From positions 434,001 to 498,000 of the forward strand of contig WIUZ02000020.1 in assembly GCA_015956445.1 (NCBI GenBank): 64,000 nt of DNA. The letters run 5' to 3'. A program made the translations under genes and the position numbers. The notes under the pieces are model-generated. The model ran no database searches, was not told where the DNA came from, and worked only from the letters and a program-made list of their open reading frames with translations. Each line of letters begins with the position of its first letter. Position 1 is the first letter of the stretch. Below are positions 1 to 64,000 of the stretch, piece after piece. The DNA is from Thelephora terrestris. Taxonomy: Eukaryota; Basidiomycota; Agaricomycetes; Thelephorales; Thelephoraceae.

Positions 1-386
1 CCTCCACTGTAGGAAAGTTTAGTACCGACGAATCGGTGAAAATTTTCAGTTGTTTCTGAGTCGCCCTCAGTACCTTCAGTACTGATGCATTTTAGCGCCT
101 AAATTCCCGCATTTCAAAATTCGCCGTCGGCATTGCCTGAACTTTTTGACCTGATGATCAATATTGACCTTTCCAACAGTGCTCATGGAACAACGATCGG
201 TGATGAATCTGCCAACTCCGTTCTGCCGCCAGGGTTCAAACGTTCATGCTTGTACCCAAATCCCCGGTGTCTGCTACCCATGATATAAAGCCCCTCGGAC
301 CGGTAGAGGGTGACTATTTCTGCCGCTCTCCCCCTCCGACCCCCCGCTGCCGCTGAAGCTCTGAGCCTCTGTGCCCCACTTCCAAG
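1..386 (+). promoter_or_regulatory. Upstream region of the first gene
   Basis: No gene is visible here. A TATA-like element (TATAAA, 284-289) lies about 100 bp before the ATG at 387, followed by a pyrimidine-rich stretch (about 315-380), which is usual for fungal promoters. Its role as promoter of the downstream gene is inferred from position only. Confidence 0.4.
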
Positions 387-1922
387 ATGTCGCCTGTCTC
401 GTACCAGTTGGCGTACTTTCTTGGGATCATCTTTCAGACCTTTCTAGTCGGTACGCATTTCGTTGGCATAGGCAGACACGCTGAACTCATACCACACGAT
501 AGGTTTATTCGTACCTCTCCTCATCGCTGCAAGCTATGCACAGTGGAATAAGGTATCGAAAGGGCAGAAGATCAACGCGGTCATGGCTTTCACAATAGTC
601 TTCTTCGGGTTAGCTATTCCCGCCGTGAGCACACTCTCGTAACCGCACCATCCATTCGAGACCCTGAGTCTTTCCGACGTCGGACAAAAGCATTGGATCC
701 TTGGCTTGCGCAGGGTGCTAGTCGCAGCTCTGTACCTACCAGCGGGTCAGACCTTAGAACAGTATTTCGAACCTCCCTATCCTGCAGATGAACTCGTTCG
801 ATGGGGTATATTCCAGTTCCTACTCGTCGTCGGCGATTTTGTAATGGTCCGTCCCCGGCTCATCCGCTTCCCATCCTCCCGTCCGGACTCAACCTCCAAC
901 TGCAGATTCACCGCCTGTATCACATCTACAGCAAGAGCCTCAGGGTTTGCATCATCCCTTTGATCACTACGACAGGGCTGATCGGTGATTCAACCTCGGT
1001 GACCCTTGTCTTCTGGTTTTTCTGATTGTCGTCTCTTAGCGATTGGCTTTGGTTTGACGTATCAACTTGGAAATCTCAATAGCCCAGCCGAAACCAAGGC
1101 CAGCAATGGCTGGACAATCGCTTGTTTCTGCGTTAGCCTCTTGTAAGCCCCAGATCACTCTCGACCCTGCAGGGCCTCTTGCTGAAGCGCCAAAACCCAG
1201 CAACAACGGCTCGATGTCCGGTACGTGGGAAAATCCCCTCCGCCCTTCAGCCCTCGGTAAGGTATCAATTGACTAAACTCTATAGCCGCCATCAGCTACC
1301 GTCTCTGGAGAGTACACAGAGCAACGGTTGCAGCCGGTGCAAGCGTGAATTCCGAATCGATCGTTCTGGTTTGTATTACCTGTGTTGACTGCGGGTTTTG
1401 ATGATGGCTGACGCCTTCCTCACCAGCGAGCAATGAGGGTTCTCGTAGAAAGTGCAGGACTGTGGATGTGAGTGCTCTAATTCATCCTCCACAGAATGGC
1501 ATCGTGCTGATGACCCGCCCCTCCCAGGACCCTCGTCTTAATGAACTTCTTTGCCTTCCTTGCAGGCAGTAACCTCTCCTACACTTTCCTCGATATGGTA
1601 CGCCGGTCCCCTTGCAACGACGCTCACTTCGACACCTAACGTCCTCGTACAGACTTGCCCTGCGGTCGGAATTTCTTTCTGTTTGATCATCGTCCGCCTC
1701 GGGTCCATCGCACCAGAGGTTCGCGTGGACAGTTGGGAAAGCTTCCAACGTAGCGGCAGTTCAAGGATCGCCTCCGACTCCCGGCACTCCAGATTACCCG
1801 TCGCACTTGATCGCGTGAAAGTGGAGCGAGACGTGTACGTGAGCGCGTCTGAGAGCGGCGATATCGAATTCCATATGATGAGCTCTGTGCCGCCCCACGA
1901 GAAGCAAACTCCCATCCATTGA
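387..1922 (+). CDS. Fungal multi-pass membrane protein (DUF6534-like), multi-exon
   Basis: I join about nine short exons from ATG 387 to TGA 1920-1922. The first begins MSPVSYQLAYFLGIIF and ends at a GT donor at 451; others encode hydrophobic pieces such as INAVMAFTIVFFGLAIP, GIFQFLLVVGDFVM, LRVCIIPLITTTGLI and SYTFLDM. These alternate with short polar loops (for example HRLYHIYSKS), and the C-terminus (about 1,700-1,920) is a polar, Ser/Glu-rich tail. Several hydrophobic helices, the RVLVESAGLWM segment before a late helix and the hydrophilic tail resemble the large basidiomycete family of seven-helix integral membrane proteins of unknown function (DUF6534-like). The plasma-membrane or endomembrane location is inferred. 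Exon borders in the middle (1,130-1,500) are uncertain. The neighbour at 2.9-6.0 kb is convergent. Confidence 0.6.
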
Positions 1923-2868
1923 ATTCGGATGGGCTCTTGCTCGGGTCCTTCCTTCGTTCTTGCCTTAATTTTATTATACAGATGATGATTTTGGCTGTAC
2001 ATCTAACGGTTGTATAATTCAACGTTGAGGGCGTATATATTAGGCGCCCGGGAAACCCGCCTGCTCTTCCAATTGAAGCCACCGCTCGCCATGCGAGAGG
2101 CAGGGGCATCAAACCCAGTACAGGGGTGGATCAACATGCCGTGAAGTTGAGCGCACGTTATTTCAATCCACCGGATGCGACCATGTCCAGTCGACATCAT
2201 GGCTTGGGCGAGGATTCCTCGGGGTTTTGTCGGTGCCGTCTGCATGCCATGGTACACAGTATGGTGGCTTGATCCATTGATCGGCTGAGGATACCACGCT
2301 GATAGAAACGTTGCCAAGTCCTGATACAGCTCCCTGGCATGTTTTCGGGCAGGTTGACCGGCTGGTATGTATATGGATCCCCCCCCATTGTTCTACCAGA
2401 ATATGGCATCCTCGTAAAATAGCGGCATGCCCGCATCGCCTGAACGTCGCCTCCTTCCGAAAGATTCCTGGCGCGTTGGGACAGTTCTCATGTCTGGAGG
2501 GGTGTGTTGCGCAGCTCACATCGTGTTCAATTACTTGGCTGGCTGCCATCTGGGACGCGGGTGTGTTGTATCGGAGGACGTGAATTTTGAAATACAAGCC
2601 CAGGCCTCAAGGCTTTAAGGTCTGTAGAAGCCAGGGCGCGCTCAAATCGTCCTCCCTCCTTCCACTCCCCTCACACGTCTCAACTGTCCTGGGTTTGACG
2701 AGATGTCGGTTGCACTGGTGAGATCGCGCGCGATATCTCAAGTCTCTCGCGGATGACATTAACTGCTCCAGTGACTTGAGCCCCAGGAAAGCCCCAAGGG
2801 CTTGTATTGAGCAGGCGCCAGAAAACCTATAATACACGAGGAGTAAGGCAGCACGGAGAAAAGCAGAT
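1923..2868. other. Intergenic, no supported gene
   Basis: This stretch lies between two convergent genes. Reading frames on the minus strand (about 2,003-2,597) are open for up to 144 codons, but they overlap in three frames, lack recognisable motifs and offer no coherent exon chain. I see only 3' flanks here. Confidence 0.4.
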
Positions 2869-5800
2869 TTACATGAAATCTTCAGCTCGCATCCTTTTAC
2901 CGAGTCTACCCGCCTCCTCAGTCTTCCCCTTCGGCAGTTCAGATGGAGTATCGACGCTCATCTTCTGGACCACCTCGGGTACGGCCTTTTCAACCCACAT
3001 ATCATCACCATCGTCATCAGCCTCTCCCTGCCTCTTTTCGTCCTTCCCGGAATCCTTACCTTTTGGCCTCCGCTTCTTCTTTCTCTCCCTCTCCCTGTCC
3101 TTGTCCTTACTTTTCAAAACCACAGGGCTATCTTCACCTTCTTCCGCATCGAAGGATACCAGGGCCTTCCCACTCTTCCGTCTTTCTTTGTCTTTCTTCC
3201 GCTTCTTTGTAGGAGGGTTATCCTCAGGGGCACGTTCAGTCCGGGGCACGAATTTGGGTTTGAACGTTGCGAGATCTATAGGTCCTTCGTCGACATCCAT
3301 CTGAACGTCTTTCTTCGAAGGCGGTGCGGGAGCGCCGGATGGGGCTGGGACGGAAGCTTCTCGCAGATCGGTGTCCTCAACCTTGGCCTCATCTTCGTCG
3401 TCCGAGTCTTCTTCGTCGCTCGCGAAGATGGCCTTGAAAATACTCCGCTCGGGTCTTTGATAAGTGAGGACGTCGGCACCCTGTGTCTCGTCCTCCCCGA
3501 GTCCAACGTTAGCGAGATCTCTACGTTTTGGACGTTCATCTCCACCAGCACCCTGAGAAACTGCAGCAGCAGAAGGACCGCCTTCCGCGCCTGAGGCAAC
3601 CAACTCCGCTTCAGGGAAGGCGGTTTCCTGCTCCCAGTCTGCCTGGGCCTTCGAGCCCAAATTTGGATCTTCCTCCCGAGCCTCAATCTCTGGCTCCTTG
3701 ACTCCAAACCGTTTGCACAACAACTTCACGGGAACCCATACAGAGGTTTCCCTCGTCAAAATACCGTACATCCCGTGCTTTACGGCGTGTGTCTTAGCGT
3801 TTTCGGGTTCCTCTACCTTTGTCTCGGGTGGTTCCGCTTCTGGCGACGGAGCAGCTTGAGAAGGCGTGTGTAGACCTTCGATGACTGCCGGTCCATGATC
3901 CACGGCTTTCGCGGTTGTAAACCTGCCGGCCATCGCTCCAGAAAGAGGTTTAAACACCGTCGCAGCCTGAGCATACTCTCTCAGTTCATTTTGGAAGTGT
4001 TCGAGATCTTGTCCGGGGGTTTGTTTCAGTTGTAATCGATCCTCATCACTGACGACCTCAGACTGCGATTTGAGGTATGCTGTGTAGCGGGCTTGTTTGA
4101 CAGGGTCAGAGGTGAATGGTTTGAAACCCAACAGCGCAGCTTTGGCCACCGATGGGTCCAAGCGCGGGTAGACAAACTCTCCGGATGGAGGAGAGATCTC
4201 TGGAGGTGGAGGGAGTGGTGTAGCAAGGGCCGGTTCTTCAGAGCGGACTTGTGGGGGAATGAAGTTTTTCAGTCGTTCTCGATCCTTTTGTGACAGGTAA
4301 TCGAAAACAGAACGAGGTTTTGTAGGGAGGGAGGTTTCCCCTAATGCTTGGCCTCTCTGAGCCGCAGGGAACGGTAAGCTTTTTTGAGCGGTAAAGTTCA
4401 TGGTAGGGAGACTACGGACCTGCTCGATGGTGAGGTTTCCCTTGTTCCCAGGGATCGGAACGGGCGCAGCTGGCTCGTTCTCCTTGCTGTACTTATCCCA
4501 CACTCGGTGTGGATCGGGCTTCCAACCTGATGGAACATCCTCTAGGCGATACCTACTGGTATGTAAGACTCTCGGCTAGGTAGCAATAGGTACAACATGC
4601 CATTTGTCCTCGGTTACTGGTGTGTCTGCAAGTACAAACTCTTGCAGAACCGGATCCCCGTTTTTGAATCTTTGTAGAGGGGCATTCCTGGCCTATGCGC
4701 GGGATGGATGATAATGATGGTGCTCATGGGTGAGCCTGTGAGGACTGACTCACAATAGAAGCGCCCATTTGAGATTTCGAGGCACTCTTTTGAATTGAGT
4801 GGTGATAGCGGTTTTCGTCTCCGGCCTCGTATGCGGTAAGACCCCGCCGAGAGGAGGGCCCAGAGTCATAAATGTCGATATCATCCTCATCAGCGTCATT
4901 CAGAGCACCCAGACCAAAACCAGCTAGTTGAAGCGTGAACACTCATAAGACGAGAACCGTCAACACACTGACCTGATATCCGTGGTCCGGAAGGTTTAGA
5001 GTTGCGGTCGTTCCCAAGGGCAACATTTAGACTTGGACCAGTGTTGTATCCTAGACCGTGGGCGTCATCCTTGCGTGCGACAACATTAAGAGGCGTATCC
5101 GGTCGAGGGTATGTGTGCTTTTGAGCTTCCTCGTCTTCCTCGTCGGGGTCGAGCTTCAGGTCGTCAAGTGCCAATATACGTGTCGATTTGGCTTGGGCGT
5201 CTCGAAGCTTCTTCTGCTTCCATGTCAGCCGTGGCCCGATCCCCTGACCAGGGCGCCACCCCATCTTCGTTAGCAGTTTCGCGGCCGGGGACTCTTTGGG
5301 TGTTGGAAGTAGAGCCTTCTCCAGTGCCAGAGACACCGAACTACGACAGATATGAGATGAGGAATAACCAAGTATCGGTTGTGCGCACTCTTGTTCATCA
5401 TCCCCTTCGAGAGATCTGGAGGCAAGGTCACCCGCATACTTGCCTGCAATATCTACCTCTTCGTTTTGAGGCACTAGCGTTTGACTGTCACGAAGCTCCG
5501 CCTTGTCTTCCTCGTCCATAAAATCTTCCGGTCTCAACGCTTTTTGCTTGGCTCGATCCGTGCGTGATGATTTGAAGGTCGATGGTGTCCATCCTGGTCA
5601 AGAGTTGAGCACTCTGCTGCCGAGGCGCGAAATATCGCATGCCTTCTTTCGATCCTACTGTGTTAAAATATCCGGCAGAGAATCCTCCGGTGAAAGCTCC
5701 ATGCAACCGTCTCCGACCTTTTTCGTCTCGAACCTGCAATCAATCAGTAAGCCACTCTGGCGCAGAGAAGATATTTGCAAGAACACGCACTTCCTGCTTC

Positions 5801-5996
5801 CATAGCGGGACGAACTCTCCGGTATCCCTCGACTTCTCTAGTGGAGGTAAGGGCGTCCCTATCTGAGCAGTTGGTTGACAGTCGAGCGTCCGAGAGCCTG
5901 TGTGGAGTGACTTACGAGACAGAAGGATTCATTTGCCTTGGAACCAGAGGTGTCAACGCCGAGATCGTTCAGCTTCCGCTTTAACCTGCTCGTCAT
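2869..5996 (-). CDS. GPATCH1: G-patch domain protein, GPATCH1/DUF1604 family
   Basis: RNA-processing protein of the GPATCH1 family; in other eukaryotes it associates with spliceosomal DEAH helicases in the nucleus. The N-terminal block is diagnostic: exons around 5,500-5,990 give [30 protein letters not shown] and [17 protein letters not shown], followed by the [10 protein letters not shown] motif. The G-patch (about 5,210-5,300) reads [20 protein letters not shown] later exon carries [20 protein letters not shown]. The large last exon (2,869 to about 4,560) contains [16 protein letters not shown], the [12 protein letters not shown] motif, acidic runs and Lys/Arg-rich nuclear-localisation stretches. 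I chose ATG 5994-5996 ([16 protein letters not shown]); an in-frame start at 6119 would add 41 residues. At least five introns of about 50-60 nt. Divergent from the transcription factor at 6,179, which lies under 200 bp away. Confidence 0.9.
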
Positions 5997-6178
5997 GGTT
6001 GCCGATCCGAACGAATCAGAATTCGAGGCACGTGATTGAGGCGCATGTTTTCTGCGAAGCCGCTCGCACGGCTTCGCACGGACGGGCGTCGCCGTCCCCG
6101 CTACCTTGCGCTTGACCACGTCCCTGGCAACTAGGCGTCACCCAAACCCCCAACTAGGAACACTCCGTTCACTGCGAC

Positions 6179-8902
6179 ATGCCACCGTTATCTGGACAAA
6201 CGGAACTCAAAACTGGCAGCAGGATTGCCCTCAGAGGTCTATCAAAAGAAACTATCCGCGAGCTGCGGAGCAGAGGAGAGATTTCATGCGCTGAGTGCAG
6301 ACGGTAACTCCCCCACGTTATTTGATTAACGCTGTTTTACTAACACTTCTCGCGGAAAGATGCCGGGTCAAGTGCGATCGAAAGGCTCGTTGCCATAACT
6401 TTGGTCGGCTTTGAAACACATTTACACATCGGCAGGTTCCCTGTGGTGCGTGCACGAGAAAAAAGTGCGCGCTTTTGTGCCCAAACGGTATGAGGCGCCA
6501 CCACTGTGCTGACTGAGCCTGAGCCTGGAATTTCATCCGGTACTAGATGTGTTGACTGGGACTTCCACCGAGGAGGACCAAAGTTCTGAGTATGCTGGGT
6601 GGCACAAAGGCGTCTTCATTGCTCATGGTTCCATAGGCCACTTATGGGGAAGATTGAAGAATTACAAAAGACCATAAGCGACATGACGGCCCGCACCCAG
6701 GAACTTGAACAAGCCTTGGCTCTGACACGCATGTCAGGGGACCTATGCCGCATGAGCGCAGGCATAATACACCCTCCAGAGGCCTCACAAAGTTCAACTG
6801 TGTCGAAGGACCCGCCTCAGGAATCGAGTTCTACTCTCGAAAACGTGGAGTACGATGCTCTTATCGCACAGATACAACTCAAGGCTGTGGGGGCGACCCC
6901 GGCCACGATTCCAGAGCCCCTTTTCGCAAGTCTTGTGGTTTGTCTCCCGCCTAGGCCTCGGGCTGTTTGGCTTTGCGAGATTTATGTCGACTTCCCCTGG
7001 TTCTTCCGTGCTTTCACCCGGCAAGAGATGGTCGATGAAGTATTCACTAAGGTTTACGACAACCCAGACCGCGTAAACCACCTGCGACGTCGGCCCCATC
7101 TACTTGCCGTAATCTACTTCATCTTCGCGATTTCCGCAACCTTCGATCGTTCCGTTCCAACAGGCAACGACGCAGCCAGAACCTACTTCCGTTTAGGAGC
7201 CCAATGTGTTAACCTACGGTGTCTTGGGGGCTCTAATGATTTGGAAAGCGTTCAAGCTATCGCTCTGCTATCACAATTTCAATCTATAACCACAGAAAAG
7301 GAACAATCGGATGGGGCTTGGTTCTATGGTAGCATGGCTGTAAAGCTCGCCACGAAGGTTCGCCTCTGTTGCAGACATACTGGACTAGTTAATAACCCTA
7401 CAACAGATCGGCCTGCGTACGTCTTAAACCCCATAAGCAAATATTGCTACTCAGCAATGGCACTTCAGACCGAGACCCTAGTGAAAGGTTTCCTCCACAA
7501 GTTGCAGAGACCCGCCGTAGAGTTTTCTGGGAGATCCTTTTTCAGGACTGGTTGCGGGTGCGTGGGAGCCGTGATCTAGGTGGGACTTGTGATGTCATTT
7601 TTCGCAGTCAATGTTCCTTGGGAGACCCGCCAGCATTTCTCCAGCAGAACTTGACACGAGATTTCCGGCTCCGGAAGAATTCCCAACTGACGAGAATGGT
7701 ATCGTCCAAAAAGACTGTAGGCAAATTCAATGCCCGTCCTACTTTGTGTTACATTGAACCTGGAGGCATAGATGCGACTTGTCGGTATATGATGGCGAGG
7801 GAACTCGCATGGCCGATACTCGAGGCCAATAGTAGGGCGAAACCGATGACATACTCGGAGACCCTTGCCTTGGATTTGAGACTCCGTACCGTGGACGTTC
7901 CCACAAAGTATTACCCAACGCCTGGCGAATTGGAATTCCCGACTCCTAGTCGCAGGCTCAAGGAATGGGGCTTGATGTGCTTCCGGCCGATATGTAAGAC
8001 CATGCGGTTGTGGTGACCTAATGCTCAATGAATTGTACCCATAGGCTTCTTGTTTATCCACCGGTCGTTCTTCATAACGGCCCTTATGGAACACCCCTTG
8101 AACCCCATGCTTAGTCCATACAACAAGTCCCTCGCAGTGACCTTGTGTTGTTCCTCGTTTCTCATCCGATCTTTCGCCATCAATTTCGGACCCTGGATTG
8201 AGGTGTTCTCCCGCTATTGGCCCAGATTTACGCACATCTTCGGTGCAGCAGTTATGCTGGGTTCATTTGCGATACGCTCTCCGTTTTTGACACCAGAGTA
8301 CGTTTTGGAGGATTTGGAATTGACGGTCAGGATTTATGAGAAAGCCGCACCGCTCGCTCCTCGGGCACGCACCGCCTTGGTACGAACTTACCTCAAAACA
8401 CCCTCCAATCTCGTTGACAATTGGACAGCCGTTCTTAATCAACTTGCAAGAAAAGGCAAGATGGTCTGTTGAAGCCGCGTTGTCAAAAGTGAAAAACGCC
8501 CAACCGAATAAACCGCCCGGACTGATTGAAGCCGCAAACTTACTTCAAGGTCCCTCCCCCTTCCCCGCCTATTCAGTCACCCCTACCATGCCTGCTACGA
8601 ACGCTATTTCCGGGATAGCTCCAAATGATCCCGCGGACATAAATATGGAATTCGACTTCCGCCCGTATTTGGATAACCAATATTTCGAACCCTCCAGCTA
8701 CGATGACCAGGCAGGGGTAGGATCATCCATCGAGTCATTCCTTCCTCCACAAGATTTCGAAAAGCTTTTCTCCGGCCTGGTGACACCGGCGCTTTGTCCC
8801 GCGGCGCTGATGAATGCGCGGGATATGATACAGGATTACCCCCTGGAATTTTTGCAGCTGCCGAAGGAAAAATTTGAGGTTTCTCCCCGTGGCGTTCCGT
8901 GA
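6179..8902 (+). CDS. Zn2Cys6 transcription factor with fungal regulatory domain
   Basis: Nuclear DNA-binding regulator. The binuclear zinc cluster is built from three exons: CAEC (6,290s), RRCRVKCDRK (6,360-6,384) and VPCGACTRKKCALLC (from 6,436). All six zinc-ligand cysteines are present. A heptad-like linker follows (KIEELQKTISDMTARTQEL, about 6,650). The fungal-specific factor domain then runs from about 6,850 to 8,370, including WFFRAFTRQEMVD, HLLAVIYFIFAISATFD and SMFLGRPASISPAELD. The C-terminal tail (to 8,902) is Pro/Asn/Asp-rich, as in an activation region. An apparent in-frame stop near 7,757 lies in a 55-nt intron (7,717-7,771), so the gene looks intact. The intron at 6,385-6,435 appears to be GC-AG. 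The regulated pathway cannot be told from the sequence. Confidence 0.85.
6385..6435 (+). other. GC-AG intron inside the zinc cluster
   Basis: Only the non-canonical donor GCTCGT at 6,385 with acceptor GGCAG at 6,431-6,435 joins RVKCDRK to VPCGACTRKK in frame; the nearest GT donor (6,390) gives the wrong frame. Confidence 0.6.
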
Positions 8903-9042
8903 GGTATCGTAGCGCTTCTTGCGGTTAGGGTCGTATTCCGCTCGACTTTTTCATGTGTGCAAGCGAGGGTTGAGTGGAGGAACCACGATAGGACCACGAG
9001 TGAGATAGCAAACAGATTCGCATAGAGATTCTAGTGTATTTT

Positions 9043-10138
9043 CTAGTCGCTAGTCAACAACTTCCAGGCTTCCTCGTATCGTTCTTTCGTCCCCTCAACC
9101 ACAGCGGGGGTCATTTCCCATCCATTCCCATCAAGCCCGTCCTCCTGGCCCTTCTTGAAACCGGAAGACGTCAGCCAGTCTCTCAGATACTGCTTATCAA
9201 AGCTGGGCTGCGGTCTACCAGCTTCATATTGTTCGACTGGCCAGTACCTTGATGAGTCGGGGGTAAGGACTTCGTCGATGAGTATGACTTCCTCTGTTGC
9301 GAGGTCCACGCCGAATTCGAATTTGGTGTCCGCGAGGATCAAACCCTTAGTCAACGCGTAGTCCGCTGCGGTCTTGTATAGCTCGAGTGCGACAGTGGAG
9401 AGTTTGTTGTAAACTTCTTCACCTACAAGCGTGGCCCCTGGATCGTGCTCGTGAGCACGCGGCAAGGATGCGGTTGCTGAAACTCCGCACCTTGCTCAGG
9501 AGAGATGTTCTCGTCGTGCTCTCCTATCTCGGCCTTCGTGGAGGGCGTGAATAGAGGAGACGTTAATTTCTGAGACTCCACCAAACCAGAAGGCATTGTG
9601 ATTTTGTGAACTGTCCCGCTCTTCTTGTATTCCGACCATGCAGAACCTATTCAGAGTTGAGGGATCAGATGGAGGGCCGACCAGTGCGTTTCAGCGCCCA
9701 CCACTCAGATAACCGCGAACTATTGCTTCCAAGGGGATGACCTTGGCCTTCTTCACCAGCATTACCCTACCCTCTAGCTGGTCCTTGTACTTTTGGACCT
9801 CCTCTGGCATCTCGTCGATGTTTCCCGTGACAAAATGGGTAGGGGTGATGTGCTGCAATCGGTCAAACCACAAGATCGAAATCTGTGTCAAGATTCGACC
9901 TTTTCCGGGGACACCCTGAACGTAGTAGTTCGTTCACCCATCCAGCACAGGGATGTGTACAGGGCTCACGGACATTTTTCATGATAACATCGTAAGCGGA
10001 GATTCTGTCCGTAGCGACGAACAGGAGACGGTTCGGATCCGAAGTCTCGTAGATGTCTCGAACCTTTCCCTTGGATACGAGCTTCAGGCCTGGAAGGTCT
10101 GAATCGATTAGCGCCTCCGTACTAGTAGCCGGGCTCAT
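9043..10138 (-). CDS. ADE1: Phosphoribosylaminoimidazole-succinocarboxamide synthase
   Basis: Cytosolic enzyme of de novo purine synthesis that condenses CAIR with aspartate, using ATP, to give SAICAR. From ATG 10136-10138 the first exon reads [19 protein letters not shown] and then the family signature [12 protein letters not shown] with [16 protein letters not shown]. The second exon carries [19 protein letters not shown] and [10 protein letters not shown]. The third contains [19 protein letters not shown] and ENISPEQ. The last (from about 9,436 to 9,043) carries [20 protein letters not shown] and [15 protein letters not shown], all typical of fungal SAICAR synthetases. The total of about 300 residues matches the family. 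A 53-nt intron separates ISPEQ from GATLVGEEV. The gene is single-function, not fused to other purine enzymes. Confidence 0.95.
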
Positions 10139-11115
10139 CTTCCTGAGTTGTCCGAGGTAAAGGAGCGTCCGTGACTCGTAGGTGACGCGTGACACCGTTG
10201 CACCAAAGATCCGATCCGCTACAAACTTACAAAGTACTCACATCGGATAGGACGTCGAAAAACGCCAGTATTGCAGATAAGCCACCATGGCTGCTCTAGA
10301 TTTCAAGCTCATTCTGGTTCGTTACCAGTTCGCACCCTATCTCCAGTCTAGCAACATTTCAAATTTCGCGCTATGATCGACTAGAACGCTGGTCATTGAG
10401 ATCACTACTGTATACCACCTGATTCTAGGCCCTGCCTCGCGCGGCCTACCACTGTTAGTCTGTGATGGTAGGGGTGGGCGAGCCAACTTATGTTCCTCGG
10501 CATGGCTAGATATATAGTTCCGCGTGAGTGCACTCAGCCCACGCACGTCGTCAGGCGAGCTAGTTCACATCTAGCGTGTCTTGACGCGCATGTCGTAGGG
10601 TATAAAGCTCTGGGGCCTGGCGGTTAATGCCCACTACACGGGTCGCTACCGACGATAAAGGAATCTTGGAGCTCAAGCGGTGTGACGAGTTTGTCGACTC
10701 AAAAGCCTGTCTCGACTTTGTCAAGGCTGTGACGGCAGCGTAAGCCCGTGGAGTCGCCTAATCACGGACCGCGGAACTTGTGCCTGCTCCTACGATGAGG
10801 AGCTACTGTTCAAAGCGTACGATGAGAAAGCAGATTTTTACGAGCTACAAACTTATTGAGAGACGTCAGGGAGGCCGAAACCACGAGTTTCCGTTCTCGT
10901 CGCCGAAGCCAAAGGATTGTGGATGTGGCTATCTATATCCGCAGGACACATACATTACGACATGTGTTCATAGCGGTTTTTAATGGCCGGCTGACGCATG
11001 TGGTTGGCCGAGGAACCTACAACTTTTAAATCGGAGGTATGTGTAGTATTTTCCACCGGACTCTTTTCCGTGGCTTATCGCGACGTTTAACTGTAATTTA
11101 TATATTCATCAAAAG

Positions 11116-11139
11116 TGGGTGACTGGGTGACTGGGTGAC
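11116..11139. repeat. 8-bp tandem repeat, three copies
   Basis: TGGGTGAC is repeated three times head to tail at the left edge of the inverted-repeat element. Confidence 0.8.
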
Positions 11140-11303
11140 TATCCACAATTCTAGACATAATTATATCCGTCGTAGAAGGGTGCCAGTTGCCGAGTCCCGC
11201 GGTGTTCCTGACCCTACAGAGCGGTCGGGGTCCCATCATCTCCCTTAAAAGGCTCGAAAAATATGTCTAGAACCATGTAGAGTCGTGTGGATAGTCACCC
11301 AGT
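11130..11303. mobile_element. Short MITE-like element with 18-bp inverted repeats
   Basis: ACTGGGTGACTATCCACA at 11,130-11,147 is matched by its exact reverse complement at 11,286-11,303. A second inverted match, TTCTAGACATA, lies inside each arm. There is no coding capacity in the 174 bp, so a non-autonomous DNA element is the likely explanation. A target-site duplication is unclear because the left arm is embedded in the 8-bp tandem repeat. Confidence 0.5.
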
Positions 11304-11667
11304 AACGTATCTGAAAATGCACCCGCTCGACTTTCCCTAGTTTCTATGAGAGGAGGGTATACTCATTTCCTAGGTTCCACGGTGCGTTACGGCCCAAATA
11401 AAGTTCCCATGCGGTGAGAGTTTTTCCACCAATGGAACCCGGTCGCTCAATGTAGGTTCCATCTCTCAAAGTCTTGCCAGAGAATTGGTGTACCGCCAAT
11501 CGGTGGACTCTCCATACATCTATACTACAGCTCATCCATATTCGGCTGAGCGACCCGCTCGATCCCCGCTTAATACACATCCGAAATAGTTCCGCCCGCG
11601 CATGTAGCGCGTGTCATATAAACTCCCTTATGCTCGATTCCCCGCTTGTTTGCTTTGAGCTGCACCG

Positions 11668-13533
11668 ATGACAATCACGAAGACTTCGCCCTTACGACGC
11701 CTGGTCGACATCCTCTCTGACGCTGTCACCCGGATTGACGAGAAATATGCATCGGCTAACCTAGAGTTTCCTTCACTCGACAAACCATTCGACGAAGACG
11801 ACCCTGCGTGTCTGATGTTGTCAGACTCTCGTGTGGTCCCTCTCTCCTCAGTAATCGTAGCTGCCGCAGATCAATTGATCGCATCTGCAAGGCACCCTAT
11901 GCAAGCTGTCCTCGACATAGCACAGTCGGTAGGCACTCCTTCGCTCCATGTGGTATACTTGAGAAGCTGCGGTAGATAACTTTCTTTGAGTAGCACACTA
12001 TTTCTGCATGCCTGAACTTGGCGTGCGAGACATGCGTCACGGAGATCTTGCGCGAGGCTGGACCAGAGGCTAGTACCTGACCCTCGCTTCTCAGACGTTT
12101 CTGGCTGACCGTTTTCCTGGGGCGGTTAGGGTTTGCCCGTCAAGGACATCGCAGCGAAGAACAAGATCCACCCTGGTAAATTGGGTACGTTACACTTGAT
12201 GGTCTTGTTTCATTGTGGGCTTATGGCTCGGGATTCACGCCTGCAGCCCGCGCGTTGAGGTTATTGGCAACGCATCACGTTTTCGTCGAAGTCAGTCCCG
12301 ACGTGTTCGCGAACAACAGTCTATCCTCCATGCTGGACACTGGAAAATCGACGGAGGTCTTATTCACCCAGTATGTCACAACTGTGCTAGATTGAACAGG
12401 CCAAGTTGACGCGAACGTACCCATAGGCCAAAAGCGGAGAAGTTCAAGGGGGTTGGAAGAAGCCACTGTGCATATGTGGAACTGACGTACGTTCCATGCG
12501 CCCGATGATAAATCACCCCGAGCTAACGAAGTTCAGTACTGGCGATTCCATGAGGGCCTCTGCACTCATCAGCGACACTTTGCTCGACCCAGCAGTCTCC
12601 CATTCAGAGGAGCCGTCGGAAGCACCTTATTTGCGGTTTTCCAAAGCGAAGAGTTACTTCGATTACCTCTACGCCCCTGGAAATGAGTACCTGAAAAACA
12701 AATTCCAAGCGGCGATGGGAACTTTTGGGACCTCTGAGAACTCGACTGTTGTTCCCGGAGGGTTTCCTTGGGAGACCCTTCCAAAAGGGACGAAGGTCGT
12801 GGACGTGGGGGGTGGTGTTGGAAGCGCTTGCCGTGACATCATGAACAAGAATCCACTCCTCAGGTTTACTGTCCAGGACCTTCCGAGCGTGACTGAAGAG
12901 GCCATTGCAGTAAGGATTTAGCCAAAAACCTAGCATCAGTGACTGAACGCATATGTTAACAATGAATGCGCAGTACTGGAACCACCACGAACCAAAAGCA
13001 ATCACAGACGGTCAAGTCACGATCCAGGCACACGATTTCTTCATCCCTCAACCCGTCAAGGACGCAGATGTTTTCCTGCTGAGGTATCTCCTCCACGACT
13101 GGTCGAACGCGAAAGCGATCGAGATCCTCGAACGGTTGAGGGAAGTGGCAGTCATTGGAAAGACAAAGGTTATTGTTGTAGATGGGCTCATCCAATACGC
13201 ATGCGCGGTGGACCGTAAGACTATCCGAGGAGCAGAGGGAATCGTCTTTGTAGGGTCAGACGAGAAGAGTGGGGTTCCTGCAGGACTGTTGCCTAATCTT
13301 GGGAAAGCAGGTGCCAGAAACTATTGCCTTGATTTAACGTGCAGTCTTCCACCTCGTCCGACACTCTGTTGCAGCTTATCTGACGCTATTGCAGGATGAT
13401 GGCAAAGTTGAACGGACAAGAGCGTACGTTAGGGGACCATATCCGCGTGATGGACGCGAGTGGGTGGAAGATCAGGAAGATATATTCACCGGAGGGAAGG
13501 AGAATCAGCCACGTGGTTGCTGAAGCAGTCTGA
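11668..13533 (+). CDS. SAM-dependent O-methyltransferase (COMT-like)
   Basis: Transfers a methyl group from S-adenosylmethionine to a hydroxyl of a small aromatic substrate; family Methyltransf_2. Exon 1 (from ATG 11,668) starts MTITKTSPLRRLVDILSD. A winged-helix dimerisation region follows (SACLNLACETCVTEIL, GLPVKDIAAKNKIHPGKL, ARALRLLATHHVF). The SAM-binding glycine motif VVDVGGGVG lies near 12,800. VKDADVFLLRYLLHDWSNAK, near 13,060-13,120, is the conserved HDW motif of the active-site region. The last exon encodes ASGWKIRKIYSPEGRR and ends at TGA 13,531-13,533. I count at least seven introns, one of them GC-AG (12,069-12,129). A G-run near 12,445 first looks like a frameshift but is consistent with an exon bounded by introns. 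No secondary-metabolite core gene is nearby, so the substrate is unknown. Confidence 0.85.
12069..12129 (+). other. GC-AG intron in the O-methyltransferase
   Basis: The exon ending LREAGPE stops at GAG 12,066-12,068, followed by the donor GCTAGT. The acceptor GGTTAG at 12,124-12,129 starts GLPVKDIAAK in frame. A GT donor three bases later gives the wrong frame. Confidence 0.6.
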
Positions 13534-14150
13534 ACGGTGGAAATTGTCACAGTGTCTACCATATAATTTTGCACTTGAGGGCTGACCGCGGTGCATCACT
13601 GACCCGGAGCCGGTAATGACCTGAACAGACGATCGGAGCGGCTTTCTTGCCACAACAGAGGGATGAGGAGATGCATACACGTACCACCCCCAGATGCGAG
13701 GCGTTGGCGTCGCCTGACGCTTGGTTTCTGGATCCTTTCGATCCTGCAAATTGTTGGAATCAGGCTCTTTGGACTTCGAAAGATGAACTCGACCAGCGGC
13801 GGACGTCCTCTTCGCATTGAGCACACAACCACGATATTCGCCCCTCTTATAGGACCCATTTTCATTAAGGGTGCCACTGTATCACCCGGAGATCATCTAG
13901 CCAATCCGTTATGAATGATTTCATCACCAATTCGTGACTCGTACACACCTTGAGTAGGTGTGTGCACCTTTTGGAGGCCCAGCGGGTGGAAATATCACAG
14001 TACGACTCCGTGAATTGGCAGTTTTGTGTGTAGAGGGAAACAAGGCCGACGGAATCTTGAGGCCGTTCACAACGCCGCGCGATGTGACCCGTGTCGTGAC
14101 GCGTCACAATACACGCTCGCGGTTCAGACGCGTGCACTGGTTCGGGAAGG
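13534..14150. other. Intergenic with a possible 49-codon ORF
   Basis: A short ATG ORF at 13,671-13,820 (+) reads MHTRTTPRCEALASPDAWF and continues with a protein-like, Trp/Asp-rich composition. It has no recognised motif and may be a small gene or a remnant. The remainder shows nothing I can support; it includes the promoter of NNF1. Confidence 0.3.
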
Positions 14151-14970
14151 ATGTCGGGAAACGCGACGGGCGGAAAGGGAAGCAAGCGGTGGCAGCATTT
14201 CTACGCTGCCTTGCAATTGGCGATTCAGCGTTCTGCGCATAAGTGGACGTGAGTATCTCCACTGATTCCTTCATGACTAACACACTCATGATCCACTCCA
14301 AGGTGGGAGAATTTCACAGAATGCTTTCCCGTTTTCTGCGAGGAGGAAGGGGATCGCGCGCAAGGCGTGTTCAACACGCTTTCGAGGCACATGGAGTCTT
14401 CACTGACGGTGTGTTGGTGTCTCTTGGCGACTTTCTCGACTTACTCTCGCCTCAGGAAGCAACGGACAAATTCTTTGATGATATCAGCCTCAAACAATGT
14501 ATAGATGATCTCCACGCTGCCGTTGTGGACGCGAAGCTTCGCAAACAGAAAGGCGAAGTACGACCTGACATCTGGAGGGAGGACCTCCACCCCCGCGCCG
14601 CCACCAGGGCTCGGACCATACCCTTGCTCGAGAAAGAGCGGGAGCGCTTACTCGCAGATTTGCAAGAGGTATTTTGTTCGTCCCTTTATCTAATAATGCT
14701 CAATTGCTGTCTTAGCTAGAGGACGAAAACCTAAGGCTGCAAGAAGAGATCGCATCCAATGTACGTCAATTTGATGAAAACGAGAAAAAATCGGAGACTC
14801 TGTTGGACACGCTGGACGAGGTATGGATGTTACTTAGGCCTCGTTGCCTCTCCTCATCCACCACGCAGGTTCTTCAAGAATGGGAACGCCTTCCTGTGGA
14901 AGACATGAGTCAATGGGCGAGAGATATGATCCAACAACAATCCATGAGCGACAAATCGAAGATCTGCTGA
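14151..14970 (+). CDS. NNF1: Kinetochore MIND/Mis12 complex subunit Nnf1 (PMF1)
   Basis: Structural subunit of the Mis12/MIND complex, which links the inner kinetochore to the Ndc80 complex. ATG 14,151 starts MSGNATGGKGSKRWQHFY. A GTGAGT intron follows, then WENFTECFPVFCEEEGDRA and VFNTLSRHMESSLT. After an intron comes EATDKFFDDISLKQCIDDLH, then VRPDIWREDLHPRAATRART and the coiled-coil PLLEKERERLLADLQ. Two further exons give LEDENLRLQEEIASN and VLQEWERLPVEDMSQWA, ending at TGA 14,968-14,970. The order of a short N-terminal helix, the KFF-DI block, WR-DL-P-A-RART and a C-terminal coiled coil matches fungal Nnf1. At roughly 200 residues it is of normal size. Four phase-consistent introns of about 45-55 nt. 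Confidence 0.85.
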
Positions 14971-15410
14971 GTTTTGGTTCTATAACCGTAGACCTGGGAT
15001 TCTCCACTGGCAATACTTTCTGGGCGACTCCACTGGAGTCTGGCGAGACCTTCACCCGTCCACTGATCGTGAGTACAATGTCTCCCGATGCTCTCTGCGA
15101 AGACGCCTTTGTTTATAATCAGAGGACCAGCGCGTTTCCTCCGTGCTTTTTTTCCGGCGTTGAAACCAGCACTGGCCAATGTCCCAAGTGGGGTGTTTTC
15201 GGGCGCGCACTTTTTTGTGGGGCTTGGAGAAGCCTAGTAGCTGGTCAGGAAAAATTGTAGTACTAGTACCCGTGTAGCCCCAGCGTAATCAATTTACTGG
15301 ACGAGACCGCCAGCTTCAGTCCCTCTACTTAAAGTTGAGTATCGGTGATAGCCTTACGTCATTAACCCAGTGAGCGGCTCTACCGATTCCACAACGTGCG
15401 AAAACAACTC
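14971..15410. other. Intergenic between NNF1 and the Nudix gene
   Basis: No gene is supported. The open frames here (about 14,990-15,260) overlap the NNF1 3' flank and have no motif. The region holds the promoter of the Nudix gene. Confidence 0.4.
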
Positions 15411-16470
15411 ATGTCCCAAGTCCCCGGAGTCACCATCCCTCCTCAGTTAACACTCCAAGAAATCGACACGCTCGTTGAGTTCTCGCAGGAGTCAAGGGAA
15501 TGCATTCGAAGGTTCCATAGCTACGAACTACCTCAGTTCGACTTGTGCGTCAGTCACCTTGTGGCTGATGTCACCGAATCAGCATTTTTGACTCGCGCCT
15601 TTACAACCTTTCTTCAGACCAAAACATGCGGTCAATGGACGTGGAGCGGTGTTGATTTTGTTATTCGAGAAGGAGGGGTCGCTGAGGGTGTTGCTTACGA
15701 CCCGATCAAAGAACTTACGCTCGCACCCGGGCCAGACCGCTCTGCCTGGAGGAATGTATGACGAGACCGATGAATCGCTGGTCGCGACTGCCGTACGTCC
15801 CATTCCTGCCATAGCTTCCCCCCGCCCATTAACCTGCAATTAACAGTACAGGGAGGCTTTCGAGGAGATTGCCCTTGACACGACGTCTCCTCATCTCCGC
15901 ACAATCATTACTTTGCCACCATTCATCTCCTCAAAGAAGGTGATAGTCACTCCAACTATTGCTCTGCTTAGGGACCCTTCCGTTCTCGACACTCTGGTTC
16001 CATCTCCAGCCGAAGTGGATTTGATCTTCGATCACCCAGTGAAAGCTTTCTTGGACCCTACCATTGCCTCGGGAGAACACCTCGCACCGATGGGTTCAGA
16101 GCAATGGGTGTGGGAATCCGAACTTCACGTACGTCAGCACGTTCCCCTGGGTTCTCGAAGGCCTAACTCAGGAAGTCATCTAGGATTTCCAAGATTTTAA
16201 TCCCGGGGCGATCGTCGGGCGCAGCTACCGAATGCACCGGTTTCGTAGTACGGGGTCTCCAATCACAGGCCTCACTGCAGATATCATGGTACGTGGCTGG
16301 TAGGCATTTCGTTTATTGGCTAACCGATATGGTAGATCTTTGTTGCTGAGGTTGGATACAACGCAAAAACTACATTCGAACGATGGGCCCCTAGTCAGCC
16401 AACGTCTCTGGAATCTGTGCTCCTGGTCGTGGGAGGTGAAGCCGAGGTGTACTGGCGCAAATACGACTGA
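15411..16470 (+). CDS. Nudix hydrolase, coenzyme A diphosphatase type
   Basis: Predicted CoA/acyl-CoA diphosphatase of the NUDT7/NUDT8/Pcd1 group, usually peroxisomal or mitochondrial, cleaving CoA to 3',5'-ADP and phosphopantetheine. ATG 15,411 begins MSQVPGVTIPPQLTLQEID. After an intron comes RGAVLILLFEKEGSLRVLL, then the CoA-diphosphatase signature TTRSKNLRSHPGQTALPGG. The Nudix box follows, split by an intron: GGMYDETDESLVATA then YREAFEEIALD, with the metal-binding REAFEE glutamates present. Later exons carry ISSKKVIVTPTIALLRD and a Gly-rich turn IVGRSYRMHRFRS; the last (from about 16,335) reads FVAEVGYNAKTTFERWAP and ends at TGA 16,468-16,470. No obvious C-terminal peroxisomal SKL is seen (end WRKYD), so location is open. 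Confidence 0.85.
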
Positions 16471-17356
16471 GCGGAGTAACTCCTCTAAACGTAATGCTTG
16501 TTGGTTTAATCGTAGAGTTATCATCCCGGACAGACATAAAATTACACCATAATGCTAATCTCACCGTCTGTGACCTCAGCGCGCACATAACTCTTCCCTT
16601 GCTTTTCCTTGGCACCAAGGATCGCTCAAATAAATGCATGTTTTGTTCAGTTTTCTGTATAACAACCCATGGAAGAAACACTTCGTTGCAAAATTGGGCA
16701 AAACGCCAAACTCACAAGCTGTTGGGTAGTGGAAGGCCAGCGAGGAAGATCCCGTTCGGGGGATAGGGCACTCGTCAACCGACCTTCACAGCCTCCCAGG
16801 ATCGGTAGGGCAGCATCAATAGGGGCACATGCTCAATACGCCTAACCGTAGAATTGTGGCGTACACGGAACAGACCGCTCCTGGTGACGAGACTGCTGTA
16901 GCACGCACTAGAGTCGCTGGAGGCCTGGCACAACGCTGAGATGTGGTGCGGGGTCCATACCGCCTGCGACGGATTGGCGACCGGCATTTTCAACTCTGGC
17001 CGACGTACAGGCCCAAGACATGGAAAAAATGGTTGGATGAGTTCGTTACTTTCAAAAAAACTTTCATGTGGCACAAGTCGATAAAATGGCCCTCGCAAAT
17101 CCTACAAATGAGCGGGTAGAAAGGTCGGGGGGTGGGGAGATCTGGACTTTGGATTTCGCAAAGAGATCATGTCCGACAGTGGTTTGGGGGTTAGGAGAAT
17201 GTTAAGGGACGGCATAAGGGTCGATAGTCATCATGGTACCATGAACGGTGACGGACGTACGGATCCTTCGATCTGATCGGAAGAACGGGTGATCGTGATT
17301 TCTCAATTTTCTCGCTCAAAAAGACCTCAAGCGCTTCCGGAACGTCCGCCAAACCC
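16471..17356. other. Intergenic, no clear gene
   Basis: A minus-strand frame at 16,775-16,987 (ATG start MPVANPSQAVWTPHH, 70 codons) is protein-like but unrecognised and may be chance. The rest is flanking sequence of the Nudix gene and the promoter of MAK11. Confidence 0.3.
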
Positions 17357-18919
17357 ATGCCCGAGCAGCCGAAATCCATTCTCAAGGCGAGAGTCAAAGC
17401 TAAGAAGCGAGTTCGAGTCTCCGAGGGTACACCACATGCGAAGGTCGACCCAACGCCGAAGCTTTCCTCTAAATCCAGAGGTAAGCAACCTGAGACAGTA
17501 GCGTCCGCCAAGATTTCCTCCAGCCCCAAGTCCAAGAAGGACCGGTCTCAACCAAAAGCTAGCTCTAGCCCTTCTCGACCCCCTTCCTCTTTCAAACTCG
17601 TCACTGGGTCGTACGAGAAACTCTTGTACGGTTTAGAATGCTCGATCACTATGGGAGAAGGAGACGACGGCCGTGTATCGGTGAATATGAAACCGACGTT
17701 CATCTTTCCCGCCCACGTATCGTGCGTGAAGGCGGTTGCTGGGTCACCGATGGGTGGGAAGTGGCTGGCGACGGGGAGCGTGGATGAGATCGTGAAGGTG
17801 TGGGACTTGAGACGGAAGAAGGAGGTTGGCGGACTGATGCAACATGAAGGTGAGTTTCAGATGAGCTTTTGCACAATACCGGCTAAATCCCGATTTTGTC
17901 GTGTTGCGTTAGGTTCTATTACGGAGTTACACTTCCCTTCGCGATCCCATCTTATCTCAGCGTCCGAGGATGGGACGATAGCTATATTCCATGCACGCGA
18001 TTGGGTAGTGCTGCGGGTATTGAAAGGGCACAAAGGTCGAATTAACTCTGTTGGGATTCATCCTTCAGGGAAGGTCGCTCTGAGTGTCGGGGTTGACAAA
18101 ACCCTACGAATGTGGGACTTGATGCGGGGTAAAGGTTCTGCAAGCACAAAACTCGGGAAAGGTACGTATGCGAGCGTAAACAGTCTGAGTTACCGAACTC
18201 ACGCGAGCCTGTTAGAGGGAGAGAAAGTGAGGTGGTCGACGAATGGGGAACTTTTCGTCGTTCAATCGCGTTCGAATCTCGAGTTCTTTGACACGGTGGA
18301 GTTGCTTGTCTGACCGCCGTCGACGCCCCATCTGATCCGCGTGTTTTGCCTAGAATCTCGCCTTACTGCACACCATCACCCACCCTTCTCGGATACACGA
18401 CGTCAAGTTTGTACGGCATCCGAAAACAGATGACGACATTCTTCTCGTCGGCGCAGAGGACAAAAGGTTATCGGTTTATTGTGTTCCTCCAGAAGCGTCC
18501 GAAACACCATATGTTTTCGCCGAAATGGTTGGACACACAAATAGGTGCGCGCTGGCGTTGCTGAGCAGTTGTTTGGCTGCTTGACTCATCGATATCGCAG
18601 AGTCAAGGCAATCGATACTCTCGAGGTGTCACTCCCGGACCAGACCACCACTACGGTGGTGGCCACCATTTCTTCGGACGGGAAGGCGCGGGTTTATGAC
18701 CTAGCGCAAGTGCCTAAACCGGTTTCAAGTTCGAAGGTTGAAATCATCGAACCAGTGGGGGAGTATGACTCGAATGGTAGCAGGCTTGTTTGCCTTGCTC
18801 TTGTAGATAGCTCCGGGGTGGAAGAGGAAGGCTCTGTGGTCGGGAAACGGAAGCGGAGTGAGGATGATCTGGAAGGGGACGAGGATGAGGAGCAAGACGG
18901 CTCCGAAGCGTTGGTTTAG
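17357..18919 (+). CDS. MAK11: WD40 ribosome-biogenesis protein MAK11/PAK1IP1
   Basis: Nucleolar WD-repeat factor needed for 60S subunit maturation in yeast (Mak11); the animal homologue is PAK1IP1. The N-terminus (ATG 17,357, MPEQPKSILKARVKAKKRV) is basic and Ser-rich. The propeller starts at FKLVTGSYEKLLYGLE (about 17,595). Repeats include KWLATGSVDEIVKVWDLRRK, ITELHFPSRSHLISASEDGT, INSVGIHPSGKVALSVGVDK followed by TLRMWDLMRGK, and later DDILLVGAEDKRLSVY and KAIDTLEVSLPDQ, about five to six blades. The C-terminus (about 18,810-18,919) is acidic and Lys-rich, as in homologues. At least four short introns (for example at 17,851 and 18,543). No lesions seen. Confidence 0.88.
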
Positions 18920-19722
18920 GGGTCTGGTATCCAAGATGCAGCACCCTGCACTTGATGGTTTCGATGCGGATTGACCACTGTCATCACCGCGCTTTCGAGG
19001 TCACCTTTTTTGGGCTTCATCTGAGTATTTTTAGGCTGGTGCGACCCTGCACTAGTCCCTGGGGATTACCGGTTCCTCTCCTGAAACAACCTTGGCGTGG
19101 TGAACTTCAAGCTAATTCCCAAAGGCTAGGCCTGCCATTGTGATCTCCTCAATGCGCCACCACTGAACGCGCATCGCCACCAGTGTATCTTCTGGGGTGA
19201 ATCTTTGATGAGCTGAGATCGTCCGGTTTCATATACGCTTCAGACAAAAGTTTCCCTCACTAGGAATTTTTTTATTTCCTGAGGACTGCTCGATGTACTT
19301 GAACTTAGGAGAAACAAAAAGCTTCAGACATATATTTTCCAGCCGGCGGGGAGGAAGGCGGAAGACCGAAGCTACGTAATCAGACATGCCTTATTTGGCG
19401 ATGTAGAGGAACTGGGTGACCTGGGTCATGAATTTACTCTTCCTTCCCGGTTATCCTCTCTTCCGAAGGCCAACCCTCTCCTTCCTCTCCTGCCACCGAC
19501 GACGACGGCCACCATCACGGTCGTCGCATTTCCTTCTCTCTCCGGCTGTTTTCACACCTTAGGTAACTCTGCCAATTTTTTTGAATCCGCCTGCCAACTG
19601 AACTGTCAGTCAGGGTGTATTATCGTCCCAAATCTCGGCCCTGACGCCCTAGCGAGGACGTGGCGGAATTCCCCCCGCTTCGCCACGGGCGCTTTGAAGG
19701 TATCCTCGGCGCATTCGTTTCA
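18920..19722. other. Intergenic; promoter of the coiled-coil gene
   Basis: No ORF of interest. The last 200 bp before ATG 19,723 contain pyrimidine-rich blocks (about 19,440-19,560). An in-frame upstream GTG at 19,660 extends the ORF but is unlikely to be used. Confidence 0.4.
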
Positions 19723-22564
19723 ATGGATCCCACTATGGAGTCAACGCCTAAGCAGCCTGGCCTTGACGTCGATCAGGTCTCCTCTCCACTCGTTTCCCCC
19801 GTCTCCCCCCACTCCGCAGCTTCCAAAATGTCTGCAAGCCCCCGTCCCAGAATGCCCGCCGGTCCTCGCGTAAGGAAGAATACAGCAGGCGCTACGAACC
19901 TCACCGCTCAACGTTCTTCGACACCCCAGAATATCACTGACTTTCCTCCTCTCCCTGGAAACGGCAGAAGTTCTCCGGGTCCTTCTATTTCAGATTCGGG
20001 TCACTCTACTTCACTTCCCCCGCGTGACTCTCCTCCGTTACCCGCGAACGAGAAAGCGGTACAAACCGAGTCCAATGATCCGGTACCGTCAACATCGAAC
20101 GTACCAACTTCGACACCTGTCCCTTCCCAGGCTCCCGCCACCCCCGAGTCTACGAGACCATCCACGCCAGCATCGATCACCAATCACAGAGTCGTCAACA
20201 AGCCTAACACTCTCATCTTCCCAACACCCGTAAACTTCAACGTAGATCCCATCAGCTTCAAGGGCCTCCCTCTCGAAGCAGCACAATGGTCCTTCACATC
20301 AGATCAACTTCGAGAGATGGTTTCGCGAGCAATCCGTGACTCAGCGAAGGAACAGTTCATCAGGCTACTATCTATAGATGCCCTCGATAAGGAGATCCCC
20401 GAAGAACTCACTCGTTTGGAATCCCTCAAATTCACCACCCAGGCCCAACATCGGTTCCACTTCCAGCGAAGGACAAATCTACTACAATCGCTGAACGCCC
20501 TGGCTTACAGCAGCCCAGTTTCTGCGGAAAACGGCGTCAACACACTCGGTATGCTGATTCAGCAACTCGCCGAGGTTACTGCGAGTATGGACCGCTTCAC
20601 CGAGACGTTACTCGCAACCTCAGAACACCGTTCTCAACTCGCTCAAGTCCAGGAGAAACATCTCTCGTCCGCTCTCGCCGTGGCTTTGCGTAAACTCAAC
20701 GCCAGCTACGCTAAACGGACGACCGACTTGAAGAACGCCAGGGCGCGCATTGCGGCTCTACAAACTGAATTGGACCAGGCTTGGAAGGTTGCAGAAGGTA
20801 TGGCAGAAGAAATGGACGACCTCGAAAACTTCAAGAGCGACTATGCTATGGAGGACAGCTTCGAGGACGGTGAAAACGATGTGCAAGATGAAGATCCCAC
20901 GATAATCTCTGTCGCCGGCGCCCAGGTAGTACCTGTGACTGGCACAGCTGTAGTCAGTAAGGCTACCCTCGTTGGATCCCCTCCCCCGAACGGCGATCAA
21001 AAATACCTCACACCCCCAAACACCCACGTTCGGCGTCCTCGCCCATCAAACGCGTCCACTAGTGATCGCGATCGATTGACCAAGGTTTCGGCAGCCCGGA
21101 AGCGGATCAGCCTTATATCACAGAGCGCCATCAAGGTCCAGAGATCCAACTCAGAAAGTGACGGAGGTAGTGGACTTAGCGCGCCCAACACGCCTAAAAC
21201 CAGGCGGGGGAGAAGCGAGAGCCAGACCAAAGACCAGTCTCTAGCATCCGCGAGCCCTTCGCTTCTCGGTAGTTCCCTCAACAACTCGTTTTTGGAACTT
21301 TCGAGACCAGCCACTCCGCAGCCGTCGGACGAGGAGGCAATCCCCCCTGTTCCTACTTTGGTCAGGGTACAACGAGCGGATGGTGGCGCAAGCACGGGTA
21401 CGAGCACGTCAATTAAACTGGATATGAAACAGATACACACCCCTGAGGATCACCAAGGTACGACCTCTCCTTGTGCTCTGGTGGACGTATCAATCGACGA
21501 ACAGAGTTAAACTCACCTCGTTTTCTTTTCTTCTAGCAAATTTCGACTATTCCCCTGCATTTTCTGCTGCCTTTGACAGCTCGATGATACCACCCCCTCC
21601 ACCGGACAGTGATCTGCCTTCTCCGCTGACGAGGGCGAGCAGCGTAAACTTACCGCATCCGCCATCGATGCAAGGTACTAGACGGATACAATCTATGCAA
21701 CCGTCGCTTTCCGTTTCATCCTCCTTGCGGGACAGAGACTCGGAGAAATGTGACCGGTCGGAGTACGACGACGATCTGCAAGACAGTCCTGTAGTCCCCG
21801 CCATGAAGGTTACACAAGCGGAGGAAGAGGTACATGTCGTTCCTCTACCGGATGCCGAAGAAGACGACAAGAAACTGTCCACATCACATCACGCGTACGA
21901 CAAATCTGACCTTTGGCCTTGGACGAAACGAAATACGGCGATATTGACGGATGCGACCCCTGAATCACTGTCGTCTTCCCTCGATGATAAGGTCGACCCA
22001 GATGTTGTGGTGGATATTGGACCCTCGAGTTCTACTTCGATGAATGTCACCGTGGAGATCCCGGACCACGACCATGCGTCATCCTCCTCGTATCTTCCAG
22101 ACATGAACACACCCTCATCCAGTCCTACGAACGGCGACGGCACAGAACATACAGACTCGCCGGTGAGCATCATTGCCTCGGAGTACAGCCAAGATCAACA
22201 AGAAATTCAAGTGGGACACGAAGAACCCGGAAGCGGAACAGGACACAGAGGTCTGGAACCTCCGAGTCCAGCCCCGAGCGACGTCCCGGAGATGCCCGTC
22301 TTCCCACAAGCGAGGAATTCGACTCTGTCGCTCGAGAGGCACGGGACTATTGGTTCGTTCGTAGCAAGGAAGAATTCGTTGTTCAGGAGCCACAGCAGTA
22401 ACCATTCGCAAGAAAAGAGGAGTTCGATGCCGTTACCCAGCGCGGTAATCGCAAGTTTGTTACCTTGGAGGGGTTCCAAAAGACCTTCGTCAGAACCAGA
22501 ATTGCCCAGTCAATCTTCGAGGGCCAAGTCGAGGCTATCGTCTTCATTACCTTCACCACATTGA
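19723..22564 (+). CDS. Large coiled-coil protein, Ser/Pro-rich, unknown function
   Basis: I do not recognise a named family. Exon 1 (ATG 19,723, MDPTMESTPKQPGLDVD, to about 21,458) has a disordered Ser/Pro/Thr-rich head. A conserved-looking helical block follows: FKGLPLEAAQWSFTSDQLRE, then RLESLKFTTQAQHRFHFQRR. The coiled coil near 20,640-20,830 (EKHLSSALAVALRKLNASYA, RIAALQTELDQAWKVAEGMA) leads into an acidic stretch. A 79-nt intron (about 21,459-21,538) leads to exon 2 (ANFDYSPAFSAAFDSSMIP), which is Ser/Pro/Asp-rich to the stop at 22,562-22,564. Together about 940 residues. It looks like a basidiomycete structural or scaffold protein; function is unknown. A 0.29-kb piece of exon 1 plus the intron is copied at 27,918-28,206. 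Confidence 0.7.
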
Positions 22565-23619
22565 TGAATATCTCCTCACCTTCGCCCCTACCTTGTTTTT
22601 TACATCTTCCTTCATCAAATTTATTCCCGACCGCACCCCCACCCTAGCATATCGTCCTCCGAATTCTGAATTATTGGCTCTGCCTTTTCTCCATCGCGTT
22701 CCGTTCTGGTTCGCTTCTGCCTATACCGCGCACTTTATATCGATTTATGCTGTCCCTGTTGTCTGTTCGCCGACCAACCTTTCTCACCATATCACCCCCA
22801 GTCATATTCCTCCCCACCCTCTTGCTGCGCACTTTGTATACTGTATCGCTGTCTTCCCTCACACTTCCAACTCACTCTTCCTACCGTTCATATGGCCTTT
22901 CCGACATTTTCCATGCCGTGTTTCCCTAGCTGCTGTTGCTCATCTAACCGCGGAAAATCAGTCATCAGACCAGTCCTGTATCGAAGCCATTTGATATAGT
23001 CTCCCACGTCGCACCAACACATCCGCACACGCTCTCTCTTGCACACACACATCCTTTCGTCTCCTTTTTGCCACCGCATTCGCGGAATCTCTTGTTTATC
23101 ACCTTGCGGAGAATTCTTTTTCTGTTCATTCGGCTTCGGATATCCTCGTTTCATATGGAACTTTTGACACCGGAAAAATGTAAGTTATACCTCACAACTA
23201 CTACTCTCGTTTAAAACCTTTTTTTCGTTTGTGCTCTACTCACTCGTTGACCGTGTGTTGTGTTTCGCGTAGTCTAGTCTCTCTCGGCTTGCTCCGTATT
23301 TGTCTCTGGACCTTAGGTTCATAAATAACGTATACACGACCCCCCACGTGCTTGTACGTATGGAAACCGATTTGAAACAGTACACGCCCAGCCCTTTGCG
23401 GTATTGTGAACGGGTCCATTCTTCCGTCGAGAGGAATTCACAACGATTTAACGTCGTTTGTGGACCCGAGGATTGGTTTGCATACAACGAGATGGTACAT
23501 AAGCTGCTTGTAGTTTTACAAAGATCAGGTATACAACTGGCATAAATCTATCTGGTTATCACACACCCTGCAAATACTGCCATGGTCAGATGAGCATGTA
23601 TAGGATCTGCGTCCCGTCT
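22565..23619. other. 3' flank and start of the segmental duplication
   Basis: 22,565-23,150 is very pyrimidine-rich and gene-free, probably the 3' UTR of the coiled-coil gene. From about 23,280 to 23,600 the sequence is repeated at 32,580-32,870 and partly at 28,207-28,345, so the duplicated block begins here. No gene is supported. Confidence 0.5.
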
Positions 23620-24217
23620 TCAGGCAGCAGCAAACGAGCCAGCGCACAGCCCGTTAGCTTTCGCCGTATGGACAGCCTGGTAAAACTCGCGATAGGCCAC
23701 AGAATCGACGAACTCCTCGAACTGCTTGATCTTCAAGCTTCCGTCGTCGTCCGTTACGACGTGTGCGATGAAGAGCATCTCGCGGTCCATCTCCACCCCA
23801 AATCTAGTCTTGGACAAGAGGTTGATCTGCGTGATGATCGGGGTTAAAAGTTAAGCACACCCGTGGCGGTGATATCAACGTTTAGGTGATACGAACGTGG
23901 ACGATGACTTTCCCTCCGGGAGCCTCGAGAACGGAGTGGTAGGTTGCCTGTGGCAGGCGGGTTAGCGCGGGAGATAAGGCGGTTCGACCAGCATTACTTA
24001 CAGTACACGAGGCCCAAAGGCCGACTATCTCATCGATGCGGTGTTGCCACTGGTCTCGGTTTTCATCCGACCGACCTAGAGACCGGGGGTAGGTGACGCG
24101 ACGAAGGTCCTTGTGCAAGAAGGTCGCGATCTTCTCTACGTCCTTGTTCTCAAACTCCCGGACGAAAGAGCGGATGAACTCGACTTGAGGGGACTCGACG
24201 GTTCCTTGGCTGGACAT
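23620..24217 (-). CDS. NTF2/SnoaL-like small protein, copy 1
   Basis: Small alpha+beta-barrel-type protein of the NTF2/SnoaL superfamily; catalytic or binding role unknown. Exon 1 from ATG 24,215-24,217 reads MSSQGTVESPQVEFIRSFVR, with DVEKIATFLHKDLRRVTYPR and the WQHRIDEIVGLWASCT helix. A GTAAGT intron follows. The second exon is ATYHSVLEAPGGKVIVH. After another intron come SKTRFGVEMDREMLFIAHVV and KIKQFEEFVDSVAYREFYQA. About 150 residues in total, as expected for the fold. Exons are in frame with no lesions, so this copy may be functional. It sits upstream of an F-box gene on the same strand; the pair is the repeat unit of this region. Confidence 0.65.
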
Positions 24218-25344
24218 TGGGGACGAGGTGATAGAGGATTGAGATGTCTGGAGGTGTTGAGGAGTGGATTGGCACACCACGTCGCGGTTTATATGCTGTA
24301 CGACGATGTAGGTTTCCTGACCCACTGCTCTATCAGCGGACGGATCCCGGTGATGGGAAAGGACTCGAACGAGGGACCGCGCGGAGCTTTGATTGACAGT
24401 GATCTGGGGTGGATTCCAAAGAGAACGAGCTCAGGGTCCTGGGTGGAATGGCACAAAAATCACCCGCACAAGCTCCCACTTACAAAGCCGGGCGCCCATT
24501 ACTGAGTATTCTGGGCGGAGCTCCTGCGTATGGGGTTTTGGGGTCATGGGGTTTGTACCCTGTGGTACCTAAAATTGAGAAGTCACCGTGATGTGAACCT
24601 TGTGGATAAGTTTTGTATATCAGGATGAGCGGGGAGACCATTGGGGATTCGGCGCAAGCATACGTCCGGCGCAGCCAAAGTGCAGTTTTGTGCCAGTCAA
24701 TGATGTATAAATGATATCCACGAATCCGCTGATCCAGGCTCGTCATTGATGCGAGCATTTGTTGAATCATGGCATTGCGGCTGTTCAGTCAATTCAGTGG
24801 CGTGAAAAACCGTGCTGGACGGTCCGCCGTTCCCGTACATTTGCCAGGAGATGGTCACAATATGAGCGAGCCAAAGACGGCCACCCCCGCGCGGGGCACG
24901 CTGAGACGCATACAGGAGAGGTTGCGGTACTCGATCATCGATTTCAATCGAATCGGCCGGATGCAGCCGCCCCGACGAGGGGAGTGGGAAGAACACAGCA
25001 GCAGATCGACAGTCCCGGCCCACTCTCACTATCATCATGTTGGTCCCATTGGCCATCTTCTGCTTTCAACTGCCTCAAACCGTTTCCCTGGCTTGTGGAC
25101 TTCGCTCATACATTTGGTCAACCGACGCATCCTCGTCGTCCTCATGACTCTTTGTAAAATGACTTTGCTGTCAAGGCATCGCTATGCTGCGATTTTGTAG
25201 TAGAGTGGTGCTTCGTCACCAGCATTCATGCCGACTTCACGACTACCGATAAGCTCGTGACTTTAAGTCAGTAAAGAAAGCCTGACAGAAGGATAGGATG
25301 TAGTGACGGGTACATTGGAAGCAGTAAAGTTAAGGGGAGACGAG
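24218..25344. other. Duplicated intergenic spacer, unit 1
   Basis: The same spacer recurs, with indels, at about 28,960-30,140 and 33,780-34,560. Overlapping frames (about 24,760-25,200) have no family resemblance and differ between copies, so I do not call a gene. Confidence 0.5.
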
Positions 25345-27019
25345 TTATAGTTCACAAAAGGGGCACAATGGATTCATGTTTTCAACCAAAAACTCGTGGA
25401 CCATACCCTCAATACTCTCTTTAACTTCCTGACACATGTGATTAGAGCCAACAATCTTGAGCATATCGAGACGTTCCCCAGAGGATGCCCGACGAGCCAG
25501 GAATGTTGTGAGTGAACTCCAATCGTTGTTACCTACCGTCAGACGTTCCAAAGTAAGAGTATGGACAGAGGAGGGAATACCCCCTTGTTCATCAAAGTTT
25601 TGCCCCGGAAACACGGCAGGAAGGTGTACCATATCGAGGTGTAACGTCTTCAGGTTCGGGAGCCGGGTATATATATCACCCATGTCCACAGGTTCGTTGT
25701 TTCCCCAGAAGTCGACGATGTCTTCTGGTGGAACGAATGCGATAAGATCCATGGCCATTTTCCCCAGTAAGTCCTTGGAAGGGCGCCGACCTAGCCTGCG
25801 GACGGAGAGCTCTATAACACTGTCCATCTGCGCAGCTTCTGAGTGGTTTCCGCCTCCTTCGCCAACGTTGAAGACAATGCGGCGGTCACAGGAAAGGGAA
25901 AGTCCCAGTCCACTTGGAGACCTGCCACGTCGTTGGAGGTGGCTTCGAAGGTACGGTCCAATGATTTGAGGAATATCGGCCTCCGTACAATTGTATAGCG
26001 TGATGGCAAGCCTATCTAAAGTTGTTGGGTGTTCCAGTTGTTGATGGAGTCCGAAGACGTGTCGCAAGTCTCCGGACAGAAGGAGCTGCCTGAGGTGATG
26101 GAGCGGTACGCAACAGGGGGCATCGATACGGTCGACGGGAACTGCCTGGCTCAGAATTGCAACTTCCTGAAGTTGAGGGTTTGATGCGAGTATGGAGAGC
26201 AATTGTGGAGTGGTTGGAGTGGGCGAAGGGGGGTGAAAGTCGAGATGCAGCTTGGTAAGTGCCCCGGTCCGTGAGCTTGATAGGAGGTCCCATGATGAGA
26301 TCGTGCAACGGGTGAGATCAAGACATTGCAATTTCTGGAAGTAGCGATGGGTGACGAAATCCGACACGTCCACTGGTGTCACATCCCAGCTCGACAGTAT
26401 GAATGATTGCATCTGACTTGGTCGCGTATCCTCGCAGTGGGGGGTTAGAGAAGAGAGTATGGAACGTAGAAGTCGTGGAGCTCCGGATCGAAGATGAGCG
26501 CGTCGGATGGTATTCCGGCTGGTACGATCCTGGAGTACATTGATCACGGTAGGATCGAGACAGACAAAATCGTCATTAACGTGGGACAGTACTAGGTCGA
26601 GGGGGGCGGTTGCAAAGCGGGTGTGATATCGCGCCCAGTCCCTGGGGGTAACTCCCCAGAAAGTTCCAATTTCTGGAGTGTGCGAGGCGACCTCGAACCA
26701 GTGGTGGCAAACGAACAGGAAGTTGTGTGAGCGCTTCTCTAACCCCCCAAAGTCGCCCTTGAGCATGACGTTCCAATGAAAGATGTTTCCGAGTATTTCT
26801 GGAGGGATTTTGTGAATATGCAACAACGAGTTCCGGGTGCGCTTGAGCTGGATCGAGGCTTCATCTGGTTTCTTTAGCTCCTTTGCCATAGCGCGAACCG
26901 AACCGACGTTGGGTTCGCCGTCCAACCTGTTTACCAGCCTCCGGGTCAGGTCAGGGAGCATGATAGACACTATATATGATTGCTTACACCGACTGTGACG
27001 CGTGATCGCGAGCTTGCAT
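25345..27019 (-). CDS. F-box/LRR-like protein, copy 1
   Basis: Predicted substrate adaptor of an SCF ubiquitin ligase. The first exon is tiny: ATG 27,017-27,019, MQARDHASQS. A roughly 60-nt intron then removes sequence that includes a tempting second ATG near 26,961, and joins VLDGEPNVGSVRAMAKEL. The F-box follows: HKIPPEILGNIFHWNVML and NFLFVCHHWFEVASHTPEI. The C-terminal 400 residues contain irregular leucine-rich repeats (LDLTRCTISSWDLL, LRQLLLSGDLRHVFGL, LPNLKTLHLDMVHLPAVF). It ends in a Cys-containing tail (NPLCPFCEL). Full-length and uninterrupted. Basidiomycetes have many such rapidly expanding F-box genes. Confidence 0.75.
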
Positions 27020-27275
27020 ACCTGGAGCGTTCAACGCTGTTTGCAGGAGTCGGCTCGAACGTCCACGTGGTTGATGGAGAAGTTGGGGGGCGAGGGTTTA
27101 GCGATATTCAGCCTCGTGGCGTTTGTGAATGAGATGTGGCTCTCCCCCTTCTCTGAGCTTGAGCAGGAATTCACACACTGTGGAACACGAGCAAGAACCA
27201 CGCAAGGCGCATTTTCCCCCTTCCGTAGGTGCGACGCACGCAATAATCCGAATACTAAGCACGGCCCCCCGAGCG

Positions 27276-27776
27276 ATGGTGAAGTTGATTCCGGCTCACG
27301 CCTCCCTCCGAAAATACACCCACCAGTTCATTCAGCTAGCAGGGAGAGCACCATGGGCCATCCAAAAAGGCATCCGGCGCCCCGAGTCGATGTGGAAACA
27401 GATTTAGTCAATCATTCACTGATCGTCAGTACGAATACAGTGGTTTGTCGACTTTGTCGTCGGTCAATTCTGTCCGGGGTTGTTCTTGCACAACCTCCGT
27501 TCGCAACTTTCTCTCGATACCACGTCGGTGCCTCATGGCCAGCCCGAAGCGCTCTCGTCCTCGCGGTTCTCGCTACCCGATGTATACAAGTTGCTCTTGG
27601 ATCATCCCTCTCAGGCTGATGTGTCTACAAATGGAGTGTCTCTATTCCTACCCTCCCACCACCAGCGGGTCGGAGGAGGATTCCTCTGCACATCTTCTTG
27701 TGTTTCGAGCAAGCGCTTCCTCGTCTTGGTCGCCGACTCCCGACTAACCTGTTGGCAGAATACAATGCAGTGGTGA
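27276..27776 (+). pseudogene. Duplicated gene remnant, unknown family, copy 1
   Basis: ATG 27,276 opens MVKLIPAHASLRKYTHQFIQ and continues QLAGRAPWAIQKGIRRPE. Protein-like sequence then continues in other frames (LSSVNSVRG, then FSLPDVYKLLLDHP and DVSTNGVSLFL). The same series occurs at 32,059-32,560 with different indels, so the parent gene is degenerate in both places. I do not recognise the family. From about 27,755 the sequence switches to a copy of the 3' end of an F-box gene (matching 35,285-35,430). Confidence 0.4.
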
Positions 27777-27917
27777 CGAGTACATCAGGTGGCGAGCTCG
27801 AGAGTGAGGGCAGTTCTTTGGGGTAAGAAATCGGAGCAGAGTCAACGGTATACTAGTCGCGACCTCGAACGAATAACAAGAGGACACCGCGCGGATCCGT
27901 CCCTTCAACCAAAAACT

Positions 27918-28206
27918 ACCAAAGGCCAGTCACTAGCATCCGCGAGCCCTTCGCTTCTCGGTAGTTCCCTCAACAACTCGTTTTTGGAACTTTCGAATTC
28001 AAGACCAGCCACCCCGCAGCCGTCGGACGAGGAGGCGATTCCCCCTGTTCCTACTTTGGCCAGGGTACAGCGAGCGGATGGTGGCGCAAGCGCGGGTACG
28101 AGCACGTCGTTTAAACTGGATATGAAAAAGATCCATACCCCTGAGGATCACCAAGGTACGACCTCGGATCTCCCCCGCGCCCCGGTGGACGTGTCAATCG
28201 ACGAAC
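27918..28206 (+). repeat. Captured fragment of the coiled-coil gene
   Basis: This block is nearly identical to 21,228-21,506: the end of exon 1 (SLASASPSLLGSSLNNSF, RPATPQPSDEEAIPPVPTL, HTPEDHQ) plus the first part of the intron with its GTACGA donor. It is flanked on the left by an F-box 3' end copy and on the right by the NTF2-like unit, so it is a rearrangement product, not a gene. Confidence 0.8.
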
Positions 28207-28358
28207 CAAGGTTGGTTTACATACAACGAGATGGAACATAAGCTGCTGGTGGTTTTACAGAGATCAGGTATACAACTGGCATGAATCTATCTGGTTATCG
28301 CACACCCTGCAAATACTGCCATGGTCGGATGAGCATGTGTAGGATCCGCGGCCTGCCT

Positions 28359-28955
28359 TCAAGCAGCCGCAAACGAGCCGGAGCACAGCCCGTTAGCTTT
28401 CGCCGTGTGGACAGCCTGGTAAAACTCGCGATAGGCTACGGAATCGACGAACTCCTCGAGCTGCTTGATCTTCAAGCTCCCGTCGTCGTCCGTTACGACG
28501 TGTGCGATCAAGAGCATCTCGCGGTCCATCTCCACCCCGAATCTAGTTTTGGACAGGGAGTTGATCTGCGTGATCGGGACCAAAACTTAAGCACACGCGT
28601 GGCATTGACATCAACGTTTAGGTGGTACGAACGTGGAGGATGACTTTCCCTCCGGAAGCCTCGAGAACGGAGTGGTAGGTTACCTGCGGCGGGCGGGTTG
28701 GCGCGGGGGAGTAAGGCGGTTTCGACCAGCATAACTTACAGTACACGAGGTCCAAAGGCCGACTATCTCCTCGATGCGGTGTTGCCACTGGTCTCGGTTT
28801 TCATCCGACCGACCTAGAGATCTGGGATAGGTGATGCGGCGAAGGTCCTTGTGCAAGAACGTCGCGATCTTCTCCACGTCCATGTTCTCCCACTCCCGTA
28901 TGTAAGAGCGGATGAACTCGACTTGAGGGGAATCGACGGTTCCTTGGCTGGACAT
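28359..28955 (-). CDS. NTF2/SnoaL-like small protein, copy 2
   Basis: Paralogue of the 23.6-kb gene with the same three exons. ATG 28,953-28,955 starts MSSQGTVDSPQVEFIRSYIR, with VEKIATFLHKDLRRITYPR and HRIEEIVGLWTSCT. After the GTAAGT intron and the short middle exon come SKTRFGVEMDREMLLIAHVV and KQLEEFVDSVAYREFYQAV. Differences from copy 1 are mostly conservative (DEIV/EEIV, QFEEF/QLEEF), which suggests the protein is or recently was under constraint. No stop or frameshift seen. Confidence 0.62.
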
Positions 28956-30140
28956 TGGGGCGAAGTGACAGAGGGTGGAGATTTGTGAATGCGCTGAGGG
29001 GTTAGTTGGCCCACCAAGTCGCGGTTTATATGCTGTACGGCGACGTAGTTACTGCTCTATCAGCGGACGGATCCCGGTGATGGGAAAGGATTTGAATGAG
29101 TGACCGCGCGGAGCTTTGATTGACAGTGATGATTGACAGTGATCCAGGGTCTATTCCAAAGAGAACGAGCTCTGGATCCTTGCGGAATGACACAAAAATC
29201 ACCCGCACAGGCTCCACTCACAAAGGCGGGCGCCCGATGCTGAGTATTCTGGGCGGAGCTCCTGCGTACTATGGGTTTTCTTGGTTTGTTTACGAAACTC
29301 AAGGATCATGGGATCGTACCCTGTGGTACCTAGAATTGAGAAGTCAGCGTCGTGTAAACCTTCGAATTCTGGATAAGTTTTGTACATCACGATGAGCGGG
29401 AGACGATTTGGTTCAGCGCAAGCACCGTGACTGATCCGGTGCAGTCAAACTGTAGTGTTCAATGTGCCAGTCGATGATGTGATAAATGACATGCACTGAT
29501 CCTGGCTCGTCATTGATGTGCGCATTTGCTGAATCATTGCGGCTGTTCAATCACCTCAGTGACGTGAGAGAACGGCCGGACGGTCCGCCATTCCCGTGCA
29601 CTTGCCGGGAGATGGTCACAACAATCACCCACGGTGGGTCGGACGAGGGTCGGAATTACCATTCGGGGTGCGAAAGCTGGCAAGGCTAGCCAGCGATGCC
29701 CGAAGGGGGATGTCGACTTACTAATTGCCCATATCCATATCCACGGTAATGGCGAGCGGGGATGGGCGGGCGATCCACGCGCCGGGAAGAACACAGCAGT
29801 AGATTAATAGCCACTCTCATTATCATTATGTTGGCCCCATTGGCCATCTTCTGCTTTCAACCGCCTCAGACCTTTTCCCTGGCTTGTGGACTTCGCACGT
29901 ACATCTGGTCAACCGACGCATCCTCATGACCCCTTTGTAGAGTGTCGTTGCTTTCAAGGCATCACTATGCTGCGATTCTGTAGTAGAGTGCTTTGTCACC
30001 AACATTCCATGCCGACCATCAAATTTTCAAGTTCACGACTACCGACAGACTGGTGACCCCACGTCAGTAAAGAAAGCATGACAGAAGAATATGATGCAGT
30101 GACGAGCACATTGGAAGCAGAAAAGTTAAGGGAAGAAGAG
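28956..30140. other. Duplicated intergenic spacer, unit 2
   Basis: Copy of the spacer at 24,218-25,344 with many small indels. No gene is supported. Confidence 0.5.
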
Positions 30141-31813
30141 TTATAGTTCACAAGAAGGGCACCGTGAATTGTGCATGTTTACAGCCGCAAACTCGTGGAC
30201 CATACCCTCAATACTCTCCCTAACCTCCCGACACATGTGATTAAAGTGAAGAATCTTGAGTATATCGAGTCGTTCCCCAGAGGATGCCCGAAGAGCCAGG
30301 AATGTTGTGAGTGAACTCCAATCATTGTTACCTACCATCAGACGTTGCAAAGTAAGGGTTTTGACAGAGGAGGGAATACTCCCTTGTTCACCGAAGTTTG
30401 GCCCCGGAAACACGGCAGGAAGGTGTATTCTATTGAGGAATAAAGTCTTCAGGTTCGGGAGCCGTGTATATATATCACCCATGTCCACAGGTTCATTGTT
30501 TCCCCAGAAGTCGACGATGTCTTCTGGTGGAACGAATGCGATAAGATCCATGGCCGTTTTCCCAAGTAAGTCCTTGGGAGGGGATTGACCTAGGCGGACG
30601 GAGAGCTCTACAACACTGTCCATCTGCGCAGCTTCTGAGTGGTTTCCGCCTCCTTCGCCAACGTTGAAGACAATGCGGCGGTCACAGGAAAGGGAAAGTC
30701 CCAGTCCACTTGGAGACCTGCCACGTCGTTGGAGGTGGCTTCGAAGGTATGGTCCAATTACTTGAGGAACATCGGCCTCCGTACAATTGTATAGCGTGAT
30801 GCCAAGCCTATCTAGAGTTGCTGGGTGTTCCAGTTGTTGGAGGAGTCCGAAGACGTGTCGCAAGTCTCCGGACAGAAGGAGCTGCCTGAGGTGATGGAGC
30901 GGTACACGAAATGGGGCATCGGTATGGTCGTCGGGAACTGCCTGGTGGAGAAGTGCAACTTCCTGAAGGTGAGGGTTTGATGCGAGTATGGAGAGCAGTT
31001 GTAGAGTGGTTGGAGTGGGCGTGGGATTGACAAAGTTGAGATGCAGCTCTGTAAGTGCTCCGGATCGTGACCTTAGGAGGTCCCATGATGAGATCGTGCA
31101 ACGGGTGAGATCAAGACGTTGTAATTCCGGGAAGTAGCGATGGGTGACGAAATCCGACACGTCCACTGGTGTCACTTCCCAGTTCCACAGTATGAATGAT
31201 TGCATCTGACTTGGTCGCATATTCTCGCATTGGGGGGTTAGAGAAGAGAGTATGGAACGTAGAAGTTGTGGATTTCCGGACCGAAGATGAACGCGTCGGA
31301 TGGTATCCCGGCTGGTACGATCCTGAAGCACGTTGATCAGGGTAGGATTGAGGCAGTCACCATCGTCATTAACACCGGATAGTACCAGGTCGAGGGGGGC
31401 GGTTGCAGAGCGGGTGTGGCATCGCGCCCAGTCCCGGGGGGTGTCTCCCCAGAAACTCCAAATTTCTGGAGTGCGCAACGCGACCTCGAACCAGTGATGA
31501 CAGATGAACAGGAAGTTGTGGGACCCCTTTTCTAACCCTCCAAAGTCACCCCTGAGCATGACGTTCCAATGGAAAATTTTGCCGAGTATCTCTGGAGGGA
31601 GTATGTGAATATTCAACAACGAGTTCCGGGTGCGCTTGAACTTGATCGAGGCTTCATCCGATGCTAGCTCCTTGTCCATAGCGCGAATTGAACCGACGTT
31701 GGGTTCGCCGTCCAACCCGTTCTCCAGCCTCCGGGTCAGGTCAGGGTGCATGATAGACACTATGTATGTGTGATTGCTTACACCGACTGTGACGCTTGAT
31801 CGTGAGCTTGCAT
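30141..31813 (-). CDS. F-box/LRR-like protein, copy 2
   Basis: Closest relative of the 25.3-kb gene. The F-box reads HILPPEILGKIFHWNVML with NFLFICHHWFEVALRTPEI. The LRR region is colinear with copy 1, and the C-terminus is NSRCPSCEL. Exon 1 (ATG 31,811-31,813) is conserved. However, the acceptor used in copy 1 (ACAG) is ACGG here. An AG nine bases upstream (CCGGAG, then GCTGGAGAACGGG) would keep the frame and add LENG, and the reading frame is also open straight through. The start is therefore uncertain, but the body is intact (over 500 residues). Confidence 0.7.
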
Positions 31814-32058
31814 ACCTGGAGCGTTCAACGCTGTTTGCATGAGTCGGCCGAACGTCCACGTGGTTGATGGAGAAGTTGGGGGGCGAGCGTTTAGCGATAT
31901 TCAGCCTCGTGGCGTTTGTGAATGAGATGTGGCTCTCCGCCTTCTTTGAACTTGAGCATGAATTCACACACTGTGGAACACGAGCAAGAACCAAGGCGCA
32001 TTTTCCCCTTCCGTAGGTACGACGGACGCAATAGCCCGAATAAGCACGGGCCCGAGCG
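31814..32058. other. Duplicated promoter region of F-box copy 2
   Basis: Matches 27,020-27,275 closely; no gene is supported. Confidence 0.5.
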
Positions 32059-32560
32059 ATGGTGAAGTTGATTCCGGCTTACGCCTCTCTCCGGAAATAC
32101 ACCCACCAGTTCATTCAGCTAGCAGGGAGAGCACCATGTGCCATCCAAAAAGGCATCCGGCGCCCCGAGTCGATGTGGAAACGGATTTAGTCAATCATTC
32201 ACTGATCGTCAGTATGAATATGCCTTGTCGTCGGTCAATTCTGTCCGGGGTCGTATCACCGCATTTTCCGCCATGCTGCAGACAACAATAAGACCTTGCA
32301 CAACCTCCGTTCGCAACTTTCTCTCGATACCACGTCGGTGCCTCCCGGCCCGAAGCGCTCTCGTCCTCGCTGTTCTCGCTACCCGATGTATACAAGTTGC
32401 TCTTGGAACATCCCCTCGATGTGTCTACAAATGGAGTGTCTCTATTCCTAGCCCTCCCACCACCAGCGGGCCGGAGGAGGATTCCTCTGCACATCTTCTT
32501 GTGTTTCGAGCAACCGCTTCCTCGCCTTGGTCGCCGACTCCCGTCGGTGTTGTGCTTCAC
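32059..32560 (+). pseudogene. Duplicated gene remnant, unknown family, copy 2
   Basis: Copy of the 27.3-kb remnant. ATG 32,059 opens MVKLIPAYASLRKYTHQFIQ. A frame change near 32,185 is needed to reach FTDRQYEYALSSVNSVRGRI and TAFSAMLQTTI, and another to reach DVYKLLLEHPLDVSTNGVSL. This copy keeps a 30-40-bp piece missing from copy 1. Broken in at least two places; family not recognised. Confidence 0.4.
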
Positions 32561-32905
32561 CCTTGTCACTTGGGTAGTCCGGTCTCCCTCGGTTTGCTCC
32601 GCATTCTTCTCTCAACCTTAGGTTCATAAATAACGTATACACTACTCCCCCGCATGCTTGTACATATGGAAACCAGTTTGAAACAGTACACGTGATCGGG
32701 TCCATTCTTCCGTCGAGAGGAATGCACCAGGGTTTCACGTCGTTTGAGAACCCGAGGATTGGTTTGCATACAACAAATTGGTACAAAAGCTGCTTGTAGT
32801 TTTACAGAGATCAGATATACAACTGGCATAAATCCATCTGGTTATCGCACACCCAGCAAATACTGACATGGTCGGATGAGCATGTGTAGGGTCCGCGGCC
32901 TGCCT

Positions 32906-33774
32906 TCAAGCAGCCGCAAACGAGCCAGAGCACAGCCCGTTAGCTTTCGCCGTATGGACAGCCTGGTAAAACTCGCGATAGGCTACGGAATCGACGAACT
33001 CCTCGAGCTGCTTGATCTTCAAGCTCCCGTCGTCGTCCGTTACGACGTGTGCGATCAAGAGCATCTCGCGGTCCATCTCCACCCCAATTCTAGTTTTGGT
33101 CAAGGAGCTGATCTGCGTGATTGGGACCACTGGAACTTAAGCACACGCGTTGCATTGACATCAACGTTTAGGTGGCACGAACGTGGAAGAAAATGTTATT
33201 TATGAGGGTATCCCCCATGGCAGAGCCGAGCTCGTCAATTCCGAAATTCACTCGTGTTAAATACAATTGTTTTTGCTGTAAAGACTTAGAATTTTTTGGT
33301 CGCAAAAGGCGCAAAGTCCTACCAATGTACTTGAACCCATGCTAACTCAGCCGACTCGCGGAAATTAGCTAAGCAAAGCGTATTACCATAAAAGGTACTA
33401 CGTTTGCTTACTTAATCTACGTTTTTCGAAACCGCGCAGACATAGAGCCTCGCAAGCTCGGCTAATGACTTTCCCTCCGGGAGCCTCGAGAACGGAGTGG
33501 TAGGTTGTCTGCGGCGGTTAGCGTGGGGGAATAAGGCGGTTCGACCAGCATAACTTACGGTACATGAGGTCCAAAGGTTGAGTATCTCCTCGATGCGGTG
33601 TTGCTACTCGTCTCGGTTTTCGTCCGACCGACCTAGAGATCTGGGGTAGGTGACGCGGCGAAGGTCCTTGTGCAAGAAGGTCACGAGCTTCTCCACGTCC
33701 ATGTTCTCAAACTGCCGGACGAAAGAGCGGATGAGCTCGACTTGAGGGGAATCGACGGTTCCTTGGCTGGACAT
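32906..33774 (-). pseudogene. NTF2/SnoaL-like gene, copy 3 (broken)
   Basis: Third copy, clearly decayed. ATG 33,772-33,774 is present (MSSQGTVDSPQVELIRSFVR). The codon corresponding to Trp in DQWQHRI is TAG near 33,607, a premature stop. A foreign segment of about 275 bp (33,189-33,465) splits the region around the second intron. The last exon (KTRIGVEMDREMLLIAHVV) is still open. Confidence 0.7.
33189..33465. mobile_element. Insertion in NTF2-like copy 3, short inverted repeats
   Basis: The segment is absent from copies 1 and 2 at the same site (between CACGAACGTGGA and ATGACTTTCC). It is AT-richer than its surroundings and contains a 9-bp inverted repeat, AGCCGAGCT at 33,224-33,232 and AGCTCGGCT at 33,455-33,463. 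No coding capacity. Probably a small non-autonomous element or a fragment of one; no clear target-site duplication. Confidence 0.5.
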
Positions 33775-34626
33775 TGGGGCGAAGTGGCAAAGGGTGGAGA
33801 TATGCGAATGCGCTGAGGGGTTAGTTGGCTCACCAAGTCGCGGTTTATATTCTGCACGGCGATGTAGATTTTCCTACCCCACTGCTCTATCAGCGGACGG
33901 GTCTCGGTGATGGTAAATGACTTGAAGGAGGGACCGCGCGGAGCGACAGTGAGAATCTGGGGTCCATTCCAAAGAGAACGAGCTCTGGATCCTTGCGGAA
34001 TGACACGAAACTCACCCGCACAAGCTCCACTTACAAAGCCGGGCACCCAAAACTGATCGTACCCTGTGGTACCTAGAATTGAGAAGTCAGCGTCATGTAA
34101 TCCTTCCGGATAAGTTTTGTACATCACGATGAGCGGGAGACGATTGGGTTCAGCGCAAGCACTGGTCCGCTGCAGTCAAACTGTAGTGTTGTGCCAGTCG
34201 ATGATGTAATGAATGACATACACTGATCCAGGCTCGTCATTGATGTGCGCATTTGCTAAATCATTGCGGCTGTTCAGTCACTTCAGTGAGCTTCAGCGAC
34301 GTGAGAAGACGGCCGGACGCTCCGCCATTCCCGTGCATTTGCCGGGAGATGGTCACAACCGTATCAGTGGGTCGGACGAGGGTCGAGATTACCATTCGGG
34401 GTGCGAAAGCTGGCGAGGCTAGCCAGCGATGCCTGAAGGGGGATGTCGACTTACTGATTGCCCATATCCACCGTAATGGCGAGCGGGGATGGGCGAGTGA
34501 TCCTCATGCCGGGAAGAACAAAGCAGCAGATTGATAGCCACTCTCACTCTCATTATGTAGGTCCCGTTCACTTTGGGAAGTGAGGACACTTATAACAAGT
34601 ACCCGTCATGTGCCCGGGGTACTTAC
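33775..34626. other. Duplicated intergenic spacer, unit 3
   Basis: Copy of the spacer seen at 24.2 and 29.0 kb up to about 34,560, where homology ends and the unique small gene begins. No gene is supported. Confidence 0.5.
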
Positions 34627-34925
34627 TTATTTGTTGTGAAAATCGTGATCGTAGTATTCGTCGGCCTCTTTTCGAAACTGTTCACGGAACCGCTTGCGAG
34701 GGTCTGGTTCTGACTTGGGAAAATTTGAGCTCAGAGCAGCTTTCATGGCCTCGCTCAGCCTAGGTAGTGAATTGTCAATAAAACCAGAAATACGCCCATA
34801 CTGGGAGAGACTTACTCGTGCCTCCGATGCTCCTCATTTTCTACCTCCGGAGTCGCCGTGTGAAGATCCACCTCCGGCTTCTGGGCGTTGGGTGTTGTAG
34901 GGCGAAGCTTGCTTGGGCCAACCAT
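34627..34925 (-). CDS. Small conserved-looking protein, about 80 residues
   Basis: Two exons join in frame. ATG 34,923-34,925 gives MVGPSKLRPTTPNAQKPEVD and VENEEHRRHE. A GTAAGT intron (about 34,767-34,822, acceptor CCTAG) follows. The second exon is LSEAMKAALSSNFPKSEPDP and RKRFREQFRKEADEYYDHDF, ending HNK and TAA at 34,627-34,629. It is strongly charged and helical, without a transmembrane segment. I do not recognise the family. It is single-copy within an otherwise duplicated block, so it marks the border of the third unit. Confidence 0.55.
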
Positions 34926-35300
34926 AGAGGTGCTGGACAAAACAGCGTTGAATGTGGGAAGACTTCTCCTTATCCCCTCGAAGACCTTTATAATCTGAGA
35001 TCGGTAGGCTTGGTTCGCCTTTCAAAGAGACAATAGCCTTTTCTGCGCTTTATAGGAGCGATGCCACCACCATTTGTCACTTATTGATCAGCCACGGGAC
35101 CAGAAACATAATTTCAATTGAACGATGGCAACATTGGCGCTGCAAAGGGGCGTCAAGGAGGGACCAATATTTAATATTCAATGATATCGTCCCAAATACA
35201 AATTGTTGTTCTGTCCACGACTCTAACTATCGACTAAAACTAGTGACTTGACATCGTAAGAAACCTGAAAGCAGAATACAATGCAGTGATGACGAGTACA
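34926..35300. other. Intergenic
   Basis: Probable promoter of the small minus-strand gene and 3' flank of F-box copy 3. Nothing else seen. Confidence 0.4.
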
Positions 35301-37075
35301 TCAGGTGGAGAGCCCGAGAGTGAGGGCGGTTCGTTGGGGGTAAGAGGTCGGAGGAAAGTCAACGGTATAGTCGCGACCCGAACAAATAACAAAAGGACAC
35401 CGCGGATCCGTCCCTTCAACCAAAAACTCCCGAACCACTTTCTTGATATCTTCCACAACCTTCAAACACATATGATTGGAGGAGGTAACTTTGAGCGTAT
35501 TAAGTGGCTTCCCAGAGGACGCGCGGTAGGATAGGAAGGTCGTAAGGAGGTCCCAGTCATCGTCATCTACCGTCATGTCTCGCAAATCGAGGGTTTGAAG
35601 AGTGAGCGGGATGCCCCCCTTCCCGATCGAATTTGGCGCAGGGAGCATGGCGGGCAGATGCATATCAGTGAAGCGTAGCGTCGTCAAATTTGGGAGTCGA
35701 GTGTATGCGCCACACATGCTCGCCCATTCATCGATGCCCCAGAAGTAGATAATGTCTTCCCGTGGAACGTATGCGAGGAGATCCAGGGCGGCTTTCACCA
35801 GTAGATTCTCGGGAAGGAACTGGTCTAGCTGGATGGTGAGTGCTACAACCTTCTCCATCCGCACAAATTTGTCCGCTCTGTCCACATTCCCAATATTAAA
35901 ATCGATGCGGTCGCCGCAGGCGAGGGATAATTCTAGTCCACTTGAAGACCTTGCGCGACGTTGAAGGCAACTTTGAAGGTATGGACCGATGATTGGAGAA
36001 ATGTCCGTGTCTGCGCACTTGTCTAGCGTGATGGCGAGCCTATCGAGAGTTGCGGGGTGGTCCAGTTGCAGGAGAAGTCCGAGGACGTGTCGCAAGTCTC
36101 CGGTCAAATTGAGCTGCCTGAGGTGACGTAGTTGCGCACGAAAGGAGGGTGTGTCGACGCGGTCATCGGGTATCGCCTGGTGGAGAAGCGTGACTTTCTG
36201 AAGCACAGGGTTTGATGCAAGCATGGAGAGCAACGCGGTTTGGGTGGGCGGTGGATTGATGGAGTCGAAGTACAACTCTGTAAGTGCTCCGGTTCGCGAC
36301 CTTAGGAGGTCCCAAGATGATATTGCGCAACGGATGAGGTTAAGACGTTGTAATTTCTGAAAGTAGTGATGGGTGAAGAAATCCGATACATTGACCGGTA
36401 TGTCGTCCCAGTTCGCCACGAGGAACGACCGAATCTGATTGGATCGAATACCCTCGCACTCGGGAGTTAGGGAAGAGAGTACGGAGTTGAGGAGTCGTGA
36501 ATCGTCGGATTGGAGGTGGACCCGTCGGACGGTGTCACGGCGGGCACGATCCTGGAGTACGTTGAACAGAGTGGGGTTAAAGTGACCATTAGGATCGATC
36601 CCAGAAAGTACCAGGTCGAGGGGGGCGGTTGAAGAGAAGGGGAACCATCGCGACCAATCCTCGGGGGTGTTTCCCCAGTAACTCCAAAGTTCTGTGGTGT
36701 GCGAGGCCACCTCGAGCCAGTGGTGGCAAACAAATAAGAAGTTGGGTGACCTCTTCTCTGACGCCCCAAAGTCGCCCTCGAGCATGACATTCCAAAGGAA
36801 TATTTTGCCGAGTAGTTCGGACGGGAGCTTGTGGACATTTAACCACGAATTCCGAGCGCGCTTGCGCTCGGCCAAGGCCCTCTCTCCATCTTTAATCTGC
36901 TCGTCCAAAGCGTAAATTAAATCAAAGTTGGCTTCGCCGCTCGACCTGTTATCCGGCTGAGTTAGCTGGGTGTGCATGATACATCGTGTCTGATTACTTA
37001 CAGTGACTGCGACGCTTGATCGCGCCCTTTCTGATCCGAAAATTCGTCGCTATTTGTAGGAGGCGGGGGAGGCAT
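35301..37075 (-). CDS. F-box/LRR-like protein, copy 3
   Basis: More divergent paralogue. Exon 1 (ATG 37,073-37,075) is MPPPPPTNSDEFSDQKGRDQ then ASQS. A roughly 60-nt intron starting GTAAGT joins SSGEANFDLIYALDEQIKDG. The F-box is HKLPSELLGKIFLWNVMLEG with NFLFVCHHWLEVASHTTEL. LRR-like segments follow (LNLIRCAISSWDLL, LRQLNLTGDLRHVLGL, LPNLTTLRFTDMHLPAML). The C-terminus is extended relative to copies 1 and 2 (CSGRDYTVDFPPTSYPQ, about 25 extra residues). Intact. The heptad-like linker before the F-box differs from copies 1-2 but resembles copy 4. Confidence 0.75.
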
Positions 37076-37176
37076 GGTGGCTTGATCGTGGTATGTGGAA
37101 AGGTTGGGACGAGCGTCTGACGATAATCGGCCTCGTGGTATGCGGGGTTCAGATACTAGATAGGGCTCTCCCCCTT

Positions 37177-37190
37177 GGGGGGGGGGGGGG
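37177..37190. repeat. Poly-G run of 14
   Basis: Fourteen consecutive G residues upstream of F-box copy 3. Prone to slippage and a possible assembly uncertainty. Confidence 0.7.
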
Positions 37191-37451
37191 CATTCCAGTC
37201 CAGCCCGCATGCAATAATCTGGAGGACCATGGACCGACTCGGTCAGGCTCAAGTATTCTACACATAACGACCCCACCGATTCGGTCCGCCACCCACGGTT
37301 TTATCTGGCGACAGGAGTACTGCGACACAGCGACAACAAGCAGATTGGACAAAAAGCACGGATACATAGTATGTGATACCAATATTTTCAGAAGCAGGAC
37401 ATCATAGGAAAGTCGAGGGTAGAATTATGGACCCAGACAAATACCAAAAGG

Positions 37452-39137
37452 TCAACGTGGCCTCATTTCTGAAACCGAAAACTCCTGAACCATACCCTTG
37501 ATGCTATCCACAACCTCCCAACACATGTGGCTGGAGGAGGAGACCTTGAGCATAGCAAGCGGTTTCCCAGAGGATGCGCGGGAGGCCAGGAACGTCGTGA
37601 GAGGGCGACAATCATTGTCCTCTACCACCAGGTTCCGCAAATAGAGGAATTGAAGTGAGGTCAGGACACCCTCGTTCTCAACTGAATTTGGACCTGGAAA
37701 CGTGGCAGGTAGACGCATCTCGGTGAGGCACAACGTCTTTAGATTTGGGAAACTGGGACCCATCGCCACATATTCACTGGCACCCCAAAAGTATATGATT
37801 CCTTCCCGTGGAACGTACGCAAGGAGGTCCAGGGCAGCATTCGGAAGATAACGATCCAGCCAGATGGTGAGTACCACAAAGTTGTCCAGTGGCACAAATT
37901 CACCCATTCTGCCTGAATAGCCAACATGGATGTGGACGCGGTCGCCGTAGAGGTAGAGTTTTAGTCCACTTGACGACCTTCCACAGCGTTGGAGGTGGTT
38001 TCGAAGATGTGGCCCAATGATTTGAGATATGTCTGTTTCTGTGCAATTTTGTAGTGTGAGGTCAAGCATGTCGAGAGTTGTGGGGTGGTCCAATTGTTGG
38101 ATAAGTCTGAAGACATGTTGTATGTCTCCGGATAAATGGAGCTGCTTGAGGTGGCGGGGTGTGCATAAGAAGGGGAGGCGTTGGAGTGGTCGGTGGGAAC
38201 TGCCTGGCGGAGAAGTGTGACTTTCTGAAGGCCGAGGTTTGATGCGAGTACGGAGAGCAATGCAGCTTGAGTGGGTGGGGGGTCGATATAGTCGAGGTAC
38301 AGCTCTGTAAGTCCTCCGGTTCGCGACTTTAGGAGGTCCCACGATGGGATCGTGCAGTAGAGGAGGCCGAGACGTTGTAATTTTGGGAAGTAGTGACAGG
38401 TGAAGAAATCTGACACATCCACCCATATATCATCGTCATCAGCGTCCCCGTTCCACATGAAGAAGGACTCCATCTGATTGGACCGAATACCCCCGCATTC
38501 AGGAGTTAGTGATGAGAGTATGGAGATTAGAAGCAGTGGATCGCCGGACTGAAGATGGGCCCGTCAAATGATATCACGGCTGGCACGATCCTGTAGCGCG
38601 TTGAGTAGGGTGGGGTTAAGACAGCCATTATGATCAGTGTCAATTAGCACCAGGTCAATGGGGGCAGTCGCAGAGCGGGAGTACCATCGCACCCAGTCCT
38701 TGGGAGTGTTGCCCCAGAAACTCCAAATTTCTGGAGTACGCGAGGCGATCTCGAACCAGTAATGGCAAACAAATAGGAAGTTGTGTGACCCCTCCTCTAA
38801 CCCTCCAAAGTCGCCCTCAAACATGACGTTCCAGCCAAAGATTTTGCCAAGTCATTCGGACGGGAGTCTGTGAACCTTCAACAACGAGTTCCGAGTCCGC
38901 TTGAGCTCGGTTAGAGTCTTCTCTACCTCCCTGAGAGTCTTCTCTAACTCCCTGATCTTTTCGTCCAAGACGCAGATTGAATCGATATTGATTTCACCAC
39001 TCAGTCTGTTCTCCGGCTTGGTTAGACCAGCGTGCATGATAGAAATTGTGGACGACCGCTTACACTGACTCCTGCAACGCTTAATCGCGGCTTTTTGGGC
39101 TCGATTCGTTGCTGTTTGCATGCGATGGGGGAGACAT
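37452..39137 (-). pseudogene. F-box/LRR-like gene, copy 4 (pseudogene)
   Basis: Colinear with copy 3 but broken. Exon 1 (ATG 39,135-39,137, MSPPSHANSNESSPKSRD) has TAA where copy 3 has CAA. In the F-box, HRLPSE is followed by TGA (about 38,852). A further TGA replaces an Arg codon near 38,564. A frameshift near 38,190 moves the reading frame between TELYLDYIDPPPTQ and HLKQLHLSGDIQHVFRL. Remaining parts (NFLFVCHYWFEIASRTPEI, LPNLKTLCL-like repeats) are well preserved, so decay is recent. It also has an extra coiled-coil repeat (LEKTLREVEKTLTELKRTR). Confidence 0.8.
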
Positions 39138-39197
39138 GGTGGCTTGATCGTGGGTAGTGGGGAAGCCGGGGATGTCGATGGGGTTGTGCAAGTCTGA

Positions 39198-41489
<2,292 letters not shown>

Positions 41490-42035
41490 TCTTATTCAGG
41501 AACGCTCGGATCGCTACCGTCCGAGCATCAATTAATGGAGAGGACACTGACAGGTGTGAGGGAAACGGCCCGCTGGAGTCATGTCCGGCGCATCCGACGA
41601 TGCCCTGGAGGGACGAGAGGAGAGGATCCGTATGTAGCAGTAGCAAAATTTGAGGGTGTCAGCCGATGGTCGTCTCGACATCCAGAAGTGTTTGGTCGCA
41701 GAAGAAAGTGCAAGCGACCAACAAGCATGTCGCCATCGTCCTCCAGAAGCGTTGCATCGGGGGTAGCTATTCCTACGGAGATCAACGCAGATATGCTGTG
41801 TTCCAACATCACTGAGGCTATGGAAGGAGCACACCGCAACATCCCTGAATGTGCCTTCACATCTTTACAAAAGCGTTGAGATCCTCCCTGAAAACCAGAA
41901 CCCGATTGGATTTTCCTTCTCGTTTCTGGAATAATTCTATTTCCCTCCATTTAATCAGCCAAAATAAATATCTCCCCACCTCTTCTGCTCACATATCTAG
42001 TCAGGTCAAATATGTACTACAGATGATGAGGGTGA
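41490..42035. other. Intergenic
   Basis: Convergent 3' ends of the synthetase and the Cys-rich gene. Several overlapping frames of 100-120 codons on both strands (41,535-41,950) have no motif and are not called. Confidence 0.4.
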
Positions 42036-42856
42036 TCAATAGCGGCGCCCACTACCGCGACAAACATTGCAGGTTTTATTCCCCAAGCCCATAAAGTGGC
42101 CCAAGGTCCAACCTAGGCCAATACAATTGGAACAGAGACGGCCAACAGTCCGGAGGTCACCAGGTCGGCGAGAAACTGGAGGTGGAACACTATCCAAGTA
42201 AGTATGAGACATCCCACCGTTCACAGGAGTTGTGTCCTGGGTGTATTGAGGATGAGGGGGTGACGGAAGTGCAGAGGGCGAGGGAGCTGGTGGGTTCCAA
42301 GCCGAGTGGCTGGGGCGGGACGAAAAGTCATTCCAGACTTGATTTGCAATTGCAGTGATGGATCTGCTGCGATTGAGACTGGGGTCCATAGGAGTTGATT
42401 GTAAGAGTGGTCTCTGGTTAAGAGATTGACCGGGGCCCATGTTTGAATGGAGAGTTGATTCTGAATAAGGGATCGAATACTTCTCCCAGCATTTGCGACA
42501 AGGGTGGAAAGGGTCGTGGGATTTGTACCCGGTGTTGCCGCCTGGCCAACATGATCATCAACACAAGTTCCAGACAAGAATTTTGGCCATACATTTGTGA
42601 CACTCGTAATTTCCAGGATAGACCAAGGTCTTGCCGTTTCTGAGCAACGGATGACCGGGAACAGGAGTTTGGGTCGGTCTATTTGCAATGGAGGTTTGGG
42701 CCAGAGGCTGTCTAGGGTTTGTTCTATCCGCAGGGATTGGAAGGGTGGATATGGAGCTTTCTGCACTATACAGACTCTCTGCCTGTTGTTGTGAAGTTAG
42801 AGTAGGCAAAGGCAGGTTCGGAGTGTATAGCCTGGAGCTGCAGAAAGTTGTGGCAT
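42036..42856 (-). CDS. Cys-rich zinc-ribbon protein, Pro/Ser-rich
   Basis: Reads MPQLSAAPGYTPNLPLPTLT from ATG 42,854-42,856, then MPVPG-type linker sequence (TPVPGHPLLRNGKTLVYPG). An intron (GTATGG...GGCCAG, about 42,545-42,595) joins NYECHKC to GNTGYKSHDPFHPCRKCWEK, a CxxC...CxxC zinc-ribbon-like module. After a Ser/Pro/Asn-rich linker the C-terminus carries a second module, GRLCSNCIGLGWTLGH and KTCNVCRGSGRRY. This two-module layout occurs in a basidiomycete protein family of unknown function; I name it from memory of the pattern only. It begins within the 3' end of the kinase-like gene on the same strand, so a single fused transcript cannot be excluded. Confidence 0.55.
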
Positions 42857-43540
42857 GTCAAAATTTCGCGGTCCTGTATCGAGAAACAAAACACTAGCCA
42901 TTCATGTAAAATCTCCACTACGCTTTTCATTGTAGGCCTTTGTGCGGGTTCTTGGGCCCAACAGTCGACAGTCATTTGCCACACTGAATCGGATAAGCCT
43001 GGTTCTTGCGGGTGATCTGGGCGTTCACCTTCAATAATCTTCGATTGCGCAACATAATTCGTGAACTTGTCGAATGGGGGCCTTCTAGTAAACACCTTAG
43101 ATAAGGTGAGGATGTCAGATGAACCATCCATTGTCCTTGCCTAACACTCAGCCATGGGAGGGCCAGCGACTGACCTCTATCACAGTCATACCAAAGGAAA
43201 ACATGTCTGCCTCTCTTGTGTATCTAGCATCATCATTCAGAAGAACCTCCGGCGCGGCCCACCTTGGAGAATACCCTTGTACAACGGTTACAAGAACAGA
43301 GCTTGCTCTGTGAACAACAGAGGTGAAGCCAAGATTTGCCAGACAGGCATGACCACTGTGGTCAATGAAAAAATTGTCCCCCTTTATGTCTCCGTGTGTT
43401 GTGTGTAGTGAATGAAGAAAGGCGACACCTTCTGCAACATCCAATAACTTGGGAAAGTAATTATCAATCAAGTCAGGAATTACAGCAGAGAAATACCCAC
43501 TAGGCCGATCAAATTTGCATCCGGATTTCTATCCAGATAC
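42766..43540 (-). pseudogene. Protein-kinase-like gene, truncated by insertion
   Basis: C-terminal two-thirds of a basidiomycete TKL-like kinase domain. Reading from 43,540 down: YLDRNPDANLIGL, a 53-nt intron (43,448-43,500), then LLDVAEGVAFLHSLHTTHGD, DIKGDNFFID, GYSPRWAAPEVLLNDDARYT and FSFGMTVIEV. After an intron comes VFTRRPPFDKFTNYVAQSKI, then WAQEPAQRPTMKSVVEILHE. The catalytic-loop Asp (HGD) is present, but the DFG motif reads ANLG, so it may have been a pseudokinase already. The gene stops dead at the A-type element inserted at 43,541. The next few codons (LREY) reappear at 45,763-45,775 on the far side, where another element cuts it again. The ATP-binding lobe is not in the window. 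Confidence 0.75.
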
Positions 43541-43630
43541 TGTCACGAACGTGTGACATAGTATTCAAAATTGCACAGATAATTCAAGACATTGGTCTTA
43601 TTCGTCGTAATAGTACAAAAGGAATTAAAA

Positions 43631-44525
43631 CTAAACCAGGACAAACGGGTCCACGTCACAAGCACAATCCTGAGAGAACGGACAACAATGAGCGAAGTGG
43701 TAAGGATTATGTACGCTCTGAGGGCAATACGAGTAAACTCGCGTTACCGGATCCTGCCAACACTCCCTGCATCCCAACACGTCGTGAAACAAACTGTCAT
43801 GCATCTCCCGCTTCACGTCCATTAGCGCCGCGCTCACTAACGCAAACCCATAGTGGTCCTGGAGACCCGCTACCTCCACCTTCAACTTCATTCGAACCTG
43901 CCGTGACTTGTCGGAGGGACGACAACGTTGACCAGTACGAGTCATCGGACTCTTGCGACTTTTCTTCTCGGTCCTCTTCACCAACTGACGGCTCGGAACA
44001 GGACTCCAGGGAGGGGACTGAGGAAGAGGAACTCCTCGATCCTGGAGATTGCGGAGGGACGACGGGGGAGTCAGAAGTTGCGTCGGCGCAGTATGCTCCG
44101 TCGCACCAATGACCGAAGTATCGGAGGAGAGATTCCTGGAAAGGTTTCCAATGTTCCAAGGCGAAGTGAGAGAAGTCTTCGTTAAGACTGTTAACAACAA
44201 CATACATGATATCCATCCTCTTCTCCAACTTCAAGATCCTATCCTCCCTCTCTTGTTCCATCGCATCCTGCATAGGGGTGACTCCGGGAGCCCACCTTCG
44301 AGTCCGGTTGGGGTCTTCATACCCAGCCTGCTCCCAGAACTCGGCAGGAGCGTTGTGGGCGGTCAAGAAGTCCACGGCGATCTTGTTGTCACGAGCGATA
44401 TTGGCGGGGGAGTCATAAAGGTGTTGCTCCACGTCGAAGGGAGCGTCCGTCTCAAAAGACAGAGTAAGGTCAAAAGGGGTGGCGGCGGCGTTGAGAAGAG
44501 CAGCGTTGGCAGTATAGGCAGACAT
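43631..44525 (-). CDS. orfA of A-type unit I, two overlapping frames
   Basis: Unknown protein. From ATG 44,523-44,525 the first frame gives MSAYTANAALLNAAATPFDL, TAHNAPAEFWEQAGYEDPNR, a coiled-coil-like stretch (DAMEQEREDRILKLEKRMD), LNEDFSHFALEHWKPFQESL, and then a Ser/Glu-rich tail ending at 43,797. An overlapping frame, shifted by +1, stays open and encodes TRTGQRCRPSDKSRQVRMKL, then a Cys/His-rich end (LGCRECWQDPVTRVYSYC) to the stop at 43,631. In three other copies a 40-nt GT...CCAG segment could be an intron joining the frames; in this copy its acceptor reads CCGAG, so splicing may fail. No similarity to gag, capsid or known enzymes that I can name. Confidence 0.55.
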
Positions 44526-45118
44526 TTAGTGAAATGGTTTAGAGAGTAGTGGTTGGTTTGGTGGGAGTGGAAAAGAGACGATGAGGGGAACAATCATTAA
44601 TCCCCCTGACTTAAATACATCCTGACTCAAAGAAAACTGGAAAGGGAAAACAATAACCTATTATCCATTAACGTCTCAACTAGGATAAACGAACCCTCAA
44701 CCTCAATCGCGATCCCATCAAATCCAAGAAATCCCCATTGATCATGGGAAATCCCCACCAGCCTTCTATTACCACCATCGATCATGAGAAATCCCCATTG
44801 TACTCCTAATGACTCATTCGCTATTGTTCCCCTATTTCATTTCGTCATTTGTCGCTCTAAAGTCCCACTTCTCTGACTCATCTACCCTGCCCTAAACTAC
44901 GCACAGACCATGTTGATCCCTGTTTGGTTCGTTGTAGAATAATGACTCCTGTAGAGGATTTGGTATATAAGGAAGAGCGTTCGCTCCTTTCTTTTCCCCA
45001 TTCTCAATCTCTTCTGTACTCCTCTACCCAAAAACCTCAATAAACAAGTAAGCTGAGGAATTCTCCTCGTGTCTTACTCCCTTCTAACTCTTTCAAGCAG
45101 GAATTCTCCTGCTAGTGT
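44526..45118. promoter_or_regulatory. Divergent promoter of orfA and orfB, unit I
   Basis: A TATATAA box at 44,964-44,970 precedes orfB by about 150 bp, followed by a pyrimidine-rich initiator region (CTTTTCCCCATTCTCAATC). Between the two genes the motif GAAATCCCCA recurs (near 44,727, 44,750 and 44,790), within an imperfect repeat containing TTCTATTACCACCAT. The same arrangement exists in the other A-type copies. Confidence 0.5.
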
Positions 45119-45742
45119 ATGTTCAGAGCTCCTAACCCATTCCCCTCTACAAGTCCAGTTCAGCGCCCGGTCATACCCGACGCCAGAAGATCTGTCTGGG
45201 AGTATAAACTCATCAGAAGTCTTCAAGTAAACTGAACCGCCAGTTTACTTACTCACTTCCCCTACTATTGCCCCTTCGCAGCACTCGACTCCGGAGTCAC
45301 CACTCCCCCTTTCTTATTAGGAGCGGACCACCAATTCCTTTGGAATTCCGACATAACTGAAAGTGTCTTAGCGACTGTCTATTTCAGTATAAGTCCTGCC
45401 TTCTACTTCCCAAACCCCCGTATTCATCTTACCACTAACGTTCACACCCACTCCCCTGCTATTATCGTCTTGTGGTGGGAGATCCCAACTGAACTACCTT
45501 ATTCTGTTCTAGAATACCTCGTGAGCTTTGAACGCCTTAGCGATCACGACTTCGATCCATTTATTCAGCAATTAAGTCAGTTCTGCCAAGACTACCACTC
45601 CCCCTTCCACCCTTATCAATCCGAGTCACCACTCACGCTTGATATCCCTCCTCCTCTCGCCCCTACTCCTGGAACCCCCTTCAAAGTCCGCCCAGATACT
45701 CCCTACCCGACCTCTAACCCTCTAGCCTCCCCCAAACAGTAA
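45119..45742 (+). pseudogene. orfB of A-type unit I (premature stop)
   Basis: 208-codon frame, same length as the intact copy at 55,028. ATG 45,119 opens MFRAPNPFPSTSPVQRPVIP, then RRSVWEYKLIRSLQVN, where a TGA stop (near 45,233) replaces the Gln codon of the intact copy. After it the frame is open: FLLGADHQFLWNSDITESVL, VLWWEIPTELPYSVLEYLVS, QLSQFCQDYHSPFHPYQSES, ending SPKQ. Unknown function. Confidence 0.6.
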
Positions 45743-45775
45743 GCAGGCCCACAACCCTGACAGATACTCTCTTAG

Positions 45776-46453
45776 AGTTAGTCCTTCACTCACTAGATCG
45801 AACCCATACTTGTCCTGTAGACTCACCACCTCCAACTTCAACCGCATGCGAACCTGTTGTGCCTTGCTCGACGGACGACACTGCTGTCCAGTACGAGTCA
45901 TCGGACTTTTGCAACTCTTCCTTGAGGTCCTCTCCACCATTTGAAGAACTGGAGCAGGATTCCAGGGAGGGGATTGAGGGAGAGGAACCCCTTGATCCTG
46001 GCGGTGTCAGAGGGATGAAGGCGGAGGGCTGTGGCATGTCGCAGCATCGGACTCCATGGCAGTCATGACTGAAGTATTGGTATAAAGATGCCTGGAAGGG
46101 TCCTCAATGTTCCAAGGCAAAGTGAGAGAAGTCCTCATCCAAACTTCCAAAATGATGTACATCAGATCCATTCTTTTCTCCAACTGGGTGATCCTGTCCT
46201 CCCTCTCTCGCTCCATAGCATCCAAGAGACAAGAAGGCCCATTGTTCATAATGGTCCTGTTGGGGTCTTCATAACCAGCCTGCTCCCAGAAGTGGGGAGG
46301 AGCCTGGTGCTGAGTAAGGGAGTCAACAGTGACTTCAATGTCAAAGGAAATGTTGGAGGGGGTGTCATACAAATGGTTGTTGACATTGTAAGGGGTGGTG
46401 GCCTCATAAGGGGAGGCAGAGACGAAAGGGGTGGCAGCAGCGTTCAAAGACAT
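45776..46453 (-). pseudogene. orfA of A-type unit II (decayed)
   Basis: ATG 46,451-46,453 gives MSLNAAATPFVSASPYEATT, HFWEQAGYEDPNRTIMNN, then DAMEREREDRITQLEKRMD. A frameshift then occurs within what is NSLNEDFSHF in other copies (here ILEVW then MRTSLTLPWN). The second-frame part (TRTGQQCRPSSKAQQVRMRL) runs to 45,776 and is cut off. The 40-nt GT...CTCCAG intron candidate is present. Confidence 0.6.
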
Positions 46454-46576
46454 GAGTGGTGAGGGTTGCTGTAAGAGGAGAGTTGTTGTAGATTGGTGGG
46501 AGTGGAAAAGAGATGATGAGAGGAGGGGCCAAGAAACCCCACAGATTAAGTACATCCCAATCAATGGGACACTCAA

Positions 46577-46656
46577 AAGGGTAACGACAATACACCATTA
46601 TTCATTGTTATCCCAAAAGGGTAACGACAATACACCATTATTCATTGTTATCCCAA
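46577..46656. repeat. 40-bp tandem duplication
   Basis: Two exact head-to-tail copies of a 40-bp unit beginning AAGGGTAACGACAATACACC, in the orfA upstream region of unit II. Confidence 0.85.
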
Positions 46657-46755
46657 AAGGGATAAACAAACCCACAGCCCCAATCACCATCCCATCAACT
46701 CGGAGAAATCTCCGCTGATCATAAAAAATACCCATTGTTCTTCTATTGCTACCAT

Positions 46756-47042
46756 CACTGGGTCCAGGATAGGATAGGTTTCTGGGGATTATTCTAAATA
46801 ATATTCAGAATATAATTAGAATAATAAACATGTCTTATTTTAAACATATTCTAGCCATATCCTAGGATTATTTTATTCAAATCTGATACCCAGAGCCAAC
46901 TCTGCTGAGAGTTCATTTGCATTTGCATATTCCTTGAATGTGGGCAGAATCTGTTTTGAAAATAACACATTTATTATTTTAATTATATTCAGAATATTGT
47001 TTAGAATAATCCCCCAAAACCTATTCTACCCTGGACCCAGTG
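46756..47042. mobile_element. CACTGGG-ended MITE, 287 bp, 3-bp duplication
   Basis: Begins CACTGGGTCCAGG and ends CCTGGACCCAGTG. The inverted arms extend imperfectly for about 75 bp and are very AT-rich inside. It is flanked by CAT on both sides. The uninterrupted sequence in sister units (TTGCCACCATGAAAC type) shows the empty site. The end sequence and 3-bp duplication fit a CACTA (EnSpm)-like non-autonomous element. Confidence 0.8.
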
Positions 47043-47498
47043 CATGAAACCTGAGAAATCCCCATTGATCATGAAAAATCCCCATCATTCTTCTATTGCC
47101 ACCATGAAACATGAGAAATCCCCATTGTGCTCCTATTGACTCATCCCTTATTGTTCCCCTATTGCGTATCTCACCATCAGTCGTCCTAAGTCCTACTTCT
47201 CTGACTCATTCACCCTGCCCTAAACTACGCACAGACCATGTTGACTCTTGCCTGACTCATTGTATGATTACTAAGCCTGTAGAGGATTGGGTATATAAGG
47301 AAGAGTGTTTGCTCCTTTCTTTCCCCATTCTCAATCTCTTCTGTACTCTCCTACAAACTGCTCAATAAACAAAGTAAGCTGAGGAATTATCCTCACGTCT
47401 TATTCTTTATCTGACTCATTCAAGCAGGAATTCTCCTGCCAGTGTATGTTTTTTCTTCTTCTTTGGCGCTAGTTTATTGTGCTAAGGTAAACCAGTGT

Positions 47499-48121
47499 AT
47501 GTTCAGTGCTCCTAACCCTTCCCCTCTACCAGTCCTATCCAACGTCCGGTTATACCCGACGCTCGACGCTCTATCTGGGAGTATAAACTCATCAGGAGCC
47601 TTCAGCTTAATAGAACCTCCGGTCCATTAGCTCACCACTTGTACTATCGCCCCTTTGCTGCTCTTGATGCCGGAGTAACTACTCCTCCTTTCCTACTCAG
47701 AGCTGATCACCAGTTCCTCTGGAAATCTGACTTTACTGAGAGTGTGCTAGCCACCATTTACTTCAGTATAAGCCCCGCCTTCTACTTTCCCACTCCCCAG
47801 ATTCACCTTACCACCAACCTCCATACCCATTGTCCTGTTATCATCGTTCTCTGGTGGGACATACCAACTGACCTACCATTTGCTGTCATAGAATATCTCA
47901 ACAGACCCGAATGACTTAGTGACCAAGACTTCGAACCGTTCATTCAACACCTGGTTGAATTTTGCCAAGACTACAACTCTCCCATCCACTCTTACCAATT
48001 TGAATCACCACTCGCTCTCGACATCTCTCCTCCCCTCGTCTCTACCCCAGGAAACCCCTTCCTCAAAACCCATTCCAACACGCCCTTCCCCGCTAATCCT
48101 CTAGCACCCCAAGAACAGTAA
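47499..48121 (+). pseudogene. orfB of A-type unit II (decayed)
   Basis: ATG 47,499 opens MFSAPNPSPLPVLSNVRLYP. TTPPFLLRADHQFLWKSDFT and VLWWDIPTDLPFAVIEYLN follow. A TGA (about 47,912) then replaces an Arg codon, and the length (623 bp) shows a further 1-bp frameshift near the 3' end. The TATATAA promoter is kept at about 47,292. Confidence 0.6.
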
Positions 48122-48141
48122 GCAGGCCTCCAACCCTGACA

Positions 48142-48340
48142 ATGCCCTTGCCCCCAGTGTGAGGAAATGTTTGTCAAGGTACATCCAACTTGTACTGGTC
48201 AGCACTGCAAGCGCAAGCCTTTCAGTCGCATTGGTCGTATGGCAGCTTCTCACCCTTACCACCTCCCAGCTGGCTTAGATGGTGACAACGCTAGTGGAGG
48301 TTGAGGAAAACCATTCTGTTACAAGGTCAACCGAGGGTAC
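48142..48340 (+). other. Orphan fragment related to orfC
   Basis: A 199-bp piece between two elements. One frame reads CPCPQCEEMFVKVHPTCTGQ then HCKRKPFSRIGRMAASHPY and ends in TGA. The DNA resembles orfC around 51,460-51,560 (GGGCAACACTGCAAACGC, CGTATGACC...TTACC), so it is probably a remnant of a third, diverged element family. Confidence 0.4.
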
Positions 48341-49326
48341 TGTCAGGGCCACTCTACCCCAACAACTACCAGTGCACTGAGCCGACTCCGCAGAGTACTC
48401 GCTAGTCCAACTAGCTGTGAGAGAACGATCACATCTCTATTCTTCCGGTAGGTTGTCCGAGGTCACTACAAGTCAGGTAAAAATCCTAAAGAGAAACCCA
48501 ACCTAAACCGTACTTCGTTCAGTTTAACAAGCAAGGGTTTATCCCTACAACAGGATTGATGACTCCACCAGGTGATCAACTGGACGCTCGAGGTGTTCTA
48601 ATATGAACACTGGGGTTCTATAGTTACAAGGCGCAGTTGACGCGCAGAGCGGGAGTGAGAGCAGATGGGGGAGGTCTTGGGTTCAAACAGAAAACTCTGA
48701 CTTGTCCTTAACTGCAACTGGGCTGAGAAGGGCAGAGGATTTCCTGAGGTAACAAAACTAAGGTACTACGATACAGCCACAGTTGCTACTTATACTAAAG
48801 GAGTGGCCATGACGTCAATACCCTAATATACCCTTATCAAGTCCAGAACAAAGGGAGATAAGGAGTGTGAGAACGCTAAGTAAGGGAAGTGAACAAAGGT
48901 GACGCGTGGGAGAATAAAAGACAAAGGGCCTTACTAGCGTGTGAAGGATTGCATAAAAGATAAGAAATGTCCGCATGAAACATAGGGGTAAAGATAACAC
49001 TAGTCCTAAAAGAAATAGGGACATGGGTCATGAAAGTTTGTACCTGGATCTAAACCACACCCAAGGGTCAGGTGAGCCCCATCTCGTGGCTTCTGCGATT
49101 GGCCAGAGATAGCGAGGAACTCCACACATCCCTTGTTGTCAGTAGGTGGTATGATACCAACGGACAGGCAGTAACCTGGGAGTTGCAACCGTAATCGCTT
49201 GATCAGACCCAGTCTTGATTAGGCATAGCACCTGGGAATATTGTTCTTCCTAAGTGGCACCAGGGATTATATTCTTCGGCCGCCTTTCTCGGCTCGGGCC
49301 TACTCTGCTTCCAAAGCACAACCAGA

Positions 49327-49826
49327 CACTGGGGCAGGGGCACCTGGAATTGGTGATTACATCTTGATTACATGGTGAGTTCATGTGCACTTTTCAATAA
49401 TTGTAATCGCTGATTCCAGGTTGATTACATTTCAAATGTTACCTTGACATGTAATCCCACCAATATCCACCAATTCCATTTGAAATGTTCTCAACAAATG
49501 TTTCTGGGATGCTTTTGACCTGTCAGCAAAAATGATACTGCAATGTAATCAGCATGTTCTTCAATCGTCCAAGATGTAATCTAAATGCGCTCAAAAACAT
49601 GAGATGTTTTCACAATGTACCCACTGGGCACATTCAGGAAACATTGCTTGGGAACATCTTGAGGAAATTTCAAATGGAGTTGGTGGCAATAGTTAAATTA
49701 CATGCCAAGGTAACATTTGAAATGTAATCAACCTGGAATCGGTGATTACAATCATTGAAAAGTGCACATGAACTCACCATGTAATCAAGATGTAATCACT
49801 GATTCCAGGTGCCCCTGCCCCCAGTG
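49327..49826. mobile_element. CACTGGG-ended MITE, 500 bp, long inverted repeats
   Basis: Starts CACTGGGGCAGGGGCACCTGG-like and ends with its complement (CCAGGTGCCCCTGCCCCCAG). The arms are inverted repeats of about 180 bp. It is flanked by AGA on both sides. The empty site survives in C-type copy 2 (near 59,655), where CACAACTAGATCAGATAG runs through. Non-coding; CACTA-like by ends and 3-bp duplication, but distinct in sequence from the 46.8-kb MITE. Confidence 0.85.
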
Positions 49827-50159
49827 AGATCAGATAGGGTTACCATCCGATTAGAAGCACAGTGTCCAAATGTTGATACCCTGTGCCCACGTGTGTGTTT
49901 CAGGGTCCAGGGTTGGTCATTATCATGATGTCATAAAGGGGTCGTAAAAAGGGGTTCGTGATGTCATAAAGGGGTCATCAGGGTCTTGAGACCTATTTTT
50001 AGTGCGCGCGCATTCTAGGCGTTCCGGAACGAAGTTCTTCCAAGGCCGTCCCACAGGCCGAGGTGTCAGCTTGATGTAGTAAGCCGACAATGATGGTACA
50101 GGGGCGGAAGTTGATGTGACCCGGACCAATGAGGTTCGTCGAGGTAGGTCACGTGAAGG

Positions 50160-50247
50160 ATCACCGATCTAGGCTATAAGAAGGATGTCTTCTTGGAGCC
50201 ATCCTTGATCAGCAACACCAGCAACTTCCCCATCATCTTACCACAAC
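50160..50247 (+). promoter_or_regulatory. orfC promoter
   Basis: A TATAAG-type box (CTAGGCTATAAGAAGG, about 50,169-50,184) lies about 70 bp before the ATG. It is conserved in all C-type copies, including the fragments at 56.4 and 63.1 kb. Confidence 0.45.
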
Positions 50248-51985
50248 ATGTCCTTTCCCAACAACCATACCTACAAAGTCGCCAATGGCATCTCCACTAT
50301 CTCCCGTATCGACCGTTGTGCTGCTGCTCGCAAGACCTACGCCTGTGCGGCGGGGACTCCCTATACCACTGATGACCAGGTATGGGGGAGGTCTAGAGCT
50401 TCATGTGTTTGCACTAACGCCTTCCTCTAGGTAGAGGTTACGTTCTTTCGGCGTTGATGTCAAACTAACAGCTTCTAGATCTTGGAGGTCGTCATGGAAG
50501 TGGACGCCGAACGTCTCAGGGAGACGATTCCTCATTTGATGGGGTTGACCTGGGATGATGAGCTCTGGGTCCGCACGATGATTGCCGAGAAGGTGAACTT
50601 CCAGATGAGGGGTAGGTTCGGGGAGCTGGAGCATCCGATCAAAAAGGAGCTCTGGTACACTCTGCAGAGGGGAATCTACGATCAGGATCTGTTGGAGCAC
50701 GGAGTGACTGTTCCTTGGGCCGTCCGCCATGCCACCGCTTCCACTAGTCTCTTGTGGTCGCTTGTTCGGGAAGGGGAGAGCCGGGTAGGTCCTCTGTTTG
50801 AATATTCGAGTATGACTCTTGACTAATCAAACTGCCTAGGTTGAACGATTGGAGCGCGAGGTGAAGGAGGCGAAGGCAGATGTTCTTCGTCTGTCAGTGG
50901 AGGGTCTTCAGATGAAGGAGACCTTGGCAGCCTTTCAACAGGGAACGAACGAGGCGTTGGAGGCAATGGTCGCCAACCATCAAGAGTTGATTGCCGGGTT
51001 GAAGGTTCGGGACAACAATATCAAGGGGGCGTTGGCCAGGAGGGATGAAAAGGTGCTTTCAGCCTTTGCAGGTTTATGCAATGACTGAGAGACTTCCTCT
51101 AGACTGAAGAACTCGAGAACGTGGTGGCCGTGTTGACAGCGCAGGTCGAGTCCTTGCAGGACAAGACCTGCAACTGCAAGGAGGGTCCCGTGTTGGTTGG
51201 TCAGGGGACTGCCGAGGTTCCGTTCAAGTTGGAGTACGCCGACGAGGTGGTACTCCCATCGCCTAACCCGTCGTCCTATGCAACACCTCCAATCGAGAAC
51301 TCGGTTTCCGTTCCGACTCCGGCTCCGGCTTCCACCTTGGCCGCGTCCGATAAGGAGAACTGTGGGCGCTGTGCCTTGCAGCTGATCCATCAGTTGGTGA
51401 AGATCGAGGATGAGGTCATGGAGGTTGACCGAGCCGAAGATGCTCCGAGGGTCGCCGAGGTATGTCCGGTGACTAAGGGGCAACACTGCAAACGCTCTCG
51501 ACGCCGTCCTGCCCATCGTATGACCGCATCGGCTAATCCTTACCCTCGACCAGTTGAGTCGGATGGTGACCAGTCTGGTCGAGGTGAGGAGCGAGGATTC
51601 CGATATCGGGTCCACCGTCCTTACCGACAGGTCGAGTCAGAGATCCAACTCCGCCACCAGCTTCGCCTCGCAAGACAGGATCCCACCCAGGGGTCCGATG
51701 AGGGAGACGGAGGGTCGCTTGTCGACTACGTCAATAGTGCTGCCGAGCAGTCACCCGGTGATGGAGATGTGGGACCAGGTGTTCCGCAGTTCGGTGACAT
51801 CTGGGAGGCTGATCGGGCCGCTTGAAGGCATCTCTTCTTATCGGCTTGAACTAGTCGTTCAGCTGAGTGCCGAAGACGGTGATGCCATGTTCGGGGAGGT
51901 CCTTGCAAGGAGGGGCCAGCACTACGATCTCCGGGATGGACGGTTGATGACCTTTAGGCCTGCCGTAGATAGAGTCGATTTCTGA
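50248..51985 (+). CDS. orfC of C-type unit, copy 1; coiled-coil protein
   Basis: Five exons. ATG 50,248: MSFPNNHTYKVANGIST and KTYACAAGTPYTTDDQ. A GTATGG intron precedes ILEVVMEVDAERLRETIPHL, LTWDDELWVRTMIAEKV, then LEHPIKKELWYTLQRGIYDQ. The next exon is a coiled coil (VERLEREVKEAKADVLRLSV, ALEAMVANHQELIAGLKV). A further exon has VVAVLTAQVESLQDKTCNCK, a Pro/Ser linker and CGRCALQLIHQLVKIEDEV. A GTATGT...CTAAT...CCAG intron of 94 nt (about 51,460-51,553) switches to the last frame: LSRMVTSLVEVRSEDSDIGS, ending PAVDRVDF at 51,985. No known domain; the N-terminal half could be a structural (gag-like) protein, but no capsid or zinc-knuckle motif is evident. Confidence 0.6.
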
Positions 51986-52168
51986 TGGGACGATGATAGC
52001 ACCGTATATAGCTCATTGTGGATTTGCTGGGAATAGTACACGCGTGTGTGTGTTTTGAATGATTGGTGTGAAGGATAAGGAGTGTGAAGCATTCGAACAT
52101 AAGAAATGGTAAGAAGAGTTCGAAGAAAGAGTGTGTTATAAAAGTTTAAAAATACCATGTTCCTGACA

Positions 52169-53337
52169 CCTAATTGGGATTTTAATGAGTGGTGGTTCGT
52201 TGTTCTCCCCTTTCGGTTTCTTATTGACTTGGTCGTATATAATCTAGGGGGATTATTGGTTCTTTCCTCCCATCGTCTCTTTTCTTTTCCCACCAACACC
52301 ACTAAAACTTCCCCTCTTAAACCTACTCTTTTACTCAATGTCTGCTTACATTGCCAACAACGCCTTGCTCAACGCTGCAGCGACTCCCTTCGACCTCTCC
52401 CCGTCCTTCGAGATGGATGCTCCCCTCAACGTGGAGCAACACTTATACAACACCCCTGCCAATATAGTTTTCGACAATCAGGTGGCTGTGGACTTCCTGA
52501 CGGCTCACAAGGCTCCTGCTGAGTTCTGGGAGCAAGCTGGGTACAAAGATCCCAGCAAGACTCGAAGGTGGGCTCCTGGGGTTACTCCCATGCAAGACGC
52601 GATGGAGCAAGAGAGGGAGGATAGAATCTTGAAATTGGAGAAGAGGATGGATGTCATGTATGTGGTTGTCAACAGTCTCAATGACGACTTCTCTCACTTC
52701 GCTTTGGAACATTGGAAACCTTTCCAGGAATCTCTCCTCAGGTACTTCGGCCATAGGTGCCATGGAGCATACTGCACCGACGCAACTCCTCACTCCCCCA
52801 TCGTCCCTCCGCCGTCATCACGATCAAGGAGTCCCTCTTCCCCAATCCCCTCCTTGGAGTCCTGTTCCAGCACATCAGATGGTGGAGAGATCCCAGAGGA
52901 AAAAGAGTCGCAAGAATCCGATGACTCGTACTGGTCAACGCTGTCGTCCCTCCGACAAGTCACGTCAGGTTCGAATGAAGTTGAAGGTGGAAGTAGCAGG
53001 TCTCCAGGACCGTTATGGGTTCGCATTAGTGAGTGCAGCGTTGACGGACGTGAAATGGGAGATGCATGACAGTTTGTTTAATGATGTGTTGGGATGCAGG
53101 GAGTGTTGGCAGGATCCGGTAACTCAAGTGTACTCATATTGTCCTCAGAGCATACACAACCCTCATCACTTCGCTCATCGTTGCCTGTTTCCCCAGGACT
53201 GTACTTGTGACATAGACCCTTTTGTTCTTGTTTAGTTTTGCAATACTTATTAGCTGCCTTTGTACTTTTACTACGAATAAGACCAATGTCTTGAATTACT
53301 TGTGTGATCTTAGCTACTATGTCACGCGTTCGTGACA
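52169..53337. mobile_element. A-type unit IV, inverted, truncated
   Basis: Only the orfA half is present, in reverse orientation to units I-III. Its true terminus is at the right, where GTCACGCGTTCGTGACA (ending 53,337) is the palindromic end seen at 43,541. The left side is cut at the C-type unit border inside the divergent promoter (CCTAATTGGG). Confidence 0.7.
52338..53235 (+). CDS. orfA of A-type unit IV, best-preserved copy
   Basis: ATG 52,338: MSAYIANNALLNAAATPFDL, HKAPAEFWEQAGYKDPSKTR, EREDRILKLEKRMDVMYVVV, FSHFALEHWKPFQESLLRYF; stop of the first frame at 53,067-53,069. The +1 frame runs on to 53,235 (MTRTGQRCRPSDKSRQVRMK, LGCRECWQDPVTQVYSYCPQ, DCTCDIDPFVLV). A 40-nt segment (GTCCCTCTTC...GTTCCAG, about 52,830-52,869) would join them in frame. 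The C-terminal module has four Cys and several His in metal-binding-like spacing. A pyrimidine-rich promoter with GTATATAAT lies upstream (about 52,230). Confidence 0.6.
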
Positions 53338-53373
53338 TATCAAGATAGAACAAAGGGAGATAAGGAGTGTGGG
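53338..53373 (+). mobile_element. C-type (subtype b) fragment, left of unit III
   Basis: Thirty-six bases (AGAACAAAGGGAGATAAGGA) that match the C-type terminal region near 48,845-48,866 and continue at 55,677 after unit III. The 5' end of this C-type copy is missing. Confidence 0.65.
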
Positions 53374-53478
53374 TGTCACGAACACATGACATATTGGTCA
53401 AAATTGCACAGATAGTTCAAGACATTGGTCTTATTCGCAGCAATAAAAGTACAAGGAAGACTAACAAATATTACGAAA

Positions 53479-54385
53479 CTAAACAAGAACAAATGGGTCA
53501 ACGTCGCAAGGACAGTCCTGAGGAAAAGGGCAACGATGAGCAAAGTGGTGAGGGTTGTGCACGCTCTGAGGGCAATACGAGTATACCCGAGTTACCGGAT
53601 CTTGCCAACACTCCCTACATCCCAACACATCATGAAACAAACTCTCATGCATCTCCCACTTCACGTCCGTCAACGCATCGCTCACTAACGCGAACCCATA
53701 ACGGTCCTGAAGACTTGCTACCTCCACCTTCAACTTCATCCGAACCTGACGTGACTTGTCGGAGGGACGACAACGTTGACCAGAACGAGTCATCGGATTC
53801 TTGCGGTTCTTCTTCTTCTGGGACCTCTCCACCATCTGACGAACTGGGGCAGGACTCCAGGGAGGGGATGGAGGGAGAGGAACGCCCTGATCCCGGCGGC
53901 GGCGAAGGGATGACTGGGGACTTGCAAGGGGGGTCGGTGCAATAAGCCCCTCGACATTGGTGTCCGAAATATCGGAAGAGAGACGCCTGGAAAGGTCCCC
54001 AATGTTCCAAAGCAAAATGAGAGAAATCCTCATTCAAGCTGTTCATGATGACGTACATGAGATCCACTCATTTCTCCAGCTTTGCAATCCTATCCTCCCT
54101 CTCCCTCTCCATAGCGTCCAACAAAAGAACGGCTCCAGGATGCTTAGCTTCAGGAAGAGGCCTAGAAGATCTGGTATCTTTGTACCCAGCTTGTTCCCAA
54201 AACTCGGCAGGAGCGTTGTGTGCAGTCAAGAAGTCTACCACAACCTGGTTGTCGTGGGCGATGTTGGCGGGGGTATCATAGAGGTGTTGCTCCACGTCGT
54301 AGGGAGCATCCATCTCAAAAGACGGGGTGAAATCGAAAGGAGCGGTAGCAGCATTGAGGAGTTGAGCGTTGGCGGCAAAAGTCAT
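53479..54385 (-). pseudogene. orfA of A-type unit III (one premature stop)
   Basis: ATG 54,383-54,385: MTFAANAQLLNAATAPFDFT, HNAPAEFWEQAGYKDTRSSR, AMEREREDRIAKLEK, then TGA (about 54,068) in place of an Arg codon. After that VIMNSLNEDFSHFALEHWGP and the tail to 53,645 remain open, as does the +1 frame to 53,479 (MTRSGQRCRPSDKSRQVRMK, LGCRECWQDPVTRVYSYCPQ). The 40-nt GTTCCTCTCC...GCCCCAG intron candidate is present. Confidence 0.6.
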
Positions 54386-55027
54386 AGTAAGAGAAGATGA
54401 TATCGAAAGGTGAGAGTTGTCAAGTGTTGGTGGGAGTGGAAAAGAGGCGATGGAGAGGAAGACTCATAATCTCTCTGGATTATATACGTCCAAGTCAATA
54501 AGACGCCACAAAAGGGAGACAATAAAGTCATCACTCATTAAAGTCCCAATTAGGATAAACAAACCCTCAACCCCAATCGCGATCCCATCAAATCCTGAGA
54601 AATCCCCACCATGCTTCTATTGCCACCATTGATCCAGAGAAATCCCCATCGATCACGAGAAATCCCCAACACACTTCTATTACTACTGTAAAACACGAGA
54701 ACTCCCCTAATGCTTCCATCAGCTCGCTTTTCTTATTGATTCCGCATTAGAAATTATCACTCGTCGTCCTAAGTTCCCCTGACCTGACTCATTCAACCTA
54801 CCCTAAACTACGCACAGACCATGTTGATCCCTGTTTTGTTCATTATAGAATTATGACTCCTGTAGAGGATTGGGTATATAAGGAAGAGTGTACACTCCTT
54901 TCTTTTCCCCATTCTCAATCTCTTCTGTACTCCTCTACCCACAACTTGAATAAACAAAGTAAGCTGAGGAATTCTCCTCACGTCCTAATTTTCTGACTCA
55001 TTCTTGCAGGAATCCTCCTGCCAGTGT
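54386..55027. promoter_or_regulatory. Divergent promoter of orfA and orfB, unit III
   Basis: On the orfA side TATATA (about 54,481) lies about 100 bp from the ATG. On the orfB side GGTATATAAGGAAG lies near 54,874. Between them GAGAAATCCCCA-type motifs occur at least four times (54,597-54,690), with the spacer TTCTATTGCCACCATT. Confidence 0.5.
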
Positions 55028-55651
55028 ATGTTCAGTGCCCCCGACCCTTTCCTTTCCACTAGTCCAGTTCAGCGACCACTCGTTCCTGACGCCAGGAGAT
55101 CTATCTGGGAGTATAAACTCATCAGAAGTCTTCAGGTAAACCAAACTGCTGGTTTACTCACCCACTTCCCTTACTACCGTCCCTTTGCTGCTCTCGACAC
55201 CGGAACCACCACTCCTCCGTTCTTATTGGGCGCCGACCACCAGTTCCTTTGGAACTCTGACGTTACTGAAAGTGTCTTAGCAACGGTCTATTTCAGCATA
55301 AGCCCAGCCTTCTATTTTCCCAATCCGCGCATCCACCTTACCACTAACGTCCACACCCACTCCCCTGCTATTATCGTTCTTTGGTGGGAAATCCCAACTG
55401 AACTACCTTATTCGGTTATAGAATATCTCGTTAACTTCGAACGTCTCAGCGACCAAAACTTCGAACCTTTCGTACAGCAACTAAGTCAGTTCTGTCAAGA
55501 CTATCACTCACCCATTCACCCTTATCAAACCGAGTCACCACTTTCGCTTGATATCCCTCCTCCTCTCGTCTCCACACCCGGAACTCCGTTCAGGACTCGA
55601 CCCGACACCCCTCACCCTTCCGCTAATCCTCTAGCGCTCCCCAAACAGTAA
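55028..55651 (+). CDS. orfB of A-type unit III, intact
   Basis: 207 residues from ATG 55,028, chosen over an in-frame upstream non-ATG extension. MFSAPDPFLSTSPVQRPLVP, ARRSIWEYKLIRSLQVNQTA, PFAALDTGTTTPPFLLGADH, VLATVYFSISPAFYFPNPRI, VLWWEIPTELPYSVIEYLVN, FEPFVQQLSQFCQDYHSPIH, then a Pro-rich tail. Rich in aromatic residues, predicted mixed alpha/beta, without transmembrane segments or known catalytic motifs. I do not recognise a family. Conserved in sequence and length among three units, which argues that it was once a real protein. Confidence 0.6.
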   Translation: MFSAPDPFLSTSPVQRPLVPDARRSIWEYKLIRSLQVNQTAGLLTHFPYYRPFAALDTGTTTPPFLLGADHQFLWNSDVTESVLATVYFSISPAFYFPNPRIHLTTNVHTHSPAIIVLWWEIPTELPYSVIEYLVNFERLSDQNFEPFVQQLSQFCQDYHSPIHPYQTESPLSLDIPPPLVSTPGTPFRTRPDTPHPSANPLALPKQ

Positions 55652-55676
55652 GCAGGCCCACAACCCTGACAGTGGG

Positions 55677-56683
55677 AACGCTAAGTAAGGGAAGCGAACA
55701 AATATGACACGTGGGAAAATAAGGGACAAAGGGCCTTACTAGCGTGTGAAGGATTGCATAAAAGATAACAATAGTCCGCATGAAACATAGGGGTAAAGAT
55801 AACACTAGTCCTAAAAGAAAAGGGGCATGGGGTTATGAAAGTTCATACCTGGGGATCACACCCAAGGGTCAGGTGGAAACCTCTCATTGCTTCGTGCAAT
55901 TTTGAGCGGCTCCAAGATCTGGGACCATGCATCATCCCTTGTTGTCTGTAGGCGGTAACAGCATCACGGACTAGTGGCAACCTCAACATACGTCCGAACA
56001 TGAGGAGGTCGGGCCTAGACTCATGGGACATGAGGGATTACAGATTCGCCAGTGTTTCACGCTAACGGCTACTTCCACATTCGCTGGGCTAAACAAAAGG
56101 AGTCTAAGGCACTCCTTCTGAATAACGGCGATTCCTTCCTCGGGTTAGGAGACTATGATGTGACTGTCCACATGTGCGATCAGGGTCCAGGGTTGGTCGT
56201 TATCGTGATGTCATAAATGAGTCATCAGGGTTGAAAAAGGGGTCGTCAAGGTCATGAGACCTATTTTTAGTGCGCGCGTGTTCTAGGCATTCCGGAACGA
56301 AGTTCTTCCAAGGCCATCCCACAGGCCGAGGTGTCAGATTGATGTAGTAAGCCAACGATGATGGTACAATGGCGGAAGTTGATGTGACCCAGACCAATGA
56401 GGTTTGTTGAGGTAGGTCACGTGAAGGATCACTGATCTAGGCTATAAGAAGGACGTCTTCTTGGAGCTATCCTTGGTCAGCAACACCAGCAACTTCCCCA
56501 TCATCCTACCAAAATATCTTTCCCCAACAACCATACCTACAAAGTCGCCAACGGTATCTCCACCATTTCTCGCATCGACCGTCGTGCCGCCAACCGCAAG
56601 ACCTATGCCAATGAGGCAGGGGTTCCCTATACCACTGATGAACAGGTATGGGGTAGAGCTAGAGCTTCTTGTGTTTGTGCTAT
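55677..56683 (+). mobile_element. C-type (subtype b) unit, partial
   Basis: Continues the fragment at 53,338. 55,677-55,850 matches the C-type terminal region. 55,850-56,190 is a variant segment shared only with 62,090-62,430, which defines subtype b. 56,190-56,683 matches the orfC promoter and exon 1. The orfC start is ATA instead of ATG (about 56,514), and the copy is cut at 56,683 in the first intron, next to TGTCGGAAAA. Confidence 0.65.
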
Positions 56684-57320
56684 GTCGGAAAAATCCTCAC
56701 ATCATTACCAGGCATAATAATATGACAAATTTCCGGGTTAATTATTAAGAGAGAGTCTGATTCTTATGAGTATAATTATGCGGGCAACATCTCAGTTGGT
56801 AAAGGAAGTGATTATTTTCTTCACATAATAACAATCTCATCATATAATAACAATGGCGTTGTTTAAGTGATAACCATCACCTGGGACCGTTGCTGAAGAA
56901 AGTCAAAAATTCTTATCAGCTGTGCTGATATACTCGATGTACCTTAGATTAGATTTTGATTAGATTTGAGGAATATCACATGTTGACAATCAATGATCAC
57001 GTGCGTTGAACTTGCCACAAAGCCTTCGGAGTCTGAAAGGGCAAAGATGGCAGTTAGAAGGTCGGGTCCTCGGTTCAGAGGCGCGAGCCTCTAGGGAATC
57101 TGCGGGAAGCGAATGAACAGCAAGAGGGAAAGTCGGGATATGAACGGGAGAACGAGGCAGAAGACAACGGGAAAGCCAGAGAACGAAACTACCGATAACA
57201 AACGTCGGGAAACATGGGGAAACGTCGGGACAACAGAGTCAGAAATCGGGACACCAGCGGGACACAAGAGACCAGAGGGACGACGAGAATGAGGGCGAGA
57301 CGACAAGGGAGGACCGTAGC
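56684..57320. other. Unassigned sequence, left half of a third element or host DNA
   Basis: Begins TGTCGGAAAAATCC directly after a C-type fragment, which may be another LTR-like terminus. No ORF with a recognisable product. It contains purine-rich repeats such as GTCGGGAAAC and AAACGTCGGGACAAC near 57,205-57,235. It is interrupted at 57,320 by C-type copy 2 and resumes at 60,651. Confidence 0.35.
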
Positions 57321-60300
57321 TGTCAGGAACATGGTATTTTTAAAACTTTTTATAACACGCTCTTTCTTCGAACTCTTCTTACCATTTCTTATGTTTGAAT
57401 GCTTCACACTCCTTATCCTTCACACCAATCATTCAAAAACACACACGCGTGTACTATTCCCAGCGAACCCACAACGAGCTATACAAGTGCTATCCCAGTC
57501 CCATCAGAAATCGACTCTATCTACGGCAGGCCTAAAGGTCATCAACTGTCCATCCCGGAGATCGTAGTGCTGGCCCCTCCTCGCTAGGACCTCCCCGAAC
57601 ATGGCGTCGCCGTCTTTGGCACTCAGCTGAACGACTAGTTCAAGCTGATAGGAAGAGATGCCTTCGAGCGGACCGATCAGCCTCCCAGATGTCACCGAAC
57701 TCTGGAACACCTGGTCCCACATCTCCATCACCGGGTGACTGCTCGACAGCACTATCGACATAGTCAGCAAGTGATCCTCCGTCTCCCTCATCGGACCCCT
57801 GGGTGGGATCCTGTCTTGCGAGGCGAAGCTGGTGTCGGAGTTGGATCTCTGACTCAACCTGTCGGTAGGGACGGTGGACCCGATATCGGAATCCTCACTC
57901 CTCACCTCGACCAGATTGGTCACCATCTGACTCGACTGGTCGAGGGTAAGGATTAGCCGACGCGGTCATACGATGGGCGGGACGGCGTCGAGAGCGCTTG
58001 CAACGTTGCCCCTTAGTCACCGGACGTACCTCGGCGACTCTCAGAGCATCTTCAGCTCGGTCAACCTCCATGACCTCATCCTCGATCTTCACCAATTGAT
58101 GGATCGGCTGCAAGACGCAACGCCCACAGTTCTCCTTGTCAGAAGCGGCCAAAGTAGAAGCCGGAGCCGGAGTCGGAACGGGAACCGAGTTCTCGATCAA
58201 AGGTGTCGCATAGGACGACGGGTTAGGAGATGGGAGTACCACCTCGTCGGCGTACTCCAATTCGAACGGAACATCGGCTGTCCCCTGACCAACCAGTTTG
58301 GGACCCTCCTTACAGTTACAGGTCTTGTCCTGCAAGGACTCGACCTGCACTGTCAACACGGCCACCACGTTCTCAAGCTCTTCCGTCTAGAAGAAGTGTC
58401 AGCTTCCCTCATTTCATCTTCGAGATGAGGAAAGCTACCTTTTCATCCCTTCTGGCCAATGCCCCCTTGATGTTGTTGTCCCTAACCTTCAACCCGGCGA
58501 TCAACTCTTGATGGTTGGCGACCATTGCCTCCAACGCCTCATTCGTTCCCTGTTGGAAGGCTGCCAAGGTCTCCTTCATCTGAAGACCCTCCGCTGACAG
58601 ACGAAGAACGTCTGCCTTCACCTCTTTCACCTCACGCTCCAATCGTTCAACCTAGGCAGTCTGATTAGTCGAGAGTCATACTCGAATATTCAGACGGAAA
58701 ACCTACCCGGTTTTCCCCTTCCCGAACGAGCGACCACAAAAGGCTAGTGGAAGCGGTAGCATGACGGACGGCCCGAGGAACGGTAGCTCCGTGCTCCAAC
58801 AGGTCCTGATCGTAGATTCCCCTCTGCAGGGTGTACCAGAGCTCCTTCTTGATCGGATGCTCCAACTCTCCGAACCTACCCCTCATCTGGAAGGCCACCT
58901 TCTCCACAATTATCATACGGACCCAGAGCTCGTTGTCCCAGGTTAACCCCATCAAATGTGGGATCGTCTCTCTGAAACGTTCGGCGTCCACTTCTGTGAC
59001 GACCTCCAAGATCTAGAAGCCGTTAGTTTGACATCAACGCCAAAAGAACGTTCCTCTACCTAGAGGAAGGCGTTAGTGCAACACACGAAGCTCTAGGTCT
59101 CCCCCATACCTGATCATCCGTGGTATAGGGAGTCCCCGCCGCACAGGCGTAGGTCTTGCGAGCAGCAGCACGGCGGTCAATACGGGAGATAGTGGAGATG
59201 CCATTGGCAACTTTGTAGGTATGGTTGTTGGGGAAGGACATGTTGTGGTAAGATGATGGGGAAGTTGTTGGTGTTGCTGATCAAGGATGGCTCCAAGAAG
59301 ACGTCCTTCTTATAGCCTAGATCGGTGATCCTTCACGTGACCTACCTTGACGAACCTCATTGGTCCGGGTCACATCAACTTCCGCCCCTGTACCATCATT
59401 GTTGGCTTACTACATCAAGCTGACACCTCGGCCCGCGGGACGGCCTTGGAAGAACTTCGTTCCGGAACGCCTAGAATGCGCGCGCACTAAAAATAGGTCT
59501 CAAGACCCTGATGACCCCTTTATGACATCACGAACCCCCTTTCTACGACCCCTCATGACTTTACGATTACGATCAACCCTGGACCCTGGAACACACACGT
59601 GGGCACGGGGTATCAACATTTGGACACTGTACTTCTAATCAGATAGTAACCCTATCTGATCTAGTTGTGCTTTGGAAGCAGAGTAGGCCCGAGCCGAGAA
59701 CGGCGGCCGAAGAATATAATCCCTGGTGCCACTTAGGAAGAACGATATTCCCAGGTGCTATGCCTAATCAAGACTGGGTCTGATCAAGCGATTATGGTTG
59801 CAACTCCCAGGTTACTGCCTGTCCGTTGGTATCATACCACCTACCGACAACAAGGGATGTGTAGAGTTCCTTCGATCTCTAGCCAATCACAGAAGCTCAG
59901 AGACGGTGCTCACCTGACCGTTGGGTGTGGTCTAGATTCAGGCACGAACTTTCATGACCCATGCCCCTTTTTCTTTTAGGACTAGTGTTATCTTTACCCC
60001 TATGTTTCATGCGGACTATTGTTATCTTTTATGCAATCCTTCACACGCTAGTAAGGCCCTTTGTCCTTTATTCTCCCACGCGTCACATTTGTTCGCTTCC
60101 CTTACTTAGCGTTCTCACACTCCTTATCTCCCTTTGTTCTGGACTTGATAAGGGTATATTAGGGTATTGACGTCATGGCCACTCCTTTAGTATAAGTAGC
60201 AACTGTGGCTGTATCGTAGTACCTTAGTTTTGTTACCTCAGGAAATCCTCTGCCCTTCTCAGCCCAGTTGCAGTTAAGGCCAAGTCAGAGTTTCTTGTTT

Positions 60301-60645
60301 GATCCAAGACACCCCCATCTGCTCTCCCTCCCGCTCTGCGTGTCAACTGCGCCTCATAACTATAGAACCTCAGCGTTCACCTTATAGAATACCTCGAGCG
60401 TCCAGTCGATCAACTGGTGGAGTCATCAATCCTGTTGTAGGGATAAACCCTTGTGTGTTAAACCGAACCAAGTACGGTTTAGGTTGGGTTTCTCTTTAGG
60501 ATTTCGACCTGACTTGCAGTGACCTCGGACAACCTACCGGAAGAATAGAGACGTGAACGTTCTCTCACAAGCTAGTTGGACTAGTGAGTACTCCGCGGAG
60601 TCGGCTCAGTGCACTGGTAGTTGTTGGGGTAGAGTGGCCCTGACA
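57321..60645 (-). mobile_element. C-type LTR-like unit, copy 2, complete, 5-bp duplication
   Basis: 3,325 bp, inverted relative to copy 1: TGTCAGGAACATGG at the left, AGTGGCCCTGACA at the right. It is flanked by GTAGC at 57,316-57,320 and 60,646-60,650, a perfect 5-bp duplication. It carries a full orfC and lacks the 500-bp MITE of copy 1, giving the empty site. About 700 bp at the right end are non-coding and shared by all C-type copies. Confidence 0.85.
57504..59241 (-). CDS. orfC of C-type unit, copy 2
   Basis: Same five-exon gene as 50,248-51,985 on the opposite strand, uninterrupted. ATG 59,239-59,241: MSFPNNHTYKVANGIST. Exon 2: ILEVVTEVDAERFRETIPHL and LTWDNELWVRMIIVEKVAFQ. Coiled-coil exon: VERLEREVKEVKADVLRLSA. 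Exon 4: LTVQVESLQDKTCNCKEGP and CGRCVLQPIHQLVKIEDEVM. The last intron starts GTACGT; the final exon is LSRMVTNLVEVRSEDSDIGS to PAVDRVDF at 57,504. Changes relative to copy 1 leave every frame open and splice sites intact. Confidence 0.62.
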
Positions 60646-60650
60646 GTAGC

Positions 60651-61488
60651 AACGCTGCTGAGTGATTGATTGCTGGGGTCTATCGAATACAGGGGCCTTT
60701 ATATACAATACTGGGGGCTCTGAAAACAAAGGGACCAAAGGAAACGAACCAAAATGATGTCAAAGGACCTAATGACGCGTCTATGACATAGGGAAGGTGA
60801 GGGATCGAAGGAAACAACAAAGGAAAGGAATGTGGTTGGAAAGTGAACCAGAGGGAGGCCTAGAGTCGACAGTAGTCCTTATTAGATGTAGATGCACATT
60901 ACCACGGTATCTCGTATTTGTGCAATGCTTTAGGCATTGCAATTGGGCCTGCGGGTTGTGCAATGCCGACGATATGGTACTACTGGGTGACTGGGTCAGC
61001 TTATATAAGCCAGTCATGTGACTGAAAAGGGTGGATGTTGCTTATGTAATCAGATCATGTGACTGACCAAAAAAGGAGAGTTTTGATGGCTTACATAAGC
61101 AACTCAAAAATGATTTTGGCATCAAAATTTCCTTTTTAGGAAATTTTGATGGCTGACATAATCAGGTCATGTGACTGAAAAAAGTGGGTGTTGCTTATGT
61201 AATCAGGTCATGTGACCGACCAAAAAAGGAAAGTTTTGATGGCTTACATAAGCGTCTCAAAAGTGCTTTTGGAGGGGTCTTTCCTAAAAAAGAAATTCCT
61301 TTTTAGGAAATATTTGATGGCTTATATAAGCAACTCAGAAATGCATTTGGCAAAAATTACCAAAAAAGGAATTTTCCTTTTTAGGAAATACTTTCCAAAA
61401 AAAGAAATTTTGATGGCTTACATAAGCAACTCAGAAATGCTTTTGAAACAATTACCAAAAAAGGAAATTATATGCTAGAAAAATCGGA
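60651..61488. other. Unassigned sequence, right half, with repeat array
   Basis: Continues the sequence interrupted at 57,320. No gene is supported to 60,980. A TATATAA occurs near 60,700 (TTTATATACAATACTGGG). The repeat array at 61,000-61,475 is listed separately. Confidence 0.35.
61000..61475. repeat. Degenerate direct-repeat array, about 60-150-bp periods
   Basis: Units built from GATGGCTTACATAAGCAACT, CAGAAATGCTTTTG, TTCCTTTTTAGGAAAT and GTAATCAGGTCATGTGAC recur at least five times with changes. TTCCTAAAAAAG and CTTTTTAGGAA parts are self-complementary, so hairpins can form. Low complexity, A/T-rich; no gene. Confidence 0.7.
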
Positions 61489-63132
61489 AACTTCCGTGAC
61501 GACCTCCAAGATCTAGAAGCCGTTAGCTGGACATCAACGCCCAAAAGAACGAACCTCTACCTAGAGGAAGGCGTTAGTGCTAGCACAGAAAGCTCTAGGT
61601 CTCCCCCATACCTGGTCATCCATGATATAAGGAGTCCCCGCCGCACAGGCGTAGGTCTTGCGAGCGGCGGCACGACGGTCAATACGGGAGATGGTGGAGA
61701 TGCCGTTGGCGACTTTGTAGGTGTGGTTGTTGGGGAAAGACATGTTATGGTAAGATGATGGGGAAGTTGCTGGTGTTGCTGATCAAGGATGGCTCCAAGA
61801 AGATGTCCTTCTTATAGCCTAGATCGGTGATCCTTCACGTGACCTACCTCGACGAACCTCATTGGTCCAGGTCACATCAACTTCCGCCCCTGTACCATCA
61901 TTGTCGGCTTACTACATCAAGCTGACACCTCGGCCTGTGGGACGGCCTTGGAAGAACTTCGTTCCGGAACGCCTAGAATGCGCGCGCACTAAAAATAGGT
62001 CTCAAGACCCTGATGACCCCTTTATGACATCACGAACCCCTTTTACGACCCCTCATGACTTTACGATTACGATCAACCCTGGACCCTGATCACACACGTG
62101 GACAGTCACATCACAGTCTTCTAACCGGAGGAAGGACTCGCCGCTATTCGGAAGCATCGCTTTAGGATCCTTCTGGTTAGCCCAGCGCATGTGGAGTAGC
62201 CGTTAGCGTGAAACGCCGGCGAATCTGTAATCCCTCATGTCCCATGAGTCTAGGCCCGACCTCCTCATGTTCGGACGTACGTTGAGGTTGCCACTAGTCC
62301 GTGATGCTGTTACCGCCTACAGACAACAAGGGATGCTGCATGGTCTCTTATCTCGGAGCCGCTCGAAAATTGCACGAAGCAATGAGAGGTTTCCACCTGA
62401 CCCTTGGGTGTGATCCCCGGGTACGAACTTTCATGACCCCATGCCCCTCTTTCTTTTAGGACTAGTGTTATCTTTACCCCTATGTTTCATGCGGACATTC
62501 CTTATCTTTTATGCAATCCTTCACACGCTAGTAAGGCCCTTTGTCCTTCATTCTCCCACGCGTCATATTTGTTCGCTTCCCTTACTTAGCGTTCTCACAC
62601 TCCTTATCTCCCTTTGTTCGGACTGGATAAGGGTATATTAGGGTATATTAGGGTATTGACGTCATGGCCACTCCTTTAGTATAAGTAGCAACTGTGGCTG
62701 TATCGTAGTACTTTAGTTTTGTTACCTCAGGAAATCCTCTGCCCTTCTCAGCCCAGTTGCAGTTAAGGCCAAGTCAGAGTTTCTTGTTTGATCCAAGACA
62801 TCCCCATCTGCTCTCCCTCCCGCTCTGCGCGTCAACTGCACCTCGTAACTATAGACTCCCCGCAGTCATATTAGAATACCTCGAGCGTCCAGTCGATCAA
62901 CTGGTGGAGTCATCAATCCTGTTGTAGGGATTAACCCTTGTTTGTTAAACCGAACGAAGTACGGTTTAGGTTGGGTTTCTCTTTAGGATTTCGACCTGAC
63001 TTGCAGTGACCTCGGACAACCTACCGGAAGAATAGAGACGTGATTGTTCTCTCACAAGCTAGTCGGACTAGTGAGTACTCTGCGGAGTCGGCTCAGTGAA
63101 CTGGTAGTTGTTGGGGTAGAGTGGCCCTGACA
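61489..63132 (-). mobile_element. C-type (subtype b) unit, partial, inverted
   Basis: Begins inside orfC exon 2 (about 61,489, GTGACGACCTCCAAGATC) and runs through exon 1 (61,743-61,613, MSFPNNHTYKVANGIST), the promoter, the subtype-b segment (62,090-62,430) and the 700-bp terminal region, to a proper end at 63,132 (GTGGCCCTGACA). The opposite terminus is missing. At the right it abuts the interior of another C-type copy (GATCACCGATCTAGG), as if inserted into it. Confidence 0.65.
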
Positions 63133-63862
63133 GATCACCGATCTAGGCTATAAGAAGGATGTCTTCTTGGAGCCATCCTTGATCAGCAACACCAGCAACT
63201 TCCCCATCATCTTACCAAAATGTCTTTTCCCAACACCAACAACCATACCTACAAAGTTGCCAACGGCATCTCCACCATCTCTCGCATTGACCACCGTGCT
63301 GCCACTCGTAAGACCTATGCCACTGCGGCGGGGACTCCCTATACCACTGATGACCAGTCATGGGGGAGACCTAGAGCTTCATGTGTTTGCACTAACGCCT
63401 TCCTCTAGGTAGAGGTTACGTTCTTTTGGGCGTTGATGTCAAACTAACGGCTTCTAGATCTTGGAGATCATCACAGAGGTGGACGCAGAACGTCTCAGGG
63501 AGACGATTTCACATTTGATGGGGTTGACCTGGGATGACGAGCTTTGGGTTCGTACCATAATCGCTGAGAAGGTAGCCTTCCAGATGAGGGGTAGGTTCGG
63601 GGAGCTGGAGCATCCGATCAAGAAGGAGCTCTGGTACACCCTACAGAGGGGAATCTACAATCAGGACCTGTTGGAGCACGGAGCGACTGTTCCTAGGGCC
63701 ATCCGTCACGCCACCGCTTCCACTAGTCTCTTGTGGTCGCTCGTTCGGGAAGGGGAGAGCCGGGTAGGTTCTCTGTTTGAATATTCAAGTATGACTCTCG
63801 ACTAATCAAACTGCCTAGGTTGAACGATTGAAGCGCGAGGTGAAGGAGGTGAAGGCAGACGT
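63133..63862 (+). pseudogene. orfC fragment in a disrupted C-type copy
   Basis: Promoter (GGCTATAAGAAGG), exon 1 (ATG 63,220, MSFPNTNNHTYKVANGIST, with a two-codon insertion), intron, exon 2 (ILEIITEVDAERLRETISHL, LTWDDELWVRTIIAEKV) and the first codons of the coiled-coil exon. Cut at 63,862 by a new TGTCAGG terminus. The first intron donor reads CAGTCATG here instead of CAGGTATG, so splicing may be lost. Confidence 0.6.
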
Positions 63863-64000
63863 TGTCAGGCCGACGCGACCTCTACAGTTCAATAGCACTC
63901 TTGCTATCCAAACCTATTGCACACAAGGATCAAACACACAGTTATAACCCTGTTGCAAACCCAGGGATATCGGAAGTCTCTTCACAGACTAGATTGGAGA
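63863..64000. mobile_element. Left terminus of a further LTR-like element
   Basis: TGTCAGGCCGACGCGACC starts abruptly within orfC, after GCAGACGT, and is unrelated to the A and C units beyond the TGTCAGG end. It continues beyond the window. Confidence 0.5.

Follow-up and report, generated by a model that had tools for sequence, protein, structure and literature searches.

The unit at positions 57321–60645 of the window (the whole stretch of 64,000 nucleotides that was analysed) is very probably, at about 0.93 in our estimate, a solo LTR of a Ty3/gypsy chromovirus of Thelephora terrestris, and it is long because its U3 region (~2.9 kb) carries an antisense, intron-containing gene, orfC, that belongs to the element. 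The unit is assigned to a chromovirus since direct copies of it enclose a gag-pol region with reverse transcriptase (RT), integrase and chromodomain, and the LTR length of 3.3 kb is accounted for by the antisense spliced gene inside U3.

Ends of the unit and LTR features

The unit runs from TGTCAGGAAC to GGCCCTGACA, and both these ends and the pair of GTAGC sequences flanking them are exact. It consists of one complete LTR with GTAGC on both sides and no internal sequence, which is the structure of a solo LTR. The features on the LTR level are the following, with positions in the window.

57316–57320, no strand: target-site duplication GTAGC, left
57321–60645, plus strand (the sense strand of gag-pol): probable solo LTR of a Ty3/gypsy chromovirus, 3325 bp; two identical direct copies surround an intact gag-pol at C11:96422–109036
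57321–60224, plus strand: predicted U3, 2904 bp, containing the antisense gene; boundary placed from the TATA box and the self-primer match
60191–60196, plus strand: TATAAG, putative sense promoter for the genomic RNA, whose predicted start lies 34 nt further on; 34/35 copies have the longer word GTATAAGTAG
60225–60236, plus strand: TAGTTTTGTTAC, predicted 5' end of the genomic RNA and self-primer, exact in 33/35 copies
60225–60645, plus strand: predicted R-U5, 421 bp
60646–60650, no strand: target-site duplication GTAGC, right
48341–52168, minus strand: second end-to-end copy of the LTR, with an insertion of ~500 bp at about 49327–49826 and without a 5-bp duplication

The inverted match between the two ends is limited to TGTCAGG/CCTGACA. 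Ginger and other cut-and-paste DNA transposons were rejected on account of this short inversion and because the unit is a repeat that flanks gag, RT and integrase. A DNA transposon or a stand-alone cassette was dropped as the main reading after the direct LTR pairs around gag-pol had been found.

Full-length elements

At C11:96422–109036 two direct LTRs of 3299 bp, with zero mismatches between them and with TG..CA ends, enclose 6017 bp, and the outer flanks carry a duplication of ATCCT (rows L013 and L015); a direct pair with such ends around gag-pol is the arrangement of an LTR retrotransposon. In the internal region two open frames encode gag, 484 aa, and pol, 1272 aa as counted from its first ATG, both in the sense orientation of the LTR. 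Pol is over the Pfam cut-offs for RVP_2, RVT_1, RNase H, Integrase_H2C2, rve and Chromo, and the domain order PR-RT-RNaseH-IN followed by a C-terminal chromodomain (Chromo at 1168–1217) is that of a chromovirus. Gag has a zinc knuckle (zf-CCHC, over the cut-off), and its match to Retrotrans_gag scores 22.8 bits, under the cut-off of 24.1.

A search of the genome with the RT gave eight copies that are 100% identical over 201 aa, then three with 79% identity, and the remainder of the 83 matches have at most 40%. LTR sequence is present on both sides of all eight identical copies, and the exact pattern of LTR end plus priming site, marking the LTR-internal junction, was found at eight places, one per RT copy, with 0 in the control. 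At C23:1030851–1049773 three LTRs and two internal regions stand in tandem, indicating that recombination between LTRs does happen. The eight full-length elements, two of which share an LTR, cover ~15 of the 405 LTR ends found in the genome (see below). A full-length element of exactly the subfamily of the unit at 57321–60645 was not found. At unit positions ~2285–2590 this subfamily and the C11 LTR have different segments, and the divergence between the two is 10.4%.

Predicted self-priming

In the full-length element internal positions 3–14 (GTAACAAAACTA) are complementary to LTR positions 2880–2891, located 34 nt after TATAAG, and in the second chromovirus family described below internal positions 3–13 (ATATCAAAGAT) match LTR positions 2490–2500, located 33 nt after TATAAG. 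The matches of 12 and 11 nt are each only moderately unlikely, as 1/500 and 9/500 shuffled LTRs do equally well. The primer sequences differ between the two families yet stay complementary, which would fit the self-priming mechanism of Tf1/sushi-type chromoviruses treated in PMC2864245, and judging from these matches reverse transcription may be self-primed in both families. The likeness to Tf1/sushi elements comprises a pol with a chromodomain and, as a prediction here, pairing of the RNA 5' end with internal sequence next to the 5' LTR.

Copies across the genome

The first 25 bp of the LTR, with at most 2 mismatches, occur 405 times in the genome (201 and 204 on the two strands; reversed-pattern control 0), and set against only 8 LTR-internal junctions this number indicates that nearly all copies are solo or fragmentary. 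Searching with the unit itself gave at least 74 matches (best 40 of 637 candidates scored), and 19 rows of this search, the window unit among them, span query positions 1 to 3325. Nested and truncated copies are common among the genome matches listed.

In total 35 distinct end-to-end copies including the window unit were extracted, namely 33 from the 40 loci L013–L052 and the two copies in the window. L016 (the 48341 copy fetched a second time) and L014 (internal sequence) were left out, and L017, L034, L038, L047 and L048 gave no end-to-end copy, while L001–L008 are repeats of fetched places and L009–L012 lie outside the analysis. The 35 copies are the best matches to the window out of ~405, and variation was counted in 34 of them, one of the two identical C11 LTRs being omitted.

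With the two C11 LTRs excluded, a perfect 5-bp duplication is present in 29/33 end-to-end copies, where by our own arithmetic ~0.03 would be expected by chance; among these 33 it is absent in L021, L027, L031 and the 48341 copy. L030 differs little from L031 and has the same left flank, and the two may represent one duplicated segment. The first-pass annotation had described ends of the integrase type, a perfect GTAGC duplication and a gene-carrying product of a mobile element, and all three are borne out by the exact ends, the tabulated flanks and the copies with the same borders elsewhere. Its end-to-end match to 48341–52168 holds around the insertion in that copy, which lacks the duplication. 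The search for gypsy or copia elements with matching termini that it proposed succeeded, as the unit turned out to be the LTR of the eight Ty3/gypsy chromovirus copies.

Its stand-alone gene cassette moved only in trans, on the other hand, was not upheld, since the family owns a gag-pol and LTR-LTR recombination explains the solo copies. Such a non-autonomous cassette (a DNA transposon, Ginger-like, or a captured gene) moved singly by an integrase in trans would fit with most copies standing alone, with the many perfect duplications, with a gene that is intact in 34/35 copies and has few private stops, and with the same arrangement in the other family of the window, for which no partner was found. 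We nevertheless consider it very unlikely, because the unit exists as identical direct pairs around an intact gag-pol with the self-primer match at the LTR-internal junction, and because a solo LTR is without the packaged internal region and priming site that self-copying needs. Recombination over 3.3 kb of homology suffices to produce the solo copies, and the C23 tandem shows that it takes place.

The first-pass annotation also suggested one integrase shared by two families in the window. The other family (2.2–2.3 kb) has 5-bp duplications and an antisense gene of its own, for which no similarity to orfC was found (hhalign probability 0.6%, a weak negative as the templates were single sequences). 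No gag-pol was found between copies of the other family, and a self-priming junction predicted in the same way was not found there. A shared trans-acting integrase may move this 2.2–2.3 kb family, and some LTRs may be mobilised in trans by related integrases.

Structure of the antisense gene

The gene orfC is located on the minus strand with the ATG at 59241 and the stop at 57504, and its five exons, separated by four phase-0 GT..AG introns, encode 479 aa, in agreement with the intact spliced gene seen in the first-pass annotation.

59309–59314, minus strand: TATAAG upstream of orfC; 31/35 copies have GGCTATAAGAAGG
59110–59241, minus strand: exon 1
58707–59012, minus strand: exon 2, 37% identity to the second chromovirus family
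58439–58651, minus strand: exon 3, coiled coil, 33% identity to the second family
58030–58386, minus strand: exon 4
57936–58029, minus strand: intron 4, which when read in the frame of exon 4 is likewise open and codon-like, with the basic segment KGQRCKRSRRRPAHRM
57504–57935, minus strand: exon 5, within which 57640–57935 appears to be coding in two frames, its own and the read-through from exon 4

The frame is intact in 34/35 copies, the exception being L025 with one stop at codon 148, and all 35 copies have GT..AG at the four introns and constant exon lengths. Intron length is 54–100 bp for intron 1, 50–52 bp for intron 3 and a constant 94 bp for intron 4, and alignment gaps are confined to sequence outside the exons. 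Among the best 150 places in the genome, a sample biased towards intact copies, stops were found in 2/150 matches to exon 2 and in 1/150 to exon 5. An ordinary single-copy orfC outside LTR borders was not encountered among the 35 copies examined, the genome-wide lists comprising the best 150 places.

Public gene models have the splice pattern in common with orfC, with variation at the join of exons 1 and 2, and the public T. terrestris gene set contains orfC proteins in clusters of up to 40 and second-family proteins in clusters of up to 51, with 'hypothetical protein' as their only name. Relatives in the protein database form 71 clusters, all from T. terrestris (among the 7998 candidates sharing most words). 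The species is an ectomycorrhizal basidiomycete.

A Pfam scan of orfC gave no family over the cut-off, the sub-threshold matches being coiled-coil noise, and TRP28 (PF04195) is absent from the matches with E up to 1. A sequence search of solved structures gave a single match with E 0.93, which was disregarded. The structure model has a mean pLDDT of 45.2 and a pTM of 0.22, and its confident part is the coiled coil only (~residues 123–240); outside it the modelled protein is of low confidence and probably disordered.

Selection on orfC

In exons 1–4 sites variable in at least 2 of the 34 copies amount to 50/336, 26/336 and 199/336 at codon positions 1, 2 and 3, and no codon-position bias of shared variable sites is present in introns 1–3. 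N/S, normalised by the mutation spectrum of the non-coding LTR parts, is 0.13 for variants in at least 4 copies and 0.20 for those in at least 2 copies. Private variants look half-constrained when multi-allelic sites are included (0.51) and close to neutral when the count is restricted to sites where one private variant is the sole variation (0.76). As far as sequence variation can tell, this establishes orfC as coding and formerly constrained, and we read the difference between shared and private variants as purifying selection during replication of the element that has been relaxed after insertion. Private stops are rarer than expected, with 1 observed against 6.2 or 8.9 in two counts, and this shortage is at odds with complete relaxation, that is, with a strict view of the gene as dead after insertion. 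Part of it may come from the sampling of 35 best-matching copies out of ~405. Private variants in the 34 copies may often be common to unsampled ones, or the solo copies may still be useful to someone.

Intron 4 and possible alternative C-termini

Read in the frame of exon 4, intron 4 has 6/32, 6/31 and 16/31 shared variable sites at the three codon positions (third against first and second, Fisher P = 0.0018), and in the window copy it encodes the basic segment listed above. The retained-intron frame continues through the first 296 bases of exon 5 in another phase and reaches codon 240 or further in 28/34 copies, six having an early stop, and the copy at 57321–60645 is one of these six. Within the 296-base overlap the third positions of exon 5 are less variable than those of exons 1–4 (20/98 vs 199/336, P = 8e-12) and the second positions are more variable (25/99 vs 26/336, P = 1e-5), which is the expectation for coding in both frames, and the remainder of exon 5 shows the normal pattern with 5/44, 3/44 and 23/45. 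The variation implies that orfC would have two alternative C-termini in partly overlapping frames, chosen by splicing or retention of intron 4. The second family offers a parallel: P0076, a protein from a JGI contig, shares 55% identity over 184 aa with its retained reading, and the spliced reading is the one found in the public model P0072.

A second chromovirus family

The three RT copies that are 79% identical to the C11 type (on C5, C12 and C23) constitute a second family, and each of them lies between two open frames that are related to exon 2 of orfC and antisense to the RT. At C12 the LTR is 2934 bp, the pair is 99.93% identical over 2896 aligned bases, and the duplication is GTTTT. The similarity to orfC extends over exon 2 (37%, E 4e-12) and exon 3 (33%, E 7e-11), and the public protein P0072 of this family matches P0002 over the whole with E 4e-32. 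The second-family exon was found in at least 150 places in the genome (568 candidates). A homologue at the same place and on the same strand in both families indicates that the gene was in the LTR before they split, or that it has been exchanged between them.

A host gene recently captured into the LTR as a passenger would explain the introns and the TATA-like sequence of its own, and since no Pfam family is over the cut-off an orphan host gene is conceivable. We judge such a capture highly improbable, because the homologue in the second family argues for a gene that predates the split, the 71 homologous clusters (among the 7998 candidates scored) are all from T. terrestris, and the shared variants show selection in a replicating lineage. 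An antisense frame that arose by chance in a long LTR and makes no protein is hardly credible, for although the structure model is poor, the third-position bias in exons 1–4 is lacking in introns 1–3, the exon lengths are constant in all 35 copies, the protein similarity extends across families, and the public models show the same splice pattern.

Comparison with known systems

Tf1 has an LTR about one tenth of 2.9–3.3 kb in length. The T. terrestris families thus differ from it in having LTRs ~ten times longer (2.9–3.3 kb) with a gene in U3. MMTV sag is a protein-coding gene in the U3 region of the LTR in sense orientation; it has the U3 location in common with orfC, which is antisense and has four introns. 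HBZ has a bZIP coil and is made from a spliced transcript that initiates in the 3' LTR, and it is mostly encoded internally and not in U3. Both HBZ and orfC are antisense, but orfC has the whole gene in the LTR, and homology between the two was not seen. HBZ of HTLV-1 and related antisense retroviral proteins are described as contributing to the life cycle of the virus (PMC11963269).

Among the plant Ty3/gypsy elements, Retand, Grande and RIRE2 are described in the same source as having conserved antisense ORFs of unknown function, and all Retand elements as having them between pol and the 3' LTR (PMC11963269). As far as that account goes, the likeness to orfC lies in a conserved antisense accessory ORF in a gypsy element and the difference in its position, because orfC is not in the interval between pol and the 3' LTR but inside the LTR U3, with two genes per element. 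The host of orfC is a basidiomycete and those of the other three are plants, and a sequence relation was not found (no Pfam match over the cut-off). The location in the LTR, the introns, the dual C-termini and the persistence in hundreds of solo LTRs set orfC apart from the Retand type.

The bdelloid rotifer elements Juno and Vesta are reported to have an extra ORF3, few full-length copies and many solo LTRs (PMC5408684), and resemble the present families in having family-specific accessory ORFs, few full-length copies and abundant solo LTRs. They differ in that the available text on them describes the extra ORF3 and does not mention a gene within the LTR (PMC5408684). The T. terrestris genome paper, in its available text, treats LTR content in general terms without mention of such a gene (PMC7550596), and searches of the open-licence literature yielded no earlier description of an antisense gene lying within the LTR of a retrotransposon.

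Proposed mechanism and significance

For the chromovirus LTR with its own antisense gene we propose the following course. The genomic RNA would start at ~60225 and prime its own reverse transcription via the 11–12-nt match in the internal region next to the 5' LTR, in the manner of Tf1/sushi, and reverse transcription would copy the U3 gene into both LTRs. The integrase of the element would insert the product, and later recombination between the LTRs would delete gag-pol together with one LTR, so that a solo LTR with the gene is left. The gene orfC would be transcribed in antisense from its putative TATA sequence and spliced, as predicted from its sequence, and its introns should persist since they are antisense in the genomic RNA and hence unspliced there. 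The protein is probably an accessory factor, and by analogy with HBZ and other antisense retroviral proteins our guess is that it may act in trans on expression or replication of the element. A more tentative and rather doubtful proposal is that orfC is an antisense trans-acting regulator with two C-termini, for which each solo LTR would be a dispersed source, so that its dosage would grow with the number of copies and provide copy-number control.

Antisense accessory genes are already known from retroviruses and some plant retrotransposons, where they are described outside or only partly in the LTR. That the gene lies antisense offers a simple account of how introns can survive when a gene is copied by way of RNA. 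LTR-borne clusters of 'hypothetical protein' inflate gene catalogues. A gene located in U3 is present in two copies after each insertion and outlasts the usual death of the element, and the solo LTRs therefore become a large gene family; such LTRs are usually deemed inert, but many of those found here still hold a protein-coding gene. If it is true, copy-number control exerted from the remains of elements could explain why T. terrestris has only 8 full-length elements beside ~400 LTR ends.

Surroundings of the LTR copies in the window

Several fragments of the same LTR, truncated or inverted, adjoin the solo LTR at 57321-60645 (window 55672-56717 and 61490-63863), and the region around it is therefore a nested cluster of LTR pieces. 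Low-complexity repeats of the GGGAAAC/GGGACA type, at about 57040-57320, adjoin its left end. The second end-to-end copy (48341-52168, reverse strand) contains an insertion of about 500 bp (about 49327-49826) that is flanked by AGA on either side, has the terminal inverted repeats CACTGGGG...CCCCAGTG, and is MITE-like.

The other family in the window: units of 2.2-2.3 kb

Another family is represented in the window by two units with the ends TGTCACGAAC...CCCTGACA:
43541-45762, unit of the other family
53374-55671, unit of the other family

Both have perfect 5-bp duplications (GATAC and GTGGG) and resemble solo LTRs from a separate family; a gag-pol partner for these 2.2-2.3 kb units was looked for and none was found. 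The unit carries a gene on the antisense strand, with no detectable relation to orfC, the antisense five-exon gene of the 57321-60645 family. Close to the unit's 3' end, an open frame of 220 codons runs in the sense direction. Exon 1 of the other family matches at at least 150 places (329 candidates).

Arrangement of copies elsewhere in the genome

Two end-to-end copies of the 57321-60645 LTR on contig C59, L030 (G000:C59:681545) and L031 (G000:C59:640777), differ by 0.03% and have a common left flank and different right flanks. Matches to the other family at C59:672425 and 631657 have the same spacing as these two copies, and a segment of C59 may therefore be duplicated at a spacing of about 40.8 kb. 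A tandem array on contig C23 (G000:C23:1030851-1049773) is made up of three LTRs with two internal regions at a spacing of 9310 bp, which suggests that the LTRs of elements lying next to each other, or already joined, recombined unequally.
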